DNA of 64,000 nucleotides from Fasciola hepatica (lineage: Eukaryota > Platyhelminthes > Trematoda > Plagiorchiida > Fasciolidae): the NCBI GenBank assembly GCA_948099385.1, contig CANUEZ040000164.1, forward strand, positions 2,990,501 through 3,054,500, given 5' to 3'. The notes beneath the pieces were generated by a model, which had not been told where the DNA came from, did not search any database, and worked only from the letters and a program-made list of their open reading frames with translations. Of this stretch, positions 1 through 64,000 are shown piece after piece; within the stretch, counting starts at the first letter, position 1; every line of letters starts with the position of its first letter. Position numbers and translations under genes: made by a program.

Positions 1-140
1 TGCTACAGGACTGGGTTGGTTCCTAGATGGGGGGACGACTTACCGGATCAGATAAATTTAGTTTACATCTCATCTGATGGTCAGATATCAGCAAGTGTTG
101 TCGTGAATAGGGGGAACACTTAATACTTACTTACTTACTT
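1..140 (+). repeat. Probable 3' tail of a non-LTR element or SINE, ending in a short ACTT-type microsatellite
   Basis: The first 120 bases are non-coding and run into about four copies of a TACT unit at 124-140. Flatworm RTE-type LINEs and their SINEs often end in simple tetranucleotide tails, so this could be the end of an element entering from the left. I see no coding remnant that would prove it. Confidence 0.35.
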
Positions 141-2495
141 GTTTCAGTCTGTGATATCGACTTGACATCCGTTTTTCGTCTACCAGTGGCCGAGTGTCCG
201 CTGCAATTGTTGGGTAAATTCTTTTATACAGATCAGAAATTAGCCTTTGCAGTTAGAAGATACACCAAGATTATCGGTATTAGAACACCGATTTCTTCGT
301 AATCTCTCCCAACTCTGATGAGGAAAAGTGATCATCAGTGCTGCCTTCAAGCATTCCGGTTACATGCAGCTTCCGAGTCCACCAGATTGTTGGATACATT
401 GTGCTGTGGCTAGGTGCCGTAATCGTTGCCGTAGTTCCATTCGATATCTTTCTTCGTCTTTATGATTTTCGCGTATAACTGACTTCCCTGCTCATTCGCT
501 CTTCATGTCTTTATCCGTTCTCCTCTTGATTGGGCGATACTGCGATGTTAATGGTTAAATAAACTGAAATGAACCTAACTCCGCCCTCGTGTTTTGGGAC
601 AGTGTAACTGGTTATCCGCTTATTTTGATCCATTGTGTTCAAAAGGTCACCACGACGTCCCACTGCCAATCGTTTCTGTCATCTTAAAGTTGTGTGCAAA
701 CTGGTACATGATGAATTAGAGGGAAGTAATATTCACACTGCATGTTATGATCAAAAAACTTTAGTGTTAGACTGTGATCCACAGTCCCTCAGTTCGTTAC
801 CATACCTGAATCAATCGGGCTTTAAGTAACTCGCCACCAGTGCAAGTGTAGTTTTTAAAGTTTGTGGCCCTCGTTTATAGTACAGTGGCCCAGTGCGGTT
901 ATGATATGTGTCTGTGCCGCTGCCCTCATGTAGAAACTTGAAGTATGTGATACTGAACTCGTGGATCCCGTGATTTCCTCTTCATCAGACTCTATCTTGA
1001 AGTCCAGTGTGTTTAATGAATCCCTTTGTTGTCCGACTCGGACAGAGCAAAGCTGTACGCTACCATGCACGTTTCTAGGTCACGGATAGGGCAGCGGCCG
1101 CTCCGACAGTCAGCCGTGAACAAAGTGGCCTCACCAAATAAGAGGTCGTGGACGATTGGCGGCAGTGCTCGAGGACATGGTAGGATTTTTGCTTGGCTAA
1201 TATTCTCTACTATAAAATGCCATATAAATCTGCTGACAGTACTGTGACATGGCGAGTGTGGCCCACCACTAAAGACAACAGCTCGTTGTCGTGTTCCGCT
1301 CACTCGACAAGGTTCACGTACAATTGTCTATCGGCTCATCTGAACTAACGCTGCTGCCTTGCAGGACGCACTTGGTTGCGTGAAGGCTAGTGATGCATCC
1401 CCGAAGAAAAAGGCCTACTCTGGACTGAACGACGGAATAGTGCAGCAGGCCACAACGCAAACACGCACGGAAGACATCACTCCCACTAAGATTGACTATT
1501 ATATTCTATTGTATTTCCCATCCCCCCATTTTTGTAACTGTTGTTGTTGCGTTGGCATCACGCTCGATTTCAAGCCGGTGTAAAAATATACAAACAGCAG
1601 TAAGTCCCTGTGTCGTTGGTCGTCTTTTCGACGGGGACAATTCAGCGGACATCAGTTGAAGTCAGGAGTTAGTTACTACTACCGTTATCAGTAGCCAAAA
1701 TGGAAATTTAAACATCCGCATTCTTTTTCATTTTCCTCATCCCACTTCTAGTAATCAGGAACTGTAGTTCACATTCACCAGTTCCCCACTGGGATTTGAT
1801 CCAGATGTGCTGAGTTGTGGGTCTGAATCGTTAACGGTTGTATTATCCGAGCTCGCTCCCACTTACTAGCTTCACGTCAAATCTACAGGATACTCCACCC
1901 ATTCACCAGTGACTTTAGCCGGTAACGACTGGTGCTCACACACATCTATGGACTCCCATGAAGGTTTCGCTGATAACCCGCAGTATTTGACTACATGATC
2001 AGTTTGAGTGACAGTGTTGGTGTGAGGAAATATGTTGTCGGACAGCTCAGAATGCTTAACATGTAAAACCCTAATGGGATGCTAAGTTCGAATGTTCGTC
2101 GCAAGTCGGTTGATATAAGATGCAGCTGATGGTTCCCAACAAGCTCATTTGAAATCACTGAATGTTTCCGTGGCACTATATAATCGTGATATGTTTCCAC
2201 TGAGAATTTGAACAGCCGATTCATCTAGGCACCAGGTCTATTCGGTTATGATAAGCTTTTACTCTTTCAGGTGTTCACCTGTCCCTTCTCATTTAAGCTA
2301 CATCGACTTCGATTTTACTTGAACCACAATATTTAACTTTGACACGCACTCTTCGTTCCACGTCTTTTGAGCCATGCTGCCCGTTTTTCCCAACCGACTA
2401 CTCTCATTATTGTGACCGCAAATTTGGTTCCCGTCCCGGCGGTCGCTCGGTCTTCACTTCTCTTAAATTATGCTCGCAACACAATCCCTTTTCAA

Positions 2496-2499
<4 letters not shown>
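141..2499. other. Non-coding stretch left of the first recognised exon
   Basis: Short open frames occur (for example 635-829 and 1359-1583) but none has motifs, splice signals in matching phase, or homology that I recognise. It is probably intron or upstream sequence of the gene whose exon begins at 2657. The piece at 1340-1640 has a mixed composition that may be repeat-derived, but this cannot be shown here. Confidence 0.4.

Positions 2500-2554
<55 letters not shown>
2500..2554. repeat. (TA)n microsatellite, about 27 units
   Basis: An uninterrupted run of TA dinucleotides just upstream of the exon acceptor at 2656. It generates spurious Tyr-Ile open frames that are not genes. A second similar run lies at 12009-12065, before the next exon of the same gene. 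Confidence 0.97.
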
Positions 2555-2558
<4 letters not shown>

Positions 2559-2656
2559 AAGACTGGAACTAAATCGAGCTCTACTTTTGGTATTGTGGAT
2601 CAATTTTGGGTTGTTTTTGTACCTACTGATTTTTTCTTGTTTGATTCAATCTACAG

Positions 2657-2951
2657 ATTCAACAGACATCCTCACTCTTACCAGTTCTCTGTCAGTTGGT
2701 TCGAGTAACTTTTTTCTTCACAAACCACAGTCGGCCAGTTCCCCGACAGATTCCATCGCCACCACTGATTCTCGACACCCTGATCATCCACGTCGTTTCA
2801 ACTCGGTGACCACTAATTCCAATGATCTCAGTGACAATTGTCATGGTCATCCCGGTTCTTGTCACTGTTCTTCGCCCAGCGATTTACCTCTGGATGGTTC
2901 TAATTCCACAAACTCAAGCCCGTTGGATGGACGCAAATGTTTTATCTCCAG
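2657..2951 (+). CDS. Host gene, exon A of at least five (unknown Ser/Pro-rich protein)
   Basis: An open frame bounded by a good acceptor (T-rich tract ending in CTACAG at 2656) and a donor (CCAG|GTTTGT after 2951). It starts with two bases that finish a codon begun in an upstream exon and ends with two bases of a codon completed by the first base of exon B (12294), giving Arg. The roughly 98 residues are rich in Ser, Thr, Asp and Pro with no recognised domain; a His/Cys cluster (HGHPGSCHCSS) sits in the middle. The frame stays open upstream of the acceptor, but a hydrophobic stretch there is intron-derived. The matching phase with exon B is the main argument that this is real. An upstream part of the gene must lie further left or outside the window. 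Confidence 0.6.
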
Positions 2952-3104
2952 GTTTGTTACCTTTTCGATTTTCCCTATTGAACTGACAATATGGCTCAAA
3001 TTCTTCGTCCTTTTTATCTCCCCACTTTTTTATTACCTGCTTGCATATGCGTGCAATGCAAGAGTAAAGCTTCTAAGGGCCCACTACGCCATTAAGGACA
3101 GCTG

Positions 3105-3240
3105 GTAAACTGACCGTGAAACTTGGGGTGGAGAACCGCATAGGGTCCCGATTGGCCTGGTGACAGTGAGTTGTTGTCTACCGCTAGTGATCGGTGGCGA
3201 CGGGACCCCAACGTCTGACCTACGAGTCTGTAGGTAAATG
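3105..3240. repeat. Diverged interspersed repeat, copy 1
   Basis: This segment shares blocks with 17935-18080 in the same orientation, including GCATAGGGTCC versus ACATAGGGTCC, then TTGTCTACCGCTAGTG versus CTGTCTATCACCTAGTG at similar spacing. It is non-coding. It is probably a SINE or an untranslated part of a LINE. The family is not recognised. Confidence 0.5.
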
Positions 3241-3845
3241 CTCTGAACCACCGGACACCTGTACTGTTGTGGTGGACTGTACATACTACTTATTCGATAA
3301 GTAATGCAACGATAATGGACGTGATTATGTCACACAGACTGAACGGAACAAGATGAAGAAAGGCATACAAATCTCATGTTCGCATCCTCCGATCCGATTA
3401 CGACTGTCTTCAAGTCACGACTGGATCACTGATGTGCATACAGGCATTGTTGTTTCACTTGATTGGTTTTGATGACTTCCGAACGATTGGTTCTCACTGA
3501 ACAACCTATTTACCAGACACGTCTTCTGGATTATAACAGTTTCCGTCAGCTCGTTGAAACGAATTCAGTGACTTTCTTCTCCGCAATCAACTATCTGTGT
3601 TATCGCAATATTCACTATTTACACTAACAAATGATGACAAGAAACCGTCGAATCTGCTAAACCACAATTCATAACCAAGCCTGCTCATGTGAACTGAACC
3701 GGTAGACGCCGACTAGTACATAGGGAAATCCTGCTGTAGGCAGTCAAATTACAAGCCAGTTCACTGTGGCGGACGCCATACGCTGCTGTAATTTTGGCGG
3801 GTATACTGTGTGATCCGTAGGCGAAAAGTCAGAAGCCCTTTGGCG

Positions 3846-3930
3846 TGACCTCGTGGCTCTGCTGGTGGAGCAATTTCGGTACTAAAATGTGGGTGGCAAC
3901 CATGCGTCGGTTCGAATCCCACTGGGGTCA
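3846..3930 (+). repeat. tRNA-derived SINE head, plus-strand copy
   Basis: An 85-nt tRNA-like fold. A seven-base acceptor stem (TGACCTC with GGGGTCA, one G-T pair), a D arm (GCTC with GAGC, loop containing GG) and a T arm with the internal promoter B box GGTTCGAATCC are all visible. The anticodon arm is irregular and an extra block of about 17 bases sits before the T arm, so it is unlikely to be a working tRNA. A diverged copy of the same length lies on the other strand at 4999-5083, and both are followed by ACGACTTTTA, which marks a repeat family with a common tail. Confidence 0.65.
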
Positions 3931-4129
3931 ACGACTTTTAGCATTTGAATCATGCCAAAAATTTGTCAAATTTTGCCAAACCACAGTTCACGAATTCGGA
4001 GTTGGTATGTGTATCTGGTTATTTTTCCAGCAGAACTCGGTGCACACTTAAAAAGCATCCAAACGTTCGGCAAATAATTTAGGATTGCTTTAGGGAGCTC
4101 CTTTTTTCTCGTGTTTTTCTCACCTACAT

Positions 4130-4873
4130 TGGTGACCCCTTAAGCGGTTCTCCGGCAATTTTATTTATTATGCCGATGATATGGCTCTCTCTCAAGCTAT
4201 TTCTAATACTCAGGACTTCAATTATTTTTCCAGTAATCTGTTCAAGACCTATGTTTTCTTTGTTCGATCCGGTTTAACTCCGAATTTGTCCAAATACTTC
4301 GAATGCATATTTACCCTCTCTCGATTGCCTTATCCTTGTAACCTACCTATCATTCCCACACAATTGCTAACTACAGCAGGTTCCATCAAGTGCTTTGGAA
4401 TCACCGTTGACGGAAATTTTAGATGGTCATCTCACGTTTCAAACTGTGAAAAGAAACTATGCAGGCTGTCTTGCCGAATACGATAGCTGAGGCATTTTAA
4501 CGTTAAACAGAATATTATTCCCTTTTTCGTTCATTAAAGTTTCACTCGGTTCTCCTCCACTCCTCCAATCTTATTTTTGCTGGTCTGCTGAAGAAAGATT
4601 TCATGGTTATTCGCTGAGAAGTTTCGATTATTAGTAGGGTTTCTTTCGCACCATGGCGCAAAATTGCTGGTCGATTGTATGAACTACACCTGTGCTATGT
4701 CAAAGTTTGAAAGATCCTTCTGGACTCCACCCACCTTTTGTGCAGTGATCCAACCAAATGTAATTATCTCGCTTCTACACATTCTGCGTTTCGATCAGTA
4801 CCTTATCACATTAAAATTTACAGAAACTCTGCGATTTCTTATCCGAAAACTCACAATCCGGGCACGAGTCTAA
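4130..4873 (+). pseudogene. LINE reverse transcriptase C-terminal relic
   Basis: The frame contains the RT active-site motif YYADDMAL (about 4163-4186), followed by a typical non-LTR spacing to a KCFGITVDGNFRWSSHV segment, which matches the conserved lysine-containing motif after the palm and the 'LG..D' block. It stops at two adjacent stop codons near 4484. A second open piece (4664-4873) on the same strand may be the decayed C-terminal end. No fingers or endonuclease domain is present, so this is a 5'-truncated dead copy of a CR1/Jockey-type LINE. Confidence 0.6.
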
Positions 4874-4998
4874 CCTGTATTTCTTAGCAACTTCTGGCAT
4901 GTAATAGTTTTTTTTATTTCCTCATTTCAGTGAGGCACCAAGTATAGGTTTTTTTGAACTGACAGTCTGGTCAAATGAAAATACGGAATAAAAGTCGT

Positions 4999-5083
4999 TA
5001 ACCCCAGAGAGATTCCAACTCACTCGTGAACACTGCCCACGCCTTAGTACCGCCTGTGGTCTACCAGCTGAGCTGCGAGGTCA
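4999..5083 (-). repeat. tRNA-derived SINE head, minus-strand copy
   Basis: The reverse complement reads TGACCTCGCAGCTCAGCTGG and ends in GGGGTTA, matching the plus-strand copy at 3846-3930 in length, stems and the GGTACTAA middle. Its B box is degenerate (GTTGGAATCTC). The conserved ACGACTTTTA tail lies at its lower-coordinate side. It ends one base before the RTE-like sequence at 5084. Confidence 0.6.
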
Positions 5084-6262
5084 TACCAGGGGGCGGTGGA
5101 TATTGGCCGGTTCATCGGGAATCTCGGCTCCTTCAACGTGCGTACACTCATGCAAATCGGTCAGCAGGCGTGCCTGGCGCTCACAATAGACTATCTGAAG
5201 ATTGATGTCTGCTGTGTAAGTGAAACGCGTATCCAGGATTCGAGCAATGTAATTCAACTAACTGCTCGTGGTATCTCATCGAGGTATTTCCTGCGCACTT
5301 CAGGAGGCGAAAAAGCTAGAGCTGCGAGTGAACGTGGTGTAGGAATAATCTTGATTGAAAAGGCGCAGGACTGGATCCTGAATAATAGTCATTTATGTGC
5401 TGTGAGACTCCAGGGGTCAGTTGCCGTTCGAAAGGATAGTTGTGTCAAGTACAGTTTGTTTGTGATCTCGGCATACGCCCCAAGAGACTGCAGTTCTGAG
5501 ATGCAGAAGGATGAGTTCTGTGTTGAACTCACGGTTCTGGTTCGCATGAGCAAAAGCTCTGACATTGTAGTGCTAACAGGTGATTTTAATGCACATGTTG
5601 GCAAACTTAGTGCATCAGAGGCTTGTTTAGGTGGGCGTTGTCCCTTACCCACTCAGCGCACATATAACGGGGACAGGGTTCTTCAGTTTTGTGCCGGCAA
5701 TCGGTTATTCCTATCTGGTACGAATTTCCGACACAGCTGGCGTCGCACAGCGATACGGCGCTCTAACTCTACAGGTACTCTAAGCCAGATCAGTCGTGTC
5801 GCACGAAGCTACCGGAGGCGCAGTTCTGTTCAGAAATGTAGATCCTACCGGTCCACGTACGTAGAGTTGGATCGTGCATTAGTTTTGATGCGATTATCTC
5901 TCCAGCTCCATAGTTCTTGACACAAACCGCAAACCTGGTTAGAGGTACAACGTTTTTCGGATGCAGAAGTTCGCACCAGTTATGAACAAACATTATCACA
6001 TAAGCTGGGAACTACGACGAATAGTAATGTAGATGAGCACTGGGCCCATATCAAACAGGCGATGCACACAGCAGCAGGTTTCGCCTATAGTCCCAGATCC
6101 GATGTCCATCAAAGACACTGGATTTCCTAAGAGTCGGTCAGTCTAATGGAGCAAAAGCATCCGCTCTTGAACTGAAAGGAGATAAATAAGATATGAATAT
6201 ATCGTCAAAGGCAAGTTACAACACAACCCTAAGAAGGATTGCGATAATTCGTTGGTGAAAGT
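5084..6262 (+). pseudogene. RTE-type LINE endonuclease domain (5' half of an interrupted element)
   Basis: The open frame 5096-5920 encodes an APE-like endonuclease of the kind fused to RTE-clade reverse transcriptases. Visible landmarks are the N-terminal GSFNVRTLMQIGQQACLA, the catalytic-region CCVSETRIQD, ISAYAPRDCS, and LTGDFNAHVGKLSASE. These elements nick target DNA to prime reverse transcription. The frame is lost after about 5810, before the expected SDH motif. Decayed linker sequence can still be read to about 6260 (an HWIS block near 6118-6130, then a TLRRI block near 6227-6241). The matching RT half reappears at 9776, after a Gypsy insertion. Several stops make it non-functional. 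Confidence 0.75.
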
Positions 6263-6266
6263 AGCC

Positions 6267-6443
6267 TGTGTTGGATACGTTTTTGTTTTACCACATCAAT
6301 GCCTTTTCCTGATTGGTCAGAAAGTGACTTTTGTTTATCACGTTGTAAATCGAGCAATCTGATTGGCGAAAGAGGCTTTATAAACCACTGAACAATTAAC
6401 AATAATCGAGATTTCTTCCTTGTTGCGCTCTGTATCAATATAC
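6267..6443 (+). promoter_or_regulatory. Candidate 5' LTR of the Gypsy element with TATA box and primer-binding site
   Basis: The segment begins TGTGTTGG exactly where recognisable RTE linker coding ends. It contains TTTATAAA at 6378-6385, a plausible TATA box, and is followed at 6445 by TGGTTACATTTCCCG, placed like a tRNA primer-binding site. With no second LTR left in the window, the ends cannot be confirmed by comparison, and the length of about 177 bp is an estimate. Confidence 0.4.
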
Positions 6444-6476
6444 TGGTTACATTTCCCGAAGAACTGGCTTTTGACA

Positions 6477-7300
6477 TGATGGCAGCGGAAACTGATGTGA
6501 AAATGTCGATATCGGAGGCACGAACGCACAATCGCCTGCAGATCCACCCACCGGCGCACTTGGTGATGGAAGACACGGGTCGATTGGTTGACAACTGGAG
6601 GCTGTGGCGAACGCAGTATGAAGATTTCCGGACTTCGTCGTAGACGGAGTACGAATCAAAGGCCATGAAGCTTGCGTTATTTCGTCACGCCATTGGACCG
6701 GCGGCGCTTCGCATCATCACTGGCTTTTCATATGATTCCGATGAGTATAGTGGAGACTGGATGACGGTGATGCTTAAGCTCGAGCGACATTTTCTTGGTG
6801 TGTGCAACGAAACATATGAGCGTCTTGTTTTTAACCAACGAACACACAAGCCAGACGAATCATTTGACTCTTTGGTGTCGGTAAGAGCACTGGCACGATC
6901 ATGTAATTTTTGCACCTGCCTAGAAGAGAGCCTCGTGCGGAATCGGATAGTGATCAAAATACGCTACCCTGCGGTGAATAAAAGGTTGTTGAAGATCCCA
7001 AAATTATCACTCCAGCAGTGCGTCGACATCTGTCGAGGTTAGGAAGCAGCCGAACAGCGCATGGAGGCGATGAATGCATCAGAATCACGTGGTCTGTACA
7101 AAATAACATCGGAGACACGCATGGTACCAAACACGAAATGTCAGTTTTGTGGCAGATTACATTTAGTTGGGAGAGACAATTGTCCGGCCCGGGGAAAAAT
7201 GTGTGATAGCTGCAAGAAGCGCAACCATTTCGCATCAAAATGTTTCCTCAAGACAGCACTGGACAGAAAACAAAGCCATCACAACGCGGATCGAGTGAAT
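6477..7300 (+). pseudogene. Gypsy gag with two zinc knuckles (frameshifted)
   Basis: Structural capsid and nucleocapsid protein of the Gypsy element. Translation from 6477 (ATG at 6477) has an in-frame stop near 6642, then continues through 6665-7042 with capsid-like features (ERLVFNQRTHKPDESFD, RYPAVNKRLLKIPKLSL). After a stop at 7040 the same frame family resumes at 7061. A zinc-binding tail follows: a first knuckle starting CQFCGRLH and a second, CDSCKKRNHFASKC, which is a CX2CX4HX4C type box. These bind the element's RNA. Both in-frame stops lie within otherwise good matches, so the copy is degenerate rather than misread. Confidence 0.7.
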
Positions 7301-7700
7301 GGGGTGCAAGTACCAGCAGAGCGAAAAGGCGTCTTTGCCAAGATGGTTGTGAACGGAGAAGAGGTGGATTTCCAGTTGGACACTGGAGCATCGGTGAACA
7401 TCATGCCTGTGAATGCTCTGTCTAATATTACATCGACACCGACACAGAAGATACTCGTGATGTGGAACGGTGACAAAGTTCAGCCAAGGGGCGAGGCGAT
7501 GCTGAAAGTCATCAATCCCAAGGATGGACAGCCATCACCCATAAACTTTGTTGTGGTCGACCAAGGCCATGTTCCCATCCTCAGATGCGAACCTATCGAA
7601 AATCTTGGTTTGGTTTCATTCCACTATGATTCTTTCATTTACCATGTACGTGATAATGTCGAATATTATTTGGAAAAATATGCCTCTATTTTCGATGAGA
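7301..7700 (+). pseudogene. Gypsy aspartic protease domain
   Basis: Within the open frame 7061-8056, the protease that matures the polyprotein is marked by VDFQLDTGASVNIMP near 7368-7412, containing the catalytic D-T-G triad. It lies between the zinc knuckles and the RT as expected for Gypsy. This domain itself shows no break, but it is part of a dead polyprotein. Confidence 0.7.
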
Positions 7701-9057
7701 AATTGGGAAAGCTTCCTGGATTGGCGGCGTTAAACGTATATGAATCCGCAGAACCTGTGACATTACTAACAAAGCGTATCCCATATGCAGTTAGAGAACG
7801 ATTTGAGCGCGAGTTGGACATTCTCATATCGAAAGATGTCCTGGTTAAAGTTGAAGAACCGGCAGATTGGGTGAGTCAAATCGTGATTGTGACGAAAGCA
7901 TTTGGGGAACTTCGCATTAGCATTAATTCCAAACCACTGAACAAAGCACTCGGGCGAGAGCACTTTTCGTTACCTGTTTTGACGATATTCTTCCTGAGTT
8001 ATCAAACGCGCGTTGCTTTACGAAAGTTGATCTGGCTTCAGCGTTTTGGAATGTAGAGTTGGATGAAGCCTCGAGTTATTTGACCACATTTGGCACACCG
8101 TATGGCCGGTTCCGTTGGGAGCGATTACCCTTCGGCCTGAAGGTATCCAGCGAAATATTCCAGAAGAGGATCCTCCAAGCAGTGGACGACTTACCCGCAG
8201 TGCTGTGCGTAGCAGATGGTATTCTAATTTTCGGCAGAAATATCGAGGAACACAACAGAAGGTTCGATTCTTTTCTTCGACGATGTATCCGTGATGGAAC
8301 CAAACTAAAACGGGACAAGTTGACACTTTGTCCAATAGACTTCAAGTTCCACGGCCACGTTATCCCAAGTTCGGGGATGAAACCGGATCCGGAAAAGCGA
8401 GCGCGATTGTAGGCATCCTGGCGCCAAGGGATATGAAAGGTGTCTCACGTTTTAACGGGATGATCAATTATCTGAGTAGATTCTTACCAGAGTTAGCAGA
8501 ATTGATGAGACCGATCCGCCGATTAACACATAAGGGAGAAACGTGAATTTGGTCAGATGAACAGCAATTAGCGTTTGATCGCACCAAGCAGCTTATCGTG
8601 AAGGCCCCAGTCCTAGCATATTATGGTCACACCTTACCTCTATGCATACAATGTGATAGCAGCCAACGTGGTTTAGGAGCCGTTCTGTTACAGAATGGAC
8701 GCCCGCTTGATTATCGTAGTAGGACGCTAACAAGTTGTGAACAAAAATATGCGCAAATTGAAAAAAGAACTGCTGTCAATCGTGTACGCTCTAGAGAAGT
8801 TCAGTGATTACACCTTCGGGTGACTTACGCACATATATTCAGATCACAAGCTATTGATCACGATGGTGGGTAAGTCGCTACATCGAGCTCCAAGAAGACT
8901 TCAGTCGATGTTAATATGTCTCCAAAAGTATAACTACGAACTTCATTATCAGCAAGAAAAGCAGATGTTTTTAGCTGATACACTCTCACGGGCCACACTA
9001 CCGAATACGGAAAGCGAACGTAGAAATGAAACGGTGAACATTTCATTGGCGGTTACG
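7701..9057 (+). pseudogene. Gypsy reverse transcriptase and RNase H (multiple frameshifts, active site altered)
   Basis: The RT starts in the frame ending at 8056 (KRIPYAVRERFERELDILISK, ELRISINSKPLNKAL), shifts near 7980 to KVDLASAFWNVELDE and LPFGLKVSSEIFQKRI, and reaches the active-site block as CVADGILIFG near 8205-8234. The Gypsy consensus here is x-x-D-D, so the second catalytic Asp is Gly. After a shift near 8400 comes the thumb and connection (DMKGVSRFNGMINYLSRF, PIRRLTHKGET), a TGA where Trp-adjacent sequence should continue (8545), then RNase H (APVLAYYGHTLPLCIQCDSSQRGLGAVLL) and its end (FLADTLSRATLP near 8968-9003). It would copy RNA to DNA if intact. Confidence 0.75.
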
Positions 9058-9090
9058 TAAGCTGAATTATCCCAAATCCAGAACTCCACG

Positions 9091-9775
9091 ATGGCAGATC
9101 CTTGTCTACAATCTCTGAAGGAAGTTATCACTCAAGGTTGGCTGGAAGAAAAAAGAACCCTATTGGCAGAAGAGTTACTTTATTTCAAATTTCGTGATGC
9201 GCTAACAACAGAAGATAAACTGATTTTTCGGGGTGAGCGTTTGGTGGTCGCCCAAGCTTTTCGAAAGGACGCTCTACGTCGGTTACACTGTTCACACGCA
9301 GGTATCAATGAATGTATCATCCGGGCCACAGAATCATACTACTGGCCTGGTATCGCAGAACAGATTAAACAGATGGTGGCAAATTTCGAACCATGCAGAC
9401 AATTTGATCAGCGACAAACGAGAGAACCGATGGAAATGCGTCCAATACCTGACCGGCCTTGGCGAATTGTGACGTTGGATATCTTTAACCATGGGAAGGA
9501 CATTTACTTAGTGACCGTTGATTACTACAGTGATTTCTTCGAAGTCGACCTTCTGAAAACAGAAACCACTGCAGAAATTATCACAAAACCGCGGACCAAT
9601 TTTGCACGACATGGGATCCCGATTCGAGTGATTTCCGACGGTGGTCCTCAGTTTCGCAGCACGAAATTTCAGCATTTCACGGAACTGTGGCAGTCCAGCC
9701 ATCACATCACCAGTCCCAACCACAGTCAGTCCAACGGTAAAGCAGAGAGCGCTGTGAAACAGGCGCTTTTCAGTG
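9091..9775 (+). pseudogene. Gypsy integrase, fused in frame to RTE RT
   Basis: The enzyme that inserts element DNA into the host. The zinc-binding region (LHCSHAGINECI) has its histidines, but the first cysteine of the CxxC pair appears as Phe in NFEPCRQF. The DDE core looks intact: Asp in VTLDIF, Asp in VISDGGPQF, Glu in SNGKAESAVK. The reading frame does not stop at the end of the recognisable integrase. It continues without a break into RTE reverse transcriptase sequence from about 9776 to 10071, making a 326-residue chimeric open frame. The C-terminal chromo/GPY part and the LTR are missing. Confidence 0.75.
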
Positions 9776-10690
9776 CTCTTCACCGTAAAGGTATGCCGCG
9801 GAAGTTGGTGAATCTACTGAGGTCATTGTACTCTGATACTTCTGGCGGCGTAAGTGTTTGCGATGAACTGTCCGGTCGGTTCGGAACGACCAGCAGTTTT
9901 CTACAAGGGTGTCTCACTTCTCCATTCTTGTTAAACCTCGTCATGCACGAGATAATGGAAAATGCCTTGTGGGTATGGAACTGGCAAATGGTGAAAAGCC
10001 ATGTGGCCCAGTTTATGCGGACTACCTTTTCTGCTTGTTCGAATCCACGGAACATGCGCATTGTTCACTAGATATACTCTCACAAGCTGTAACTCAATAC
10101 GGCATGCGCTTTGCACCTTAAAAGTGTGAAGTGATGTTGCAAGACTGGCCGTCAACGATTCCGAGCTTGATGCTCGATGGGGAGGCACTAACTACTGTCG
10201 ACGATTTCACTTACCTTTACAGCAGTGTGACGATGGATTGAAGCACTGTAGTAGACCTGGGCACGCGTATATGCAAGATTTGAGTGGCGTAAGCTGGACT
10301 GAAGCACTTGTGGCGACGACCTGATATTTCACTGGAGTTGAAAGGTCGTGTGTACTATGTTGCTTTGCGGTGCGGTGCGGTGTTCCCAGTTCTGTTGTAT
10401 GGGTGCAAGACGTGGATTTTGCGTGCGAGAGATGTTCGTCGCTTTGAGGTTTTCAACCACCGATGTTTGCTTAGTATCGCTAAGATTGTATGGAATGACC
10501 AGATGAGCCGCGCTAAAATCAGAAATCGAGTATTGGGTACCAGTTCGAAGAATATTCTGTCACAGCTCATCCAACTTAGTAGACTTCGTTGGTTGGGGCA
10601 TGTGTTGTGTATGGCAAACGTCTACCGTACTTTGCCTTGTTTTCCATTCCTCCTTAGGAGTGGAAGAAGCCACATGGAAGTCAACAGTAA
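9776..10690 (+). pseudogene. RTE-type LINE reverse transcriptase, C-terminal half
   Basis: The sequence starts at HRKGMPRKLVNLLRSLYSDT, an RT palm segment, and continues FLQGCLTSPFLLNLVMHEIMENAL. It then shifts frame to ANGEKPCGPVYADYLFCLFES, where the usual YADD is YADY, so a catalytic Asp is lost. A further shift gives PSLMLDGEALTTVDDFTYL and, at 10308-10660, the conserved RTE tail (LKGRVYYVALRC, VLLYGCKTW, RWLGHVLCMAN). It is the 3' half of the same LINE superfamily whose endonuclease sits at 5084-6262. Roughly the first half of the RT is absent at the junction. Confidence 0.75.
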
Positions 10691-12006
10691 TCTCAGTGTT
10701 TCAGAATTGTTTCTGAGCAATGAGCCACTTACTATTTTCGCTGAGTTGTTTATATACTTCACCACGGTAATTGTTATTTTGTTAGTTGTAAGCGACAGAC
10801 GAATGGTCCCTCTTTCAGATTACTTGAAAAGTAATTCTTAGTGTGCAAATGTTCATTTCGAACTCAATCGAAGGACCGGCGGGGGTCATAATGTCACGAT
10901 TGTTTACTTCAGACCTGACAGACCTTGGTTCGAATTCCGCTGCCATCGGCCACTTTCCTATTCAAAAGCCTTCCATTGTCTTCGGCCCCGTGCTGTAAAT
11001 ATTTTACTTGTTCGATAGAGAGAGAAAAAGAGTGCAGTTTTTATCTAGACAATTGCACCTCACCATTTTGTTGAATATCGAATAAAAGTCGTCGCGCGTA
11101 CAGAAGACCCGTTTGGATTTTGCCAACACGAACCACCTGTGGCGTCGGTTTTACATCCGATTATCCACAAAAGGTCGGGTGTATACTGTGGCAATTAGGT
11201 CCGTTATCCTTTACTCCTTAGAAAGACATCTGTTAAGAATTCACGGTACACGAAGTCTATCAGTGTAAGTGTATCTATGTCTTCGCTTTATTTCTCGAAT
11301 ACGATATAGACACCATATAGGAAGTGCCGTGTTCTGAGAATCCGGGATCATTTGTTGGAACTACCGCCTAATGCAAATTGTTTATGGCGGTTGAGACTTG
11401 TGTTACGCCCGTCCAAAGATGGACTCTCTTTCTACATTGTTAGAGGTTAAATAATTTGTTGAGGTCGTTAGTCCATAACACGAAGAGAAGAGACGAGAGC
11501 ACTAACCAGAGGGCTTGGTCGCGTAGGACTTGTTAGGCTTACGGACTGGAGCCTATGGTTCCCGCCCACTGGATATTTGGTGATATTAGATGACTTGGCG
11601 TGGTTACTGGTTTAGTTGCATCAGAACTCTTTGTTGTTCCTCTTATTGTTATCATTGAACTCCAATTTAGCTGCAGTGAGGTCCTGTCTTCTATCAGGTT
11701 GGTGCAATAGTGCCATTGAAAACAGTTGTTCTGGAGCGCTGACAGATATGGCCCGGAGCCGGAAGCAGTGGCGTCAGTGCTGTGTGAAGTAATATATGCT
11801 GACTCCCCGTCCTTCCCATTCCGTGTATGAAAAAAGACACACAAAATTAAAATACCGTGTGTGGTAGAACTTGCAACAATAAAATCTCTAGAAAACGTAA
11901 CGTCACGTTTTTCTGAATTCAGTCCATGGGGATATTTCACGAAACAAAGTCTTTCCAACTTTTTTGTCCTTTTAACCTTCGTGCATTGTTTTCCTGCTAT
12001 ATTATG

Positions 12007-12008
<2 letters not shown>
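10691..12008. other. Non-coding sequence within the intron
   Basis: No gene or element is recognised. A B-box-like GGTTCGAATTCC at 10928-10939 suggests another tRNA-derived repeat fragment, but the rest of the fold is not clear. AATAAAAGTCGT at 11081 resembles part of the tail seen beside the SINE at 4985-4998, hinting at a shared repeat tail. Confidence 0.35.

Positions 12009-12065
<57 letters not shown>
12009..12065. repeat. (TA)n microsatellite, about 28 units
   Basis: An uninterrupted TA run about 230 bases before exon B. Confidence 0.97.
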
Positions 12066-12068
<3 letters not shown>

Positions 12069-12293
12069 TTATAGCTCTCTTTCCCCTATGCTTGTTCTCT
12101 TTCGTTTTGTTCTTTATTGAGCAATCCGGAAGGGAGGTAACTAAAACCAGAGCCGAGAAGGGTAACGGTCACGACGGAAAGAACTGAACTGAGATATAAA
12201 GAATGTTATGTAGTAAAGTATTGTGACACTTACTTTGATTCATTTTGTCCCTCCCATTACTCCTGCATCTCACTCACTCTCTTTTTTCCACAG

Positions 12294-13116
12294 ACCCGAA
12301 TCCCGCGAGCCTGCGGTGAACAATTCACCCAGAGTTGGGAATGACCTAAATCTCCCTAGTTCGCAGTGTAGCTGCTCACGCTGTCCTCATTGTACATGGA
12401 CTCATGCGTCGGAACCCATTCAGTTGACTAGCCAACCGTTGGTCGCGTCGTGCAATGCCCACTCTCAGTCCAGACTCGATCTTTTCCATCTACTATGCTC
12501 GGCATATCCCCTGGAAAATTTGCCGCGAACCGATTGTCCTCAATCGACCTCTGATGGTGATCGAAACCCAGTTGACATGTCTCCTTGTGGATCAAGTGTG
12601 GAACAGGCATTGTGGTCTGCATTTCAATTGGCTGCCTCTTTGTCCTGTATGACCGGCAGTAGTGTCAATGGATTTGGCGGTAGCAGCAGCGATGGTTCCC
12701 GATTGGACGGAATCACGCGATTAGACGATATCATGCACCATGCCTCTGTGGGACATAAACGTCCCCGATCCAACGAGTCTGGTGCATCCGAACCTGTAAC
12801 CAGGATCGGTTCCTCTTCCGCCACAGCAAACGGTCGTGGCTCTTCTAGTGTTGCCCGCAGTAGATTCGGACGAAGTAAACACTTCAAACGTTGGAAAGGA
12901 CGGCCGAAAGACTCAGTTGAGCATACCGGCCAAACAGCCGGCGGCTGTAAGACGGGCATTCCATTGATTGATTCACGTCGACGATTTCAAAGCGCAGATC
13001 GCTGGGGTTCGTTTCAACCGGGTGTGGCGATGCCCAGTGTGTGTTGTACTTGTCGTGGGATGGCTACGCTGCCAGAATTGATTGGGGAGTGCATAGCGCG
13101 ACAAGCTGAGTTCGGC
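12294..13116 (+). CDS. Host gene, exon B (Ser/Gly-rich, Cys clusters)
   Basis: The acceptor is a strong pyrimidine tract ending in TTTTTTCCACAG at 12293. The donor is GGC|GTGAGT after 13116, a near-consensus site that leaves phase 0 and so fits exon C; a later GTAAGA at 13188 would leave the wrong phase. The 274 residues carry a Cys cluster (CSCSRCPHC), a basic segment (RFGRSKHFKRWKGRPK near 12861-12907) and a second Cys pair (CCTCRG). Asp/Ser/Gly-rich low-complexity sequence links them. No catalytic domain is recognisable. The basic segment could be a nuclear signal or a membrane-proximal patch; neither can be decided. Confidence 0.7.
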
Positions 13117-14552
13117 GTGAGTGCTTCCTCACATCGTATCGATAATTTTTCTGTTTTTTCCACGTGCCATCAGCGGTTGAAAAAAGCGTAAGAGGTTTGA
13201 GTTGCCACTTCTTTATTACACACGAAGTGAACTATAGTAAAACGTTCACGCTCATGAATTATAGTAAAATGTTCAGATGAAAAGCAGTGTGGAAATCGTA
13301 CTTTCGAAAAAGGGAAAGTTCGTGGGTGGAACAACAGAGTTCGAGAGCATTCCATAATTCAGCGTCCGATGAACGAAAGGAGATTCAAAAGTTAGTGTTC
13401 GATATCTGGGGACAAAATCCTGGTACGGTTGATTGGTTGCCTGTGTCCGGGGGGTTAATGCGAATGGACCATCCGAGGTAAGGTCGGAGGGACAAAAACG
13501 AAAATTATCGCGGTAGAATGAGCACAATGGAGTAGTCACTTGGCGGCGGACAAGCGGCTGCAGAATATATCATTGATCAAACGGGTAGCTTTACATTGAA
13601 CTCGATCGAGGGGAGATAACAGAGCAGACGAAACGCGCTTATCTTCGCGTGACTGAAGTATGCACATGTGGGACGAATTTGAAATTTGTATCGTCAGAAA
13701 AGGTGAATGGGTTTGAAGATACGTCTAGTGTAAAACGGAAGACCAGTCCTGCGGGCAATGTGAAAAGCATGAAAATATATGACTGAATACCAGGATGGGG
13801 AAGAGACTATTGGAGAACTAATTAGAAAGACTGAGTTTATAGAACGTAGGACAAACGAATCAGAACTAGTGTACGGACAGAATTAATAGAGGGCAGGGAG
13901 ATTCATTGTAATGCATTAGAAATGCGGGTTGAGAAGTCGCTCTACGGAACCCCAGGTGAAGATTTATCCAATATTAGAACTGAGCGATGCAACAAGTGTA
14001 CAACAATAGTGATCGATGTAATTAATATCATCATGTGAGATTGAATAAGAAAGGTTGCAGTGTAAAGTGATTTCATAAACGAGAGCATAAATGGGGTTGT
14101 AAGTGTTGGTAAAAAATCCTCTATGAGCAGCAGAACTTTGGAGAAATCTTGTATTCTCGCAATTGTACTCTATCGATGCAAACGAAATTAATCTGGTTAT
14201 TGAGAAAATGGGAGTTTTATTCTTGAATTCCTATCAAGAATTGTCGTTAGGACATATTTAGGAGGTCAATTTTTAACGTCATATCTCAGCATCCACCTCA
14301 GCGGGCTTGTGAGTTAACTGATTCTAGCAAGGTTTTCGTAGTTTGTTGTCAGTTCGTTGCCGTAGAATTACTGAAACTTTTTTGATTTATGAACTAAAAT
14401 TCATTTCTGTAATTACGGTAGGATCATAAAAATACCCTCTGAAGTGCTTAGAGAACGCCTCCCGGTTTTTCGGATATTATCACGTTGAACTGATCCAAAT
14501 GGCAAAACTTGTCTTGCTAAATTTTTTTCCCTTTCGGCATTTGTATGCGCAG
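13117..14552 (+). other. Intron between exons B and C
   Basis: It starts with GTGAGT and ends with a T-rich tract and GCGCAG. I see no coding or element remnant inside. The section 13,550-14,200 is A/G-rich on this strand. Confidence 0.55.
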
Positions 14553-15137
14553 GATCCGCATTCACCCTTTCTCGGTATGCTAGCCGGCAGTGGTCGACGT
14601 CCGACTGCTTCCGCAAATCATTTGGGTCGTGTTGCTACCCGAACGCGTACTGATCCCACCGCCTTAGATAAAGCAGCGGATTTGTCGAACTGTAATCGTC
14701 CTGACCTCACGGAAACCCAAACAGGTGATGCAACACCGCCCCACTACCATCCCCATACGTTCTCGGCCGCCACTGATCATGGTTGGGGTCGTGCCAGTTT
14801 CGATGTATTGCCACGTCATTTCCCAGCCAGTAGTGGTCCAAATAAATCAATGACCAGTCTACCTTCTACTCGATACGATCGTTCACCAATTTCCATAGCA
14901 CCACATGCCTCTGTCGACAGTCGACGATCCAATAGATCTATTTTGTTGGGTGGCGCCGCTGAGGATTCCGATTCTGAAGAACCGGTCTCCACTTACGTGC
15001 CATCCCCCGGTCGTCCTCGACTCCAGTCTGCCGAACAGACCTCGTCTCGAAGTCGACCGGTGGATTTTTCTTCACAACCTGCTTTAACGTTCACATCGTA
15101 TAATCCGGTGGCCGTGTCTCGAGATGCCTATCTCAAG
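14553..15137 (+). CDS. Host gene, exon C (Ser/Pro/Arg-rich)
   Basis: Bounded by a TTTGTATGCGCAG acceptor and an AAG|GTTAGC donor, phase 0 on both sides, 195 codons without a stop. The composition is that of a disordered region: many Ser-Pro and Arg-Ser pairs (SPISIAPHASVDSRRSNRS), an acidic serine cluster AAEDSDSEEP that resembles a casein-kinase-2 type phosphosite, and SPGRPRLQS. The residues before the acceptor are open in the same frame but include a hydrophobic T-rich intron tract. Its phase match to exons B and D supports it. Confidence 0.68.
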
Positions 15138-17015
15138 GTTAGCGAACGTTTACCGCTTTTGTTTTTCACTTTTACGGTTTCTGCGTTGTTCAGTATCTGA
15201 ATCTGTGCTATTTTGTGCAGTTTTCTGAAAACTGATTGGTCAACCGGTAGAAAGCTTCAACCACCAGATTAGCCCATTATAGTAACCTAGGGCCAGGAGG
15301 ATATAAATGTTCAGACATTAACTAATTTTTCTCTAAATTCCATACTCAACGACCGAAATCCTGGGCTGTGCCATAAAACCGATTTCACTGTGATCTCTCT
15401 GTTCAAACTCAGTTAGCTCAATACTCTGAACGGAGTAATGTATTTGTCCAATGGTTGGTATCTGTAGCTGCCTATCGAGCGAAATTCGTCTCGTAATACT
15501 CAACGCAACACTTTGATGATGCAGTTATGTCACACACAATTCATAGAAGTGTATAACGTCACATAAGCTTCATTCAAAAGCCCGTAATTTATATTGGCCG
15601 TATTACTTCGAACCGAGACTGATTCCATAAACTTGATTCTAGGATGCAGACACTTTCCACGGTCCTTTTGGATCGGAAATCGACTCTCAGATCGGTCGGT
15701 CAAACATTTCGCAGGCGCAGTCCTCCCTTATGTACCGGAGCAAGCTTTTTCAACCATTGTATGCGAACAGCTGAAGCAGAGTTCATAGGATTAGTGGCCC
15801 CACCCTTTGTTCGGACAGTAAACAGTCTGACTTTATATCCGCTTCAGAGTTAGGACCCAATTAAATCACGAACTTTTCTAGATGCTCTAAACAACCATCT
15901 AGCGTCGTTTAGGAAACGTTTTGCGTGTTGGCCATTGGTAAGTTTTTTCTACCCTTCCATTGTGGCATGGATGAACCGCCTTCCGGCCTTCATTGGAGGG
16001 CGGTACCCACCGAAATGTTCTATCGGGGGACGTGCGCTTGGTTTATAGATTGGCCTCTGCTTTTTGGACACTTCATGCTTCTTCTCATCATTGCTGGTAC
16101 GGTGTTCCCATATTGAAAAAATATTGTCGAGGCACCGATATCCTGAATTTGTTTTTCAGCCGTTATAAGTGGGTTTCTGAGCTGAACCGGATTAGTATAG
16201 CTAGGTTCCTAATGGACCTGATAACGTGGCTTTAACCGCGGTATATATCTTCACTGTTCAGTTCGCTGCCGAGTCAGATTTTTCTGGGGAACTTTGTTTC
16301 ATTCTCAGTCCACGTCACAGGGTGAAAACTGACACCACATCTCCCACTCCCCAACATATGATCAATGTGGTTGCGGAACTTGATCGTTTCACGTGCTCAT
16401 CAGTGGACGTCATCGATCACCCAGTAAGTGTTATTGAGGCGTTCCATCCAACCAAGGTTCGAACTAGGCAATCAGACTTGGTAACTACCACGTATCGATC
16501 AGAATGACAACGGCAGTCACCGGTTTTGATTGTCCCGTATTAGCTGGAAAAAAAACGAGGAGATACCTAATATCTACTACACTCTCCTCACTTCCGGACA
16601 CGTTGAGGATCAGCTGATCGGAATAGTCTGTAAGCACATTCGCACCCGTTTCAGACCCTGAGATGGGTCTAGATCACATCTGTAAGTGTTGCTCTTTTTC
16701 GACCTACCTAAACTCTTTCTGAGTAGTGCATCGCTGTCGATGATGGCTTTTCGCCGTTCAGAAAAGTGGTGATGGAAGAGCACTGTCTCATTTAGTGTTG
16801 GCGCTAAGTAAACTGATGGGAACCAGCTCGGAAGCTTAGTTGTAAGGTGTGTGTACGTGTGATGTGTGACTCAAAATCGTTCATTCTGATATCGAGTCTT
16901 AATTGGGGCTCGGTAGATACTGCTCTGTAGCTAAGACTAAGGCTGTACTGTCCGTCCAAAAAATTCGGGATCGCCTCAGTTCGGTCGATTTCCAGTCTAC
17001 ACTACTAATACTACT

Positions 17016-17060
<45 letters not shown>
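17016..17060. repeat. (CT)n microsatellite
   Basis: About 22 CT units, followed by an imperfect C/T-rich extension to about 17095. It produces a Ser-Leu / Arg-Glu repeat open frame on either strand that is not a gene. Confidence 0.95.
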
Positions 17061-17065
<5 letters not shown>

Positions 17066-17934
17066 TTCCTCTCCCCCCTCTCTCCTCTCTCTCTGCACGC
17101 ACAATGGTGTCTACTGTGTTTTTGGCTTCTGAGAGTTGTATCAGTTGTATAGACTTCAGTTCGACCATGTATCAGGATTTTGACCTAATTGAGGTGATTT
17201 CAATTTTCTTTGGACTGATTGTACAGTGCTTCTGTGGTTTTCAATGGGGGGGGGGTTGAATGTTCATAAGTTATGATGATTCATTTCTTAGAATGTCATC
17301 AACCTCACCCATTAAGAATCACTGAAATCGAATCTCTTCACTCCTGTGTACTGAAATCCACGTGTTCTGTGAAACTGTTTGAGCCAAACAGTTTTCGAAA
17401 TGGTCCTCAGTCTAGCTGAATGTGACCCATACTTTTTCGATGTTGTTATGCTATAATAAGGCAAGCCGACTTGTTGTGGTAACACTAACGTTCTCATAGA
17501 GCACGCGTTGAATCACACTAATGGGCAAACAGGCTCGTTTTTGGTGATTCATATTTATGCGCAAAGTTTCTTGTGAGGGAGTAACGTAGGAGAAATCTAC
17601 GTTCGTGAATCCTTCATTCTGGAGTTATCTGAAGATCGGATTGGTGTTCCCAAACTTCTGCGGTTGAATATGAAATGATTTGTTGTACAATATCAACTAT
17701 CAACACGTATTTGAAAGCCTATGCAGCATTCACGGTACGTCTGTTTTGTCCTGCCTGTTAGGAGAATGATCTGCTTTATTGCATTCCCACCGAATCCCAA
17801 CCGGGTCTCAGATGAAACGAGCGAGGTAGGGGTTGCAAGAATTAGAGTTCACACACCATTTTTTTCAAATTGGTTCATGAGCGCAATTGGAATGCCATAT
17901 CTCATCCTCTTTAAGTCTACTGAGCCATCGGGTA

Positions 17935-18080
17935 TAATCGGTAACCATGACCCCGCGGAAAACCACATAGGGTCCTGATAAGCCGTTCGTCGTGACGATC
18001 CTGCAGACAGTAGACTGCTGTCTATCACCTAGTGCAGTCCAGGTTTCCCTCAAAATCGGGTGTGAGTATTCGTCTAGGAT
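17935..18080. repeat. Diverged interspersed repeat, copy 2
   Basis: Matches 3105-3240 in the same orientation at several blocks (CATAGGGTCC, then CTGTCTATCACCTAGTG). Non-coding; family unknown. Confidence 0.5.
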
Positions 18081-18373
18081 CTTTTGTGGGATTGAGGTGA
18101 ACCGATCGGGGGAACCGGTCGCATGACCAGGGTGTTTTTCCAAATGTTTTTGGGCATAAAATGCAACTTCTTGCCACTGCTTGCTGGCAAACTTTAGCCC
18201 TGTACAGGGAGCGGAAAGTTTTTTAACTGACCGAATGTACCCGAGTGCGTTGTAATAGTGACGTCACAATTAGACGACAAAATTTGTTTTTCTATACTCT
18301 GACTGCGGGAAGCTTGGCGTTGACAACATCTGACAACCTGTTCCCAATTGCTGCTAACTGTGAATGGCGCATG

Positions 18374-18402
18374 AAGACAGACAGACAGAGAGAGAGAGAG
18401 AG
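18374..18402. repeat. Short (GACA)n(GA)n microsatellite
   Basis: A run of GACA units passes into GA units within the intron between exons C and D. Confidence 0.9.
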
Positions 18403-19713
18403 CTACACTGCCTTTCGTTCTATTATAATCTTCCCAGACCAGTCTGTATCATTCCGCTAACCGCTTCTGGTGATGCTCTGTGGTGGCTTTGTTTGATCTT
18501 CCTTTGCAGCGGTGTCCTGTCTGCAATTTTTTTCCTGTTTCATGACACTCGCGAAATGGCTCTGGCTCAGTAGAAAACTGTAGCCCGGTGATTGTTCTTT
18601 CTCGCCCGGCTATGATCAAACGGTCATTATCGTGGAGTTAAGACTTCGACTGTCCTTGATCGAATTTCGCCATCGCCGGCCATTTCACCACTTGGATTGA
18701 TCTGGACCTCCTTCCATTAATACCTAGGGAGTAATTGACTACTAATGATATTGTAATGTAGTTTATAAATAAACTCATCGAGTTGGATAACAATTGGTAG
18801 GGGATTTATCAGTAAGATTTTTAGGACTTTGTGAAAACCCAGCTTTAAAACGACCACAGAATTATTCAAGTATCTTGTGAGAGAATACTGGGTTTTATCT
18901 CCCACCACGGCATTACCTGTAGCTCAGTGTAAAACATGTAACTCAAGAATGGGAAAGCAGATAAATATTGTGACCATGGCTACACACCTTAGTATAATAA
19001 TTCTGGTTTTACACCTGAACTATTCGAATTTCGATTTGCGCTTCTGAAGATACTTTTAGCAGCCAACTGTTGGAGGAAAATGATGGCTGTAAAAACCTTT
19101 GACTTTTTGTTAGGAGATAGCCCACGACACTGGTAATGACCAGGTGTTCTTCCATAAGTGTAGTGTTTGTTCCGAAATAAATATATCGTGGGTTTGTGAA
19201 ATAATTCAACATACAGCTCAACTCACCAGTGAAACAAGCAGTGCACATCCACCGAGTCCTTAATTTAACTTGAACCTGAGGTGTACGATTGTGAATAGCA
19301 CACGCTACCGCCTGGCCGTCCGGGCTGGCTCTGTACGATTTGCTCAACAACAACGCCACATCGTCGATACTGCATAAGGAATTGTTTCAGGAACAATTAA
19401 ATCTGCTACTGATGAAACCAACGGTAAGTTTCCGGCAAATTCCAGGAGCCGTGCTAGTAGTTCGTCAACTAATAGGCTCGTTCTTTGTACAGTGTGTTCA
19501 ATGGAAGTGTATCCACTCCTGGAGCGTCAGGAAACCAGTTCGTTCACACCTGTGACAAAAGGGCTGATGTGAATGTGGATTGGCTTGTAACGTGCCACTG
19601 AGTTAACTGTTTGATGTCCTGTACCCTATCAATGTTTCTAAGTGGGATCCTACACTCGGATAACAAAGTAGCGTTTGATTCGGCCCACTATCCCTGTTGT
19701 TCTCATTCTCCAG

Positions 19714-20250
19714 GCTACAAAAGATGGTTACTTGAATCGCACAACTACAATAACCGACACACTGGGCGCTTCAGACGAAATTCCACCGGACTACATCCCG
19801 GATGAACAAAAAGCAGACACATTTTCCGCCTCATTCCGTTCCTACTATAACCCGGGGTTTTATGTGCCTTCCGGTGATGCGGTTGAGGGGGTTGCTGTGC
19901 CCTCTCCTGCCACACTAAACCCGACGGAGGTTGAAGAGTTCCTCCGACAATCTGCTCGTCTACCTGTCTGTCCCACAGCGTGTCACTCGGGCGTGGGTGA
20001 GACTGGCACATCAAATCTGAACAGAGCGGACGATGATGGGGAAGAGGCAGAATCGGACATTTGTGCCTATCATCAGTGTCTTTCACATCTGTTACTTGAG
20101 GAGGAGGGTGACGGTGTCACCCTTGTCCCTATGGATCAGTGGGGTCCACGCGCAGCTGACGAAGTTGAAGCGGATGAAGATGCCGGTGATGATGAAGTCA
20201 TTGTGGTGGTTCCCCCGGCTGTTCCTCCACGTTCGGCAAATCGGATTCAA
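19714..20250 (+). CDS. Host gene, exon D (acidic, PPxY and SH3-ligand motifs)
   Basis: The acceptor TTCTCATTCTCCAG and donor CAA|GTGAGC enclose 179 codons, phase 0 at both ends. Near the start, DEIPPDYIPDEQ contains a PPxY core, the known ligand of WW domains, followed by a Tyr-rich FRSYYNPGFYV. The second half is strongly acidic (DDDGEEAESD; EVEADEDAGDDE) and ends in VVPPAVPPRS, which fits the PxxPxR class II SH3 ligand. Together these suggest a cytoplasmic scaffold or receptor tail that recruits adaptors; that is inference from short motifs only. No enzyme fold is seen. Confidence 0.7.
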
Positions 20251-21148
20251 GTGAGCAAACTTAAGCACCATTATTTTCCACTTATTCTTTCATGAATCTT
20301 ACAACAGCACGACGGAGTTCGAATCCTCGTGTGTGATCAACACTACTTGTTGTATACTGTCCGACTGCTCTCCATACCTTCCATCAAACAGCCTACCTAC
20401 AAGATAGCGGAAAGAATTCAGGAGGCCATGTCCATTGGAAGCCATTGAACAAGTTCCTATGGTTCATTCGCTAGTCGGTTAAAATCCGAGGTCTCCACCA
20501 GTTTCTTACGGGTGATTCGTGATTCTCTCATTAGAAAAAGTATCCGGTGGAGTTAGTTATAGGTCATGAGAATTGATGGAAAAAACTGTCGACACAGAAC
20601 AAAGCGGAAATTCTTTCAGTCTGTCCTGTCTAAGGATTTGCATCACGGTCTGAAAATAGTAAATTCCTTGGTTCTACTTTTCACTGAATCGAACAGTTTT
20701 CCCCCATGGGTAGCTAATAATGGAATGCTATAGAAATGTATCTCTATATTATTCCGAATAGCGAAAAGCGTGGTGTAAATGAGACATAGTGTGATGAGAA
20801 CAAATTGCAATGTATTGTTTCTTGCGTTGACTACAGTTGCAGGAAGCATCTCAACTCTCCTTCATGACTTTTCTTTTCATTCAGTGGTTCTTTTGAACCA
20901 TCTGATGGTTCACTGAGTGTCTCAAACGATACACGAGCCGTCGGAGAGGTAGTTATTCACAGACGCTAACGTCATACCCTGATTGTTACAAAATCTAAAG
21001 TAATTTCTCGTTGTGCTGGAGCAGTGTTATCGTAGCCCCTGTGTTCGTGAATAGACTTGTGATGTTTGTTCTAAAGTATCGAAATTGTTTGCCGTTGTAA
21101 TCTCTCATGGATATTCAAATCGCGTTAGTGTCGTCTTTTCATTAACAG
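20251..21148 (+). other. Intron between exons D and E
   Basis: Begins GTGAGC and ends TTTTCATTAACAG. No element or gene is recognised in its 898 bases. Confidence 0.55.
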
Positions 21149-21493
21149 CTCAAATCCCCAAACAAAAGTCGCTTTCAGCAGCAAAATCTTCCGGATTCCA
21201 TCTGTACCGTGGGTAGCTCTCCTCGGCGTATTGTGCAACGTTCTCCCGCTATGCGGGAAACCAAGCGACCGGAGTTTATGGTTTTAATGCGAAATAATTC
21301 AGGACCTGAAACACCGTCCACAACCACCGCCACCTCTCGGTCTCAATTCGCCGAGTTTTCCGATGCATATCACGGGCAACGAGCACGAACGAACGGCAAC
21401 AGTTCGACTTCTGAGGGTCATTCTAACAACGGAACCGGACGTACGGCTAGTCCTTGTGGACCATTTGTCTCTATGGATTCCGCGTTTCTGTAA
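21149..21493 (+). CDS. Host gene, exon E, probably terminal (Ser/Thr-rich C-terminus)
   Basis: The acceptor TTTTCATTAACAG leaves phase 0, continuing exon D. The 114 residues plus TAA stop at 21491-21493 are rich in Ser, Thr, Asn and Arg, with SSPRRIVQRSPAMRE and NNSGPETPSTTTATS. An ATTAAA at 21566-21571 could be the polyadenylation signal for a short 3' untranslated region. The protein ends VSMDSAFL, and the last residues are hydrophobic but I do not claim a PDZ ligand. It is possible that the exon is spliced before the stop and the gene continues, for example to 23264. Confidence 0.62.
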   Translation, partial: LKSPNKSRFQQQNLPDSICTVGSSPRRIVQRSPAMRETKRPEFMVLMRNNSGPETPSTTTATSRSQFAEFSDAYHGQRARTNGNSSTSEGHSNNGTGRTASPCGPFVSMDSAFL

Positions 21494-21565
21494 TCTACAC
21501 TACTTTCCAGGGTAGGCAGTGGAGGAGATGAGTAGTTTTCGCATCCCATCGGAAACTATCTGTTT

Positions 21566-21571
21566 ATTAAA
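21566..21571 (+). promoter_or_regulatory. Possible polyadenylation signal of the host gene
   Basis: ATTAAA lies 72 bases after the stop codon of exon E. It is a common variant signal, but a six-base match in AT-rich DNA is weak evidence. Confidence 0.3.
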
Positions 21572-22563
21572 CTTGGTTCAAAGTTGCAATTTCTCCACAC
21601 AATAGCCTTCATCAGAATCATCGACGTCGTAAACGCGGTTGTCAGTCGTTGCAACACTCCCTCATTTCTGTTATTTAACTTCATTCTCATCTCGTTACAT
21701 TCAGTCGCGTGCTGTGATGTGTGATTGTCCGGTGTATGCGTTCTCTCTTCTTCAACCTCAGTTAGACTCATTTTGCGCTTTCTGATACGTCCATTAATAA
21801 TCTCCAATCCACCGTTGTGTTCATTCCTTGCGGCTTATTCTGGCCGCCAAACACCGTTTGCACACACTTTCCTGTTAAACATGAAATTCGACAGGATAGC
21901 CTGGTTCCTCTCGGCTGCCCCTCACAAACCGTATTCGAGTGCATTTAACGACAGATTGAACTAACTCCGAATGGCAGTCAGTGTTTTGATCATTCGTTGT
22001 CTGACCAACAAAAACGTGGTACTTTTCATCTTCGCCCCGTCCATTTCTTTTTCCGTGATTATTCTGCTCGCTTGTACATTCACTCATTTGTCCTTCATTG
22101 TTGTTCGGTCTTTCGGACACGCGTATTTTCCTTTTGCCTCCTAGAAATAACGCACACAAACCCTCATCCTTCGGATGATGCGCGTGTGCACACAACCCGG
22201 TCATGTGCTTTCGCTGTTCGCCTCTTTGTTTCATTCATACGTTCATTCTGTATCGTTTCTTCGATCTCTCACGACGGTTTGTGTTGTCTTCTCAACGTTT
22301 TCTCTCTCTTTTCTCACGAGCGTTTATGCGACCATTTTTTTATGAGACATCCAAATAGCACCATGCCAATATAGGTATTTTTCCTGACTTCTGCTTCGAG
22401 TGTTATGGTCCTTCTCGGTAGCTGTAGTAAGAAAAATTTTCTGCCTTCGCACCATCTCGTTTCATTATATGAAAACAGGCACTTTATGTAGGATAATAGT
22501 TGACCACGGTCAAAATCATGGTACGAAGCGTGTTGGTCCAGAACGCTTCCCATAACTGGGTCT

Positions 22564-22830
22564 TCTGATTGGCTCTTTTGGTTGCGTCCTTGACTGGCTG
22601 ATTTCGTCCCGGCCGGTTAATACAGCTGTTGGCAGTTCATTGGTTGATTTCTTTGCGTTCAGTTAAAACGACTCGGCCGCCGATTGGTTGATCCCGTTCC
22701 GTTCAGTTACGACAACACTTAGCTGCTGATTGGTTGGTTCCGCTCGGTTTAGATGAGAGCGGCTAATTGAGTGATATCTTCCCGTTTCGTCACGATCTGA
22801 TTGGACCATCGATTCGCTTCGCTGACCTGA
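22564..22830. repeat. Degenerate tandem array with a period near 44 bp, each unit with ATTGG
   Basis: Units beginning with GATTGG or CATTGG recur at 22568, 22638, 22682, 22728 and 22797, with weaker ones at about 22594 and 22765. The middle spacings are 44, 44 and 46 bases. Each strong unit runs ATTGGTTGAT followed by CCGTTC-GGTTCAGTT-type sequence. ATTGG is the reverse of the CCAAT box, so clustered NF-Y-type sites are conceivable, but it may simply be an old minisatellite. It lies about 1 kb beyond the last confident exon. Confidence 0.6.
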
Positions 22831-23263
22831 GATTTGCCATCGATTTTGGGCAGACAATGACGTGCTTTCTGCGAACGTAATCAGACCGTCTACCGATGCT
22901 TCAGCCAATAACCTCACACTGAGCCCTGAGAGGGGCAAGAAAGTCGACGAAATTCTCGTGAAGATGCCAGTTGATTTGCCTTGTGGATGTGACAGTGATT
23001 GCTCCTTCAACCTAGCAGCGTTGTGGCAGACCATTTCGTAGCTCATCCACGACTTTTTCAGAGTCGTTTCTTCATGCCACTTATGAGAAAAATAGACTTT
23101 AAAAAGGCTAAAATTAGGATTGAAAAGGAAGTTGAAACATGACCAGTGAAGGCCAGAACGGCTTTCGGTAACCTAGTTTCATGCCATTTGACATCCGGTA
23201 CCAGGGTGCGTCGTTTTGTTCGCCGCTTATTGCTGAGAACCCAGCGGCTTTCTCCGTTGACAG

Positions 23264-23460
23264 CCGTCATCTCTGAAACTGCCCACAATCCCAGGGTGTA
23301 TAATAGTGTCTGGGGCATGAAACACGGATCCAATAGTTCCGTCGCCCGTCACGGAGGTACAACCCCTGTGTCTTCAACGGCGCAGCTGGGAGTATTTGAG
23401 GCCTCGGCAACAACGAGGTCTGTGCAGTGTTCCTCGGTGGTGTACCCATTCCAGGTTTGA
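23264..23460 (+). CDS. Possible further exon of the host gene (uncertain)
   Basis: After a reasonable acceptor (CTTTCTCCGTTGACAG ending at 23263) a frame of about 65 codons runs to TGA at 23458-23460 (ISETAHNPRVYNSVWGMKHG, TTPVSSTAQLGVFEASATT). The composition resembles the Ser/Thr-rich exons upstream. It needs an exon ending with one spare base, and I cannot find a convincing donor of that phase in exon E, so it is listed only as a candidate. Confidence 0.22.
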
Positions 23461-23469
23461 ATTTCTCCA

Positions 23470-25060
23470 CATGCTACTGAGAACGATAGCAGTAGGTAAA
23501 TTTCGACATCCGATGAAAAAAAGATTGGATTGTCCATCTGCGAATGACGAAGAACGATACGGATGTTTGCCAATTACAGTTTCAAGAGTGCTTAATTTTC
23601 TCGCTGAGTGATCACATAAGTCTATTTATCTAATCTTACGATATCGTTACTAGTGTGTCAGCCAATAAAGGCTCGCCTGTTGTGAATAAACCGGCCAGGT
23701 TGGCGAAATTTATGGTGTCTTGCACGGAACACCCGAGCAAAATTGCTCGATGGTATGTCACCTGTTAGATAGAAGTTTATCGCTAACCTGTTCGCGGTTC
23801 CGTCTTGTATGATCACACTGGTCTCCCGAATTTCAGAAACTACTGAATCTGATTCCGTTGCACCAACCATTACCAGTTCATTGATTGCCGTCCTGTTGAA
23901 TCCAGACACTGCCGCGGTTGTCTTATAATTCCCTGGTGTGTCGTAAATCATTGTTTCATTTTCTTAAAGTTTTATTGTTGCTAAAGCATGCATTATATTT
24001 CAGTGCTTCCGGATAACGTCAATGACTATATACCACGCAATTCGAGGGCTGTGCAATTTATTCAATAAATCTTTTGCGTTATTAGTCATAGAGTACCACA
24101 AGACGGTCTTGGTCTTCATTGGACTGGAATCGAGACTCTACGCGTCACTCCATTGTTTGGTCAAGACTGGAAACAGTACTCGTTGGACAATCTAATTCCG
24201 TGCGCGGTAACAACAGAAACAGACAAACTAGTTCTTTCAATCCTGCTCGGTATGGCTGCGATTGAGAACGGCTTGTTTTCGTTGTCACACTGATGTATTT
24301 CCAATCAGCAATTTCATAGCGATCGAAAACCGACCTCGCTGTATTTCGCTACTGATGCTAACTGGTGCACACATGCAAGCGCACTCAATCGCCAATTCAG
24401 TTTTCACTGAAGACCTGTCCGCTGTGTGTTATTTGTGACCGTCAAACTTTTAAAAAGCAGGTGAATTTGTAGCGACCTGGAGATGATTAAGTTCGGATGT
24501 GTAATGTCACGAACCAAGATTATTCTCTATTAACATGACTAATTAGTACTTGGCTCTAGGCAGTTCGTATGTCGTTTGATGTCACAGGTTTGTTGGTTGT
24601 TAATCTGCTTGCTGCGAAGACAACTAGTTTCCGCCAATGGAAAAAACTGATGACTGCGCTGCTTACGGATGGTTGAACCTTGGATCCCCCAGTTAGCATC
24701 GTGTCTTCTGTCGCTCTAGCATGTGAACGTAATCGTATTGGTTTCAATTTCTATCCGTCCTTCACCTATTCCGCTTACTTTTACCATCTTTTGGTGAGTT
24801 GCCCGTTTCCTAGTCCATTCTCGGGACCTGGTACCTAGTAATCTAGAGTACTAAATTGTTGAACCCGTCGAATGTTCTGGTTCTTTTGTAGGTCCTTGAG
24901 TATTGGAAAACTATTTTATTAAAGTCGATCGGTCGTAACTGAGTTTTGTTAACAGATTTTTTCATTTTTCAGCGCATTGGTATATACGGTTATTTGAGTC
25001 GTTTCACCACATTATTCAGTTTGCAAAACGGATGACCAAAGGTGTTTTAACGCTGAGGTG
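23470..25060. other. No gene seen
   Basis: AT-rich sequence with only short frames. Nothing matches an element that I recognise. Confidence 0.4.
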
Positions 25061-25069
25061 AATGTACTT

Positions 25070-25645
25070 GCTGTCGCGTTTCCACCGTTCGGAGAATGTA
25101 ACCCTACGGCTTCCTTTGCGCTGCTAGAGTGAACTTTTGTCCTGTACAGTGTGACCACGGAAAGTAGCAAATTCCACCATCTGGTCACAAGTCATACAGG
25201 CCTCAGTGAGGGTCAAGCCTCTTGCCTAGTAGCCTGCGTTGCAGGGCGATGTTATTGATTCCTGCAATCAGTCGATGATACAGTTTTTCATCCACACAGT
25301 CACAATAGTTGCACCATGAGACTTGTTTGCTCCTTAGCATAATGAGTTTTTCCGCACAGTCTATTCTAACACAAGACCAGCGAATTGAATTTTGCACATT
25401 CAGTTGCCCGAAAATTAGCTAGCAGAACGTGGTTCAGCAGGGGCTTTTTTTAATTCCTTTAATAACAGTTATGCGGATGCATTTGGGAATGCTACTTCCC
25501 TCAGCAACGAATACAAATCACGACAACCTGCAGTGAGGAACAAGGCTGACTTCTCTTGTTTCACTCATTTGCAAACACCGCATCAAAATTCAAACCGTTC
25601 ATACCATTCTTCAATCTGGGACGGGTCCCTTCGCGAATTCAGTTG
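25070..25645 (-). pseudogene. Gypsy gag fragment on the minus strand
   Basis: Read on the minus strand, the sequence gives IEEWYERFEF (near 25600-25620), then in shifted frames a FPNASA block and, at 25203-25397, the open piece ending VDEKLYHRLIAGINNIALQRRLLGK, followed by an LTEACMTCDQMVEFA block near 25160-25205. This order (W-E-RF start, then the 'RDRLVAGINN..LQRRLL' helix, then 'LTF..A...A') is characteristic of Gypsy capsid proteins. Several stops and shifts mark it as dead. No pol or LTR is seen next to it. Confidence 0.6.
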
Positions 25646-26640
25646 CTCGAATGACAACGTTTCCATGCCGTGACGCCAATTGTGATGACCGAAATGGAAT
25701 CAGAAGACACTCAAGCTGGCACCGAAATGTTTTGGTGCATTAGCATCCAAAATGTGGCACTTTTATATGCATGAACTGCGTAACGAGACGCACGTGTACA
25801 ATCTGTAAATTAATTCTGATAGTCGATTTGAGTCCAGTTCGGTCGAATACCCGTTTTCACTACTGGAGCGATTGTCAGTAGCCAAGATTCAATCAATCGT
25901 CGTGGACTAGGGGGATCATGCCCGTGAACGAAGAAGCAATGACACTTGCTTACTTCTTTGACTGTCACGGATGTCTTCTAACTGGATAAACAAGTGTGCT
26001 GAGATGTCTGTACCGTTGCGGTGGCTTGTAGTGCTTCATGCATTTGTATTCTAACTCAAATCAATCAGTTGGGAACTGCATTGAATACGGCAGCCATCTG
26101 ATGCGTCAAACGTAAACTCAATCATTCAACCGCAATTAATTGATTTCCTTTTTCGTGGACTACTGTATCAAAATCTGCCATTGTCATCCACATCCACTAA
26201 TCTGTTATTTTACTTGGTATCTCTTCGTTGATTCCATTGTACCACTCTATGGAACGTATGAGTTTTCAATGAAACAGATACCTTGGTGAGTATGAATGAA
26301 GCGGGACGAGAGTGGTAAATTACATCATCTCGTTTTGCATCGCACCAGACTAGTAAACCAGGACTGTAGCAATTTCCTGGAAGTACTATGATGTTGTTCT
26401 ATGTGCATCATTTTTCCAACTGACCTTGTTCTTATCTCTACTATTTTTGACGGTAAACCAATTCTTCCGGGGTATCCATTATGAGTAAGTGGTGTATTAC
26501 TGAAAAGCCAACCGAAGTATTTCAACATGAAAGTCCCAGTGCATTGATGTTTTTCTCTTAACTAAAAAACGACACATAGCCACGTCACTGAAACACCACA
26601 CGAATAAAATGATGTGATGTATCATATCCAGTTAATCGCA
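25646..26640. other. No gene seen
   Basis: Non-coding sequence between the antisense gag fragment and the Penelope-like region. Nothing recognised. Confidence 0.4.
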
Positions 26641-26710
26641 ACCGTGAATTGCTGAATAATTGTCTGAAAAATACCCATTGCATCATATAGAAGTCCAAAT
26701 CGGCGAAACA

Positions 26711-26917
26711 ATTGTTTTTCAGCAATTCATTCTCAAGCCAGTTACAGATTACATAGTAGACATTAGACAAAAGATCATGAACATAGACATGGAATAAACA
26801 CCAATCATGGGCAGGGGTTTGTCAGTCAAGTTATCCTTATCATGTGATTGGTTTATCTAGCTGACGCCTTCTAGGTAACCGGATGGTAGCTTCATGCGGC
26901 CTTGTTCAATCTTGGGC
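26711..26917 (+). repeat. Left 207-bp arm of an inverted repeat around a Penelope-like fragment
   Basis: The reverse complement of 27154-27360 matches this segment with only a few mismatches, for example in the stretch GGTAACCGGATGGTAGC versus GGTAACTGGACGGTAGA, and a small indel near the outer end. The loop is 236 bp. The arm covers the end of the minus-strand Penelope-like reading frame and its 3' flank. Confidence 0.9.
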
Positions 26918-27177
26918 CAGGATAGTTGGAGTGCCCGGACCAAACACTTTTGGGCGCACAGGTCAGGGGTCAACTTCCTTATTCCGATTGCGTCGGATAT
27001 CGCTAGAGTGCGCAACTGAACACCTTTGCATTTGTTTGGGGGGACACGATAAAGAACTCTGAAAGCGGCTTCCGGATTCACCTGATGTCCAGTATCGACC
27101 AAATGCGCTAAGATTGTGCTATTTATCCATCCAGTTTGTCCTTGACTCAACCAGCCCAAGATTGAACAAGGCCGCAT
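26857..27177 (-). pseudogene. Penelope-like element, C-terminal GIY-YIG-region fragment
   Basis: The 106-codon minus-strand frame reads STILAHLVDTGHQVNPEAAF, then VLYRVPPNKCKGVQLR, then an AIGIRKLTPDLCAQK block and LQLSWPK. The pattern 'HL..TGH..d....F.v.yr' followed by 'r....a.ai....p.LC.q' is what I know from the endonuclease tail of Penelope-like retroelements in flatworms. The catalytic GIY-YIG motif itself would lie upstream and is missing, as is the RT. The first bases of the frame lie within the right inverted arm and the last within the left arm, so the hairpin is built from the element's own sequence. Confidence 0.55.
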
Positions 27178-27360
27178 GAATCTACCGTCCAGTTACCTAG
27201 AAGGCGTCAGCTAGATAAACCAATCACATGATAAGGATAACTTGACTGACAAACCCCTGCCCATGATTGGTGTTTATTCCATGTCTATGTTCATGATCTT
27301 TTGTCTAATGTCTACTATGTAATCTGTAACTGGCTTGAGAATGAATTGCTGAATAATTGT
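27154..27360 (-). repeat. Right 207-bp arm of the same inverted repeat
   Basis: Inverted partner of 26711-26917. Its outer end, GAATTGCTGAATAATTGT (27343-27360), also occurs in direct orientation at 26646-26663 and, inverted, in the outer end of the left arm. The array of three copies may mark the element boundary. Confidence 0.9.
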
Positions 27361-29130
27361 TAAATCCGTTAAGTCCATTTGTTACAACCATTCTTCAACC
27401 TTCACCTTCCTTTGAAGACCAGTGGTATTAGCAAAAACCTCATTCCTTTGGTTGCTAACTTATTTCGTCGGCATGACATGCCAACTACTTTTCGGGACGT
27501 ATCTCAAAAATTAGATATGGTGGCAAGTCGTCCAGGTTCCTGAATAAAAACTTTTGCGCTCACCAAGCTTCTGTGCTTTCGACCTTTTCCCTACACTTAT
27601 ATAAGCAACCTCTGGTGTAGCTCCTCCGGAACTGTAGTGTAGCATGATAACGTCTCAAATAATTGCCATACTGTCTCAACCGAAGGGGAATTCATAACTT
27701 ATCTGATGGTTTTCAAAATGTTGCGAGCCATTCTGAACGGAGTGATGTTACCCTCAACCGTTCCAAGCGTTCTGAATGTATCACTAACCGACCTCACTCA
27801 GTTTTTCCGAGTGACGAGTATACTCCGCACACCATTCAGTCACACAGAATTCAATCTTCTGAGTTTCTCGGAGTGACGGCAAGCGTTAATATTCTCATGT
27901 TGCCAACTGTGTACGCCAATTGTGCTAAGTTATCTCTCAAGTTTGATTGCTCAGGAAATTTTGCATGACAGCTATCAACACGCTATCTGTCAAGACCCCG
28001 ATGGTACTGTAATTATTTGGACACGAAATTGTCACTTGTTGTCGTCCTGGATACCAAGTTTCCTGCCCTTTCTTCTATAATCTTAATTTAGGTGTCTATG
28101 GAAGGTGCTATATCTGGCCAGTTGTGTAGCACGGCAAACAATCTCGTTCCCTACTGAGTGTTCTGATGCTTCAACCGCGTATTCTCCGTTGATTCTACGT
28201 TACATCTACATTCACTTTCATCTTTGTTCCTCAATGCATTTAACAAAACATACCCTGTTTCTTCCCGGTAATGTTTCCCATGTTATCAATACAGGATTCG
28301 AGGTATTCATGTAGTCAGTCGTGTATCGCCTAAACCGTATTTTTTTAACGGAGCGTAGTGTGATTTGCACGTTAATATCTGCATAAAACTTCTGGCTTCA
28401 TGTGGAGTTACACACGACTTACTTGAATTAACAGAGGCTTAACCTGAAGTCAAATGAGTGTAGTTATGTTTCACTTGGCATGATGCCGTGCTTTCACTCC
28501 TCTACCCTAAGATGGACAGTAAGCAATTCTCAAACCACCAATCCATTAAGCAATAGTGGATAACCCAAAATTCCTCCAATATTAGTGAGTCATATCCCAC
28601 TTTTCGCAACGGTCCTCTCCTCACCGCAATCCATTCATCCAACGACCCTGCTCGCATGAGTGATGCAGTGGAGTCAATCGATATTGAAGTGACAATAGCT
28701 TAAGGTTGATTTGATAAACTGTGATATGGCTTTGCGGAATTATCACATTGTGTTGAGAAACTGTCAGTTGAGGGCCGAACACAGTGATTGTTTCCCGGGG
28801 CCGAATGGCGCAACTCATTGTTCGTCTGGTCCCATCTCTCCCAAGAGGATGATTTACCATTGTTTCCGCGTGCATTAGAATGCAAATACATAATTATACC
28901 TCACAAGTTAGAACAATCAATACATTAATTCATCGTTCATAAATCTCACCGGCAACAATAAATACACCAACCCGGACCTGAAATTTGTTACCCCACCCAC
29001 AAATAACTTGTGAACTGAACAAGCCGAACCATAAACAACGAATCAAAATGGGGTGGCCCTAAAAAGATACCTTTAAATCGTTCCCTAGACCTTGAGAGGA
29101 GCATTTTGTTCTTCTCTGACCGTCAATGTC
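27361..29130. other. No gene seen
   Basis: The frame 27663-27968 (101 codons, plus) has no motif that I recognise and no clear splice sites. The rest is AT-rich and non-coding. Confidence 0.35.
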
Positions 29131-29138
29131 CCTACCAC

Positions 29139-30060
29139 TCACTTAAGGTGTTCGAAAACTCCACCATCTAGAGTCATACATAACTGAACCCTTCGAATCC
29201 GATCACCCTGTACCGCTTCTAGCGTAGACTTTGGAATCGCCTGATACACGGAAACAATCTTGGTCTTCAACTCCTCTATGGGCCCGGGCTTCGGGTTGCA
29301 AACCAACCGCTTCACATAAACCCAGAAAGAGGAACTCATAAGAGTAAAACTAGAGACTGTGGTGGCCAAGCTATTTGTCCTTTCAGGTCGATCTACTGTA
29401 TTTGGTGGGTCTTATCAAGCCAAGTCTTGACGACAGATGTGCTATGCGGTGGTGCTCTATACTGCTGGAACAGTACCCTCGACCAAGTTGGAAGCAGCAG
29501 GCTTTCTAGGTAGGGACCCAGCGTCTCCCGGAACATTTGCAAATAGTGACTAGAATTCAGCTTGTTACCGAGGAACACTGAATCAATTATCCGGGAGTGG
29601 TGGAGTGCACACCATACATTCAACTTCCGAGCACGTTTTTGATGGTCTTTATGATAGACAAAAGTATTCTTCCTATGCCAACCGGTCCCTTGTTGAAGGC
29701 CTCTCACACTGTACAAGTAGAATGTAGATTCGTCGGAGAGTATGTTATCCTTGGACAGTGATGACTGCCAGAGGTATCGACTTTTGAACCAAGAGTGAAA
29801 TTTCCAGTGCCTCTGTTCGTCACGGAGAAATAGAGGGTGAATCGGACACGATGAATAGATTTTTAACCCACCCGTTCGAAGACATTTGCAGCAGATGTGT
29901 GAGGAACTCCCAGTTCTCTGGAGGCCTCTCTGAGAGATTGGCAATGTCGCACAGACAGTAAATTTTCTTATCTGACAGATTGTTCGCTTAGGGTGACTGA
30001 TTTTGGACGGCCGGGTTGTTCCGCAGGTATTACCCTTCCAGTTTCCGCTAGCCTGTGCAC
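29139..30060 (-). pseudogene. Mariner/Tc1-superfamily transposase pseudogene
   Basis: Read on the minus strand, the central open piece (29393-29944) shows the typical transposase order: ILSDESTFYL with the first catalytic Asp, KRARKLNVWCALHHSRII, NSSHYLQMFRETLGPYL, and LFQQYRAPPHSTSVVKTWL, where the family has FQQDGAPPH. The second catalytic Asp is therefore Tyr. The expected WPPRSPDLTP block with the third catalytic residue is broken by frameshifts near 29370. The C-terminal piece (29139-29369) then reads SFWVYVKRLV, PIEELKTKIVSVYQAIP and LEAVQGDRIRRVQLC, matching the family tail. The N-terminal DNA-binding part is only faintly visible upstream. Cut-and-paste activity is excluded. Confidence 0.72.
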
Positions 30061-30950
30061 AGCATTATGGCACAATTTGTGAGATGGCTTCGGTCGATCC
30101 GGGGGGGCACAGATGAAAATCTTCGCAAGCTTTTCTCACGCTGAGGCCGCCACCTCCAAGCGTCACTAGTTCGGATACCTCCGTAGCAGACCAAGTCTCT
30201 ACAACAACAAAATGGGACGGTAGGACAATCATCTCTATCCATACAGTGCACTACATAAGTAACGCGGGAGAAAGCGCGTCGCGCAAATGTTGTAAACATA
30301 CCACATGAGGCGCGTAAGCATGTAAGTGACTAGGAAAAGCCACGAACAACGTGCTCAGCTCCGTCCGGTATCGAAATGTAATCCACCTGTTGTTGAAACA
30401 ACAAATGGCCACGGAGCAGACAGGACTTGGTTGAAAGCTGGGTGACTAAGTGAGCGTATCTGTGTACGTGCACACCTGTCTCTTGCGGAAGTCTCTGTCG
30501 CCGATCTCTGTTATGCTGCTGTGCTCATTGCGCCTCCATCTATTCAATTTTGATTTTTTTAGCTATTTGGGTTACTATAAACCCAAGGTAGAACATTTTC
30601 AAAGGCGCAACCCTTTCTGTCTCAATTTTGGAATGACTCGATCGTCGTATTGCGTGGCTGTAGTATACCATGCAAGTTGTTCATCTCGAAGATATCATTT
30701 TCAACCCTCTTGCAAACTCGCTTATTGCTCTTTACTGTGAATACAATCTGATTATTTGGTTTCATCCAAGCACGGCCCTATAGCTGACCCATATTCTCAG
30801 CTGACCATTACTGGGCGCTTCCTACAGTAAGACCTTTGCGATATGGAGGCCAAGCTTCATGATCCCGAACACAATGACTATCCATCAGCATTTGACTGCT
30901 CTTGCCAACATGTCCCGACCATGTAGTCTGCCATAACTAAACTTGGGTTA
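30061..30950. other. No gene seen
   Basis: Short frames without recognised motifs. Possible remains of the mariner N-terminus reach to about 30300 on the minus strand. Confidence 0.35.
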
Positions 30951-31065
30951 GGTTGTGTGTTTCCTATCCGGCCATCCAGCAGTTTATCAGTCCCGCAGCA
31001 TACATCACAGAGCAGTGCGTTCGTGCTCAGTTACTGATGCAACCACCCACTTCTGTCTGTTCCCT

Positions 31066-31414
31066 TCAACTTTTCCACCCAGGGTCGGCCATCGTCCGTT
31101 CGGGTGATGTAGTGCTACTAGTTTCGGAGGCCTTGCCACGTGGCCGGTGGCCGATAGGAGTCATCGAAAGCATCTCAGTTTCGGACGATGGTTTGGTGCG
31201 AACGGCAACAGTGCGAACTAATGAAGGATTAGTGCTCCGTGACATTAGAAAGATTTGTCTTATTGAGGGCGAACCGGACAGTGGTGATGTAAGTTCAGAG
31301 GCCAAATCTCCTCAAGTGGGAGGCGGGTCTTCGGATCTGCCGAACCGGGAGAGACCACTGAGAGTTGATCCACTTGTCCGACCGGGAGCTGCTATTGACA
31401 GTGATACGTTTTAG
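31066..31414 (+). pseudogene. BEL/Pao C-terminal DUF5641 domain fragment
   Basis: The open frame encodes SGDVVLLVSEALPRGRWPIG, then VIESISVSDDGLVRTATVRT, then LVLRDIRKICLIEGEPDS. The order 'G.vVL....lPRG.WP.G.i......DG.vR...v.t..g...R...kl.Lle' is the DUF5641 tail found after the integrase of BEL/Pao retrotransposons. It is intact over this short length and ends at a TAG-like stop at 31412-31414 after a Pro/Arg-rich extension. No integrase is upstream, so it is an isolated relic. A second, clearly linked DUF5641 lies at 56400-56583. Confidence 0.68.
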
Positions 31415-31924
31415 GTATTGGGGAACCGTAGGGCGAGCCGATGCATGAGGCCGACCACACCTAGCAGTGCACAGGAAAATCCAGGTCGGATTTTGGTGGC
31501 CGATGTAAAGGAGTTCAGGAAACCCTGTTCCATGCATTAGCATTCATATTACAAACGACATTTATCATTCGTATGAACAACCTTTGCTGGAATTTCGATT
31601 GTTTGTTTTATTTCTCTAAATCTTTGTCACAAATCGGACTCCTACAGTTGCCTCGAGCGAGAGTCACTCAGCTTGAATTTCGTTGTGACTGTATTTGGTA
31701 ATCTCATCTTCTGTATCTAACCTTTTGCCGTAACCCAGCTGCAGTTGTTGATTTGTTGTCCAATTTGGAGCGAAAGAGCCCAGAAGGAACACTATTGACA
31801 TTTGATTATTGTGAAATTAATTGATTTGTTGTATATAGTACCGTAGCTATTTGGAATCGACTTTGTTTTGAATTGTGTCGAAATTGGTTGCTACGCGTCG
31901 CTCGAACCTTCCGGTGGCTGGACT

Positions 31925-32140
31925 TTACAAAGGGACTGTCACTGTATTTTGCCCGTTTCGCGAAACTTAAATTTCTTCACTCCGTGAATAATTCTGTACT
32001 CACTGATAGTGCACTGATGAATGCTTTTTGACCCATTCGAGAACTACACATCCCATTAGTAATGTATGAACCTTATCGAGATCAGATTTGTAGCCCAAAT
32101 GGTCCGTGGCTATGGCGCAATTTTGCATCTTGTGACAAGG
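31925..32140 (+). repeat. Interspersed repeat, copy related in inverse to 42060-42300
   Basis: The segment from GGGACTGTCACTG to GCGCAATTTTGCATC matches the reverse complement of about 42065-42300 throughout, with scattered differences. It contains no gene. The copies flank, at a distance, the CR1-like LINE and the large palindrome. Confidence 0.7.
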
Positions 32141-32264
32141 TCAGAAATGGGTAAACGGCACTGTGCTGACTGGATCCTGAATAATGTCAATGCCCCCCAC
32201 CCTTGATATAACCACTTGCTCAGACGAGGTTACTTTCCCCATCAGGTAACGTGATTCCCCTTCT

Positions 32265-33223
32265 GTGGCCAATGTCTCATTCCTCAGTCTGGACGAAAAG
32301 GTCCTTCAAAATGCGCTGGCTAAGGATGCACCAAAATGTGCAGTCCAGGGTCAGGCTGTAGAGATAGCTGAGAGAAGGGCCTTTGTCCGCACCCTTAAGG
32401 ACGAGCTGACCAGCCTAAGGAGTTTGGTTATCAAATCCCTCCCGGTGTCCCAGGCAGCCGATCACGCGTGTAGAATGTCTGTGCAGCAAATTCTTGATGC
32501 CGCCAAGATTTTACAAGACACCGAGAATTGCTCCAAGCGTGTCATCCTTTGGGGTCGCTTTCTCAACACGGATCACCCTGATGTCACCTACGCCAAGGTG
32601 CTTAACCGCCTTAAGCTCCCTTTTCCACTTAAAGGTCGGTCCTCCTGGTTGGTAACCAAACGCACCAGCCGGGTACACGGTATTCTCATTGAAATGGGCC
32701 CCACAGATTCACCAAACGAATTGTTTCCTCGGCCGAAAAGCTCAAGGAGGAAATTAAAGGGCTCGAGGGAGTATCCGTTGATAAGCCACTTCATCTAAGG
32801 CTCCTTAGTGAGAAGGCTAAGCCAGAAATTCCACAAAAAGCCGATCATAAGCTCAGAGTGCTGCCAGTCGTCCAGGTAACTCGCCTTGAGGATCGAGCTG
32901 CATGCCCACCACCCGTCGCTTCCCTACTCACTCCATCTCCCGTCGCGGAGAGTACTCCCAGCGGTAAGCCTAGTGCCAATAAACATCAGACGCCTGCGAA
33001 AGGTATCCCAGACACCAACATAGCTAATAAGACTATATCAGCGGACAAGACTCACTCATCCTTGAGCCCAGACATAAACCTGCAACCAGTTTCTGCTGAA
33101 AGCTGCAGTGAGAAGGTTATAGCACCAGGAAATGTATCTGGAGCCGTCGTGCAAAACAAGCTCACCAAAACGAAAACTCAGAACAGGACATCACGCAGTG
33201 CGCAGAAAGGCAAACCGCAATAA
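32265..33223 (+). pseudogene. CR1-like LINE ORF1 (one frameshift)
   Basis: ORF1 proteins of CR1-type LINEs bind the element RNA. The first piece (32265-32702) has an N-terminal segment with helical, charged sequence (AERRAFVRTLKDELTSLRSL), a VILWGRFLN block that fits the beta strand of an RNA-recognition-like fold, and AKVLNRLKLPF. A single frameshift near 32702 leads into FTKRIVSSAEKLKEEIK and a long Pro/Ser/Lys-rich tail ending KTKTQNRTSRSAQKGKPQ. The stop lies at 33221-33223. The open frame of ORF2 extends back over this end, so the two may overlap. I am fairly sure of the element, less of the exact ORF1 subtype. Confidence 0.65.
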
Positions 33224-36200
33224 GCAGCCCACCCTTTTCGGAGACCGAAGGATGTAGACCGTCCACCTGGATTGATACCCCCCAGGTTACTAGACATCAA
33301 AACCTACCGGTCCCCCCAGTAGTCTGCTCACCCTCTAGCCCCCCAATATCTTCAGCCCCCGACTCTCCCAGGACCTCCTTTCCATCCTCAAATCCCCCTC
33401 TTTCCCCCTCCTCATACCCAAAACAAGCTGCATCGGGCGACTCTGCAACAACTGCTGAGCATGTGCTCAAGTGTTTTTACAGCAATTGCCTGAGTGTGTT
33501 GAATAAGATCCCGGAGCTTCGGCAGCTCGCAGTGGATAAGGAGCCTCAGATCATAGCCCTCACAGAAACCTGGCTCATCCCTGACATACTTGATGCCGAA
33601 ATATCCATTCCGGGATACTTCACAGTAAGGCAGGACTCCAGTAGAGGTCGTGCCGGCGGGGTCATCATATACTACGATAATTCGATCCCTCCTCCCACCT
33701 CACTGACAACCCCAACCTTTTCATGTATTGATTGTTTGTGGGCTGTGTTTACACTCTCTAGGACAGACACCCTACTGCTTGGTGTAGTCTATCGTCCTCC
33801 CGCATGCAATTCAGCTGGTAGCCTAGGTCTCATAGACTTATTAGGCTCCCTGAAAAGCTATACAGACTTCACCCATCTGTTAGTCACTGGTGACTTCAAC
33901 TCACCCAGTACAGACTGGCAAAGAGCTGATGCCTCTGATATCATCTTTGGTAAACCCCTCCTAGATCTCGTACTCAAGAACTCATGGGCGCAGAAAGTAA
34001 GAGATCCGACCAGATATCGCACAGGACACGCCCCGTCCCCACTGGACCTGGTCATCACCAATGATCGGTTCCTAATAGATGTGATGCATTACTTGCCGCC
34101 CCTCGGCAAAAGTGATCACATTCTCATTGGATTCGATTATATCGTGAAATGGCCTCCTCTTCCGTCAGAAACTAAAATTTTGAGATCCTTTAAAAGGACC
34201 AACTTTGACCAAGTCTGTGCATTTCTTCGCTCCCAGCTAAATTTAACTAACCCAGGTAACTCTGTGGATGAAATGGCAGAGAATCTCAGAGAGTTAATCT
34301 CCTTAGCTGATAGGCTATTTGTCCCCAGAATCTGTCATCCACAGACCGCTAAGCGGCCCCTCCCTCGCGCCATTAGGCGCATTCTAGACGAAAGCGCGCG
34401 CCCCTTTGCTAGATATAAAGCCACAGGCCTTGCCCGTGATGCAGAAGATTTCAGGATTATACGGAACATATGCAAAGACAAGATTAGGTCCTATCAGAAT
34501 GCACTCCAATGATCTGTGCTTGATCGAGCGCGGACCATTAAGGCATTTTTCTTTCAACACATGTGCCGTCTAAGGAGCACAGCTCCGACACCGCTGGTTC
34601 CCATAGATAGTGCTGGATCTCCAATCACTTCCCTTAGCCAAGTAGCCGAGGCATTCAGCTCCTACTTTCGTACAATTTTTAGCTCCATACCCATATCCTC
34701 CCACCCTAACATGAACCCGATATCCCTGGTTACTACCCTTAACCGCGTCACTATTCCCATTGGTGAAATCGCTCAAGGTTTCCGACGGCTCAATCAGTAT
34801 TACTCCATTGGTCTGGACATAATCCACCCCCGTATTCTCAAGGAAGCCGCGGGCACATTAGATGCTCCTTATGCCTCGCTTTTTCAGCGATGTGTTGACG
34901 ATGGAGTTTTCCCCAGTAGCTGGAAAAAAAGCAGTGATCGCACCCATCTATAAGAAGGGTAGTAAACATCTTGCTTCTAGTTACAGAACCATAATTCTCA
35001 CTAACATCACCACCAAGAGGTTTGAGAGAATTCTCAAGAGTGGGGTTCTTTCACATCTGCGTAGAAATGAGGTCATCTCCCCGTCCCAACATGGGTTTCT
35101 TCCTAGCGGATCATGCATCACCAATATGCTTACTGTCATGGATAGTCTAACGAAAGCCTATGATGATGACCAGCTCTCACACGCTGTATTCATCGATTTT
35201 GCCAAGGCCTTCGATAAGGTCCCCCTGCCCCTCTTTTTTATAAACTTCGGACATACGAGATCACAGGCTCCATGTTTGCCACCCTACGCAGCTCCCTTAC
35301 CGACCGCACCTTCGTGGTTAAAGCCGGGAAGTCTCAACCCTCCACAGTAACAACTGGGGTCTCCCAGGGGTCGGTCTTAGGTCCTCTTCTTTTCTTGATC
35401 TACATGAACGATCTTCCGACAACCCTTTCTGCGAACAATGCCATGTACGCAGACGATATAACCCTATGGATTTGAAGCTTTGATGACCTGCAGTTTGCAG
35501 TTGATGAAACAAAGCGCTGGTCCGACGACTGGAATCTCCCAGTTATTGATGACAAATGCGTGAGCATGTATCTGGGCGGAGAGACTGGTCACACGTTTTC
35601 CAATAACAGAGCAAGCACACTGCCAAGGGTTGACCGACACAAGGTGCCCGGCTTCTGGCTAGATTGTAACTTGTCCTTCTCTAATCATCACCAACTTGCG
35701 AGCAAGTCTGCCTTTCGAGTCCTAAACATGATTCGAAGGCCCTTCCCGCGCATATCTAGGGGTGATTTCCCCATAATTTTTGGGCACGTATATCCGATCT
35801 CTGCTGGAGTACGGTAGTCAGATTGTGCACTCTGGTTTTTTTAGTGACCGTGAGATCCTAGAAACAGTCCAGAGGGCTTCCATCAAAGCAGTAAGGGGTC
35901 AATCCCACCTACCTTATGCCGTCCCCCCCTTACTCCTCAGCCTCCATATCCTTGAAATAAGACGGGTAAGAGGTGATCTGTTTTTGATGTTTCACCCTCT
36001 TTAATCAGGTTAAAGCGATTGCTTCTTCTCCGTCTTTCCAGCCTCTTCTCACCGTGGTCACAGCAGAAAGGTTTTCAAACCGAGGCCACGCGCTTCCCTA
36101 GGGATAAAAGTCTTTAGCTACAAGGTTATTACCCTGTGGAATGCAATTCCGAAAGATATTGTTCTCTCACAGAACAAAATAATCTTCACGAAGAGGCTAG

Positions 36201-36228
36201 ATATCTACCTGGGTATTTCCGAATAATT
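33190..36228 (+). pseudogene. CR1-like LINE ORF2: endonuclease and reverse transcriptase
   Basis: Nearly full length. The endonuclease (33463-34512) keeps all expected APE motifs: YSNCLSVLNK (Asn), IALTETWL (Glu), LLGVVYRPP, LLVTGDFNSP (Asp and Asn), SPLDLVITN and GKSDHILI (Ser-Asp-His). The RT follows in pieces: VIAPIYKKGSKH, LSHLRRNEVISPSQHGFLPSGSC, AVFIDFAKAFDKVP, TTGVSQGSVLGPLLFLIYMNDLP and MYADDITLWI with an intact YADD. It ends LWNAIPKDIVLSQN near 36135-36180 and ISE* near 36228. Breaks are a TGA at 34510, frameshifts near 34900, 35225, 35785 and 36000 and a TGA at 35473. Few lesions and intact catalytic motifs suggest a fairly young copy. It acts with ORF1 by target-primed reverse transcription. 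Confidence 0.78.
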
Positions 36229-36505
36229 CCCTGTAAAAAAGCTTAATAGATGTCTTTTATTGCATATACGTCCATGAACGTTGCAACAATATTTCGCTTA
36301 GGGTGATGTCCACAGTGAGACGCTGCATGATGTTATATGAAATTTGTTTTCGCTGCCAACCCCGCCTCCCCAAACATTGCGCTTAGTTTTACTCCAGTTT
36401 CAGCTCCGTGAGATCGACAGTAGATCAAAGATTTCCTCGAGAACAAGGACAATAGGGCACAAAACCTAGAGCCCGTGCAGTAACTCAAGAAGAAAACTAG
36501 ACTCA
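36229..36505. other. 3' flank of the LINE up to the palindrome
   Basis: Short non-coding stretch with AT-rich 3' tail sequence of the LINE and then unique-looking DNA. No terminal tandem tail is obvious. Confidence 0.4.
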
Positions 36506-38838
36506 GCTTGGTCGCGGACACTGCTCTGTCGATCTAACTGCGGGCTATCTTAAACAGCTGACCAAAAAGGTTCCATGAAGTATTCCTAATTGTTGTGCAG
36601 TCTTGCTGTGCGTCGTTCACAGAACAACCATAAAAACTTTCCTTATCAGCCTCTGACAGTGGTAGATGATGTACGGCGGCTTTTCTCCCGGCTCGATCAC
36701 CTTGGCACCCATAGTTTTCATACTCTGACAAACTTGCAGAATTGCAATGAGCATCCGTCAAAGGTGGTAGACTTTACTCTGGAAAGGATGAACGACGGTT
36801 AAACTGGGACAGTCTGCCTGACGAGTGGCCTGTAAACTCATTCCTAATGACGTGTGCAGCTACAGTGCACTTTGCTCGTTTGTTAATCATTTTATCCGAA
36901 ATCATACTGCTAGCGTGCTAGCCACTTGACCGTTGCCCATGCATACTACGCGCATACTTTTGCAATATACGTCAGCCTTTCTCTACCCATCTATGGTGTT
37001 CTATTTCTAATGAGTTTTGGGAAACACCGCACCGTTGATCGTGGTAGCGTAGTGCGGAGTACCACTGTGACAAACGGGTTATCCACGAGTAATACGAAGA
37101 ATTATCCAACGCGCATAGTAAGAAAACAGCTTGGTACTGTCTACACGAACTTGCACGTGGTTTGTTATGTACACCATTTCCAATAACTCGCTGATCTAGC
37201 CCCTTCTGCGCGCCTTTACTCTTTGGCTTCTGAGCCTGTCGTTTTTCGGAAAATGCCCGTCGTCCCAATCCTGATAACCCCAACTTAAGCATATCGGCAT
37301 TCTTCCAATCAACAGCATCCTCAGTAATATATGAACTTGCATTGGCTTTGTTCCTGTATTCCCACTCAACAGAGGTCAGATTTGGTCGCGTTGATATCCA
37401 CCCTTTGCCCCTTCAAATGCGAATTTTGTGGATTTCTGTATATCGCCGACTACGTCTGTGGTTTGGATAGTCCCTCGGTGCAGCTCTCCTTTATTGTACC
37501 GACGTTCCAATGTGACCAACAATGAGAACGCTTTCGAAACATATATCGCCGCGCAATACTGCAGGGATGAGCCGATCATCCCCATCTTTCACTCGTTTGG
37601 CTGCTTGTTTTGTGCATAGGGCGACCGCTGGCGCTACTTTCAACACTTCCTCGGCACAAGCTAGCGTGCGGTATCTGTACTGAGGCCCAGTGGGAACACA
37701 CGCGGTTAGCACTCTACGGTCTTTTCTCGTTGACCCTCTCGACAAAAGCGATCGTAGAAGCTGAGGGAGTGTCCCCTCCCGTAATACAAAACCCTTCAGA
37801 CCGGCACAATCTTGCTTTCTGATCAAACGTGCCCTGGAATTACCTCAACCAGATCTAATTGCATCCAACAAACCCTCTTAAAAGCTTCCGCGATGCCATT
37901 CGGCATTAGTTTCGTTACCACTTCGACCGATCCAGCAGGCCACTTTCAGGCTGAAACGAACACATTGACCGGTAGATAGTGCTACCGATACAGCACACGA
38001 TAACGAAGACCAACAATTTCGTTTGTTTGAACAATTACCGTATTTGGTGGCGCCACTTTCTCCGCCTGTGTACATCATCTGCACGCCGTTGCGCCCCTCC
38101 AATATGCACGTTGTCCCGCTCCGGCGTTTTGAGTTCTGCTCCTTTGCGCGCTGCCGAATATATTCGTTAGCGTGTCACAAATCGAGGACCAGGGGCTATA
38201 GACTCTATACGGGAGCAGGTCCCGACTTAACTTAGGAGAATCCTTAACTGGTGAGCTCAAACAACGAGTTCATTCCACCAAGGACACTCGTAAGTCCTTG
38301 AGTCATATTTATTCACTTACACATATACTTTTCCCGACATACAAACGGTATATCCCGATTTCTTCTACCGTATTCCCTTCATATTTTCCTCATATCGATA
38401 CCGTAAGCGTTTCACGGTTGCTGAATTGATCCCTTTATATAGTTTTACATTTGATGCACCATTTCAATTATGGCTAGTAACGACCGCAAATCTGATCCAG
38501 CACCGTCCGTTTTGACAGTCTCCCTAGCCGACCCTGAGTCTTTATTGCTTACTCGCACCACTGGTTTCATACGTCGGAGGCAGAGTTTGAACCAGATAAA
38601 CTCACGAACGAGCGTACCCGTTACTTGTGGATTATCGGTCGCCTTCCCCGTGACGTTGCTGCCCAGATAGGCGACCTATCATTCAGTAACAATTCTCACA
38701 CAGCCGTGGAAGATGCGGTAATCTCATGTCTTTTCCACCAGAATAGTCCAGACTGGAATGGCTGGTCCAAGTGACAGGGTCAGATAGCAAGAAGCCTCCT
38801 GCACTATTGAGAGAAATGCAGCAGCTGGCAGGGCAACT
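36506..38838 (+). repeat. Left arm (2,333 bp) of a near-perfect giant palindrome
   Basis: Each base x here pairs with base 78562-x in 39724-42056. The register stays constant over the whole arm, so there are no indels. I found only two mismatches where I compared bases directly (38709/39853 and 38784/39778). Beyond 36506 and beyond 38838 pairing stops at once. The inner 370 bp encode Gypsy gag. The outer 1.9 kb holds several short frames on both strands, for example the reverse of 40736-41071, that I do not recognise. Confidence 0.95.
38249..38838 (+). pseudogene. Gypsy primer-binding site and gag N-terminal remnant inside the left arm
   Basis: TGGTGAGCTCAAACAACG at 38249-38266 sits like a primer-binding site just before the coding start (ATGGCTAGTAACGACCGC at 38470). 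Read across two frameshifts, the peptide gives LWIIGRLPRDVAAQIGDL (about 38630-38680), the known Gypsy capsid '..GRLP.D.A..I.dL' motif, then PPALLREMQQLAGQ near 38792-38834. The frame then runs directly into integrase-type sequence in the central spacer, so nucleocapsid, protease, RT and RNase H are deleted. Confidence 0.65.
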
Positions 38839-39723
38839 TTTAGAGAAAAAAGACGATTCACTACCCATGAGCATGAATCTAGAAACGATCGCCACAGCCC
38901 AAACAACAGATTCTGAGATCGAGCAACTCGTAAACATCAAACATGGGCATCTAGTTCCAGTGACCCTTCCGACCTCGGAGGTAGCCGTCATTTGCGATGT
39001 TTCACATGGTAGACTCCGACCACTAGTTCTTGCCAGTTTTTGCCGAAAAGTTTCAGCAGTCCCCACAACTTATCGAACCCTGATGTGACCACCTCAGTAA
39101 AACTAGTAACCGAGCGATACGTCTGACCATGCGTCCAACTCTACGTACGTTTTTGGGTCTGCCCCTGTTTTCGATGCCAGCGCGGTAAAATACATCGTCA
39201 CACTAAATCTGCGTTATGCATATTCCCCGAGCCGGATGCAAGCTTTCATCAAATGCATCTGGATCTTGATGGGCCCGTTCTGCCATCCAACGGTTGCGTC
39301 TACATCCACACTTGCGTAGATCGTTCCACTCGTTTGCCACAGGCCATACCTATTCCTCGTCCTACCTCAGAGGAAGCTGCAATAGCATTTCTAACTGGTT
39401 GGGTGAGTCAATTCGGTTGTCCTGCTATCGTGACCATTGAATGCGGTTCTCATTTTGACGGCGCCTACCACAAGCTACTGAAAGCTTTTAGTTGCGGTCT
39501 AAAATCCCGCTCGAAAGCAGCTATCCGAGTGTCCTCGGAGTGTGTTTCTACGGTGCGAGTGGCGATCTGGGGGCTGCTAGAATTTGTTACGTCAGTAATT
39601 CGTGGATGGCACTGTTAGTTTTGACGCTTTCGTGAGCTTAGAAAAACTGGAAACTTCGAGCACTGCTTGCCTATACTGCGTGGTAGTCGCTAGGTACACA
39701 CATCAAGGACGCTGTCCTCTAGG
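38839..39723 (+). pseudogene. Palindrome centre: Gypsy integrase remnant
   Basis: Only this 885-bp part is single copy. The plus strand reads LETIATAQTTDSEIEQL, LPTSEVAVICDVSHGRLRPLV, then the zinc-binding region with KLVTERYV, a TGA where Trp should be, and CFRCQRGKIHRHTKS. The catalytic core follows: HLDLDGPVLPSNGCVYIHTCVDRSTRLPQAIPIP, of which the first Asp is present, and AIVTIECGSHFDG, where the family has VTTDRG, so the second catalytic Asp is Glu. The core decays after about 39500. It is the same element as the gag in the left arm. Confidence 0.72.
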
Positions 39724-42056
39724 AGTTGCCCTGCCAGCTGCTGCATTTCTCTCAATAGTGCAGGAGGCTTCTTGCTACCTGACCCTGTCACTTGGACCAG
39801 CCATTCCAGTCTGGACTATTCTGGTGGAAAAGACATGAGATTACCGCATCTTTCACGGCTGTGTGAGAATTGTTACTGAATGATAGGTCGCCTATCTGGG
39901 CAGCAACGTCACGGGGAAGGCGACCGATAATCCACAAGTAACGGGTACGCTCGTTCGTGAGTTTATCTGGTTCAAACTCTGCCTCCGACGTATGAAACCA
40001 GTGGTGCGAGTAAGCAATAAAGACTCAGGGTCGGCTAGGGAGACTGTCAAAACGGACGGTGCTGGATCAGATTTGCGGTCGTTACTAGCCATAATTGAAA
40101 TGGTGCATCAAATGTAAAACTATATAAAGGGATCAATTCAGCAACCGTGAAACGCTTACGGTATCGATATGAGGAAAATATGAAGGGAATACGGTAGAAG
40201 AAATCGGGATATACCGTTTGTATGTCGGGAAAAGTATATGTGTAAGTGAATAAATATGACTCAAGGACTTACGAGTGTCCTTGGTGGAATGAACTCGTTG
40301 TTTGAGCTCACCAGTTAAGGATTCTCCTAAGTTAAGTCGGGACCTGCTCCCGTATAGAGTCTATAGCCCCTGGTCCTCGATTTGTGACACGCTAACGAAT
40401 ATATTCGGCAGCGCGCAAAGGAGCAGAACTCAAAACGCCGGAGCGGGACAACGTGCATATTGGAGGGGCGCAACGGCGTGCAGATGATGTACACAGGCGG
40501 AGAAAGTGGCGCCACCAAATACGGTAATTGTTCAAACAAACGAAATTGTTGGTCTTCGTTATCGTGTGCTGTATCGGTAGCACTATCTACCGGTCAATGT
40601 GTTCGTTTCAGCCTGAAAGTGGCCTGCTGGATCGGTCGAAGTGGTAACGAAACTAATGCCGAATGGCATCGCGGAAGCTTTTAAGAGGGTTTGTTGGATG
40701 CAATTAGATCTGGTTGAGGTAATTCCAGGGCACGTTTGATCAGAAAGCAAGATTGTGCCGGTCTGAAGGGTTTTGTATTACGGGAGGGGACACTCCCTCA
40801 GCTTCTACGATCGCTTTTGTCGAGAGGGTCAACGAGAAAAGACCGTAGAGTGCTAACCGCGTGTGTTCCCACTGGGCCTCAGTACAGATACCGCACGCTA
40901 GCTTGTGCCGAGGAAGTGTTGAAAGTAGCGCCAGCGGTCGCCCTATGCACAAAACAAGCAGCCAAACGAGTGAAAGATGGGGATGATCGGCTCATCCCTG
41001 CAGTATTGCGCGGCGATATATGTTTCGAAAGCGTTCTCATTGTTGGTCACATTGGAACGTCGGTACAATAAAGGAGAGCTGCACCGAGGGACTATCCAAA
41101 CCACAGACGTAGTCGGCGATATACAGAAATCCACAAAATTCGCATTTGAAGGGGCAAAGGGTGGATATCAACGCGACCAAATCTGACCTCTGTTGAGTGG
41201 GAATACAGGAACAAAGCCAATGCAAGTTCATATATTACTGAGGATGCTGTTGATTGGAAGAATGCCGATATGCTTAAGTTGGGGTTATCAGGATTGGGAC
41301 GACGGGCATTTTCCGAAAAACGACAGGCTCAGAAGCCAAAGAGTAAAGGCGCGCAGAAGGGGCTAGATCAGCGAGTTATTGGAAATGGTGTACATAACAA
41401 ACCACGTGCAAGTTCGTGTAGACAGTACCAAGCTGTTTTCTTACTATGCGCGTTGGATAATTCTTCGTATTACTCGTGGATAACCCGTTTGTCACAGTGG
41501 TACTCCGCACTACGCTACCACGATCAACGGTGCGGTGTTTCCCAAAACTCATTAGAAATAGAACACCATAGATGGGTAGAGAAAGGCTGACGTATATTGC
41601 AAAAGTATGCGCGTAGTATGCATGGGCAACGGTCAAGTGGCTAGCACGCTAGCAGTATGATTTCGGATAAAATGATTAACAAACGAGCAAAGTGCACTGT
41701 AGCTGCACACGTCATTAGGAATGAGTTTACAGGCCACTCGTCAGGCAGACTGTCCCAGTTTAACCGTCGTTCATCCTTTCCAGAGTAAAGTCTACCACCT
41801 TTGACGGATGCTCATTGCAATTCTGCAAGTTTGTCAGAGTATGAAAACTATGGGTGCCAAGGTGATCGAGCCGGGAGAAAAGCCGCCGTACATCATCTAC
41901 CACTGTCAGAGGCTGATAAGGAAAGTTTTTATGGTTGTTCTGTGAACGACGCACAGCAAGACTGCACAACAATTAGGAATACTTCATGGAACCTTTTTGG
42001 TCAGCTGTTTAAGATAGCCCGCAGTTAGATCGACAGAGCAGTGTCCGCGACCAAGC
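39724..42056 (-). repeat. Right arm (2,333 bp) of the giant palindrome
   Basis: Inverted copy of 36506-38838. Its first 370 bp are the Gypsy gag remnant in antisense (39724-40092). Plus-strand frames here (40460-40684, 40736-41071, 41270-41590) form an almost continuous but interrupted reading, including RVLTACVPTGPQYRYRTLAC and NAEWHRGSF, with no family that I recognise. The junction on the right (CCAAGC|AAACTTCC) differs from that on the left. Confidence 0.95.
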
Positions 42057-42059
42057 AAA

Positions 42060-42300
42060 CTTCCATTGCCTTTCACGCCTTGTCCGACCTTTTCTCAAAA
42101 TACAATACTGCGCCATAGCCACGGACCATTTGAGCTTTAGTTCTGATGTCGATAAGGTTCATACATTACTAATGGGATATGTGTATTTCTCGAATGGGTC
42201 AAGGAGCATTCGTCGGTGCACTATCAGTGAGTACAGAATTATTCACGGAGTGAAGAAATTTGAGTTTCGCGAAACGGGCAAAACACAGTGACAGTCCCTT
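42060..42300 (-). repeat. Interspersed repeat, inverse copy of 31925-32140
   Basis: It starts four bases beyond the palindrome. The reverse complement aligns with 31925-32140 along its length (shared blocks include CATTCGAGAA, TCCCATTAGTAATG and GCGAAAC). No gene. Confidence 0.7.
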
Positions 42301-43955
42301 GATAGCAGTATTGAGAAGTGTTAGAATTCTTTAAAAAGACTGAAATGTGTGTGTCAGATACAGCTCGAGGTGGGTCAATAATATACTGGCCAGGCTGTTG
42401 GACGTCTTATTGTTATCCAGATAATTCAAGTGTTGGTGTCTGTAGATACACTTGGTGAGCCTCGGCTCATGGGTTTTTTCTGCCTTTTGTGCTTTTGCAG
42501 GTTGAACACGTGCAACCCTCAGGCGGAAGAACACCGGTCCTTGCACGGTTCAACGAAAAGGCAAAGGTCAGAACTTTATAAATAAAACAGCGGAGGACAC
42601 GGATAAAGAATGCTGCAAAGGGTAAGAACGAGCAAGCACGGATGATAAAATACGATCGGAAAGTTAACAGATGAATAATATGCGGGAATCATATGCGGCA
42701 AAAGATGAAAAGGCGCAGTCTTATCGGGACTCGGGAATGCTGATGAGAATCGGCGTAATGGAATTGCAGGTGTGAAGTATGAGAAAACACGGATCAAAAT
42801 ATATGAGACTTACTACTGATTGGTGATGGAAGCGTCGGAGAGGGAAACCGAGTCATTGCCGGTAAAATATATGATGAATATGGTGGCATATGCTGTGAGT
42901 GAATATTTTACACTGCCCCCGGAGGATTGGTTGGAGCTTTTCCTGTCTCGATCGAAGGGGTTAGTATTGATAAGGAAAATAGCACAAACAGACAATGGCC
43001 GACCCTGGGTGGAAAAGATGAAGGGGACAGACAGACTTGTGCCCTGACCTCCAAATTTACCGGGAGCAGACTTCAGTCCATCCCAGGTTCACTTAACTTC
43101 CCACCATTGCCCCCTGGTGTGCAAGCATTTGTCTCTCTCTAACCTCCCCTCTCCTTTTTCCTACCCCCCTTTTTCTTCCGTATTTCTAAATTTTTCTTGA
43201 GTTTGGCTGTCAGCTTTGTCGCTGGTAAAAAGTTTGATCATGCGTTTGGCATGCTTTGGGCGTCTCCGAAATAAGCTATTATCATTGGTTGAGTGAAGCT
43301 GAGGAGACATGGAACTGTGGTGATTTTTGTGGGAAGTCCCACCACCGGCCTTTACACCGAGTCAGGTCTTGTCAACCATTCTAAGCTCGAAGCACCGAGT
43401 AAAATGCTTTACTAATGCCGGATACCTCTTCGGAGTCTCAAAGCAACGAGCAGCCCGAAACTATTCGGAGCCCAAATGAGAAACACGATAGTTCTGCCAA
43501 TTCTACGGCGCCATTATTGATTAAAAATCTAAGTACATAACGGTGGCACTTTTGTGTTGAGCCTCAGCTACTATCCAGCCGAAAAGATAGCCGGGATAGG
43601 ACAAAGCTCCGTACGAAGAGAACGGTCGACCAAAAACAGTAGACTGGGAGAACCTGTCCCGTAACGCAAAACAAATAAAATAACTTTTTAACGGTAAATC
43701 AGGCCCAATTAACCTTGTTGTGGTCGTGGCAGCCGAAAAGCAATGCAAACGATTTGAAAAACACGATGGGTCAACTTATGCCAAAGAGTAGAACCGGAAA
43801 GTAATAAAACAAAACCATCTTCAGTCGATGCGACACAGTATCGTCCCAACAGTCCGCTGTTTAAGTCCAGTAAGAAGCTTCGACTATGGATAGAAATTCT
43901 GGGTGCTCGAAGCTTAGATTATTCAACAACCACAAGCTGTGTCATCATGAATACG
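42301..43955. other. No gene recognised; purine-rich segment at 42560-43060
   Basis: Frames at 42331-42546 (minus) and 42820-43047 (plus) have no motif that I know. The plus strand from 42560 to 43060 is rich in A and G, that is, the minus strand is pyrimidine-rich in the same manner as 58680-62860. Whether they are the same repeat family needs alignment. Confidence 0.35.
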
Positions 43956-44212
43956 GTTGAAGAAAGCCGTCCAAAATCGGTCCAAAATTGTATGAGGGTA
44001 AGCTTATGTGGACTGCCTACATCAACATGCATATTGCAGTCACCGAGGGGTCCTATTCAATATTCGAGGGAATAGCTGCCTAGGAAGACAGCGCTGTCAA
44101 TCAAGAAAGGGAGGTCTGTGACTCGAATAAAAAGTCAGTCTTTAGCAGCTGGGGTCACCAAAGACAGGATTACTTTGCTACGGGATGTTAGATGCGAGTG
44201 AATCTTCAAGTT
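43956..44212 (+). repeat. Left copy of a 257-bp inverted repeat enclosing a BEL/Pao element
   Basis: Base x pairs with 93598-x in 49386-49642, checked at both ends and in the middle (GCAGCTGGGGTCACC versus GGTGACCCCAGCTGC). A few mismatches are present. It carries no recognised gene, although the right copy has a minus-strand open frame (49523-49738) running through it. Confidence 0.88.
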
Positions 44213-45302
44213 CAAAGGGAGATGAGATGAGGTGTGGATGATCCTACTGTAAAATCGATTCTTGATTTGGCTGTTGTGCATAGCAAAAGACAATAAGATC
44301 ATGTAGCGGGTGCAGGGGCTTTCTGCAGGATGGCTTGTCTCTCCGCTGGGGCTCGGTTATGAGCTGAGGCACGAGAGTCTGAGTCTGTGCCGGCTGTAAC
44401 ACTGATAGAATCCGGTAACTGGATAGAAGCTTTCAAATTACTGAAAGGAATATTTGACCCCAGTGAAGGAGCAGGCCACTATTGATGGAAGGTGTAACGC
44501 TGTATTCCAAGAAAGTGGCCTTAAGTTCCCGGAGGAGAAAGTAAGGGCTCGAATGATAGTAAGCTCTCTCTCCATCAGAGTGAGGGAATACTGGAATAGA
44601 CCACTAAAAGCAGCGGCGGAAGTGGCTACTGTGAAAGACTTCGAGGAAAGGCCTTGTGGAAAATGCCACATAGTGTTTACCGACAGAGTGTACTGAGTGG
44701 ACCCAGTTTCTTTTAGTCCCTTCCACTTACCTCATTCTCCTCTTCGAAAGCACCACCTTTTCACATATGATCTTTCAGCCTAAAGTAACTTCTTGTAAAG
44801 CATGGCCCCCACGGATGGGTGGCCAACAGCTGCAAGCAGCCGGCAACGAGGACCTTGTACGCCCTTCGGGCTGGTGCACAGTGGCCGGAGGTCCTTCAAC
44901 TCAGTTTTCGATTCTGTTCCAGGACTTGACGGCGGGATGCCTAAATGTCTGGATTATTGCAGTGATGGACTCATTGGATCCGTCGGTATTTCGAAATTTA
45001 CGAGAGAAAGTCTTTCTAAATACTTGGCTACAATCAGAGAAGATTCAGTGTAGAAATCCAAACTCCTTTCTCTTCAACAACATTATCAATCACAGCCGGT
45101 AGACACACAGCCCATGGTCAGTAAACCTGTTGCTAAGGAAAATTCCGTGAGCGGCAGCTGGTAATAGACAACGGATTTAGGAGAAAAAAAAGTGAAAGGA
45201 CTAGTCACCCTTCTAACCGAAACGGCAGTTTAAAGTCCCGGTCAGACGTTGCCAAGATGAATAATCCGCACTCCCAGTCTATCTACCCCATTCCAGCAAG
45301 AC
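44213..45302. other. No gene recognised between inverted repeat and LTR-like repeat
   Basis: Frames of 77-111 codons exist (44454-44696, 44767-45102), without recognised motifs. An ESGNWIEAFKLLKGIFDP stretch near 44410-44460 looks gag-like but is too weak to call. Confidence 0.3.
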
Positions 45303-45605
45303 GTAGCCATTTCAGACGAATCCCAAAACCAACACAAGATTAATTCGTAGTTTCTACTGTACTAGGTTAAACTTCACAAAAATTACAAACAAATGCAAAC
45401 CTGAAATATGCGGCCAAGTAGATTCAACAGTGAAATCCGAAGGTTCAAACTCCTATGGCTCTAGCACCAAGGCCAGAAACGGTTCGAGGCCAAACTCAAA
45501 TGTTTCACACGAATAAACAAACGTACAAAAGTTTTGGTGTGTGGACGAGCGTTTCTAAAAAGTGTAAAATATAGTCTTATTAGCAAAGCACGTGGGACAT
45601 CTGGA
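45303..45605 (-). repeat. LTR-like direct repeat, likely 3' LTR of the minus-strand BEL/Pao element
   Basis: 303 bp, same orientation as 49033-49335 at a constant offset of 3730. Three differences fall within the first 25 bp; the rest appeared identical when read side by side. On the minus strand the sequence has TGTCCCACGTGC near its start and TATATTTTA about 25 bases later, a possible TATA element. Such high identity implies a recent insertion or gene conversion. Confidence 0.75.
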
Positions 45606-46400
45606 GAGATTTTTGATATTTGTCCTTCACACCGCCGGCCGTAATCCTTTCGCAGAAATAGTTGTCTGAGGTTCAATATGGGATCATGATTCTCACCCCA
45701 CCTCCTTTTAACTTATTGCCTGTGCACGCGATTACTAATTTCCCGTGTTGGCTTTGCGTAAAACGGGTTTTTGTTATGGCCATCATTTGCACAATCCATA
45801 AGGAATCACTTCCGAATCCAGCTACAAATCTTGATATTGGCATTTTCAGCAGAAGACCGACGCACTAAGTTAGAGGTTCAGCCAGAGCAAAGGCTTTCAA
45901 GAGAAAAACTTCTTGCTGCACGAGCTGAGTCTGCGTATCTCAAGTAGTAAACTGTTGCAGCAACTGAACAAACTAAGTCAGTTTGCAATCTTGCACACAG
46001 AAGTTGAAGGTAAATGCAACTTTCAGGTGGCAGTGAGATATCGCGTAGAATTGAAAGGTCAGTAAGCTGTGGAATCATATAAATTACCACCGAGTCTTCT
46101 GAAAGAGATGAGAAACGGTTTTTGAATATGAACCGGCTTCGGAACTGAGTGTAGGACGGACAGATTTAAAACACGTGAACACGGAGCTTGACCAAATACT
46201 GACACTCAACAGAGTATCTTCGTTTTTGTGTACAAGATGTGTGAATAAGTGTTCTTCACCTAAGACGGGAATAGTTTCACAGCGTGTTTTCGACTAACAA
46301 GTCTCACTTGAACTGTTCAAGTGAAACCTTAATGCTTTTTTTCTTTTCACCACAGTGCACATTGCATAAAAAATGGGATTCGGCACATTTTGCAACTGTT
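45606..46400. other. Interior of the BEL/Pao element without recognisable coding
   Basis: On the minus strand this should hold the end of pol, but I see no integrase, RNase H or DUF5641 motif. Most of pol is therefore deleted or replaced. Confidence 0.4.
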
Positions 46401-46839
46401 CAAGAAAAATGGGTCGAGTTGAATAGTTGTGGGGTACGAAATGGGACAAAGCACAGAATTACTCGGAGCGGGGCAGCCAACAGAGTACTTTGTCCTTTGT
46501 ATGGAGTTTTGGGCTCAAATTATCGGCATTTTCATTGCTGTTCTCCGCTGGGAGTGAATGAACTCTCTGATATTTCGAACAAGCTGTTTGTTTCATACTT
46601 TCCCTGTAATTTCACACAGCTGTAGGATCTCCTCAATATGCGAAGCTCAGTTTGACAGTGGTGAATTTATCTTTGAGCATTGTTACTACCCTAAAACCCA
46701 ATAACATCGTAGTCATTTTGAGGCCAGTCATGGATACTGACTTCGGTTCAGTAACCGTCGCTTTGACAAAGGGTAATTCGTTTTGCCGTCGGCCTTGCAG
46801 CTCCACCGAGGTATTGTTCACCGCCACTAAGTCGGCCAA
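46400..46839 (-). repeat. Repeat unit with an open frame, inverse homologue of 50165-50570
   Basis: The minus-strand peptide VELQGRRQNELPFVKATVTE and the plus-strand peptide at 50230-50300, IELVGQRRSIPPFVKAIITE, align through the following SMTGLKMTTMLLGFRVVTML versus LINGLKKAVLLLYLQVTSMF, and again at ENADN downstream. The conservation at protein level over a gapless stretch suggests former coding, but I do not recognise the domain. It sits where BEL/Pao RT would be expected to continue. Confidence 0.5.
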
Positions 46840-47830
46840 TTCCAGACTGCTTTGCGTGACCTACCGGTGTTCAGCCTTCAATTGGGCTTCCCTGAAAGGT
46901 CCATTTTTAAATAAATCAATCGCCCTTGCACCATTTTTCCATTTCATGACAGCTGGTTTGACGGTGGTTGCTTGAGTAGAGCAACTTTGTGTCGCCCATT
47001 GTGAAGTTTTGTCCTCGATTTCACAATTGAAAGCACCGACCGGTCTTCGTTTGAGTGAATTTCATCTTCCTGAGATAGACCATTGGATTCAGTGTCAAAA
47101 ATTTGGTTGTGTCCTACACGGGCAGTTTGCTCTGCAACCGCCGAGCAATTTAGTGATGCCAATTGTTGAACTTCGTTCGTTATGGGCCCGAGAAGTGTCC
47201 AGCCAAGTATCGCTAGTGTAGCGAATGGTTCCTTTCGGTAGCCTATTCTCTGTTCAAGCACTCAATGAGCCTCTAGTACAGTGCACCCAATTGGCATATC
47301 AACTTGGGTGCTAGACACTTCTTCGAACACTATATCCTCGAGAAGAGGCCATCTCTTGGCGGTTCATCCAATAGAGTCGACTGGCCTCCTTGGTAAGCTG
47401 CCTGTTGCAATGGCCCCCGGAATGTCTGCGGTCACTTTATCGGGTAAAGATATCATTTGCAAGGTCAGCCTCACCAAACTGTTACCATGACTCCCTGCAA
47501 TCCTGCACATAGTGAGTGAAGTGGGCTCGCCGACTGGTTCACAGCGTTCCATAAGCTAGCGCGTGACCAGCGAAGTATCCAACCAAGTGTCCAAAATTTC
47601 CATGACCCACCTCAATCCTTTGGTTGTTACGATGCCGACAAATACGACGCCCAATCTCGCCAGGTGAAATCATCACTTCCGGCTGGGCAGATAATTTTTA
47701 GTTCATCCGGCTGATAAGTTCATTATTTTGAGGGCCATGTGGTAAGGGGCGATCATCACCCACGCATCATTTCTGGTCACATTCCACTCTGAAGTACATC
47801 TGGAAGCTGAATGATAATTGTTCAAGCACA
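46840..47830 (-). pseudogene. BEL/Pao protease end and start of reverse transcriptase, minus strand
   Basis: On the minus strand the frame 46944-47261 reads LEQRIGYRKEPFATLAILGWTLLGPI, the linker between the retropepsin and RT that is diagnostic of BEL/Pao, then SVLSIVKSRTKLHNGRHKVALL, the beginning of the RT ('..im..s.k..nGhy...lp'). Upstream (47265-47560) there are broken frames with a weak protease-like ADIPGAIA block. Multiple stops separate the pieces. The RT palm and YxDD motif are absent from the window at this locus, so the copy is defective. Confidence 0.65.
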
Positions 47831-48500
47831 TATACTATGAGCCCACCCTTCTCACTGTGGACCACAGATTAGACACGCTGGTTCCAAAGAAGCACGAACA
47901 ATCTGGTAACAGATGCATTGAGCTACATAGCTTGCATCCAGTTGACCTCTCGGGCCCTCGACTTATCGTGTGCATTTTGGCCAAAGACCGGATTCGGTTA
48001 CGGTCGTTTTCTAAAATTTTAACCAACGTTGATTTCGTTTGCACCAGCTTGTCACCCTGGCTTACCACTTGTTCAAATCGGCTGCAGGCAAAGCTGGAAT
48101 AATGGCCTATGAACTCCGCCAAGACATCGAAAGTGGATTCTTGCCCGGGCATATTTATTTTCCCGGCTTCTTCTGGCCATGTGCTGAAATAAATCAATGG
48201 GCATACATCGGACATTGCATTTCCTTGTGTGCAAATTAATCGAATCAGACTGGTATTCTAAAAGCTTCAGAGCTATACTGAAAGTGCGCATTTTTATCAC
48301 CAAGCTTGATAGTAATTCAGCGTTGCCCTCAGCTTTCCCTGCCCCCAACGAAACACCATCAATCAAGCTTCCGGCCACTTCGAATTATTGTTTGAACAAA
48401 TCAATATGGGTCCTGCGTGCTCTGATATACCCAATGGCTGAATCAAGCATTGCATGTAATTCGATGGCATTTTTGGCCAGCCCACGACATTAACGCCATA
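47831..48500 (-). pseudogene. BEL/Pao gag, minus strand
   Basis: The minus-strand frame 47835-48215 ends CKLCSSMHLLPDCSCFFGTSVSNLWSTVRR. This is the BEL/Pao gag CCHC region ('C..C...H.L..C..F......R...v....'). Upstream pieces (48073-48378) read LLEYQSDSINLHTRKC and similar. These are consistent with the preceding gag helices but are in other frames. It lies between the two LTR-like repeats in the right order for an element read on the minus strand. Confidence 0.58.
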
Positions 48501-49032
48501 AATACAAAACATCTGCCCAGTATCTGCAACTTTGCGCTCAAAAAAAATTCCAATTTATCCTTGAATATGTAGTGCTCCTCGGGATACCCGTCACAAGGGG
48601 CTAGCTCCACTTTTGGCAGGTAGAATGCTCAAATCCCGGTGGTTTTAGGCAGTCTCAAGGGTCAATGGTCCTCCAAAAACATCGCCCTTTCGATGCTGAC
48701 ATCCTACTAACACTCCGATGCCAAATCCTTGCTTTAGAAGCTTTGTTTCCTTTCTAGTTACCCGCAGCTGGTTCTCTAATTCCATCCCTCTAATTCTGTG
48801 TACTAATATCTTCAAACTCATCACGGCTAGAAATATAATAACTTGCATAGGCAGAACAAGTAGACCAAGGTTTATCCAGAGAATCAGTAACACCTAAACC
48901 ATCACCAGAGAATCGTCCAGTAATTCACTTTTTCTAAGAAGGCCTTTGTTTCGTCTTCCGCGCACTTCCGATGAGCGCTTTGTCCAGGTTCCACCTGAGG
49001 CAGTAACGAAGTTCCCGCGAATCGAACAGAAA
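48501..49032 (-). other. 5' leader region of the minus-strand BEL/Pao element
   Basis: The open frame 48645-48893 on the minus strand begins with a hydrophobic run (LLILWINLGLLVLPMQVIIFL) followed by a charged segment. It could be a chance frame or an unusual leader. I see no clear primer-binding site after the LTR end. Confidence 0.3.
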
Positions 49033-49335
49033 GTAGCCATTTCAAACAAATCTCAAAACCAACACAAGATTAATTCGTAGTTTCTACTGTACTAGGTTAA
49101 ACTTCACAAAAATTACAAACAAATGCAAACCTGAAATATGCGGCCAAGTAGATTCAACAGTGAAATCCGAAGGTTCAAACTCCTATGGCTCTAGCACCAA
49201 GGCCAGAAACGGTTCGAGGCCAAACTCAAATGTTTCACACGAATAAACAAACGTACAAAAGTTTTGGTGTGTGGACGAGCGTTTCTAAAAAGTGTAAAAT
49301 ATAGTCTTATTAGCAAAGCACGTGGGACATCTGGA
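49033..49335 (-). repeat. LTR-like direct repeat, likely 5' LTR of the minus-strand BEL/Pao element
   Basis: Partner of 45303-45605. The flanking bases on both sides differ from those of the partner, as expected for LTR boundaries, but no target-site duplication was found by eye. Confidence 0.75.
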
Positions 49336-49385
49336 AAGAATTTTCATGATTGTACTTCTCCTGCACCTTATTTGGTCTTCATTTT

Positions 49386-49642
49386 TACTTGAAGATTTAC
49401 TCGCACCTAACATCCCGTAGCAAAGTAATCCTGTCTTTGGTGACCCCAGCTGCTAAAGACTGACTCTTTATTCGAGTCACAGACCTCCCTTTCTTGATTG
49501 ACAGCGCTGTCTTCCTAGGCAGCTATTCCCTCGAATATTGAATAGGACCCCTCGGTGACTGCAATATGCATGTTGATGTAGGCAGTCCACATAAGCTTAC
49601 CCTCATACAATTTTTGACTGATTTTGGACGGCTTTCTTCAAC
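49386..49642 (-). repeat. Right copy of the 257-bp inverted repeat
   Basis: Inverted partner of 43956-44212. It begins 50 bp after the 5' LTR-like repeat. Confidence 0.88.
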
Positions 49643-50164
49643 TGTATTCTTGGTGACACCGTTTTTGGTAGACAAGCGTTCTTCTAGAAATGGTGTCATT
49701 ACACCAACATTTCGTCCGAATAAGTATCTGGTCACCATGCCTATATACTAGTTGAGTTTAATGTGCCGGAGACCCATTAGATGCTCGAGCGGAGTATCGG
49801 CAACCTGAGGGAACCATTCAATACGCAAACGACACCTGACTGACCACTTCTTGCACGAAAAATGAACGAAGTCCAACAGTCGTCACCAGTTAACTGCTTG
49901 GTGGTAATGAGAGAGGTGTCTACATTCAGCTCAACCAGCTTTCCCATATGACACTCATCGGCCCATCTCAGGAAGATGTTTACTCAAAGGAAGATCAACC
50001 AATGCTCTCAAGGGTGAATTTAAAGACGCAACATCTTGACAAATGACACGAAGTTGCTATATCCAATCGACCACCGCCAAATCGCCTACCAAATTTGAGA
50101 ATCGGTCCGAAAGTATTTGTCATATCTCAAAAAGATACCCTCTTCAAAAACTCAATTGAAACTT
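49643..50164. other. No gene seen
   Basis: Only short frames and no recognised motif. Confidence 0.35.
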
Positions 50165-50570
50165 GAGATCAGCAGCCCGTGCAACGCAATATGTATATGA
50201 CCGACCGAGTGGCAACGTGCAGTACCTGGATAGAACTGGTTGGCCAGCGGCGCAGCATACCACCTTTCGTCAAGGCAATAATTACCGAGCTGCAGTCGGT
50301 GCTCATAAATGGGCTCAAAAAGGCCGTATTATTATTATATCTTCAAGTAACCTCAATGTTCAAGGGAGACTTTGCCGTATTCGGGGTGAAATTTGCACAT
50401 CTTGCGTCACATCACAGGAATTGGATGGAACGGAGGGCATTTTCGAAACTCCTTGGAGCTCTGTCTATTCGTAGGGGATGTAATAATGAAAATGCTGATA
50501 ATTCGAGGTCGGGACTATGTAGAAAGAGACGTAGTGTTTGCGGGCCGCCCTGCGCTGACTGATTAGGCGG
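50165..50570 (+). repeat. Repeat unit with an open frame, inverse homologue of 46400-46839
   Basis: The 127-codon frame 50179-50562 aligns with the minus-strand frame at 46633-46839 and beyond. It ends in a Cys-containing RKRRSVCGPPCAD. No known domain is recognised. Confidence 0.5.
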
Positions 50571-51520
50571 TTTATTCCATCCTAACCCAAATCAAATACG
50601 GTACTTCTGAAGACCCTGTCTGATTTCTGCGCTTTAACATTCAGGCCAGTCTGTAAGGTCTGTTGAGGGGATTCAAGGCCGGAAGCTCCTTCCTTCTCAT
50701 AAGTTCATCAGTCCGAAGACTAATAGCTATAGAGGGGGCGAGTGACTTTGCAACAATATGGAGAACTCTCAGATATTTTCATGGAACTTCTACAGTGTTC
50801 CATGTTTATTTTGCAGCCTTGGTAAACAAAAGCAACATGCCTGAGGGTGGTTGGCCTCGACAGTGGTGATTGCTAACGGGCAACTTTGTAGCTTATTGTG
50901 GAGTACGTCATTAGCAAGCTGAGTGTCATGCTGCAAGGACTAACCATCTTAGTTGAGAGGGTGAAGCTTGGGCTCGGGTTTTATCCAGTTAATGGTGTGT
51001 AGGGACTATTGAGGTGAGCCATTTATCGGGTCCATTCGTCCCGCTGTGAATCTGCAAGATACCTTTTTATGGTCCGTGAGTTTCTACTTTGGATACATCG
51101 CTCAAGCTCGTGCAGCCAAACTTTCTATCTCGGGACCTCTACACTCTGGTTGTGTCCATAAAGGTGTGTTTATATGACGGATAAGCCGATTTTAAATTGT
51201 ACAGATGAACTTGTAGTTAGTTCACTATATATTATTTAAGTGATGACCACCGTGAAACCACAACTTATGGTGCAAGCCGTCAGCGCAAGGCGAAAGTAAC
51301 TGTGAACACTGACATTAGCTTGAATGTAAGTAAGGTGGGAATATTGACCCAATCCCAAATGTTAGACATCATTTTTCGGGGGAAGATTTTGGCCAAAAAT
51401 GTAAAAGATATATGCTTGATATACCTATACATTATCTGTATGCTTCGTAGATTTGACTAAACTCGACATTTCTTCCAACAGAGCTTCCTGAAAAGACGTT
51501 TTTGCACGCATATTTGTTCG
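50571..51520. other. No gene seen
   Basis: The frame 50663-50869 has no known motif. The remainder is non-coding. Confidence 0.35.
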
Positions 51521-51529
51521 TGTGAGACT

Positions 51530-51700
51530 TTTGAATTCGGTGTTGAACCAATCCCGACTATCGCGCATGGGCCGCGTAAACCCGAACCCTTGGGTTTACT
51601 GGCAGGTATGTTTGGCCACATACTTGAGGCTTGCATATACGTGAGTCCATTGTGATTTCCAATCTAGCACCGTAGAAAAGACGAATCAATATTGTTCTGG
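51530..51700 (+). repeat. Partial LTR-like copy related to the BEL/Pao LTRs
   Basis: TGGCCACATACTTGAGG and AATCTAGCACCGTAGAA here correspond to TGGCCACACAACTGAGG and AATCTAGCGTCGTAGAA in the LTR at 52162-52535, in the same order and orientation. It may be a solo-LTR remnant of an older copy. Confidence 0.55.
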
Positions 51701-52161
51701 TTTTGAGAATAACATGAATTGGCTACGCCTTGATTTAACTGCTGTTCTTGTGTATTACAGAACTATGGTGACACTTTCGCTCGGATTAACCCCTTGCACG
51801 GCGTGGCTCGCGTTTGTAACGCTTTGAATGCACGTTTGAGGTTGGTTTATGAGTGTAAGCTTGCAATTCACCACCCTAGTACAGCAGAATTACTGGATAA
51901 ATCCAGCTCTGAATTTTGGTAAGCACACTTGGCTTAGACTTATTCTAGTTTCGAACAAAAATTACTCCACCCGCGAGCTTTTGCTCCCGCGTGGATTCTC
52001 TATAGGAGCAACGAACTTTGAAGAAATGACTAAGGCCTCAGAGTGTTTTACAGTGGACGCGGTTGGACAGCGGTAAAAGAGAGATTCATGTAGAAACTCG
52101 AACCTGAAAAAGCCTGGAAGTCTCTAGTGGCCAGCACGGTGGGCTGGAACCGGATGGTTGC

Positions 52162-52535
52162 TGTAACGACCAATCGTGGAAGATCCCCCGAAAGACACCG
52201 CAGTTCCAGGTTTCCCTAAAACCATTCACTCGTTTACACTATAAGCTTGTTCTTATGCACTGTATTTTTTATGAACCAGCTTTTGCTTGTTCGCTTCGAT
52301 GGCGCTACTCTGTCGTATCCTCATTCTAGGCTTGAGTGACGCACGTGCTCGGTTCTCGCAAGCCGCTATTCGGTTCTCATTCACTGAGTCCTTTTGGCCA
52401 CACAACTGAGGTTTGCGTCTGTTTCATGTCATTGTTCATTCAATAATCTAGCGTCGTAGAATTTCACGGATAATGACGTTCTGATTTCTGGATCGGTTGT
52501 GAATTCGGCTGCTTTTTGATCAAAGGCGGCTTACA
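52162..52535 (+). repeat. 5' LTR of the plus-strand BEL/Pao element
   Basis: Begins TGTAACGACC and ends about TTACA. It aligns over its full length with 57128-57514 (TGAAACGACC start, TTACA end), sharing blocks such as TTTACACTAT, GTGACGCACGT, TCTCGCAAGCCG and AATTCGGCTGC. The two copies differ at many positions, so the insertion is old. Confidence 0.75.
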
Positions 52536-52574
52536 ATACTCGCGTGATCAACTTGGAACGAGAAAATACACAAC

Positions 52575-53290
52575 ATGCCAAGAAAAGCGTCCGAGCAATT
52601 GGAATCGTGGCAGGAAGTAATACGGCAAGTCACTAGGGCGGTGTTGGGTACTTTTGATTTTTTAGGTAATGCTAGATCACTTAGCCCTGTCAGTGCCAGC
52701 CCATGTGTTACTGAGGCCAATGCTGATTGCGAGAACGTCGATCTATTTAAGCTGAGTTTATTAGACTTAGAACAACAACTGTTATTGGCTAGGCAACAGG
52801 CCCGGGAAGCAGAAAAGAAGTGTAGACAGAACGAGCGTGAGCGAAGACTAATGACTACTACCTTTTTGGCAGATCAGGACAAATTAAAATAGAAAACCCC
52901 GCGCTGGCCATCGAACAAAATAATCAACGTCACAAACCATCCATCTGCCAGGAATAGAACCTACGGTTTTCGACGGACGATCTGAACACTACTGCAAGTT
53001 CATCAGGCAGTTCAAAACTCTCGTCGAAAACAAGATAACCGACCCCGGGCAAATGCTCCTCTACCTGACTTCTGTCAAGGTCGAGAAGGAGAAGCTACCA
53101 ATGGGCGCGCCATGATCAACCCGGAACAAAGCTATATACGGGCAAGAAGATTTTGAGGGACCTGCTTGACCAGTAATTCAAGGTGGCCCGTAATCTAATA
53201 GAGGGCGTGATGGTAGAGGCCAAAATAACCAAGGGTGACGTCCTCACAACAGCCGACCCAGTGATCTAAAAGCATAATGGTTTAATAGCC
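52575..53290 (+). pseudogene. BEL/Pao gag (N-terminal coiled coil and capsid start)
   Basis: The ATG at 52575 lies 40 bp after the LTR. The first 106 codons contain a strongly helical segment (LSLLDLEQQLLLARQQAREAEKK) likely to form a coiled coil. After a stop at 52890 a second frame reads IEPTVFDGRSEHYCKFIRQF and LVENKITDPGQMLLYLTSV, matching the BEL/Pao gag motif 'P.FdG....y..f...F...i......d...kl.yL'. The C-terminal zinc region is missing and the sequence passes directly into protease. Confidence 0.68.
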
Positions 53291-53640
53291 CTCCATCATT
53301 TGGTTTGTCGGCCCGCCCAATTTACGACGTCGTTAGCGGTGGGCACGGTGGGCGAAACACAAGCAATGACAGCCGGCCGGTTGAGGTTACAGCCCATCTC
53401 CCTGGACACTGTCGAGCAAATCGAACCAACGGAGGCATTTACACTAGCTGATCTCCCCGTGAGAGCACCTAGGTCGGTGAACACGATTTTAACTAGGTGG
53501 CCTCACCTGCAGGATGCAACTGTCGTAGACCAGGATGACGACGAAGCGGACCTCCTCATCGGCCGCGACTTGCCAGAGGCACGTTGGGTACTTGACTAGA
53601 GGGTAGGCAACCGTCAGGCACCTTATGCCGTGCGCATAGC
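53291..53640 (+). pseudogene. BEL/Pao protease C-terminal part
   Basis: The open frame 53300-53599 ends ADLLIGRDLPEARWVLD, and after a stop codon the sequence goes on VGNRQAPYAVRIALGWILCG, the protease-RT linker typical of BEL/Pao. The catalytic Asp region upstream is not visible, so the N-terminal half of the protease is deleted. Confidence 0.68.
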
Positions 53641-54424
53641 ACTGGGATGGATATTGTGTGGCTCAGTAGGGAGGCATGGTTCCGTTATTTACGTATCGGC
53701 CGAAACGGACGGCATGAAATATAAATTGCAGCGGCTGTATGAAGAGGAGTTTCGGGAGATTTAAGAGGAAAGACTATCACTGTCTCAATAGGACCACTTC
53801 TCCCTGCACACGGTGCAGCAAAGAACTAGAGGCCTTAAAATAATCGAGTTCCCCCCCCCATGGCGCACCCTTGCTGATCCTTGAAGTGACAACAGAAAAT
53901 ATGCCCTACAAAGGACGCTTCAGCTGAAAGAACGCTTCGTTCGAGACCGAAATGTGTGGCAACGATAAGGAAACGTAATGAAGCGAATTGAAGCGAACAA
54001 ACATGGAGGTTTGGCCCTCCGCTTGGTGGTAGATAGCTCCAGCAGAAAGCTCTACGTGGAGGACTATCTTCGGTCATTTGATGATGTAGACTCGGCCCTA
54101 GCGCAGTTCAGAGACTTAGTAAAATCGCTGGAATGGGGCGGATTCCATCTAACGAAACGGGTGTCGAAAGCTTCAAAAGTGCTCGAGGTCATTCGGCACC
54201 ACCAGAGGGCCGGGAGGGTTCAAGATATGGACGGCTCCGCACTCCCTACCGGACGCACGCTTAGAATACAATGGAATGCGAAAACGGACAACTTTGTTTT
54301 CGAGCTAAACGTTCCCGAGCCGCCAGTAACTCGTCGTGGTATGCTACCTCCTGTCTCTAGTTTGTCCGATCCGTTCAGTTCTGTCTCTTTCTGCCTGGTA
54401 CCCGGAAAGATCATGCTGCCGTAA
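53641..54424 (+). pseudogene. BEL/Pao reverse transcriptase (internal deletion, YVED active site)
   Basis: RT N-terminal remains include SDNRKYALQRTLQLKERFVRD near 53880-53940. The fingers and first palm are then skipped and the open frame 53978-54424 resumes at LYVEDYLRSFDDVDSALAQF, where the consensus is YVDD; the second-position Asp is Glu. It continues LEWGGFHLTKRVSKASKVL, RTLRIQWNAKTDNFVFEL and PVTRRGMLPPVSSLSDP, the usual BEL/Pao RT-RNase H connection. Copying of RNA into DNA would require the missing part. Confidence 0.75.
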
Positions 54425-54990
54425 GAGAGTCGATTGGGACCAACCACTGGACCGAGAAGACCGATTGCAATGGGAGGAAGTTCTGAGCATACTAAAGAAA
54501 CAAGGAGACATACTGATTCCGTGATGATTGCCGGCTGGTCATATGACAGGGACGGGAGAACCACATGCTTTCTCTGAAGCATCCAAAGTAGGTTACGGAG
54601 CTGTGGTATACGGACGACGTTGCACTTGAGATGGGCGACATACTACGAGGATCCTGTTTTCCATAGCCCTCGTTGCCCCACTGAAGTCGCTTTCGATCCC
54701 GCGCACCGAACTCAGCTCAGCCGTGTTAGCAGTCAGGGCGGCACAAGCGGTACAGAGGTGTCTCGACTTCTACATTTGGTCGGCTAGTTTTTCGACGGCC
54801 TCAAAGATAGTGCTGTACTACAATAACAGCTAAACGGCTCACGATCACCCATGACGAGACGGAGATGAACCAGTGGAAGAATTTCAGGCCTGGCGATAAC
54901 CCAGCCAGTCTGTGCTCCTGAGGAGCAAACAACCTCCGGCAACTCGACACGTGAAAGGGGGGACCAAAATTCCTGCAGAAGCCTAAACTG
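54425..54990 (+). pseudogene. BEL/Pao RNase H region
   Basis: The frames give DWDQPLDREDRLQWEEVL, then EPHAFSEASKVGYGAVVYG near 54555-54615, where the family has an Asp in 'hvFsDAS', so a catalytic acid is conservatively changed, then ALVAPLKSLSIPRTELSSAVLA (54668-54735) and RPGDNPASLC near 54887. Stops break the frame several times. Confidence 0.68.
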
Positions 54991-56390
54991 GACTGGCCCA
55001 AGTACGAAATGAAACCCTCTCCGGGGTTGGAACTGCAGATGGAAGGCTTTGTAATGACGGCCATATTCGTCGAAGCGACATTCATTTTGTCACGAATCGT
55101 CAGGTTTTACTCTTGGATGAAGACGCTCCGTTATTCAGTTTGGTTGGCCAAATTTAAGAGACATTCGCTAGTTATGAAAGGGATCCGCCTATCCAGCCGC
55201 GTACGAGTGGGTCCGATAAGCCCCGATGAACTATGAGCCGCAGAACACGATGTATTCAAGATGATACAACGGTAGGCTTTCACTTGAGAACTCGAGAGGG
55301 CTGGAGAAGTGGGACCAGTCGACAAAGGATTATCACCTCTGAGGGCGACCTCAAACATTTAAACCTCAAACTCGGCAATGGACTGCTACGGGTAGACGGT
55401 AGGCTGACCAACTCCCACCTGAGCTTTTACTTGAAATACCCCATATTGCTGCCGGCTGGACAACCTGTGATAGAGCTTATGATCCAACACGTCCAAGCCG
55501 TGGAGGGACATACCGAGGAAAGCCACGTTACGAGCGTCATCCGAAAGTGTCTTTGGTTCTTGAGAGGAAGAACGACTGTGAAGTGCGTAATACGACGTTG
55601 TGTACTTTTGGGGAAAACTCAATGCCGCAGCAGGCAAACAACACACGGCCCCGCTGCCAGAAAGTAGTGACTGCGGGCTGGTGGTCGTTCAGCGAGACCA
55701 GGTCGGCCTATTTCGGGCCCTTGTGGATCAGGTGTGGAAGGAGGTCTTGAAAACGATACGGGTGTATCTCGACGTGCGTGAAGGCACGCGCGGTACACTT
55801 TGAAGTTACGCATTCGATGACAACCGACTTCTTCCTCCTGGTTTTGCAGCTCTCTATCAGCCGAAGAGGAGTACCGGCAGATATATACCGCACAATGGGC
55901 CGAACTTCATGGGCGCTCACCGGGAACGGCAGCGTTGGCACAAAAACCTGAACGGGGACGAGCTGCAGAATCAAACCGTGGCCTATGGTATACGACGGCG
56001 ATTCAATCCTCCGCAGACCAGTTATCGCGGCGGCGTATGGGAAATCCTGATCCCGTCCTCCAATCACTGAGCAACAGCCGCCCCACGACGAAACGTTAAG
56101 CACTGTCATGACTGAGGTTGAAGCAATTCTGAACAACCGCCCGCTGGTTCCAGTAAACAAGGCGACCCCGCCCATCTGGTGATCACCCCGAACGAGTTAT
56201 TGGCGTTAAGGTCAAATGAGGGTTTCCAAGGGCCGACGAACCCTCGTGGAAGCTACCTCCATGGAAGGAAGCGGGCAAACTATCTTCCCAAGATTTTTGG
56301 AGGAAATGCCTGCTGGAGTACCTACCGGCTCTGCAAGCTCGACAGGAATGGCTAATCAAAGCAAGGCCATTCAGGGTTGCGGAATTAGTG
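54991..56390 (+). pseudogene. BEL/Pao integrase
   Basis: The region before the core reads GLLRVDGRLTNSHLSFYLKYPILLP (about 55380-55450), then VEGHTEESHVTSVIRKCLWFLRG with the HH part of the zinc-binding motif, and CVIRRCVLL with one cysteine. The core appears in pieces: AVHFEVTHSMTTDFF near 55791-55835, NGPNFMGAHRE, FNPPQTSYRGGVWE (56004-56045) and TEVEAILNNRPLVPV near 56110-56155. These blocks are diagnostic for BEL/Pao integrase. The DNG motif is NGP here. Frameshifts separate nearly all blocks. Confidence 0.75.
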
Positions 56391-56583
56391 ATGGCTGCGT
56401 ACAAACACGTGCATTTCAGCACCTGACCTTTGGGTGTGGTTACGGAAGCCATCGAAAGCTCTGAAGAAATGATAAGAACTGTGAAGGTGAAGACGGCCAA
56501 CGGAACGCTAATCCGCGATGTACGCAGCATCAGTCTCCTCAAGAGTGAAGACGGAGAACCCGATAACACAGAAACCCAGTAGA
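56391..56583 (+). pseudogene. BEL/Pao DUF5641 tail
   Basis: VTEAIESSEEMIRTVKVKTANGTLIRDVRSISLL runs to about 56545 in pieces, and the stop is at 56581-56583. It has the same arrangement as the isolated copy at 31066-31414, which supports the assignment of that copy. Confidence 0.68.
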
Positions 56584-57127
56584 CTATTCCTCATTCGTCT
56601 TTGAAATGGTTAAATAGCCTCGCATATGTGGGGGCTTTTACGACATGCTGACGTATTGAACTATCATAAGTCCTGACACAAAAGCTTACATAATACACGT
56701 TTATACTTCATGACCTCCATCGAAGCAAGAGGCAGGGCTGTTTGTTCCTCTTTAATCACTGACATTATGGACAATTTCTGCCGTAGGTGGTAGTTGTTAC
56801 TATTTGCCCATGTACCAGAGTGCGACCACACCCATGACACCCGCAAGCACACACTCAAACAAGCACACGCTGTCGAGGCAAGACGGTTCTCTCGAGGACA
56901 GCATGTATGTTTCCTTCGCGCCCGCCATCGATCAGCCGTTCTCATGGACGATGCAGAGTAACATCGTATCGGTGTGGCCTCCGTATCAAGTGCGATCGTG
57001 AGTAAACTGGTAACGACAAGGTATTACGTGCACACCCTGACAACAGGGTCTGGGTAGGTAGGAAGAATCAGTACCCTTTTTCCAAACTTTTGATTCTTAT
57101 GAGATTCGGGAGGATTTTGGTGGGCGG

Positions 57128-57514
57128 TGAAACGACCGGTCGTGGTAACCCCCTCCCCCCCCAAAAAAAAGAACACTGCAGTTCTATATTTCCTTAACAT
57201 CACTCACTCATTTACACTATCGGCTTGTTTCACGCACCGTAAGTTTTTGTGAACCAAAGTTTGCTTTTTCGCATCCAGCGAGCTGTTCTGTCATACCTTT
57301 GTTCTGGACCTGCGTGACGCACGTACTCCTTTCTCGCAAGCCGTATTTTGGTTCTCGTTCACTGGGTCCCTTCGGTCGCATTTTTGAGCTTCTTAGCCTT
57401 TTTCGCGTCACTGTTCATTTGATAATCCAGTATTGTGGAATCTCGCGGATAGTGGAGTTCTGATTTCAGGATTTGTTGCAAATTCGGCTGCGTACTGTTC
57501 AGAGTTGTCTTACA
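57128..57514 (+). repeat. 3' LTR of the plus-strand BEL/Pao element
   Basis: Aligned partner of 52162-52535. It contains C8 and A8 homopolymer runs near 57155-57175 that the 5' copy lacks. Confidence 0.75.
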
Positions 57515-57613
57515 CTCGGTCCACTAATTGATCACTTTGTTCGTTGCGGTTGTCTAGTCCTTTCGTGAACCTGTTTAGTTTTTAGACCACCATGAGACCT
57601 CCTGTTCTTCTTT

Positions 57614-58622
57614 CTAAAGAAGCCTCTGTTTGTAGCACAAATGTCCATATTCTGCAGACCGTCGCGTGAATTGTCGCTGTAGCCGCTGGTGAGCTCTGAT
57701 ATCCCTCACTGAACATGTTCTCCAAGCTTGGATACGGTTTTCTGGATGAGGTCTTCCAAAGCCTTTTACAAAATCAAGATGACTCGAGGTTTCCCAGAAA
57801 TGACTACCACGGTTAGCTGGAGCAGGGATGAACGTGCTTTCTCCATTAATTTCTGACATTGGCGACTTGACTTGATGTCAGCGCTTGCCGTCACTGCTAG
57901 GTTACTAGCTTCTATGACCTTAGCCAATGCCCCCCAACTGTCCAGTGGGCCCAATAATCGGATGGCCCGTGGCCCTTCCTCTTTGATGAGTTGCTGACAT
58001 TTACTCAAGTTGAGGGTAAGGTCTCAGGCCAAAGATCACTGGTTCATGTTGTCTGGATCGCGCTGAACAGCAGCACGCTCTGTTGCTCCTACCCCTTTGA
58101 AGTTGTCCGCAAAAAAGAAGCACTGGTTTTACTCAATCTGCCAGGTCGACAATATACATCAACCACAACAAGGGTCCTTGAACTGACCATTGGGGGAAGC
58201 CAATGTGCAATCTTCATTGTTCATCAAGCAGAATCCTACCCTGACCCGGAAAACCTCATCCCTTAGGCTTTGTACAATCAACTTCTGTTTTTTAACGCAA
58301 GCAGAAACGATTCCACCTTTGCTTCGAGTGGTCTGTGGGTAAATGAATCAAGGGCTATTTGGAAATCCAGATAACACACTTTCACCCGTTTTCCTCGATC
58401 CGCTCGACCGATCACCTCATCCAAGAAAGTAATCAGACCGAAGAGAAAAAAGCCTCTGTGCCAAAACCCATTTCGATTGGTAGTTGCTAGCCGGTTCTTC
58501 TCTATGTGACTCACCACCTTATTTTGTAATATTCTCTCGGGAGTTTTATGCACCGCTGAAGTCCGCTTGCGTCCGCTTGCGTCCAACCGCTTTCGCATGA
58601 CCCGTCGAATGATCGCACCCAC
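57614..58622 (-). pseudogene. LINE reverse transcriptase fragment on the minus strand
   Basis: On the minus strand the frame 58278-58622 reads KVVSHIEKNRLATTNRNGFWHRG, then LITFLDEVIGRADRGKRVKVCYLDFQIALDSF, the RT fingers and first palm motif ('yLDF.kAFD' with one change). Downstream come DEVFRVRVGF, FFADNFKGV (usual FADD), LTLNLSKCQQL and ASADIKSSRQCQKLMEKARSSLLQL, all in order for a CR1/Jockey-type RT. The endonuclease is missing, a catalytic Asp is Asn and the frame is broken, so this is a truncated pseudogene. Its family differs from the LINE at 33190-36228. Confidence 0.72.
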
Positions 58623-58632
58623 CTATACATCA

Positions 58633-58660
58633 ATATATATATATATACATATATATATAT
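58633..58660. repeat. Interrupted (TA)n microsatellite
   Basis: Two TA runs separated by a TACAT break just beyond the LINE fragment. Confidence 0.9.
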
Positions 58661-58679
58661 ACCTTGGGTATGCTCCACT

Positions 58680-61600
58680 CACTTGTCCCCCTTCCTAACT
58701 AGATTGTGCCATTTTACAACACAATTTGCATATATATAAATAAAACCGCTCCGTCCTTTAGCCATGGGTGCTCGCTCTCACTTAATTCCTGGCTCAGGCT
58801 AGAACTCAGCCGTCCCATCCTGCTTTTTTGCGCCTTTCTCGTACACTGAAGCCTTGCCACACGGATTACCATTCCTTAGTAACTAGGCTTCGCTTCTCTA
58901 CGCATATGCTCATAGTAAGTTGAGACCCCATTCCAACCGGAATCCGTATGCCCCTGCCGAATACCAGCACGTTTGCCCCCACATGAAAAATCCTCATTTT
59001 TACACTCAGTGTTTTTCCACTTTTTTACTGTTTGCCGTCCTCGACCACAGCTGGTGAACTGACCAGACTGTTATCTTCCTATTTTCTCATTCTTCTTCCA
59101 GACCATACCATCTACTATTGTTTTATTCCTGGTTCCCTAACGGACACCCTCTCCTCATCCACCGCCTACCTGATATCGCCCCAAATCTCTATCACCCAAC
59201 TACCCTAGAAAGCTACCAGTCTCCGTCTAGGGATCCTTAATAGACCGGTCCACTAGCCAAACGATAACTAACTGTTCGGATAACAAAATTTTCATTTTCT
59301 TGCTTCCATAAAAATGATAATCATAACCCACAGCTGGAACACTCTCCAGACTGCCGCACTCCTGATCTCTTCCAGATTGCATTGGTTACTTGGGTAGCCA
59401 TCGGCCGAATCGACGTTTATTCCGGATTACCGTAGGGACTGGACGATTTGATCAATGGTTTAAACCTATACTCTCGCCCGCTGACGTTACATGGGGCACC
59501 GTACACGGATTACCAAAACCTCATGAAAGTCTCACCGGATCGCAGAGGTGATTCTTGACACCAACCATCAACACATCCGCTCAACGTCTATTACCAAATA
59601 ATCCAACCCAACAGTTCAATTCTTCCCGTGTTGCAGTACGAAACCAATGGCCGGAACCCAGCATTCGCAGCTGTCAACTTCGTCAAACCAGACCTTTCTT
59701 ACCTGCTTCCCTCATCATCCTACCTGCCACCACCTGCAACCAAGGTCTTTATGAAACAGAATACCAGCCATCTGCAGCCAACCATAATTTGGTTAACAAT
59801 TTTCTATCAAATACAAAAAAAATTTTTTTACACTCTTCCAACTCCTGCCTAGCCGAACCATTGACGTTTTGTCTCCACTAATCCGTTTCATTGACGGCTT
59901 TTCTTCTCTTTAAAAGTCCGTTATATGTCCATACACCATTCATGCTCTTCAAAAGTTCACTGAAGTCCCTGCGAAGCTTTTCGCCTTCATTTGAATTTCC
60001 ATATGACACTGTAATCACCTGCACAAAAGGTCCGTTTTATTATCACCTTTGACTCACTTGTCTTTATTTCACATGCTTCCTCCACAATTAGTTACCCAAT
60101 GCTGGATCAGTGTCCAATATTCCGCTGGTATCTCTGACTGCACTTTGAAAGCCCCACGCTTGCTTTACTTCTAACAATGTTCTTTGGCATTTCTTCCGTC
60201 CGGTTACTCGTTAGCGACCGTCCATTTGTCGCTTATATCAGCAATCCCACGACTGTTCAGCTATCCACACCGCCCTCCAGTGATTTCGAAACCGATTCGG
60301 GATTCCCGCCTCAACCATAACAACTTTTGTTCACTCAAACACTACATGACTTTACTGGTGTATTTCGGTTGCTGTGTGATTTATAAATTTAGAATCTGTG
60401 AATACCTCACATTGACATGTACTGCTGTATACTCTGATCTTGCATTGTGCATGCGTATTGACCACGGTCAAGAAATATACTATACTATAATTGGTCTGCA
60501 ACGCATGCTCCTTTATCCCCCTTTATAATGGGAGGTGACGAATGATACAAACAAGCATCTAGATCTTACACTCCCGTCTTGCTTTCGTTGCCTCAGCTCC
60601 ACATCAGGTTCCATGGCATATACTTTCTTCAATATCTTAGCTGTTTTAGACTGAAAAAATCGGTCTCATTTCTCTGACTTGATGTAGCTCATGAACTGAA
60701 CTGAAGATCCAGTTATGACGTCAGCACTTCTGCCCCACCCTATCCCTCAACTTAGTTACTTCCGTAAATTCGAGCGAAAATTATTTTTCTCTTCAACCGG
60801 TTGATTACACCAAGTCGAATCTTAAACCCCTCAACCAACATTATAGCCCTCACTCAACCGTTTCCCTTCTCAGCATTACTTTCCATAGTCTCATTTCTTC
60901 TTAAGGACTCACTGCATCGATGGGCCCATGCTTCATTTTTGTTCCCCTTTCCGTTAACCTTTGGTCCTCATCTGGGGCATACCAAGACTGCGTTTTTATA
61001 TCTCGCTTCTCTTTCCGGTGATCCTCAATGCTAGTCAACCACCACGGGCACCATGCTGAGTGTCGCCCTGGCTGGTGCACATGGATAATAATGTTACATG
61101 GCCGTATGTCGATTTCTATTTCCGTTGGCTCTACCCTCCAAGTTCTCACGACCTGACTTATTGATCCTGGATTATGTACCCTTGGCGTGGTTGTTCTGCC
61201 CTCTGTACGATCGTCAATGATCACTCACTCCAACCCCAACGGTGCTCGGCGAGGTCGGGTCCCCCGCCTTGGCCCGCGCACATCGGGGGCGCGGGCCGTC
61301 TGCAACGATGTATAAGCTCAATTAGCTTGGTGGATCACACCTCCGGTGTTCACTTCACGGGGCGTTTTTCAGGTTGTGCCTAGCGCACGGTCAACCCTAT
61401 CCACTGCCACCGGTTGCATATTGCATGGGCTAACTCTCCCCGCCCTATCGCGTCCATTCTCGTCGGTTGCGGACTGCATGCTCTCACCATCCCTGTTCCT
61501 CTAATATTCCCTCATCTATCGTTTTTATCAGCACCCCCGTGATTTCCCTTTCATGTTCTTCTACCCTTGTGTGCACAACTACCTATTCTGTCCCTGCTTA

Positions 61601-62860
61601 CATCCTTTTTTACCACGGCACCCCTCACTGCATGATGCCACTCTTGCCCAATTCACGTTACTCTACCACAGCCAGCAATATTTACTTTTTCCGCTCATGT
61701 CAAACTTGCCGGCTTCTAACCTCCATCCACTTGGTATCTTCATAAACTTATAAAAATGATTGTTCACATGCCTCACTGGTTACCACCTTGTCGTATTCTT
61801 TTTGTCCTTCTAACTTATACCTCCCACCACTACGGAGCAGACCCACCCGTAAGCATGACCAATCACCACACACGAATACGTTTTTCCAACTTTGCATTTT
61901 TCACAGCCGCATTTACTATCTTTTCACCACCACCATATTGCCCCAGCTTGACCCCGCAATTCTTCTGTGGATCTTCCTCCTGTGCACTGCCCCGCCTAGC
62001 GACTTCTGGCTCAATCCATTTGAGTGATCGCCTGCAGGCACGTAGCCCTGCAGTTCCACACTCCCAACTTCAAGGCGCAAACATTTCTCATGCCTTTTGT
62101 CCCATCACAGGTTTACCTGTTTGTGTACCTCTTTCTTTTCTTCTCGGTCTTCATCAAGTCTCACCTGCAGTGAAACGGTCCGATTCGTCATTTCTTACCT
62201 GTCGCTTCTCGGTTAGTACTCCCGTCCCTTTCCTATATTCTCGTCACAGGCATTTTCAGCGTGCCTCTTAGGCTGCGCTGCCTTGCCACTTTCCACCTAG
62301 TGCGAAGTTATCTTCAAGTCATTATTTTAAAGTACAGTTTCAAACCATATAATTTGCCATTACCTGATCTCTGACCCTCCATTTCCCCATTTCTGTCCTA
62401 CGTTAATCGCTGGTACAACCGGCACATCGTTGCCCCATACCTCGTCTTACCATCAAGTTACCGTTCTTCACCGATATTTCACAATACGCCGACCAATCAG
62501 TATTTCCATTCCCTCTGCATTCCCCAGCAACCTTTTTGCTGCATATTATACGTCCGTTTATTACCACTTCATTCATTTTTACCGTCACCGCATGCAAAAC
62601 CAGCATCAACCGGATCGTAAGATTCACTCTTACCTGTTTTCTTCGATCACTCTCTTTGTATCCCCTCTTTTGTCAACTTCCCACAGCCACCACCTCTGTG
62701 CTTCCAAAATCGTTTCTATCTCCTTGCTGATCCCATGTTCATCTGTCATAGATAAGTGCCCCAAAATTTATCCCCGGTAATTCTGTACCATTTGCTTCCA
62801 CCTTACCCGCTTCTTCCAAGCACTGCCTCCTCGGTGTTTCATCACTTTATTGCTCACACC
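58680..62860. other. 4-kb pyrimidine-rich non-coding stretch
   Basis: The plus strand is strongly C and T rich with few G. Many overlapping open frames of 60-170 codons rich in Ser, Pro, Leu, Phe and His occur, which is expected from the composition. None has a domain. It may be the long untranslated 5' part of a large element whose RT tail follows at 62880, or a repeat of its own. Confidence 0.5.
61225..61400. other. GC-rich island with a strong hairpin inside the pyrimidine-rich stretch
   Basis: GGCCCGCGC at 61271-61279 and GCGCGGGCC at 61289-61297 form a perfect 9-bp GC stem with a 9-base loop. The surrounding 180 bp are far richer in G and C than the neighbourhood. The sequence resembles no tRNA, rRNA or known ribozyme to me. 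Confidence 0.5.
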
Positions 62861-62879
62861 TACACCCATCGGTGTAGGT

Positions 62880-63770
62880 GTCCCTCAGTGCACCGTCCTC
62901 GTTCACATCAACGACCTTCCCGATGTAGTTCCGGTCAGCATAGAGATGTACCCAAATAACTTCACAGTCTGGGGCACAGAGGCAAATGCTGTGCAGTCAG
63001 CCATTGGCTTGGCCTAGAGTTGGTCAGCTGACTGCAGTCCCCCAACAAGTAGTGGCAAATGCGTAAACATTTCATTTGGCAATGCCTCGGCTCATCTCTT
63101 CAAGATGAGTGGAAACACATGGATCCAGGTAGTGGATCAGCACAAGGTCCTTGGTTTCTGGCTGTGTAGTAATCCCGCGTTTCGATCCCACCAAGAGGAA
63201 GCCATTAAAACTTTCTTTTGGGCTCTAAATCTTCCTAAACGAACCTTCCCGATAATCTCCAAAGAGAAATTCCATCTTGAGTATGGAACCCATATTTGAC
63301 CTCCTTTTGAATACGGCGGCCAGACAGTACACACTGGCCCCGTCAGAGATCCAAAAATGTTCGGAGTGGATCAAAAAGAAAGCGACCAAAATGGTACACA
63401 GCCCAAGATTTACCCCTAATCGGTTCGTCCAGCATCACTCAATCTCTAGCCACCTGAGATACGCCCTGCTGATGAAATCCACTTCTTGGTGTTTGACCTA
63501 TTCTAAACGGACCTAGTGGATCAGCTCTTCGCTCGTCCGGCCTTGGAGAGCCTACGATGATACACGAGGAAACTCTTTAAACCCTTCCCATATACCCTCG
63601 TTAGACAACATTTCTTCTCATCTCGGATAATATCTTTATGAAAAGGCTTTCCACAGGAGACAGTGGAAGCTTTATCAGAAGAGGCACTTAGGGTCAGACT
63701 AGACAAGTGGTTAGGACCGAAGTCAAGTACAGATCTTTCCCCGACCACCCTAGCGTAGATTATTCTCTCC
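62880..63770 (+). pseudogene. CR1-like LINE RT C-terminal relic
   Basis: The reading HINDLPDVVPVSIEMYPNNF near 62905-62965 corresponds to '..YINDLP......mYADD', with the active site lost as YPNN. The open frame 63105-63299 (VDQHKVLGFWLCSNPAFRSH, FFWALNLPKRTFPIISKEKF) aligns well with the equivalent part of the LINE at 35625-35800 (VDRHKVPGFWLDCNLSFSNH). Later pieces, such as EALRVRLDKWLG near 63680-63715, match the end of ORF2 in that clade. It is a 5'-truncated dead copy. Confidence 0.68.
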
Positions 63771-64000
63771 CATATTCTCAAGCCTCGTCTCCAGTCCTAC
63801 ATTGTTTTGCATGTAAGCAGTTATAAATGGATCCATTTTCCTCCCTTTTGCGATTGCGTATGCAAAGTATTCTTCTGTGTTAGTTTTAAAACAAAAAAAT
63901 ATTTGTGATGTGATGATTTGTCCATTTTCATACTGTCGGACTCGTTTCACATGGGAAACGTTTTACTTTACACTAATGTCGCTTTCGCAAAAATGGTTGC
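63771..64000. other. No gene seen at the right edge
   Basis: Non-coding sequence after the LINE relic. Confidence 0.4.

Follow-up and report, generated by a model that had tools for sequence, protein, structure and literature searches.

Results

Organisation of the locus

The window (the whole stretch of Fasciola hepatica DNA analysed here, 64,000 nucleotides) contains a large inverted repeat made of transposon remains: two near-identical arms enclose fragments of a Gypsy element, and the left arm is interrupted at its outer end by a LINE (Table 1). A near-perfect palindrome of 2,333 bp, with constant register, two mismatches and no indel, had been reported in the first-pass annotation and was reproduced by direct comparison, a repeat finder and BLAST. 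Positions x and y of the arms pair as x+y=78562 throughout, no indels are present, and the 2 mismatches in 2333 positions fall at x=38709 and x=38784. The repeat finder returned a single pair, 36506-38845/39717-42056 (2340 nt), and BLAST gave 99.83% identity of the arms over 2340. Chance origin of this pairing is out of question. DNA folding of the palindrome centre merely restated the palindrome.

Table 1 Features of the inverted repeat and its surroundings (positions of the window)
Feature	Position	Strand	Remarks
Left-arm outer continuation, far side of LINE	31930..32163	-	88% to 42064-42300, inverted
LINE inserted in left arm, frames broken; endonuclease, reverse transcriptase	32164..36490	+	Exo_endo_phos, RVT_1
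15-bp interval from LINE 3' end to arm	36491..36505	+	may be LINE tail or target-site remnant
Left copy, near-identical tract	36506..38838	+	2333 bp; paired with 39724-42056
Decayed gag-like sequence, outer arm, outward-running	36506..37345	-	mirrored at 41217-42056 (+); BEL/Pao-like is our own label
Gypsy 5' LTR, approximate ends set by eye	37975..38247	+	mirrored at ~40315-40587 (-)
Left Gypsy gag, frameshifted, ending at deletion junction J1	38471..38850	+	DUF7041 38538-38771
Tract inner edge	38839..38850	+	arms differ at 5/12 positions, two of them safe
Left Gypsy integrase part, deletion-joined to gag (J1)	38852..39495	+	rve, below its cut-off
Right Gypsy gag, missing from left copy	39497..39723	-	meets integrase at J2 (39495/39497)
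Right copy, near-identical tract	39724..42056	-	direct comparison, repeat finder, BLAST
Right-arm outer continuation, uninterrupted (empty-site state)	42064..42300	+	alignment to 31930-32163
Possible further outer piece	42987..43035	+	pairs with 31052-31100, 49 bp, 92%

The arm bounds 36506 and 42056 proposed earlier hold for the near-identical tract but not for the homology, which resumes beyond the LINE in the outer continuations. The accompanying statement that every other repeat in the window is much older was too strong, as BLAST found other pairs at 94-98%: two inverted, of 203 bp (98%, 26715-26917/27154-27356) and 306 bp (94%, 43929-44234/49364-49669), and one direct, of 326 bp (97%, 45303-45628/49033-49358).

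Gypsy remnants and the remaining arm sequence

Gypsy sequence does not reach into the outer 1.47 kb of either arm; the element begins with its LTR at 37975-37977, and both arms carry one identical Gypsy/host junction. The LTR sequence is found again downstream of integrase in three dispersed copies (L009, L011, L012). Left gag is collinear with six dispersed copies up to 38850-38852, and right gag with all six to 39497-39499 (in L004 as two pieces), so that about 220 bp of gag lost from the left Gypsy are kept by the right one. The integrase part is 80-82% identical to L009, L011 and L012, and L010 has no match to it. Domain matches and the comparison with dispersed copies support the earlier reading of a truncated Gypsy that retains gag and integrase. 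The 885-bp centre, previously described as carrying integrase, is integrase on the forward strand only over 38852-39495; the remainder, 39497-39723, is antisense gag of the right Gypsy copy. Protein homologues were found among none of 62 candidates for the integrase piece (E<=1e-3) and none of 8 for the piece spanning J1 (E<=1), and the 2 and 9 pattern-matching stretches in viral_contigs yielded no confirmed relative.

The gag-like part of the outer arm has collinear segments in common with 52690-53225. In shuffle tests two of them were equalled in 0/200 shuffles, and the third in 30/200 when taken alone and in 0/20000 in fixed register. Pfam searches with the gag-like pieces gave a best E of 0.07, to an unrelated family. 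A gag-like frame running past 42056 was unsupported on checking.

The LINE and the outer continuations

The LINE is present in the left arm and absent from the right. Of 38 other scored copies, 36 place its 3' end at 36490 and the remaining two at 36488 and 36489; its 5' end, 32161, comes from a single copy (L040) among the eight stretches fetched; set in this way from other copies, the ends coincide with the arm break. No clear target-site duplication was found around the LINE. That 31930-32163 might be a LINE 5' UTR was ruled out, since the LINE in L040, one copy, starts at 32161.

In the 1.5-Gb genome, searched by a procedure that passes over very common words, 31930-32163 was the sole close match found for 42064-42300 (12/12 first-look candidates scored); besides the query and the left arm, nine others reach 74-80% over 76-133 bp. 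When 15001-36505 was compared with 42057-62000, inverted homology at E<=0.05 was confined to two matches, both of which extend the palindrome outward, and direct-orientation homology at the same threshold was absent. No alignment was obtained between 42300-42987 and 31100-31930. With the left flanks joined without the LINE, 408 of 444 alignment columns match the right arm, and 7 bp of the latter (42057-42063) have no left partner. A dispersed repeat at 65-78% occupies ~42133-42396 and partly overlaps the outer piece, and because part of that piece belongs to it, two independent insertions are conceivable. The LINE and the piece at 31930-32163 both contradict the idea of a native right arm with a fresh inverted insertion on the left.

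Mosaic divergence between the arms

The arms differ at 18/85 positions immediately outside the tract, at 7/152 farther out (the 85/152-bp split of the outer piece was picked post hoc) and at 2/2333 inside. Divergence is uneven over the outer 237 bp, and comparison of outside with inside gives p=1.9e-25. Four differences fall in the inner 137 bp and none in the remaining 2203 positions (p=1.1e-5). The 12-bp inner edge, too, was delimited post hoc; three of its five differences are no more than 5 bp from J1, hence are uncertain and could be part of the join. The right arm is the odd one out at 38839 and 38840, the left-arm base occurring in 5/6 and 6/6 other copies, respectively; at 38709 it is the left arm that departs from 6/6 other copies. 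Identity is mosaic with abrupt tract edges, the pattern expected of arm-to-arm conversion, and the common Gypsy/host junction together with the diverged continuations marks the arms as inverted copies of one locus, probably older than their identity implies.

Other copies in the genome

When the genome was searched for further copies of the arm, the whole arm matched only the two arms themselves (40 scored out of 6065 first-look candidates, and 40 out of 2254). Contig C71 carries a second near-perfect spaced inverted repeat; in both repeats the spacer measures 0.8-0.9 kb and the outer ends are less alike.

Discussion

A recent overwriting of one arm by the other is the probable cause of their near-identity. 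The history we consider likely, as read from the sequence, starts with transposon remnants duplicated long ago in inverted orientation and further comprises two central deletions, interruption by the LINE and a later overwriting of about 2.3 kb of arm by gene conversion. One locus, a Gypsy within decayed BEL/Pao-like sequence, would have been duplicated in inverted orientation, giving arms longer than those of today. Two deletions near the centre, J1 within the left Gypsy and J2 from left integrase to right gag, would have left a short asymmetric spacer, and the LINE would have entered the left arm some 2.3 kb away from the centre. Divergence between the arms would then have built up, until a recent non-reciprocal conversion, with either arm as template and probably through strand invasion or pairing in a hairpin followed by copy synthesis, covered some 2.3 kb between the LINE insertion and ~38838 and removed divergence within the tract, not outside it. 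The LINE in one arm and the central deletions serve as time marks, by which the pair is likely to be old and the identity of its arms of recent date. That conversion took place, and in which order the steps followed, we infer from a single sequence. The kind of process is already known; the record of its history is unusually clear here.

Assembly error, with the arms folded back or one arm overwritten by the other during consensus building or polishing, is improbable, yet it is the strongest of the rival explanations. Identity over 2.3 kb is extreme, and the same assembly contains, on C71, another inverted repeat that is near-perfect and similarly spaced. A fold-back, however, predicts identity running outward and nothing new in the centre, whereas here the flanks differ and the outer arms are 88% alike across the LINE. 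The roughly 220 bp of gag found in the right Gypsy only also mean that the second half is not the pure copy a simple fold-back would give. Polishing would be unlikely to wipe out divergence such as the 18/85 seen outside the tract, and the window contains no N.

We give a small chance to a recent inverted duplication, in which a template switch, or priming by fold-back at a break, would have made one arm from the other in place. The near-identity of the arms suits it, and so does the confinement of all differences to the inner 137 bp, which error-prone synthesis by the join could produce as well. It would nevertheless require the left copy to stop by chance 15 bp from the LINE 3' end, and the nearest genomic relative found for the right flank sits at the LINE's 5' end. 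As such this proposal of the first-pass annotation found no support, identity being limited to the tract, the flanks diverged and the old LINE present in the left arm only. Still more doubtful is a wider reading, prompted by C71, of a genome-wide population of spaced near-perfect inverted repeats of Gypsy remnants, continually re-homogenised and possibly kept as sources of double-stranded RNA silencing related elements.

The two other origins suggested at the outset fare worse. Template switching during reverse transcription of the Gypsy element would fit the internal gag-to-integrase deletion on the left and the antisense gag on the right, but it is very improbable, and its simple form is disfavoured, as the arms are not confined to the element and run ~1.47 kb past the Gypsy LTR into other sequence. 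No direct repeat adjoins both outer arm ends, 36506 and 42056, as a target-site duplication would (the longest common word, AAACT, is 7 bp off the left end). That last finding, the lack of other whole-arm copies among the scored matches and a left outer end that is a LINE junction rather than an element end make a foldback or long-terminal-inverted-repeat DNA transposon with captured Gypsy parts hardly credible, despite long inverted repeats flanking a centre.

A near-perfect inverted repeat in a draft genome is readily taken for a fresh duplication or an artefact. The conversion proposed here would provide a checkable example of the intrachromosomal kind among transposon debris, and a caution that arm identity is unsafe for dating duplications; with a further repeat of this kind on C71, it may be possible to measure how often the process occurs.

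In its components the Gypsy element resembles flatworm Ty3/Gypsy elements of the CsRn1/Saci2 type (PMC12471100; see also PMC2582038) by its LTR, gag, integrase and many dispersed copies, and differs from them in that the present copy is broken. For Caenorhabditis long inverted repeats, active maintenance has been proposed (PMC1803023). The palindromic arms of the F44E5.4 locus described there are 2207 bp long and 99.7% alike with a spacer of 126 bp. In C. briggsae, a 153-nt insertion breaks up one inverted repeat, whose arms are 81.6% alike. Those repeats involve gene pairs and were compared across species, whereas the present arms are retroelement remains in a single genome. Like the human Y palindromes (PMC3723533), the present repeat has near-identical inverted arms around a unique spacer, and the mean conversion tract given there for palindrome P6 is 2068 bp; unlike them, it has arms of only a few kb, made up of dead transposon sequence, and conversion is deduced from one sequence.

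Near-identity of the arms and its limits

The first-pass annotation described a near-perfect palindrome at this place, which was borne out by base-for-base comparison: the arms differ at 2 of 2333 positions, and two further methods concur. Outside this tract the arms continue as a piece of 88% identity, differing at 18 of 85 positions beside the LINE and at 7 of 152 farther out, with three gap positions, a division made post hoc with the data already seen. At the inner edge, positions 38846, 38848 and 38850, at most 5 bp from the deletion join J1, may be part of that join rather than arm divergence; 38839 and 38840 are safe differences, since the left arm there still tracks gag of other copies. 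Four differences lie within the inner 137 bp versus none in the remaining 2203 bp (p=1.1e-5), and divergence is higher outside the tract than inside it (p=1.9e-25), p values that are only guides because sites were taken as independent. The lack of differences over 2203 bp sets an upper bound of about 0.14% on present divergence of that stretch. Comparison with six other copies places the derived base in the right arm at 38839 and 38840 (also 38848 and 38850, if counted) and in the left arm at 38709 (also 38846, if counted); 38784 varies among the copies.

Coordinates of the palindrome, its surroundings and other repeats
Feature	Position	Remark
Left arm	36506-38838	mismatches 38709, 38784
Right arm	39724-42056	inverted
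Inner edge	38839-38850	arms unlike at 5/12 positions
Gypsy LTR start	37975-37977	LTR seen again downstream of integrase in L009, L011, L012
Left integrase	38852-39495	
J2	39495/39497	left integrase joined to gag of right Gypsy
LINE	32164-36490 (+)	
Outer piece	42064-42300 / 31930-32163	inverted, immediately outside right arm
DUF5641 match	30941-31411	E=3e-12
49-bp outer match	31052-31100	same open frame as DUF5641, near domain start
Different Gypsy-type remnant	7043-10071	H2C2 of the integrase passes its cut-off; protease and rve matches fall short of theirs
Inverted 203-bp pair	26715-27356	98%, arms 236 bp apart
Direct pair	45303-45628 / 49033-49358	97%
Inverted pair adjoining the direct pair	43929-44234 / 49364-49669	94%; together a rearranged, fairly young repeat
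C71 inverted repeat (L053-L055)	G000:C71:2741962-2751752	two 3999-bp arms, 99.95% identical, around 826 bp
C108 inverted pair (L018, L019)	G000:C108:13366912 and 13414698	separated by about 48 kb; 99.8% identity across 3094 bp or more
LINE 3'-end series	G000:C67:17377626-17390881	four matches, equal scores, spacing exactly 4308 bp; suggests a tandem array

Outer ends and the LINE

The sole close genome match of the right outer piece was its left counterpart (12 of 12 first-look candidates scored); the nine candidates besides the query and the left arm reached 74-80% over 76-133 bp, in a whole-genome search that omits very common words. When 15001-36505 was compared with 42057-62000, no inverted homology at E<=0.05 turned up other than this piece and the collinear 49-bp piece, and none in direct orientation. 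The gap from 32163 to 36506 is occupied by the LINE, whose reading frames are broken. Of 38 other copies (40 of 2065 candidates scored), 36 place its 3' end at 36490 and the remaining two a base or two before that; the 5' end, 32161, comes from one copy (L040) among eight fetched stretches, of which L036 begins later (32354), two align with different parts of the LINE and four gave no match. For the protein of this LINE, with the 7994 candidates sharing most words with it scored, 14 of 40 matches at E<=1e-10 were Clonorchis sinensis proteins (35-45% identity); the two best of the 40 were a metagenome protein without a name and a record labelled as a bacterial MAG. A flatworm source is likely. 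With the LINE omitted, 408 of 444 columns align between the left flanks and the right arm. Thus an old LINE sits in the left arm, and the site is seen uninterrupted in the right one.

The centre

In six of six dispersed Gypsy copies collinearity extends to 38850-38852 on the left and to 39497-39499 on the right (for L004 in two pieces). The integrase stretch is collinear with three of the four downstream stretches fetched (L009, L011, L012) and had no match in the fourth, L010. The left Gypsy therefore carries a gag-to-integrase deletion, J1, whose length, worked out by hand from coordinates, is about 2.2 kb by two copies and 1.5 kb by a third. The right Gypsy retains about 220 bp of gag lost from the left. 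By eye, neither J1 nor J2 has more than one or two bases of shared sequence at the join. Simple fold-back of one half cannot produce such a centre. Long inverted repeats are unstable, and the central deletions fit this behavior.

An assembly error, the main rival explanation of the near-identical arms, is unlikely, given that the outer arms are only 88% alike, the LINE is present in one arm only, the right Gypsy carries extra gag and the window contains no N. We give little chance to a fresh inverted duplication of one arm from the other: error-prone synthesis could account for all differences clustering near the join, but its ends would have to coincide, improbably, at the LINE.

Composition of the arms

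The genome (1,499,821,164 bases, 656 contigs) was searched with the whole arm. Among the best 40 of 6065 first-look candidates scored, two were the arms themselves and 38 were confined to arm positions 1471-2333 (81-85%), a Gypsy element starting with its LTR. The foldback-type element also entertained in the first-pass annotation did not hold up, as among 40 of 2254 candidates scored the outer 1455 bp were matched in full by the two arms only; two more rows were weaker (72-74%), and a 198-235-bp stretch at 37552-37788 was matched at 38 further places (79-83%). A Gypsy reverse-transcription product is highly improbable and a foldback element barely credible, both failing on arm content and copy number.

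The outermost 840 bp of the arm, on the outward strand, resemble the start of an element at 52.5 kb. Two segments stood at 0/200 shuffles. For one this held in every one of the three frames, so that the resemblance is in part one of DNA; a third segment, at the arm's edge, gave 30/200 when placed freely and 0/20000 in fixed register. At 56.4 kb this element ends in DUF5641-like sequence, and, taking DUF5641 to be typical of BEL/Pao, we label it and the outer arm BEL/Pao-like. Each arm is thus a composite of Gypsy adjoining decayed BEL/Pao-like sequence, and since the junction is identical in both, the two derive from a single locus.

Origin of the near-identity and comparison with known palindromes

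Non-reciprocal transfer between the arms is the simplest account of their near-identity: about 2.3 kb probably passed from one arm to the other, the transfer stopping at the LINE, where homology fails, and close to the central deletion. On contig C71, two of the 38 further Gypsy matches lie together, inverted and with equal scores. The repeat there contains two copies of this Gypsy family and, farther out, an additional 494-bp stretch at 97.6%, and it is like the window's in outline, near-identical inside and less alike outside. This raises the likelihood of a general process in the genome; both repeats could also reflect a recurrent assembly fault. Among known systems, the F44E5.4 locus of C. 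elegans has palindromic arms of 2207 bp with 99.7% identity, and in C. briggsae a case broken by an insertion has arms at 81.6% (PMC1803023); the human P6 palindrome has a mean conversion tract of 2068 bp, with a maximum above 9 kb (PMC3723533), a mean to be set beside the roughly 2.3-kb transfer proposed here.
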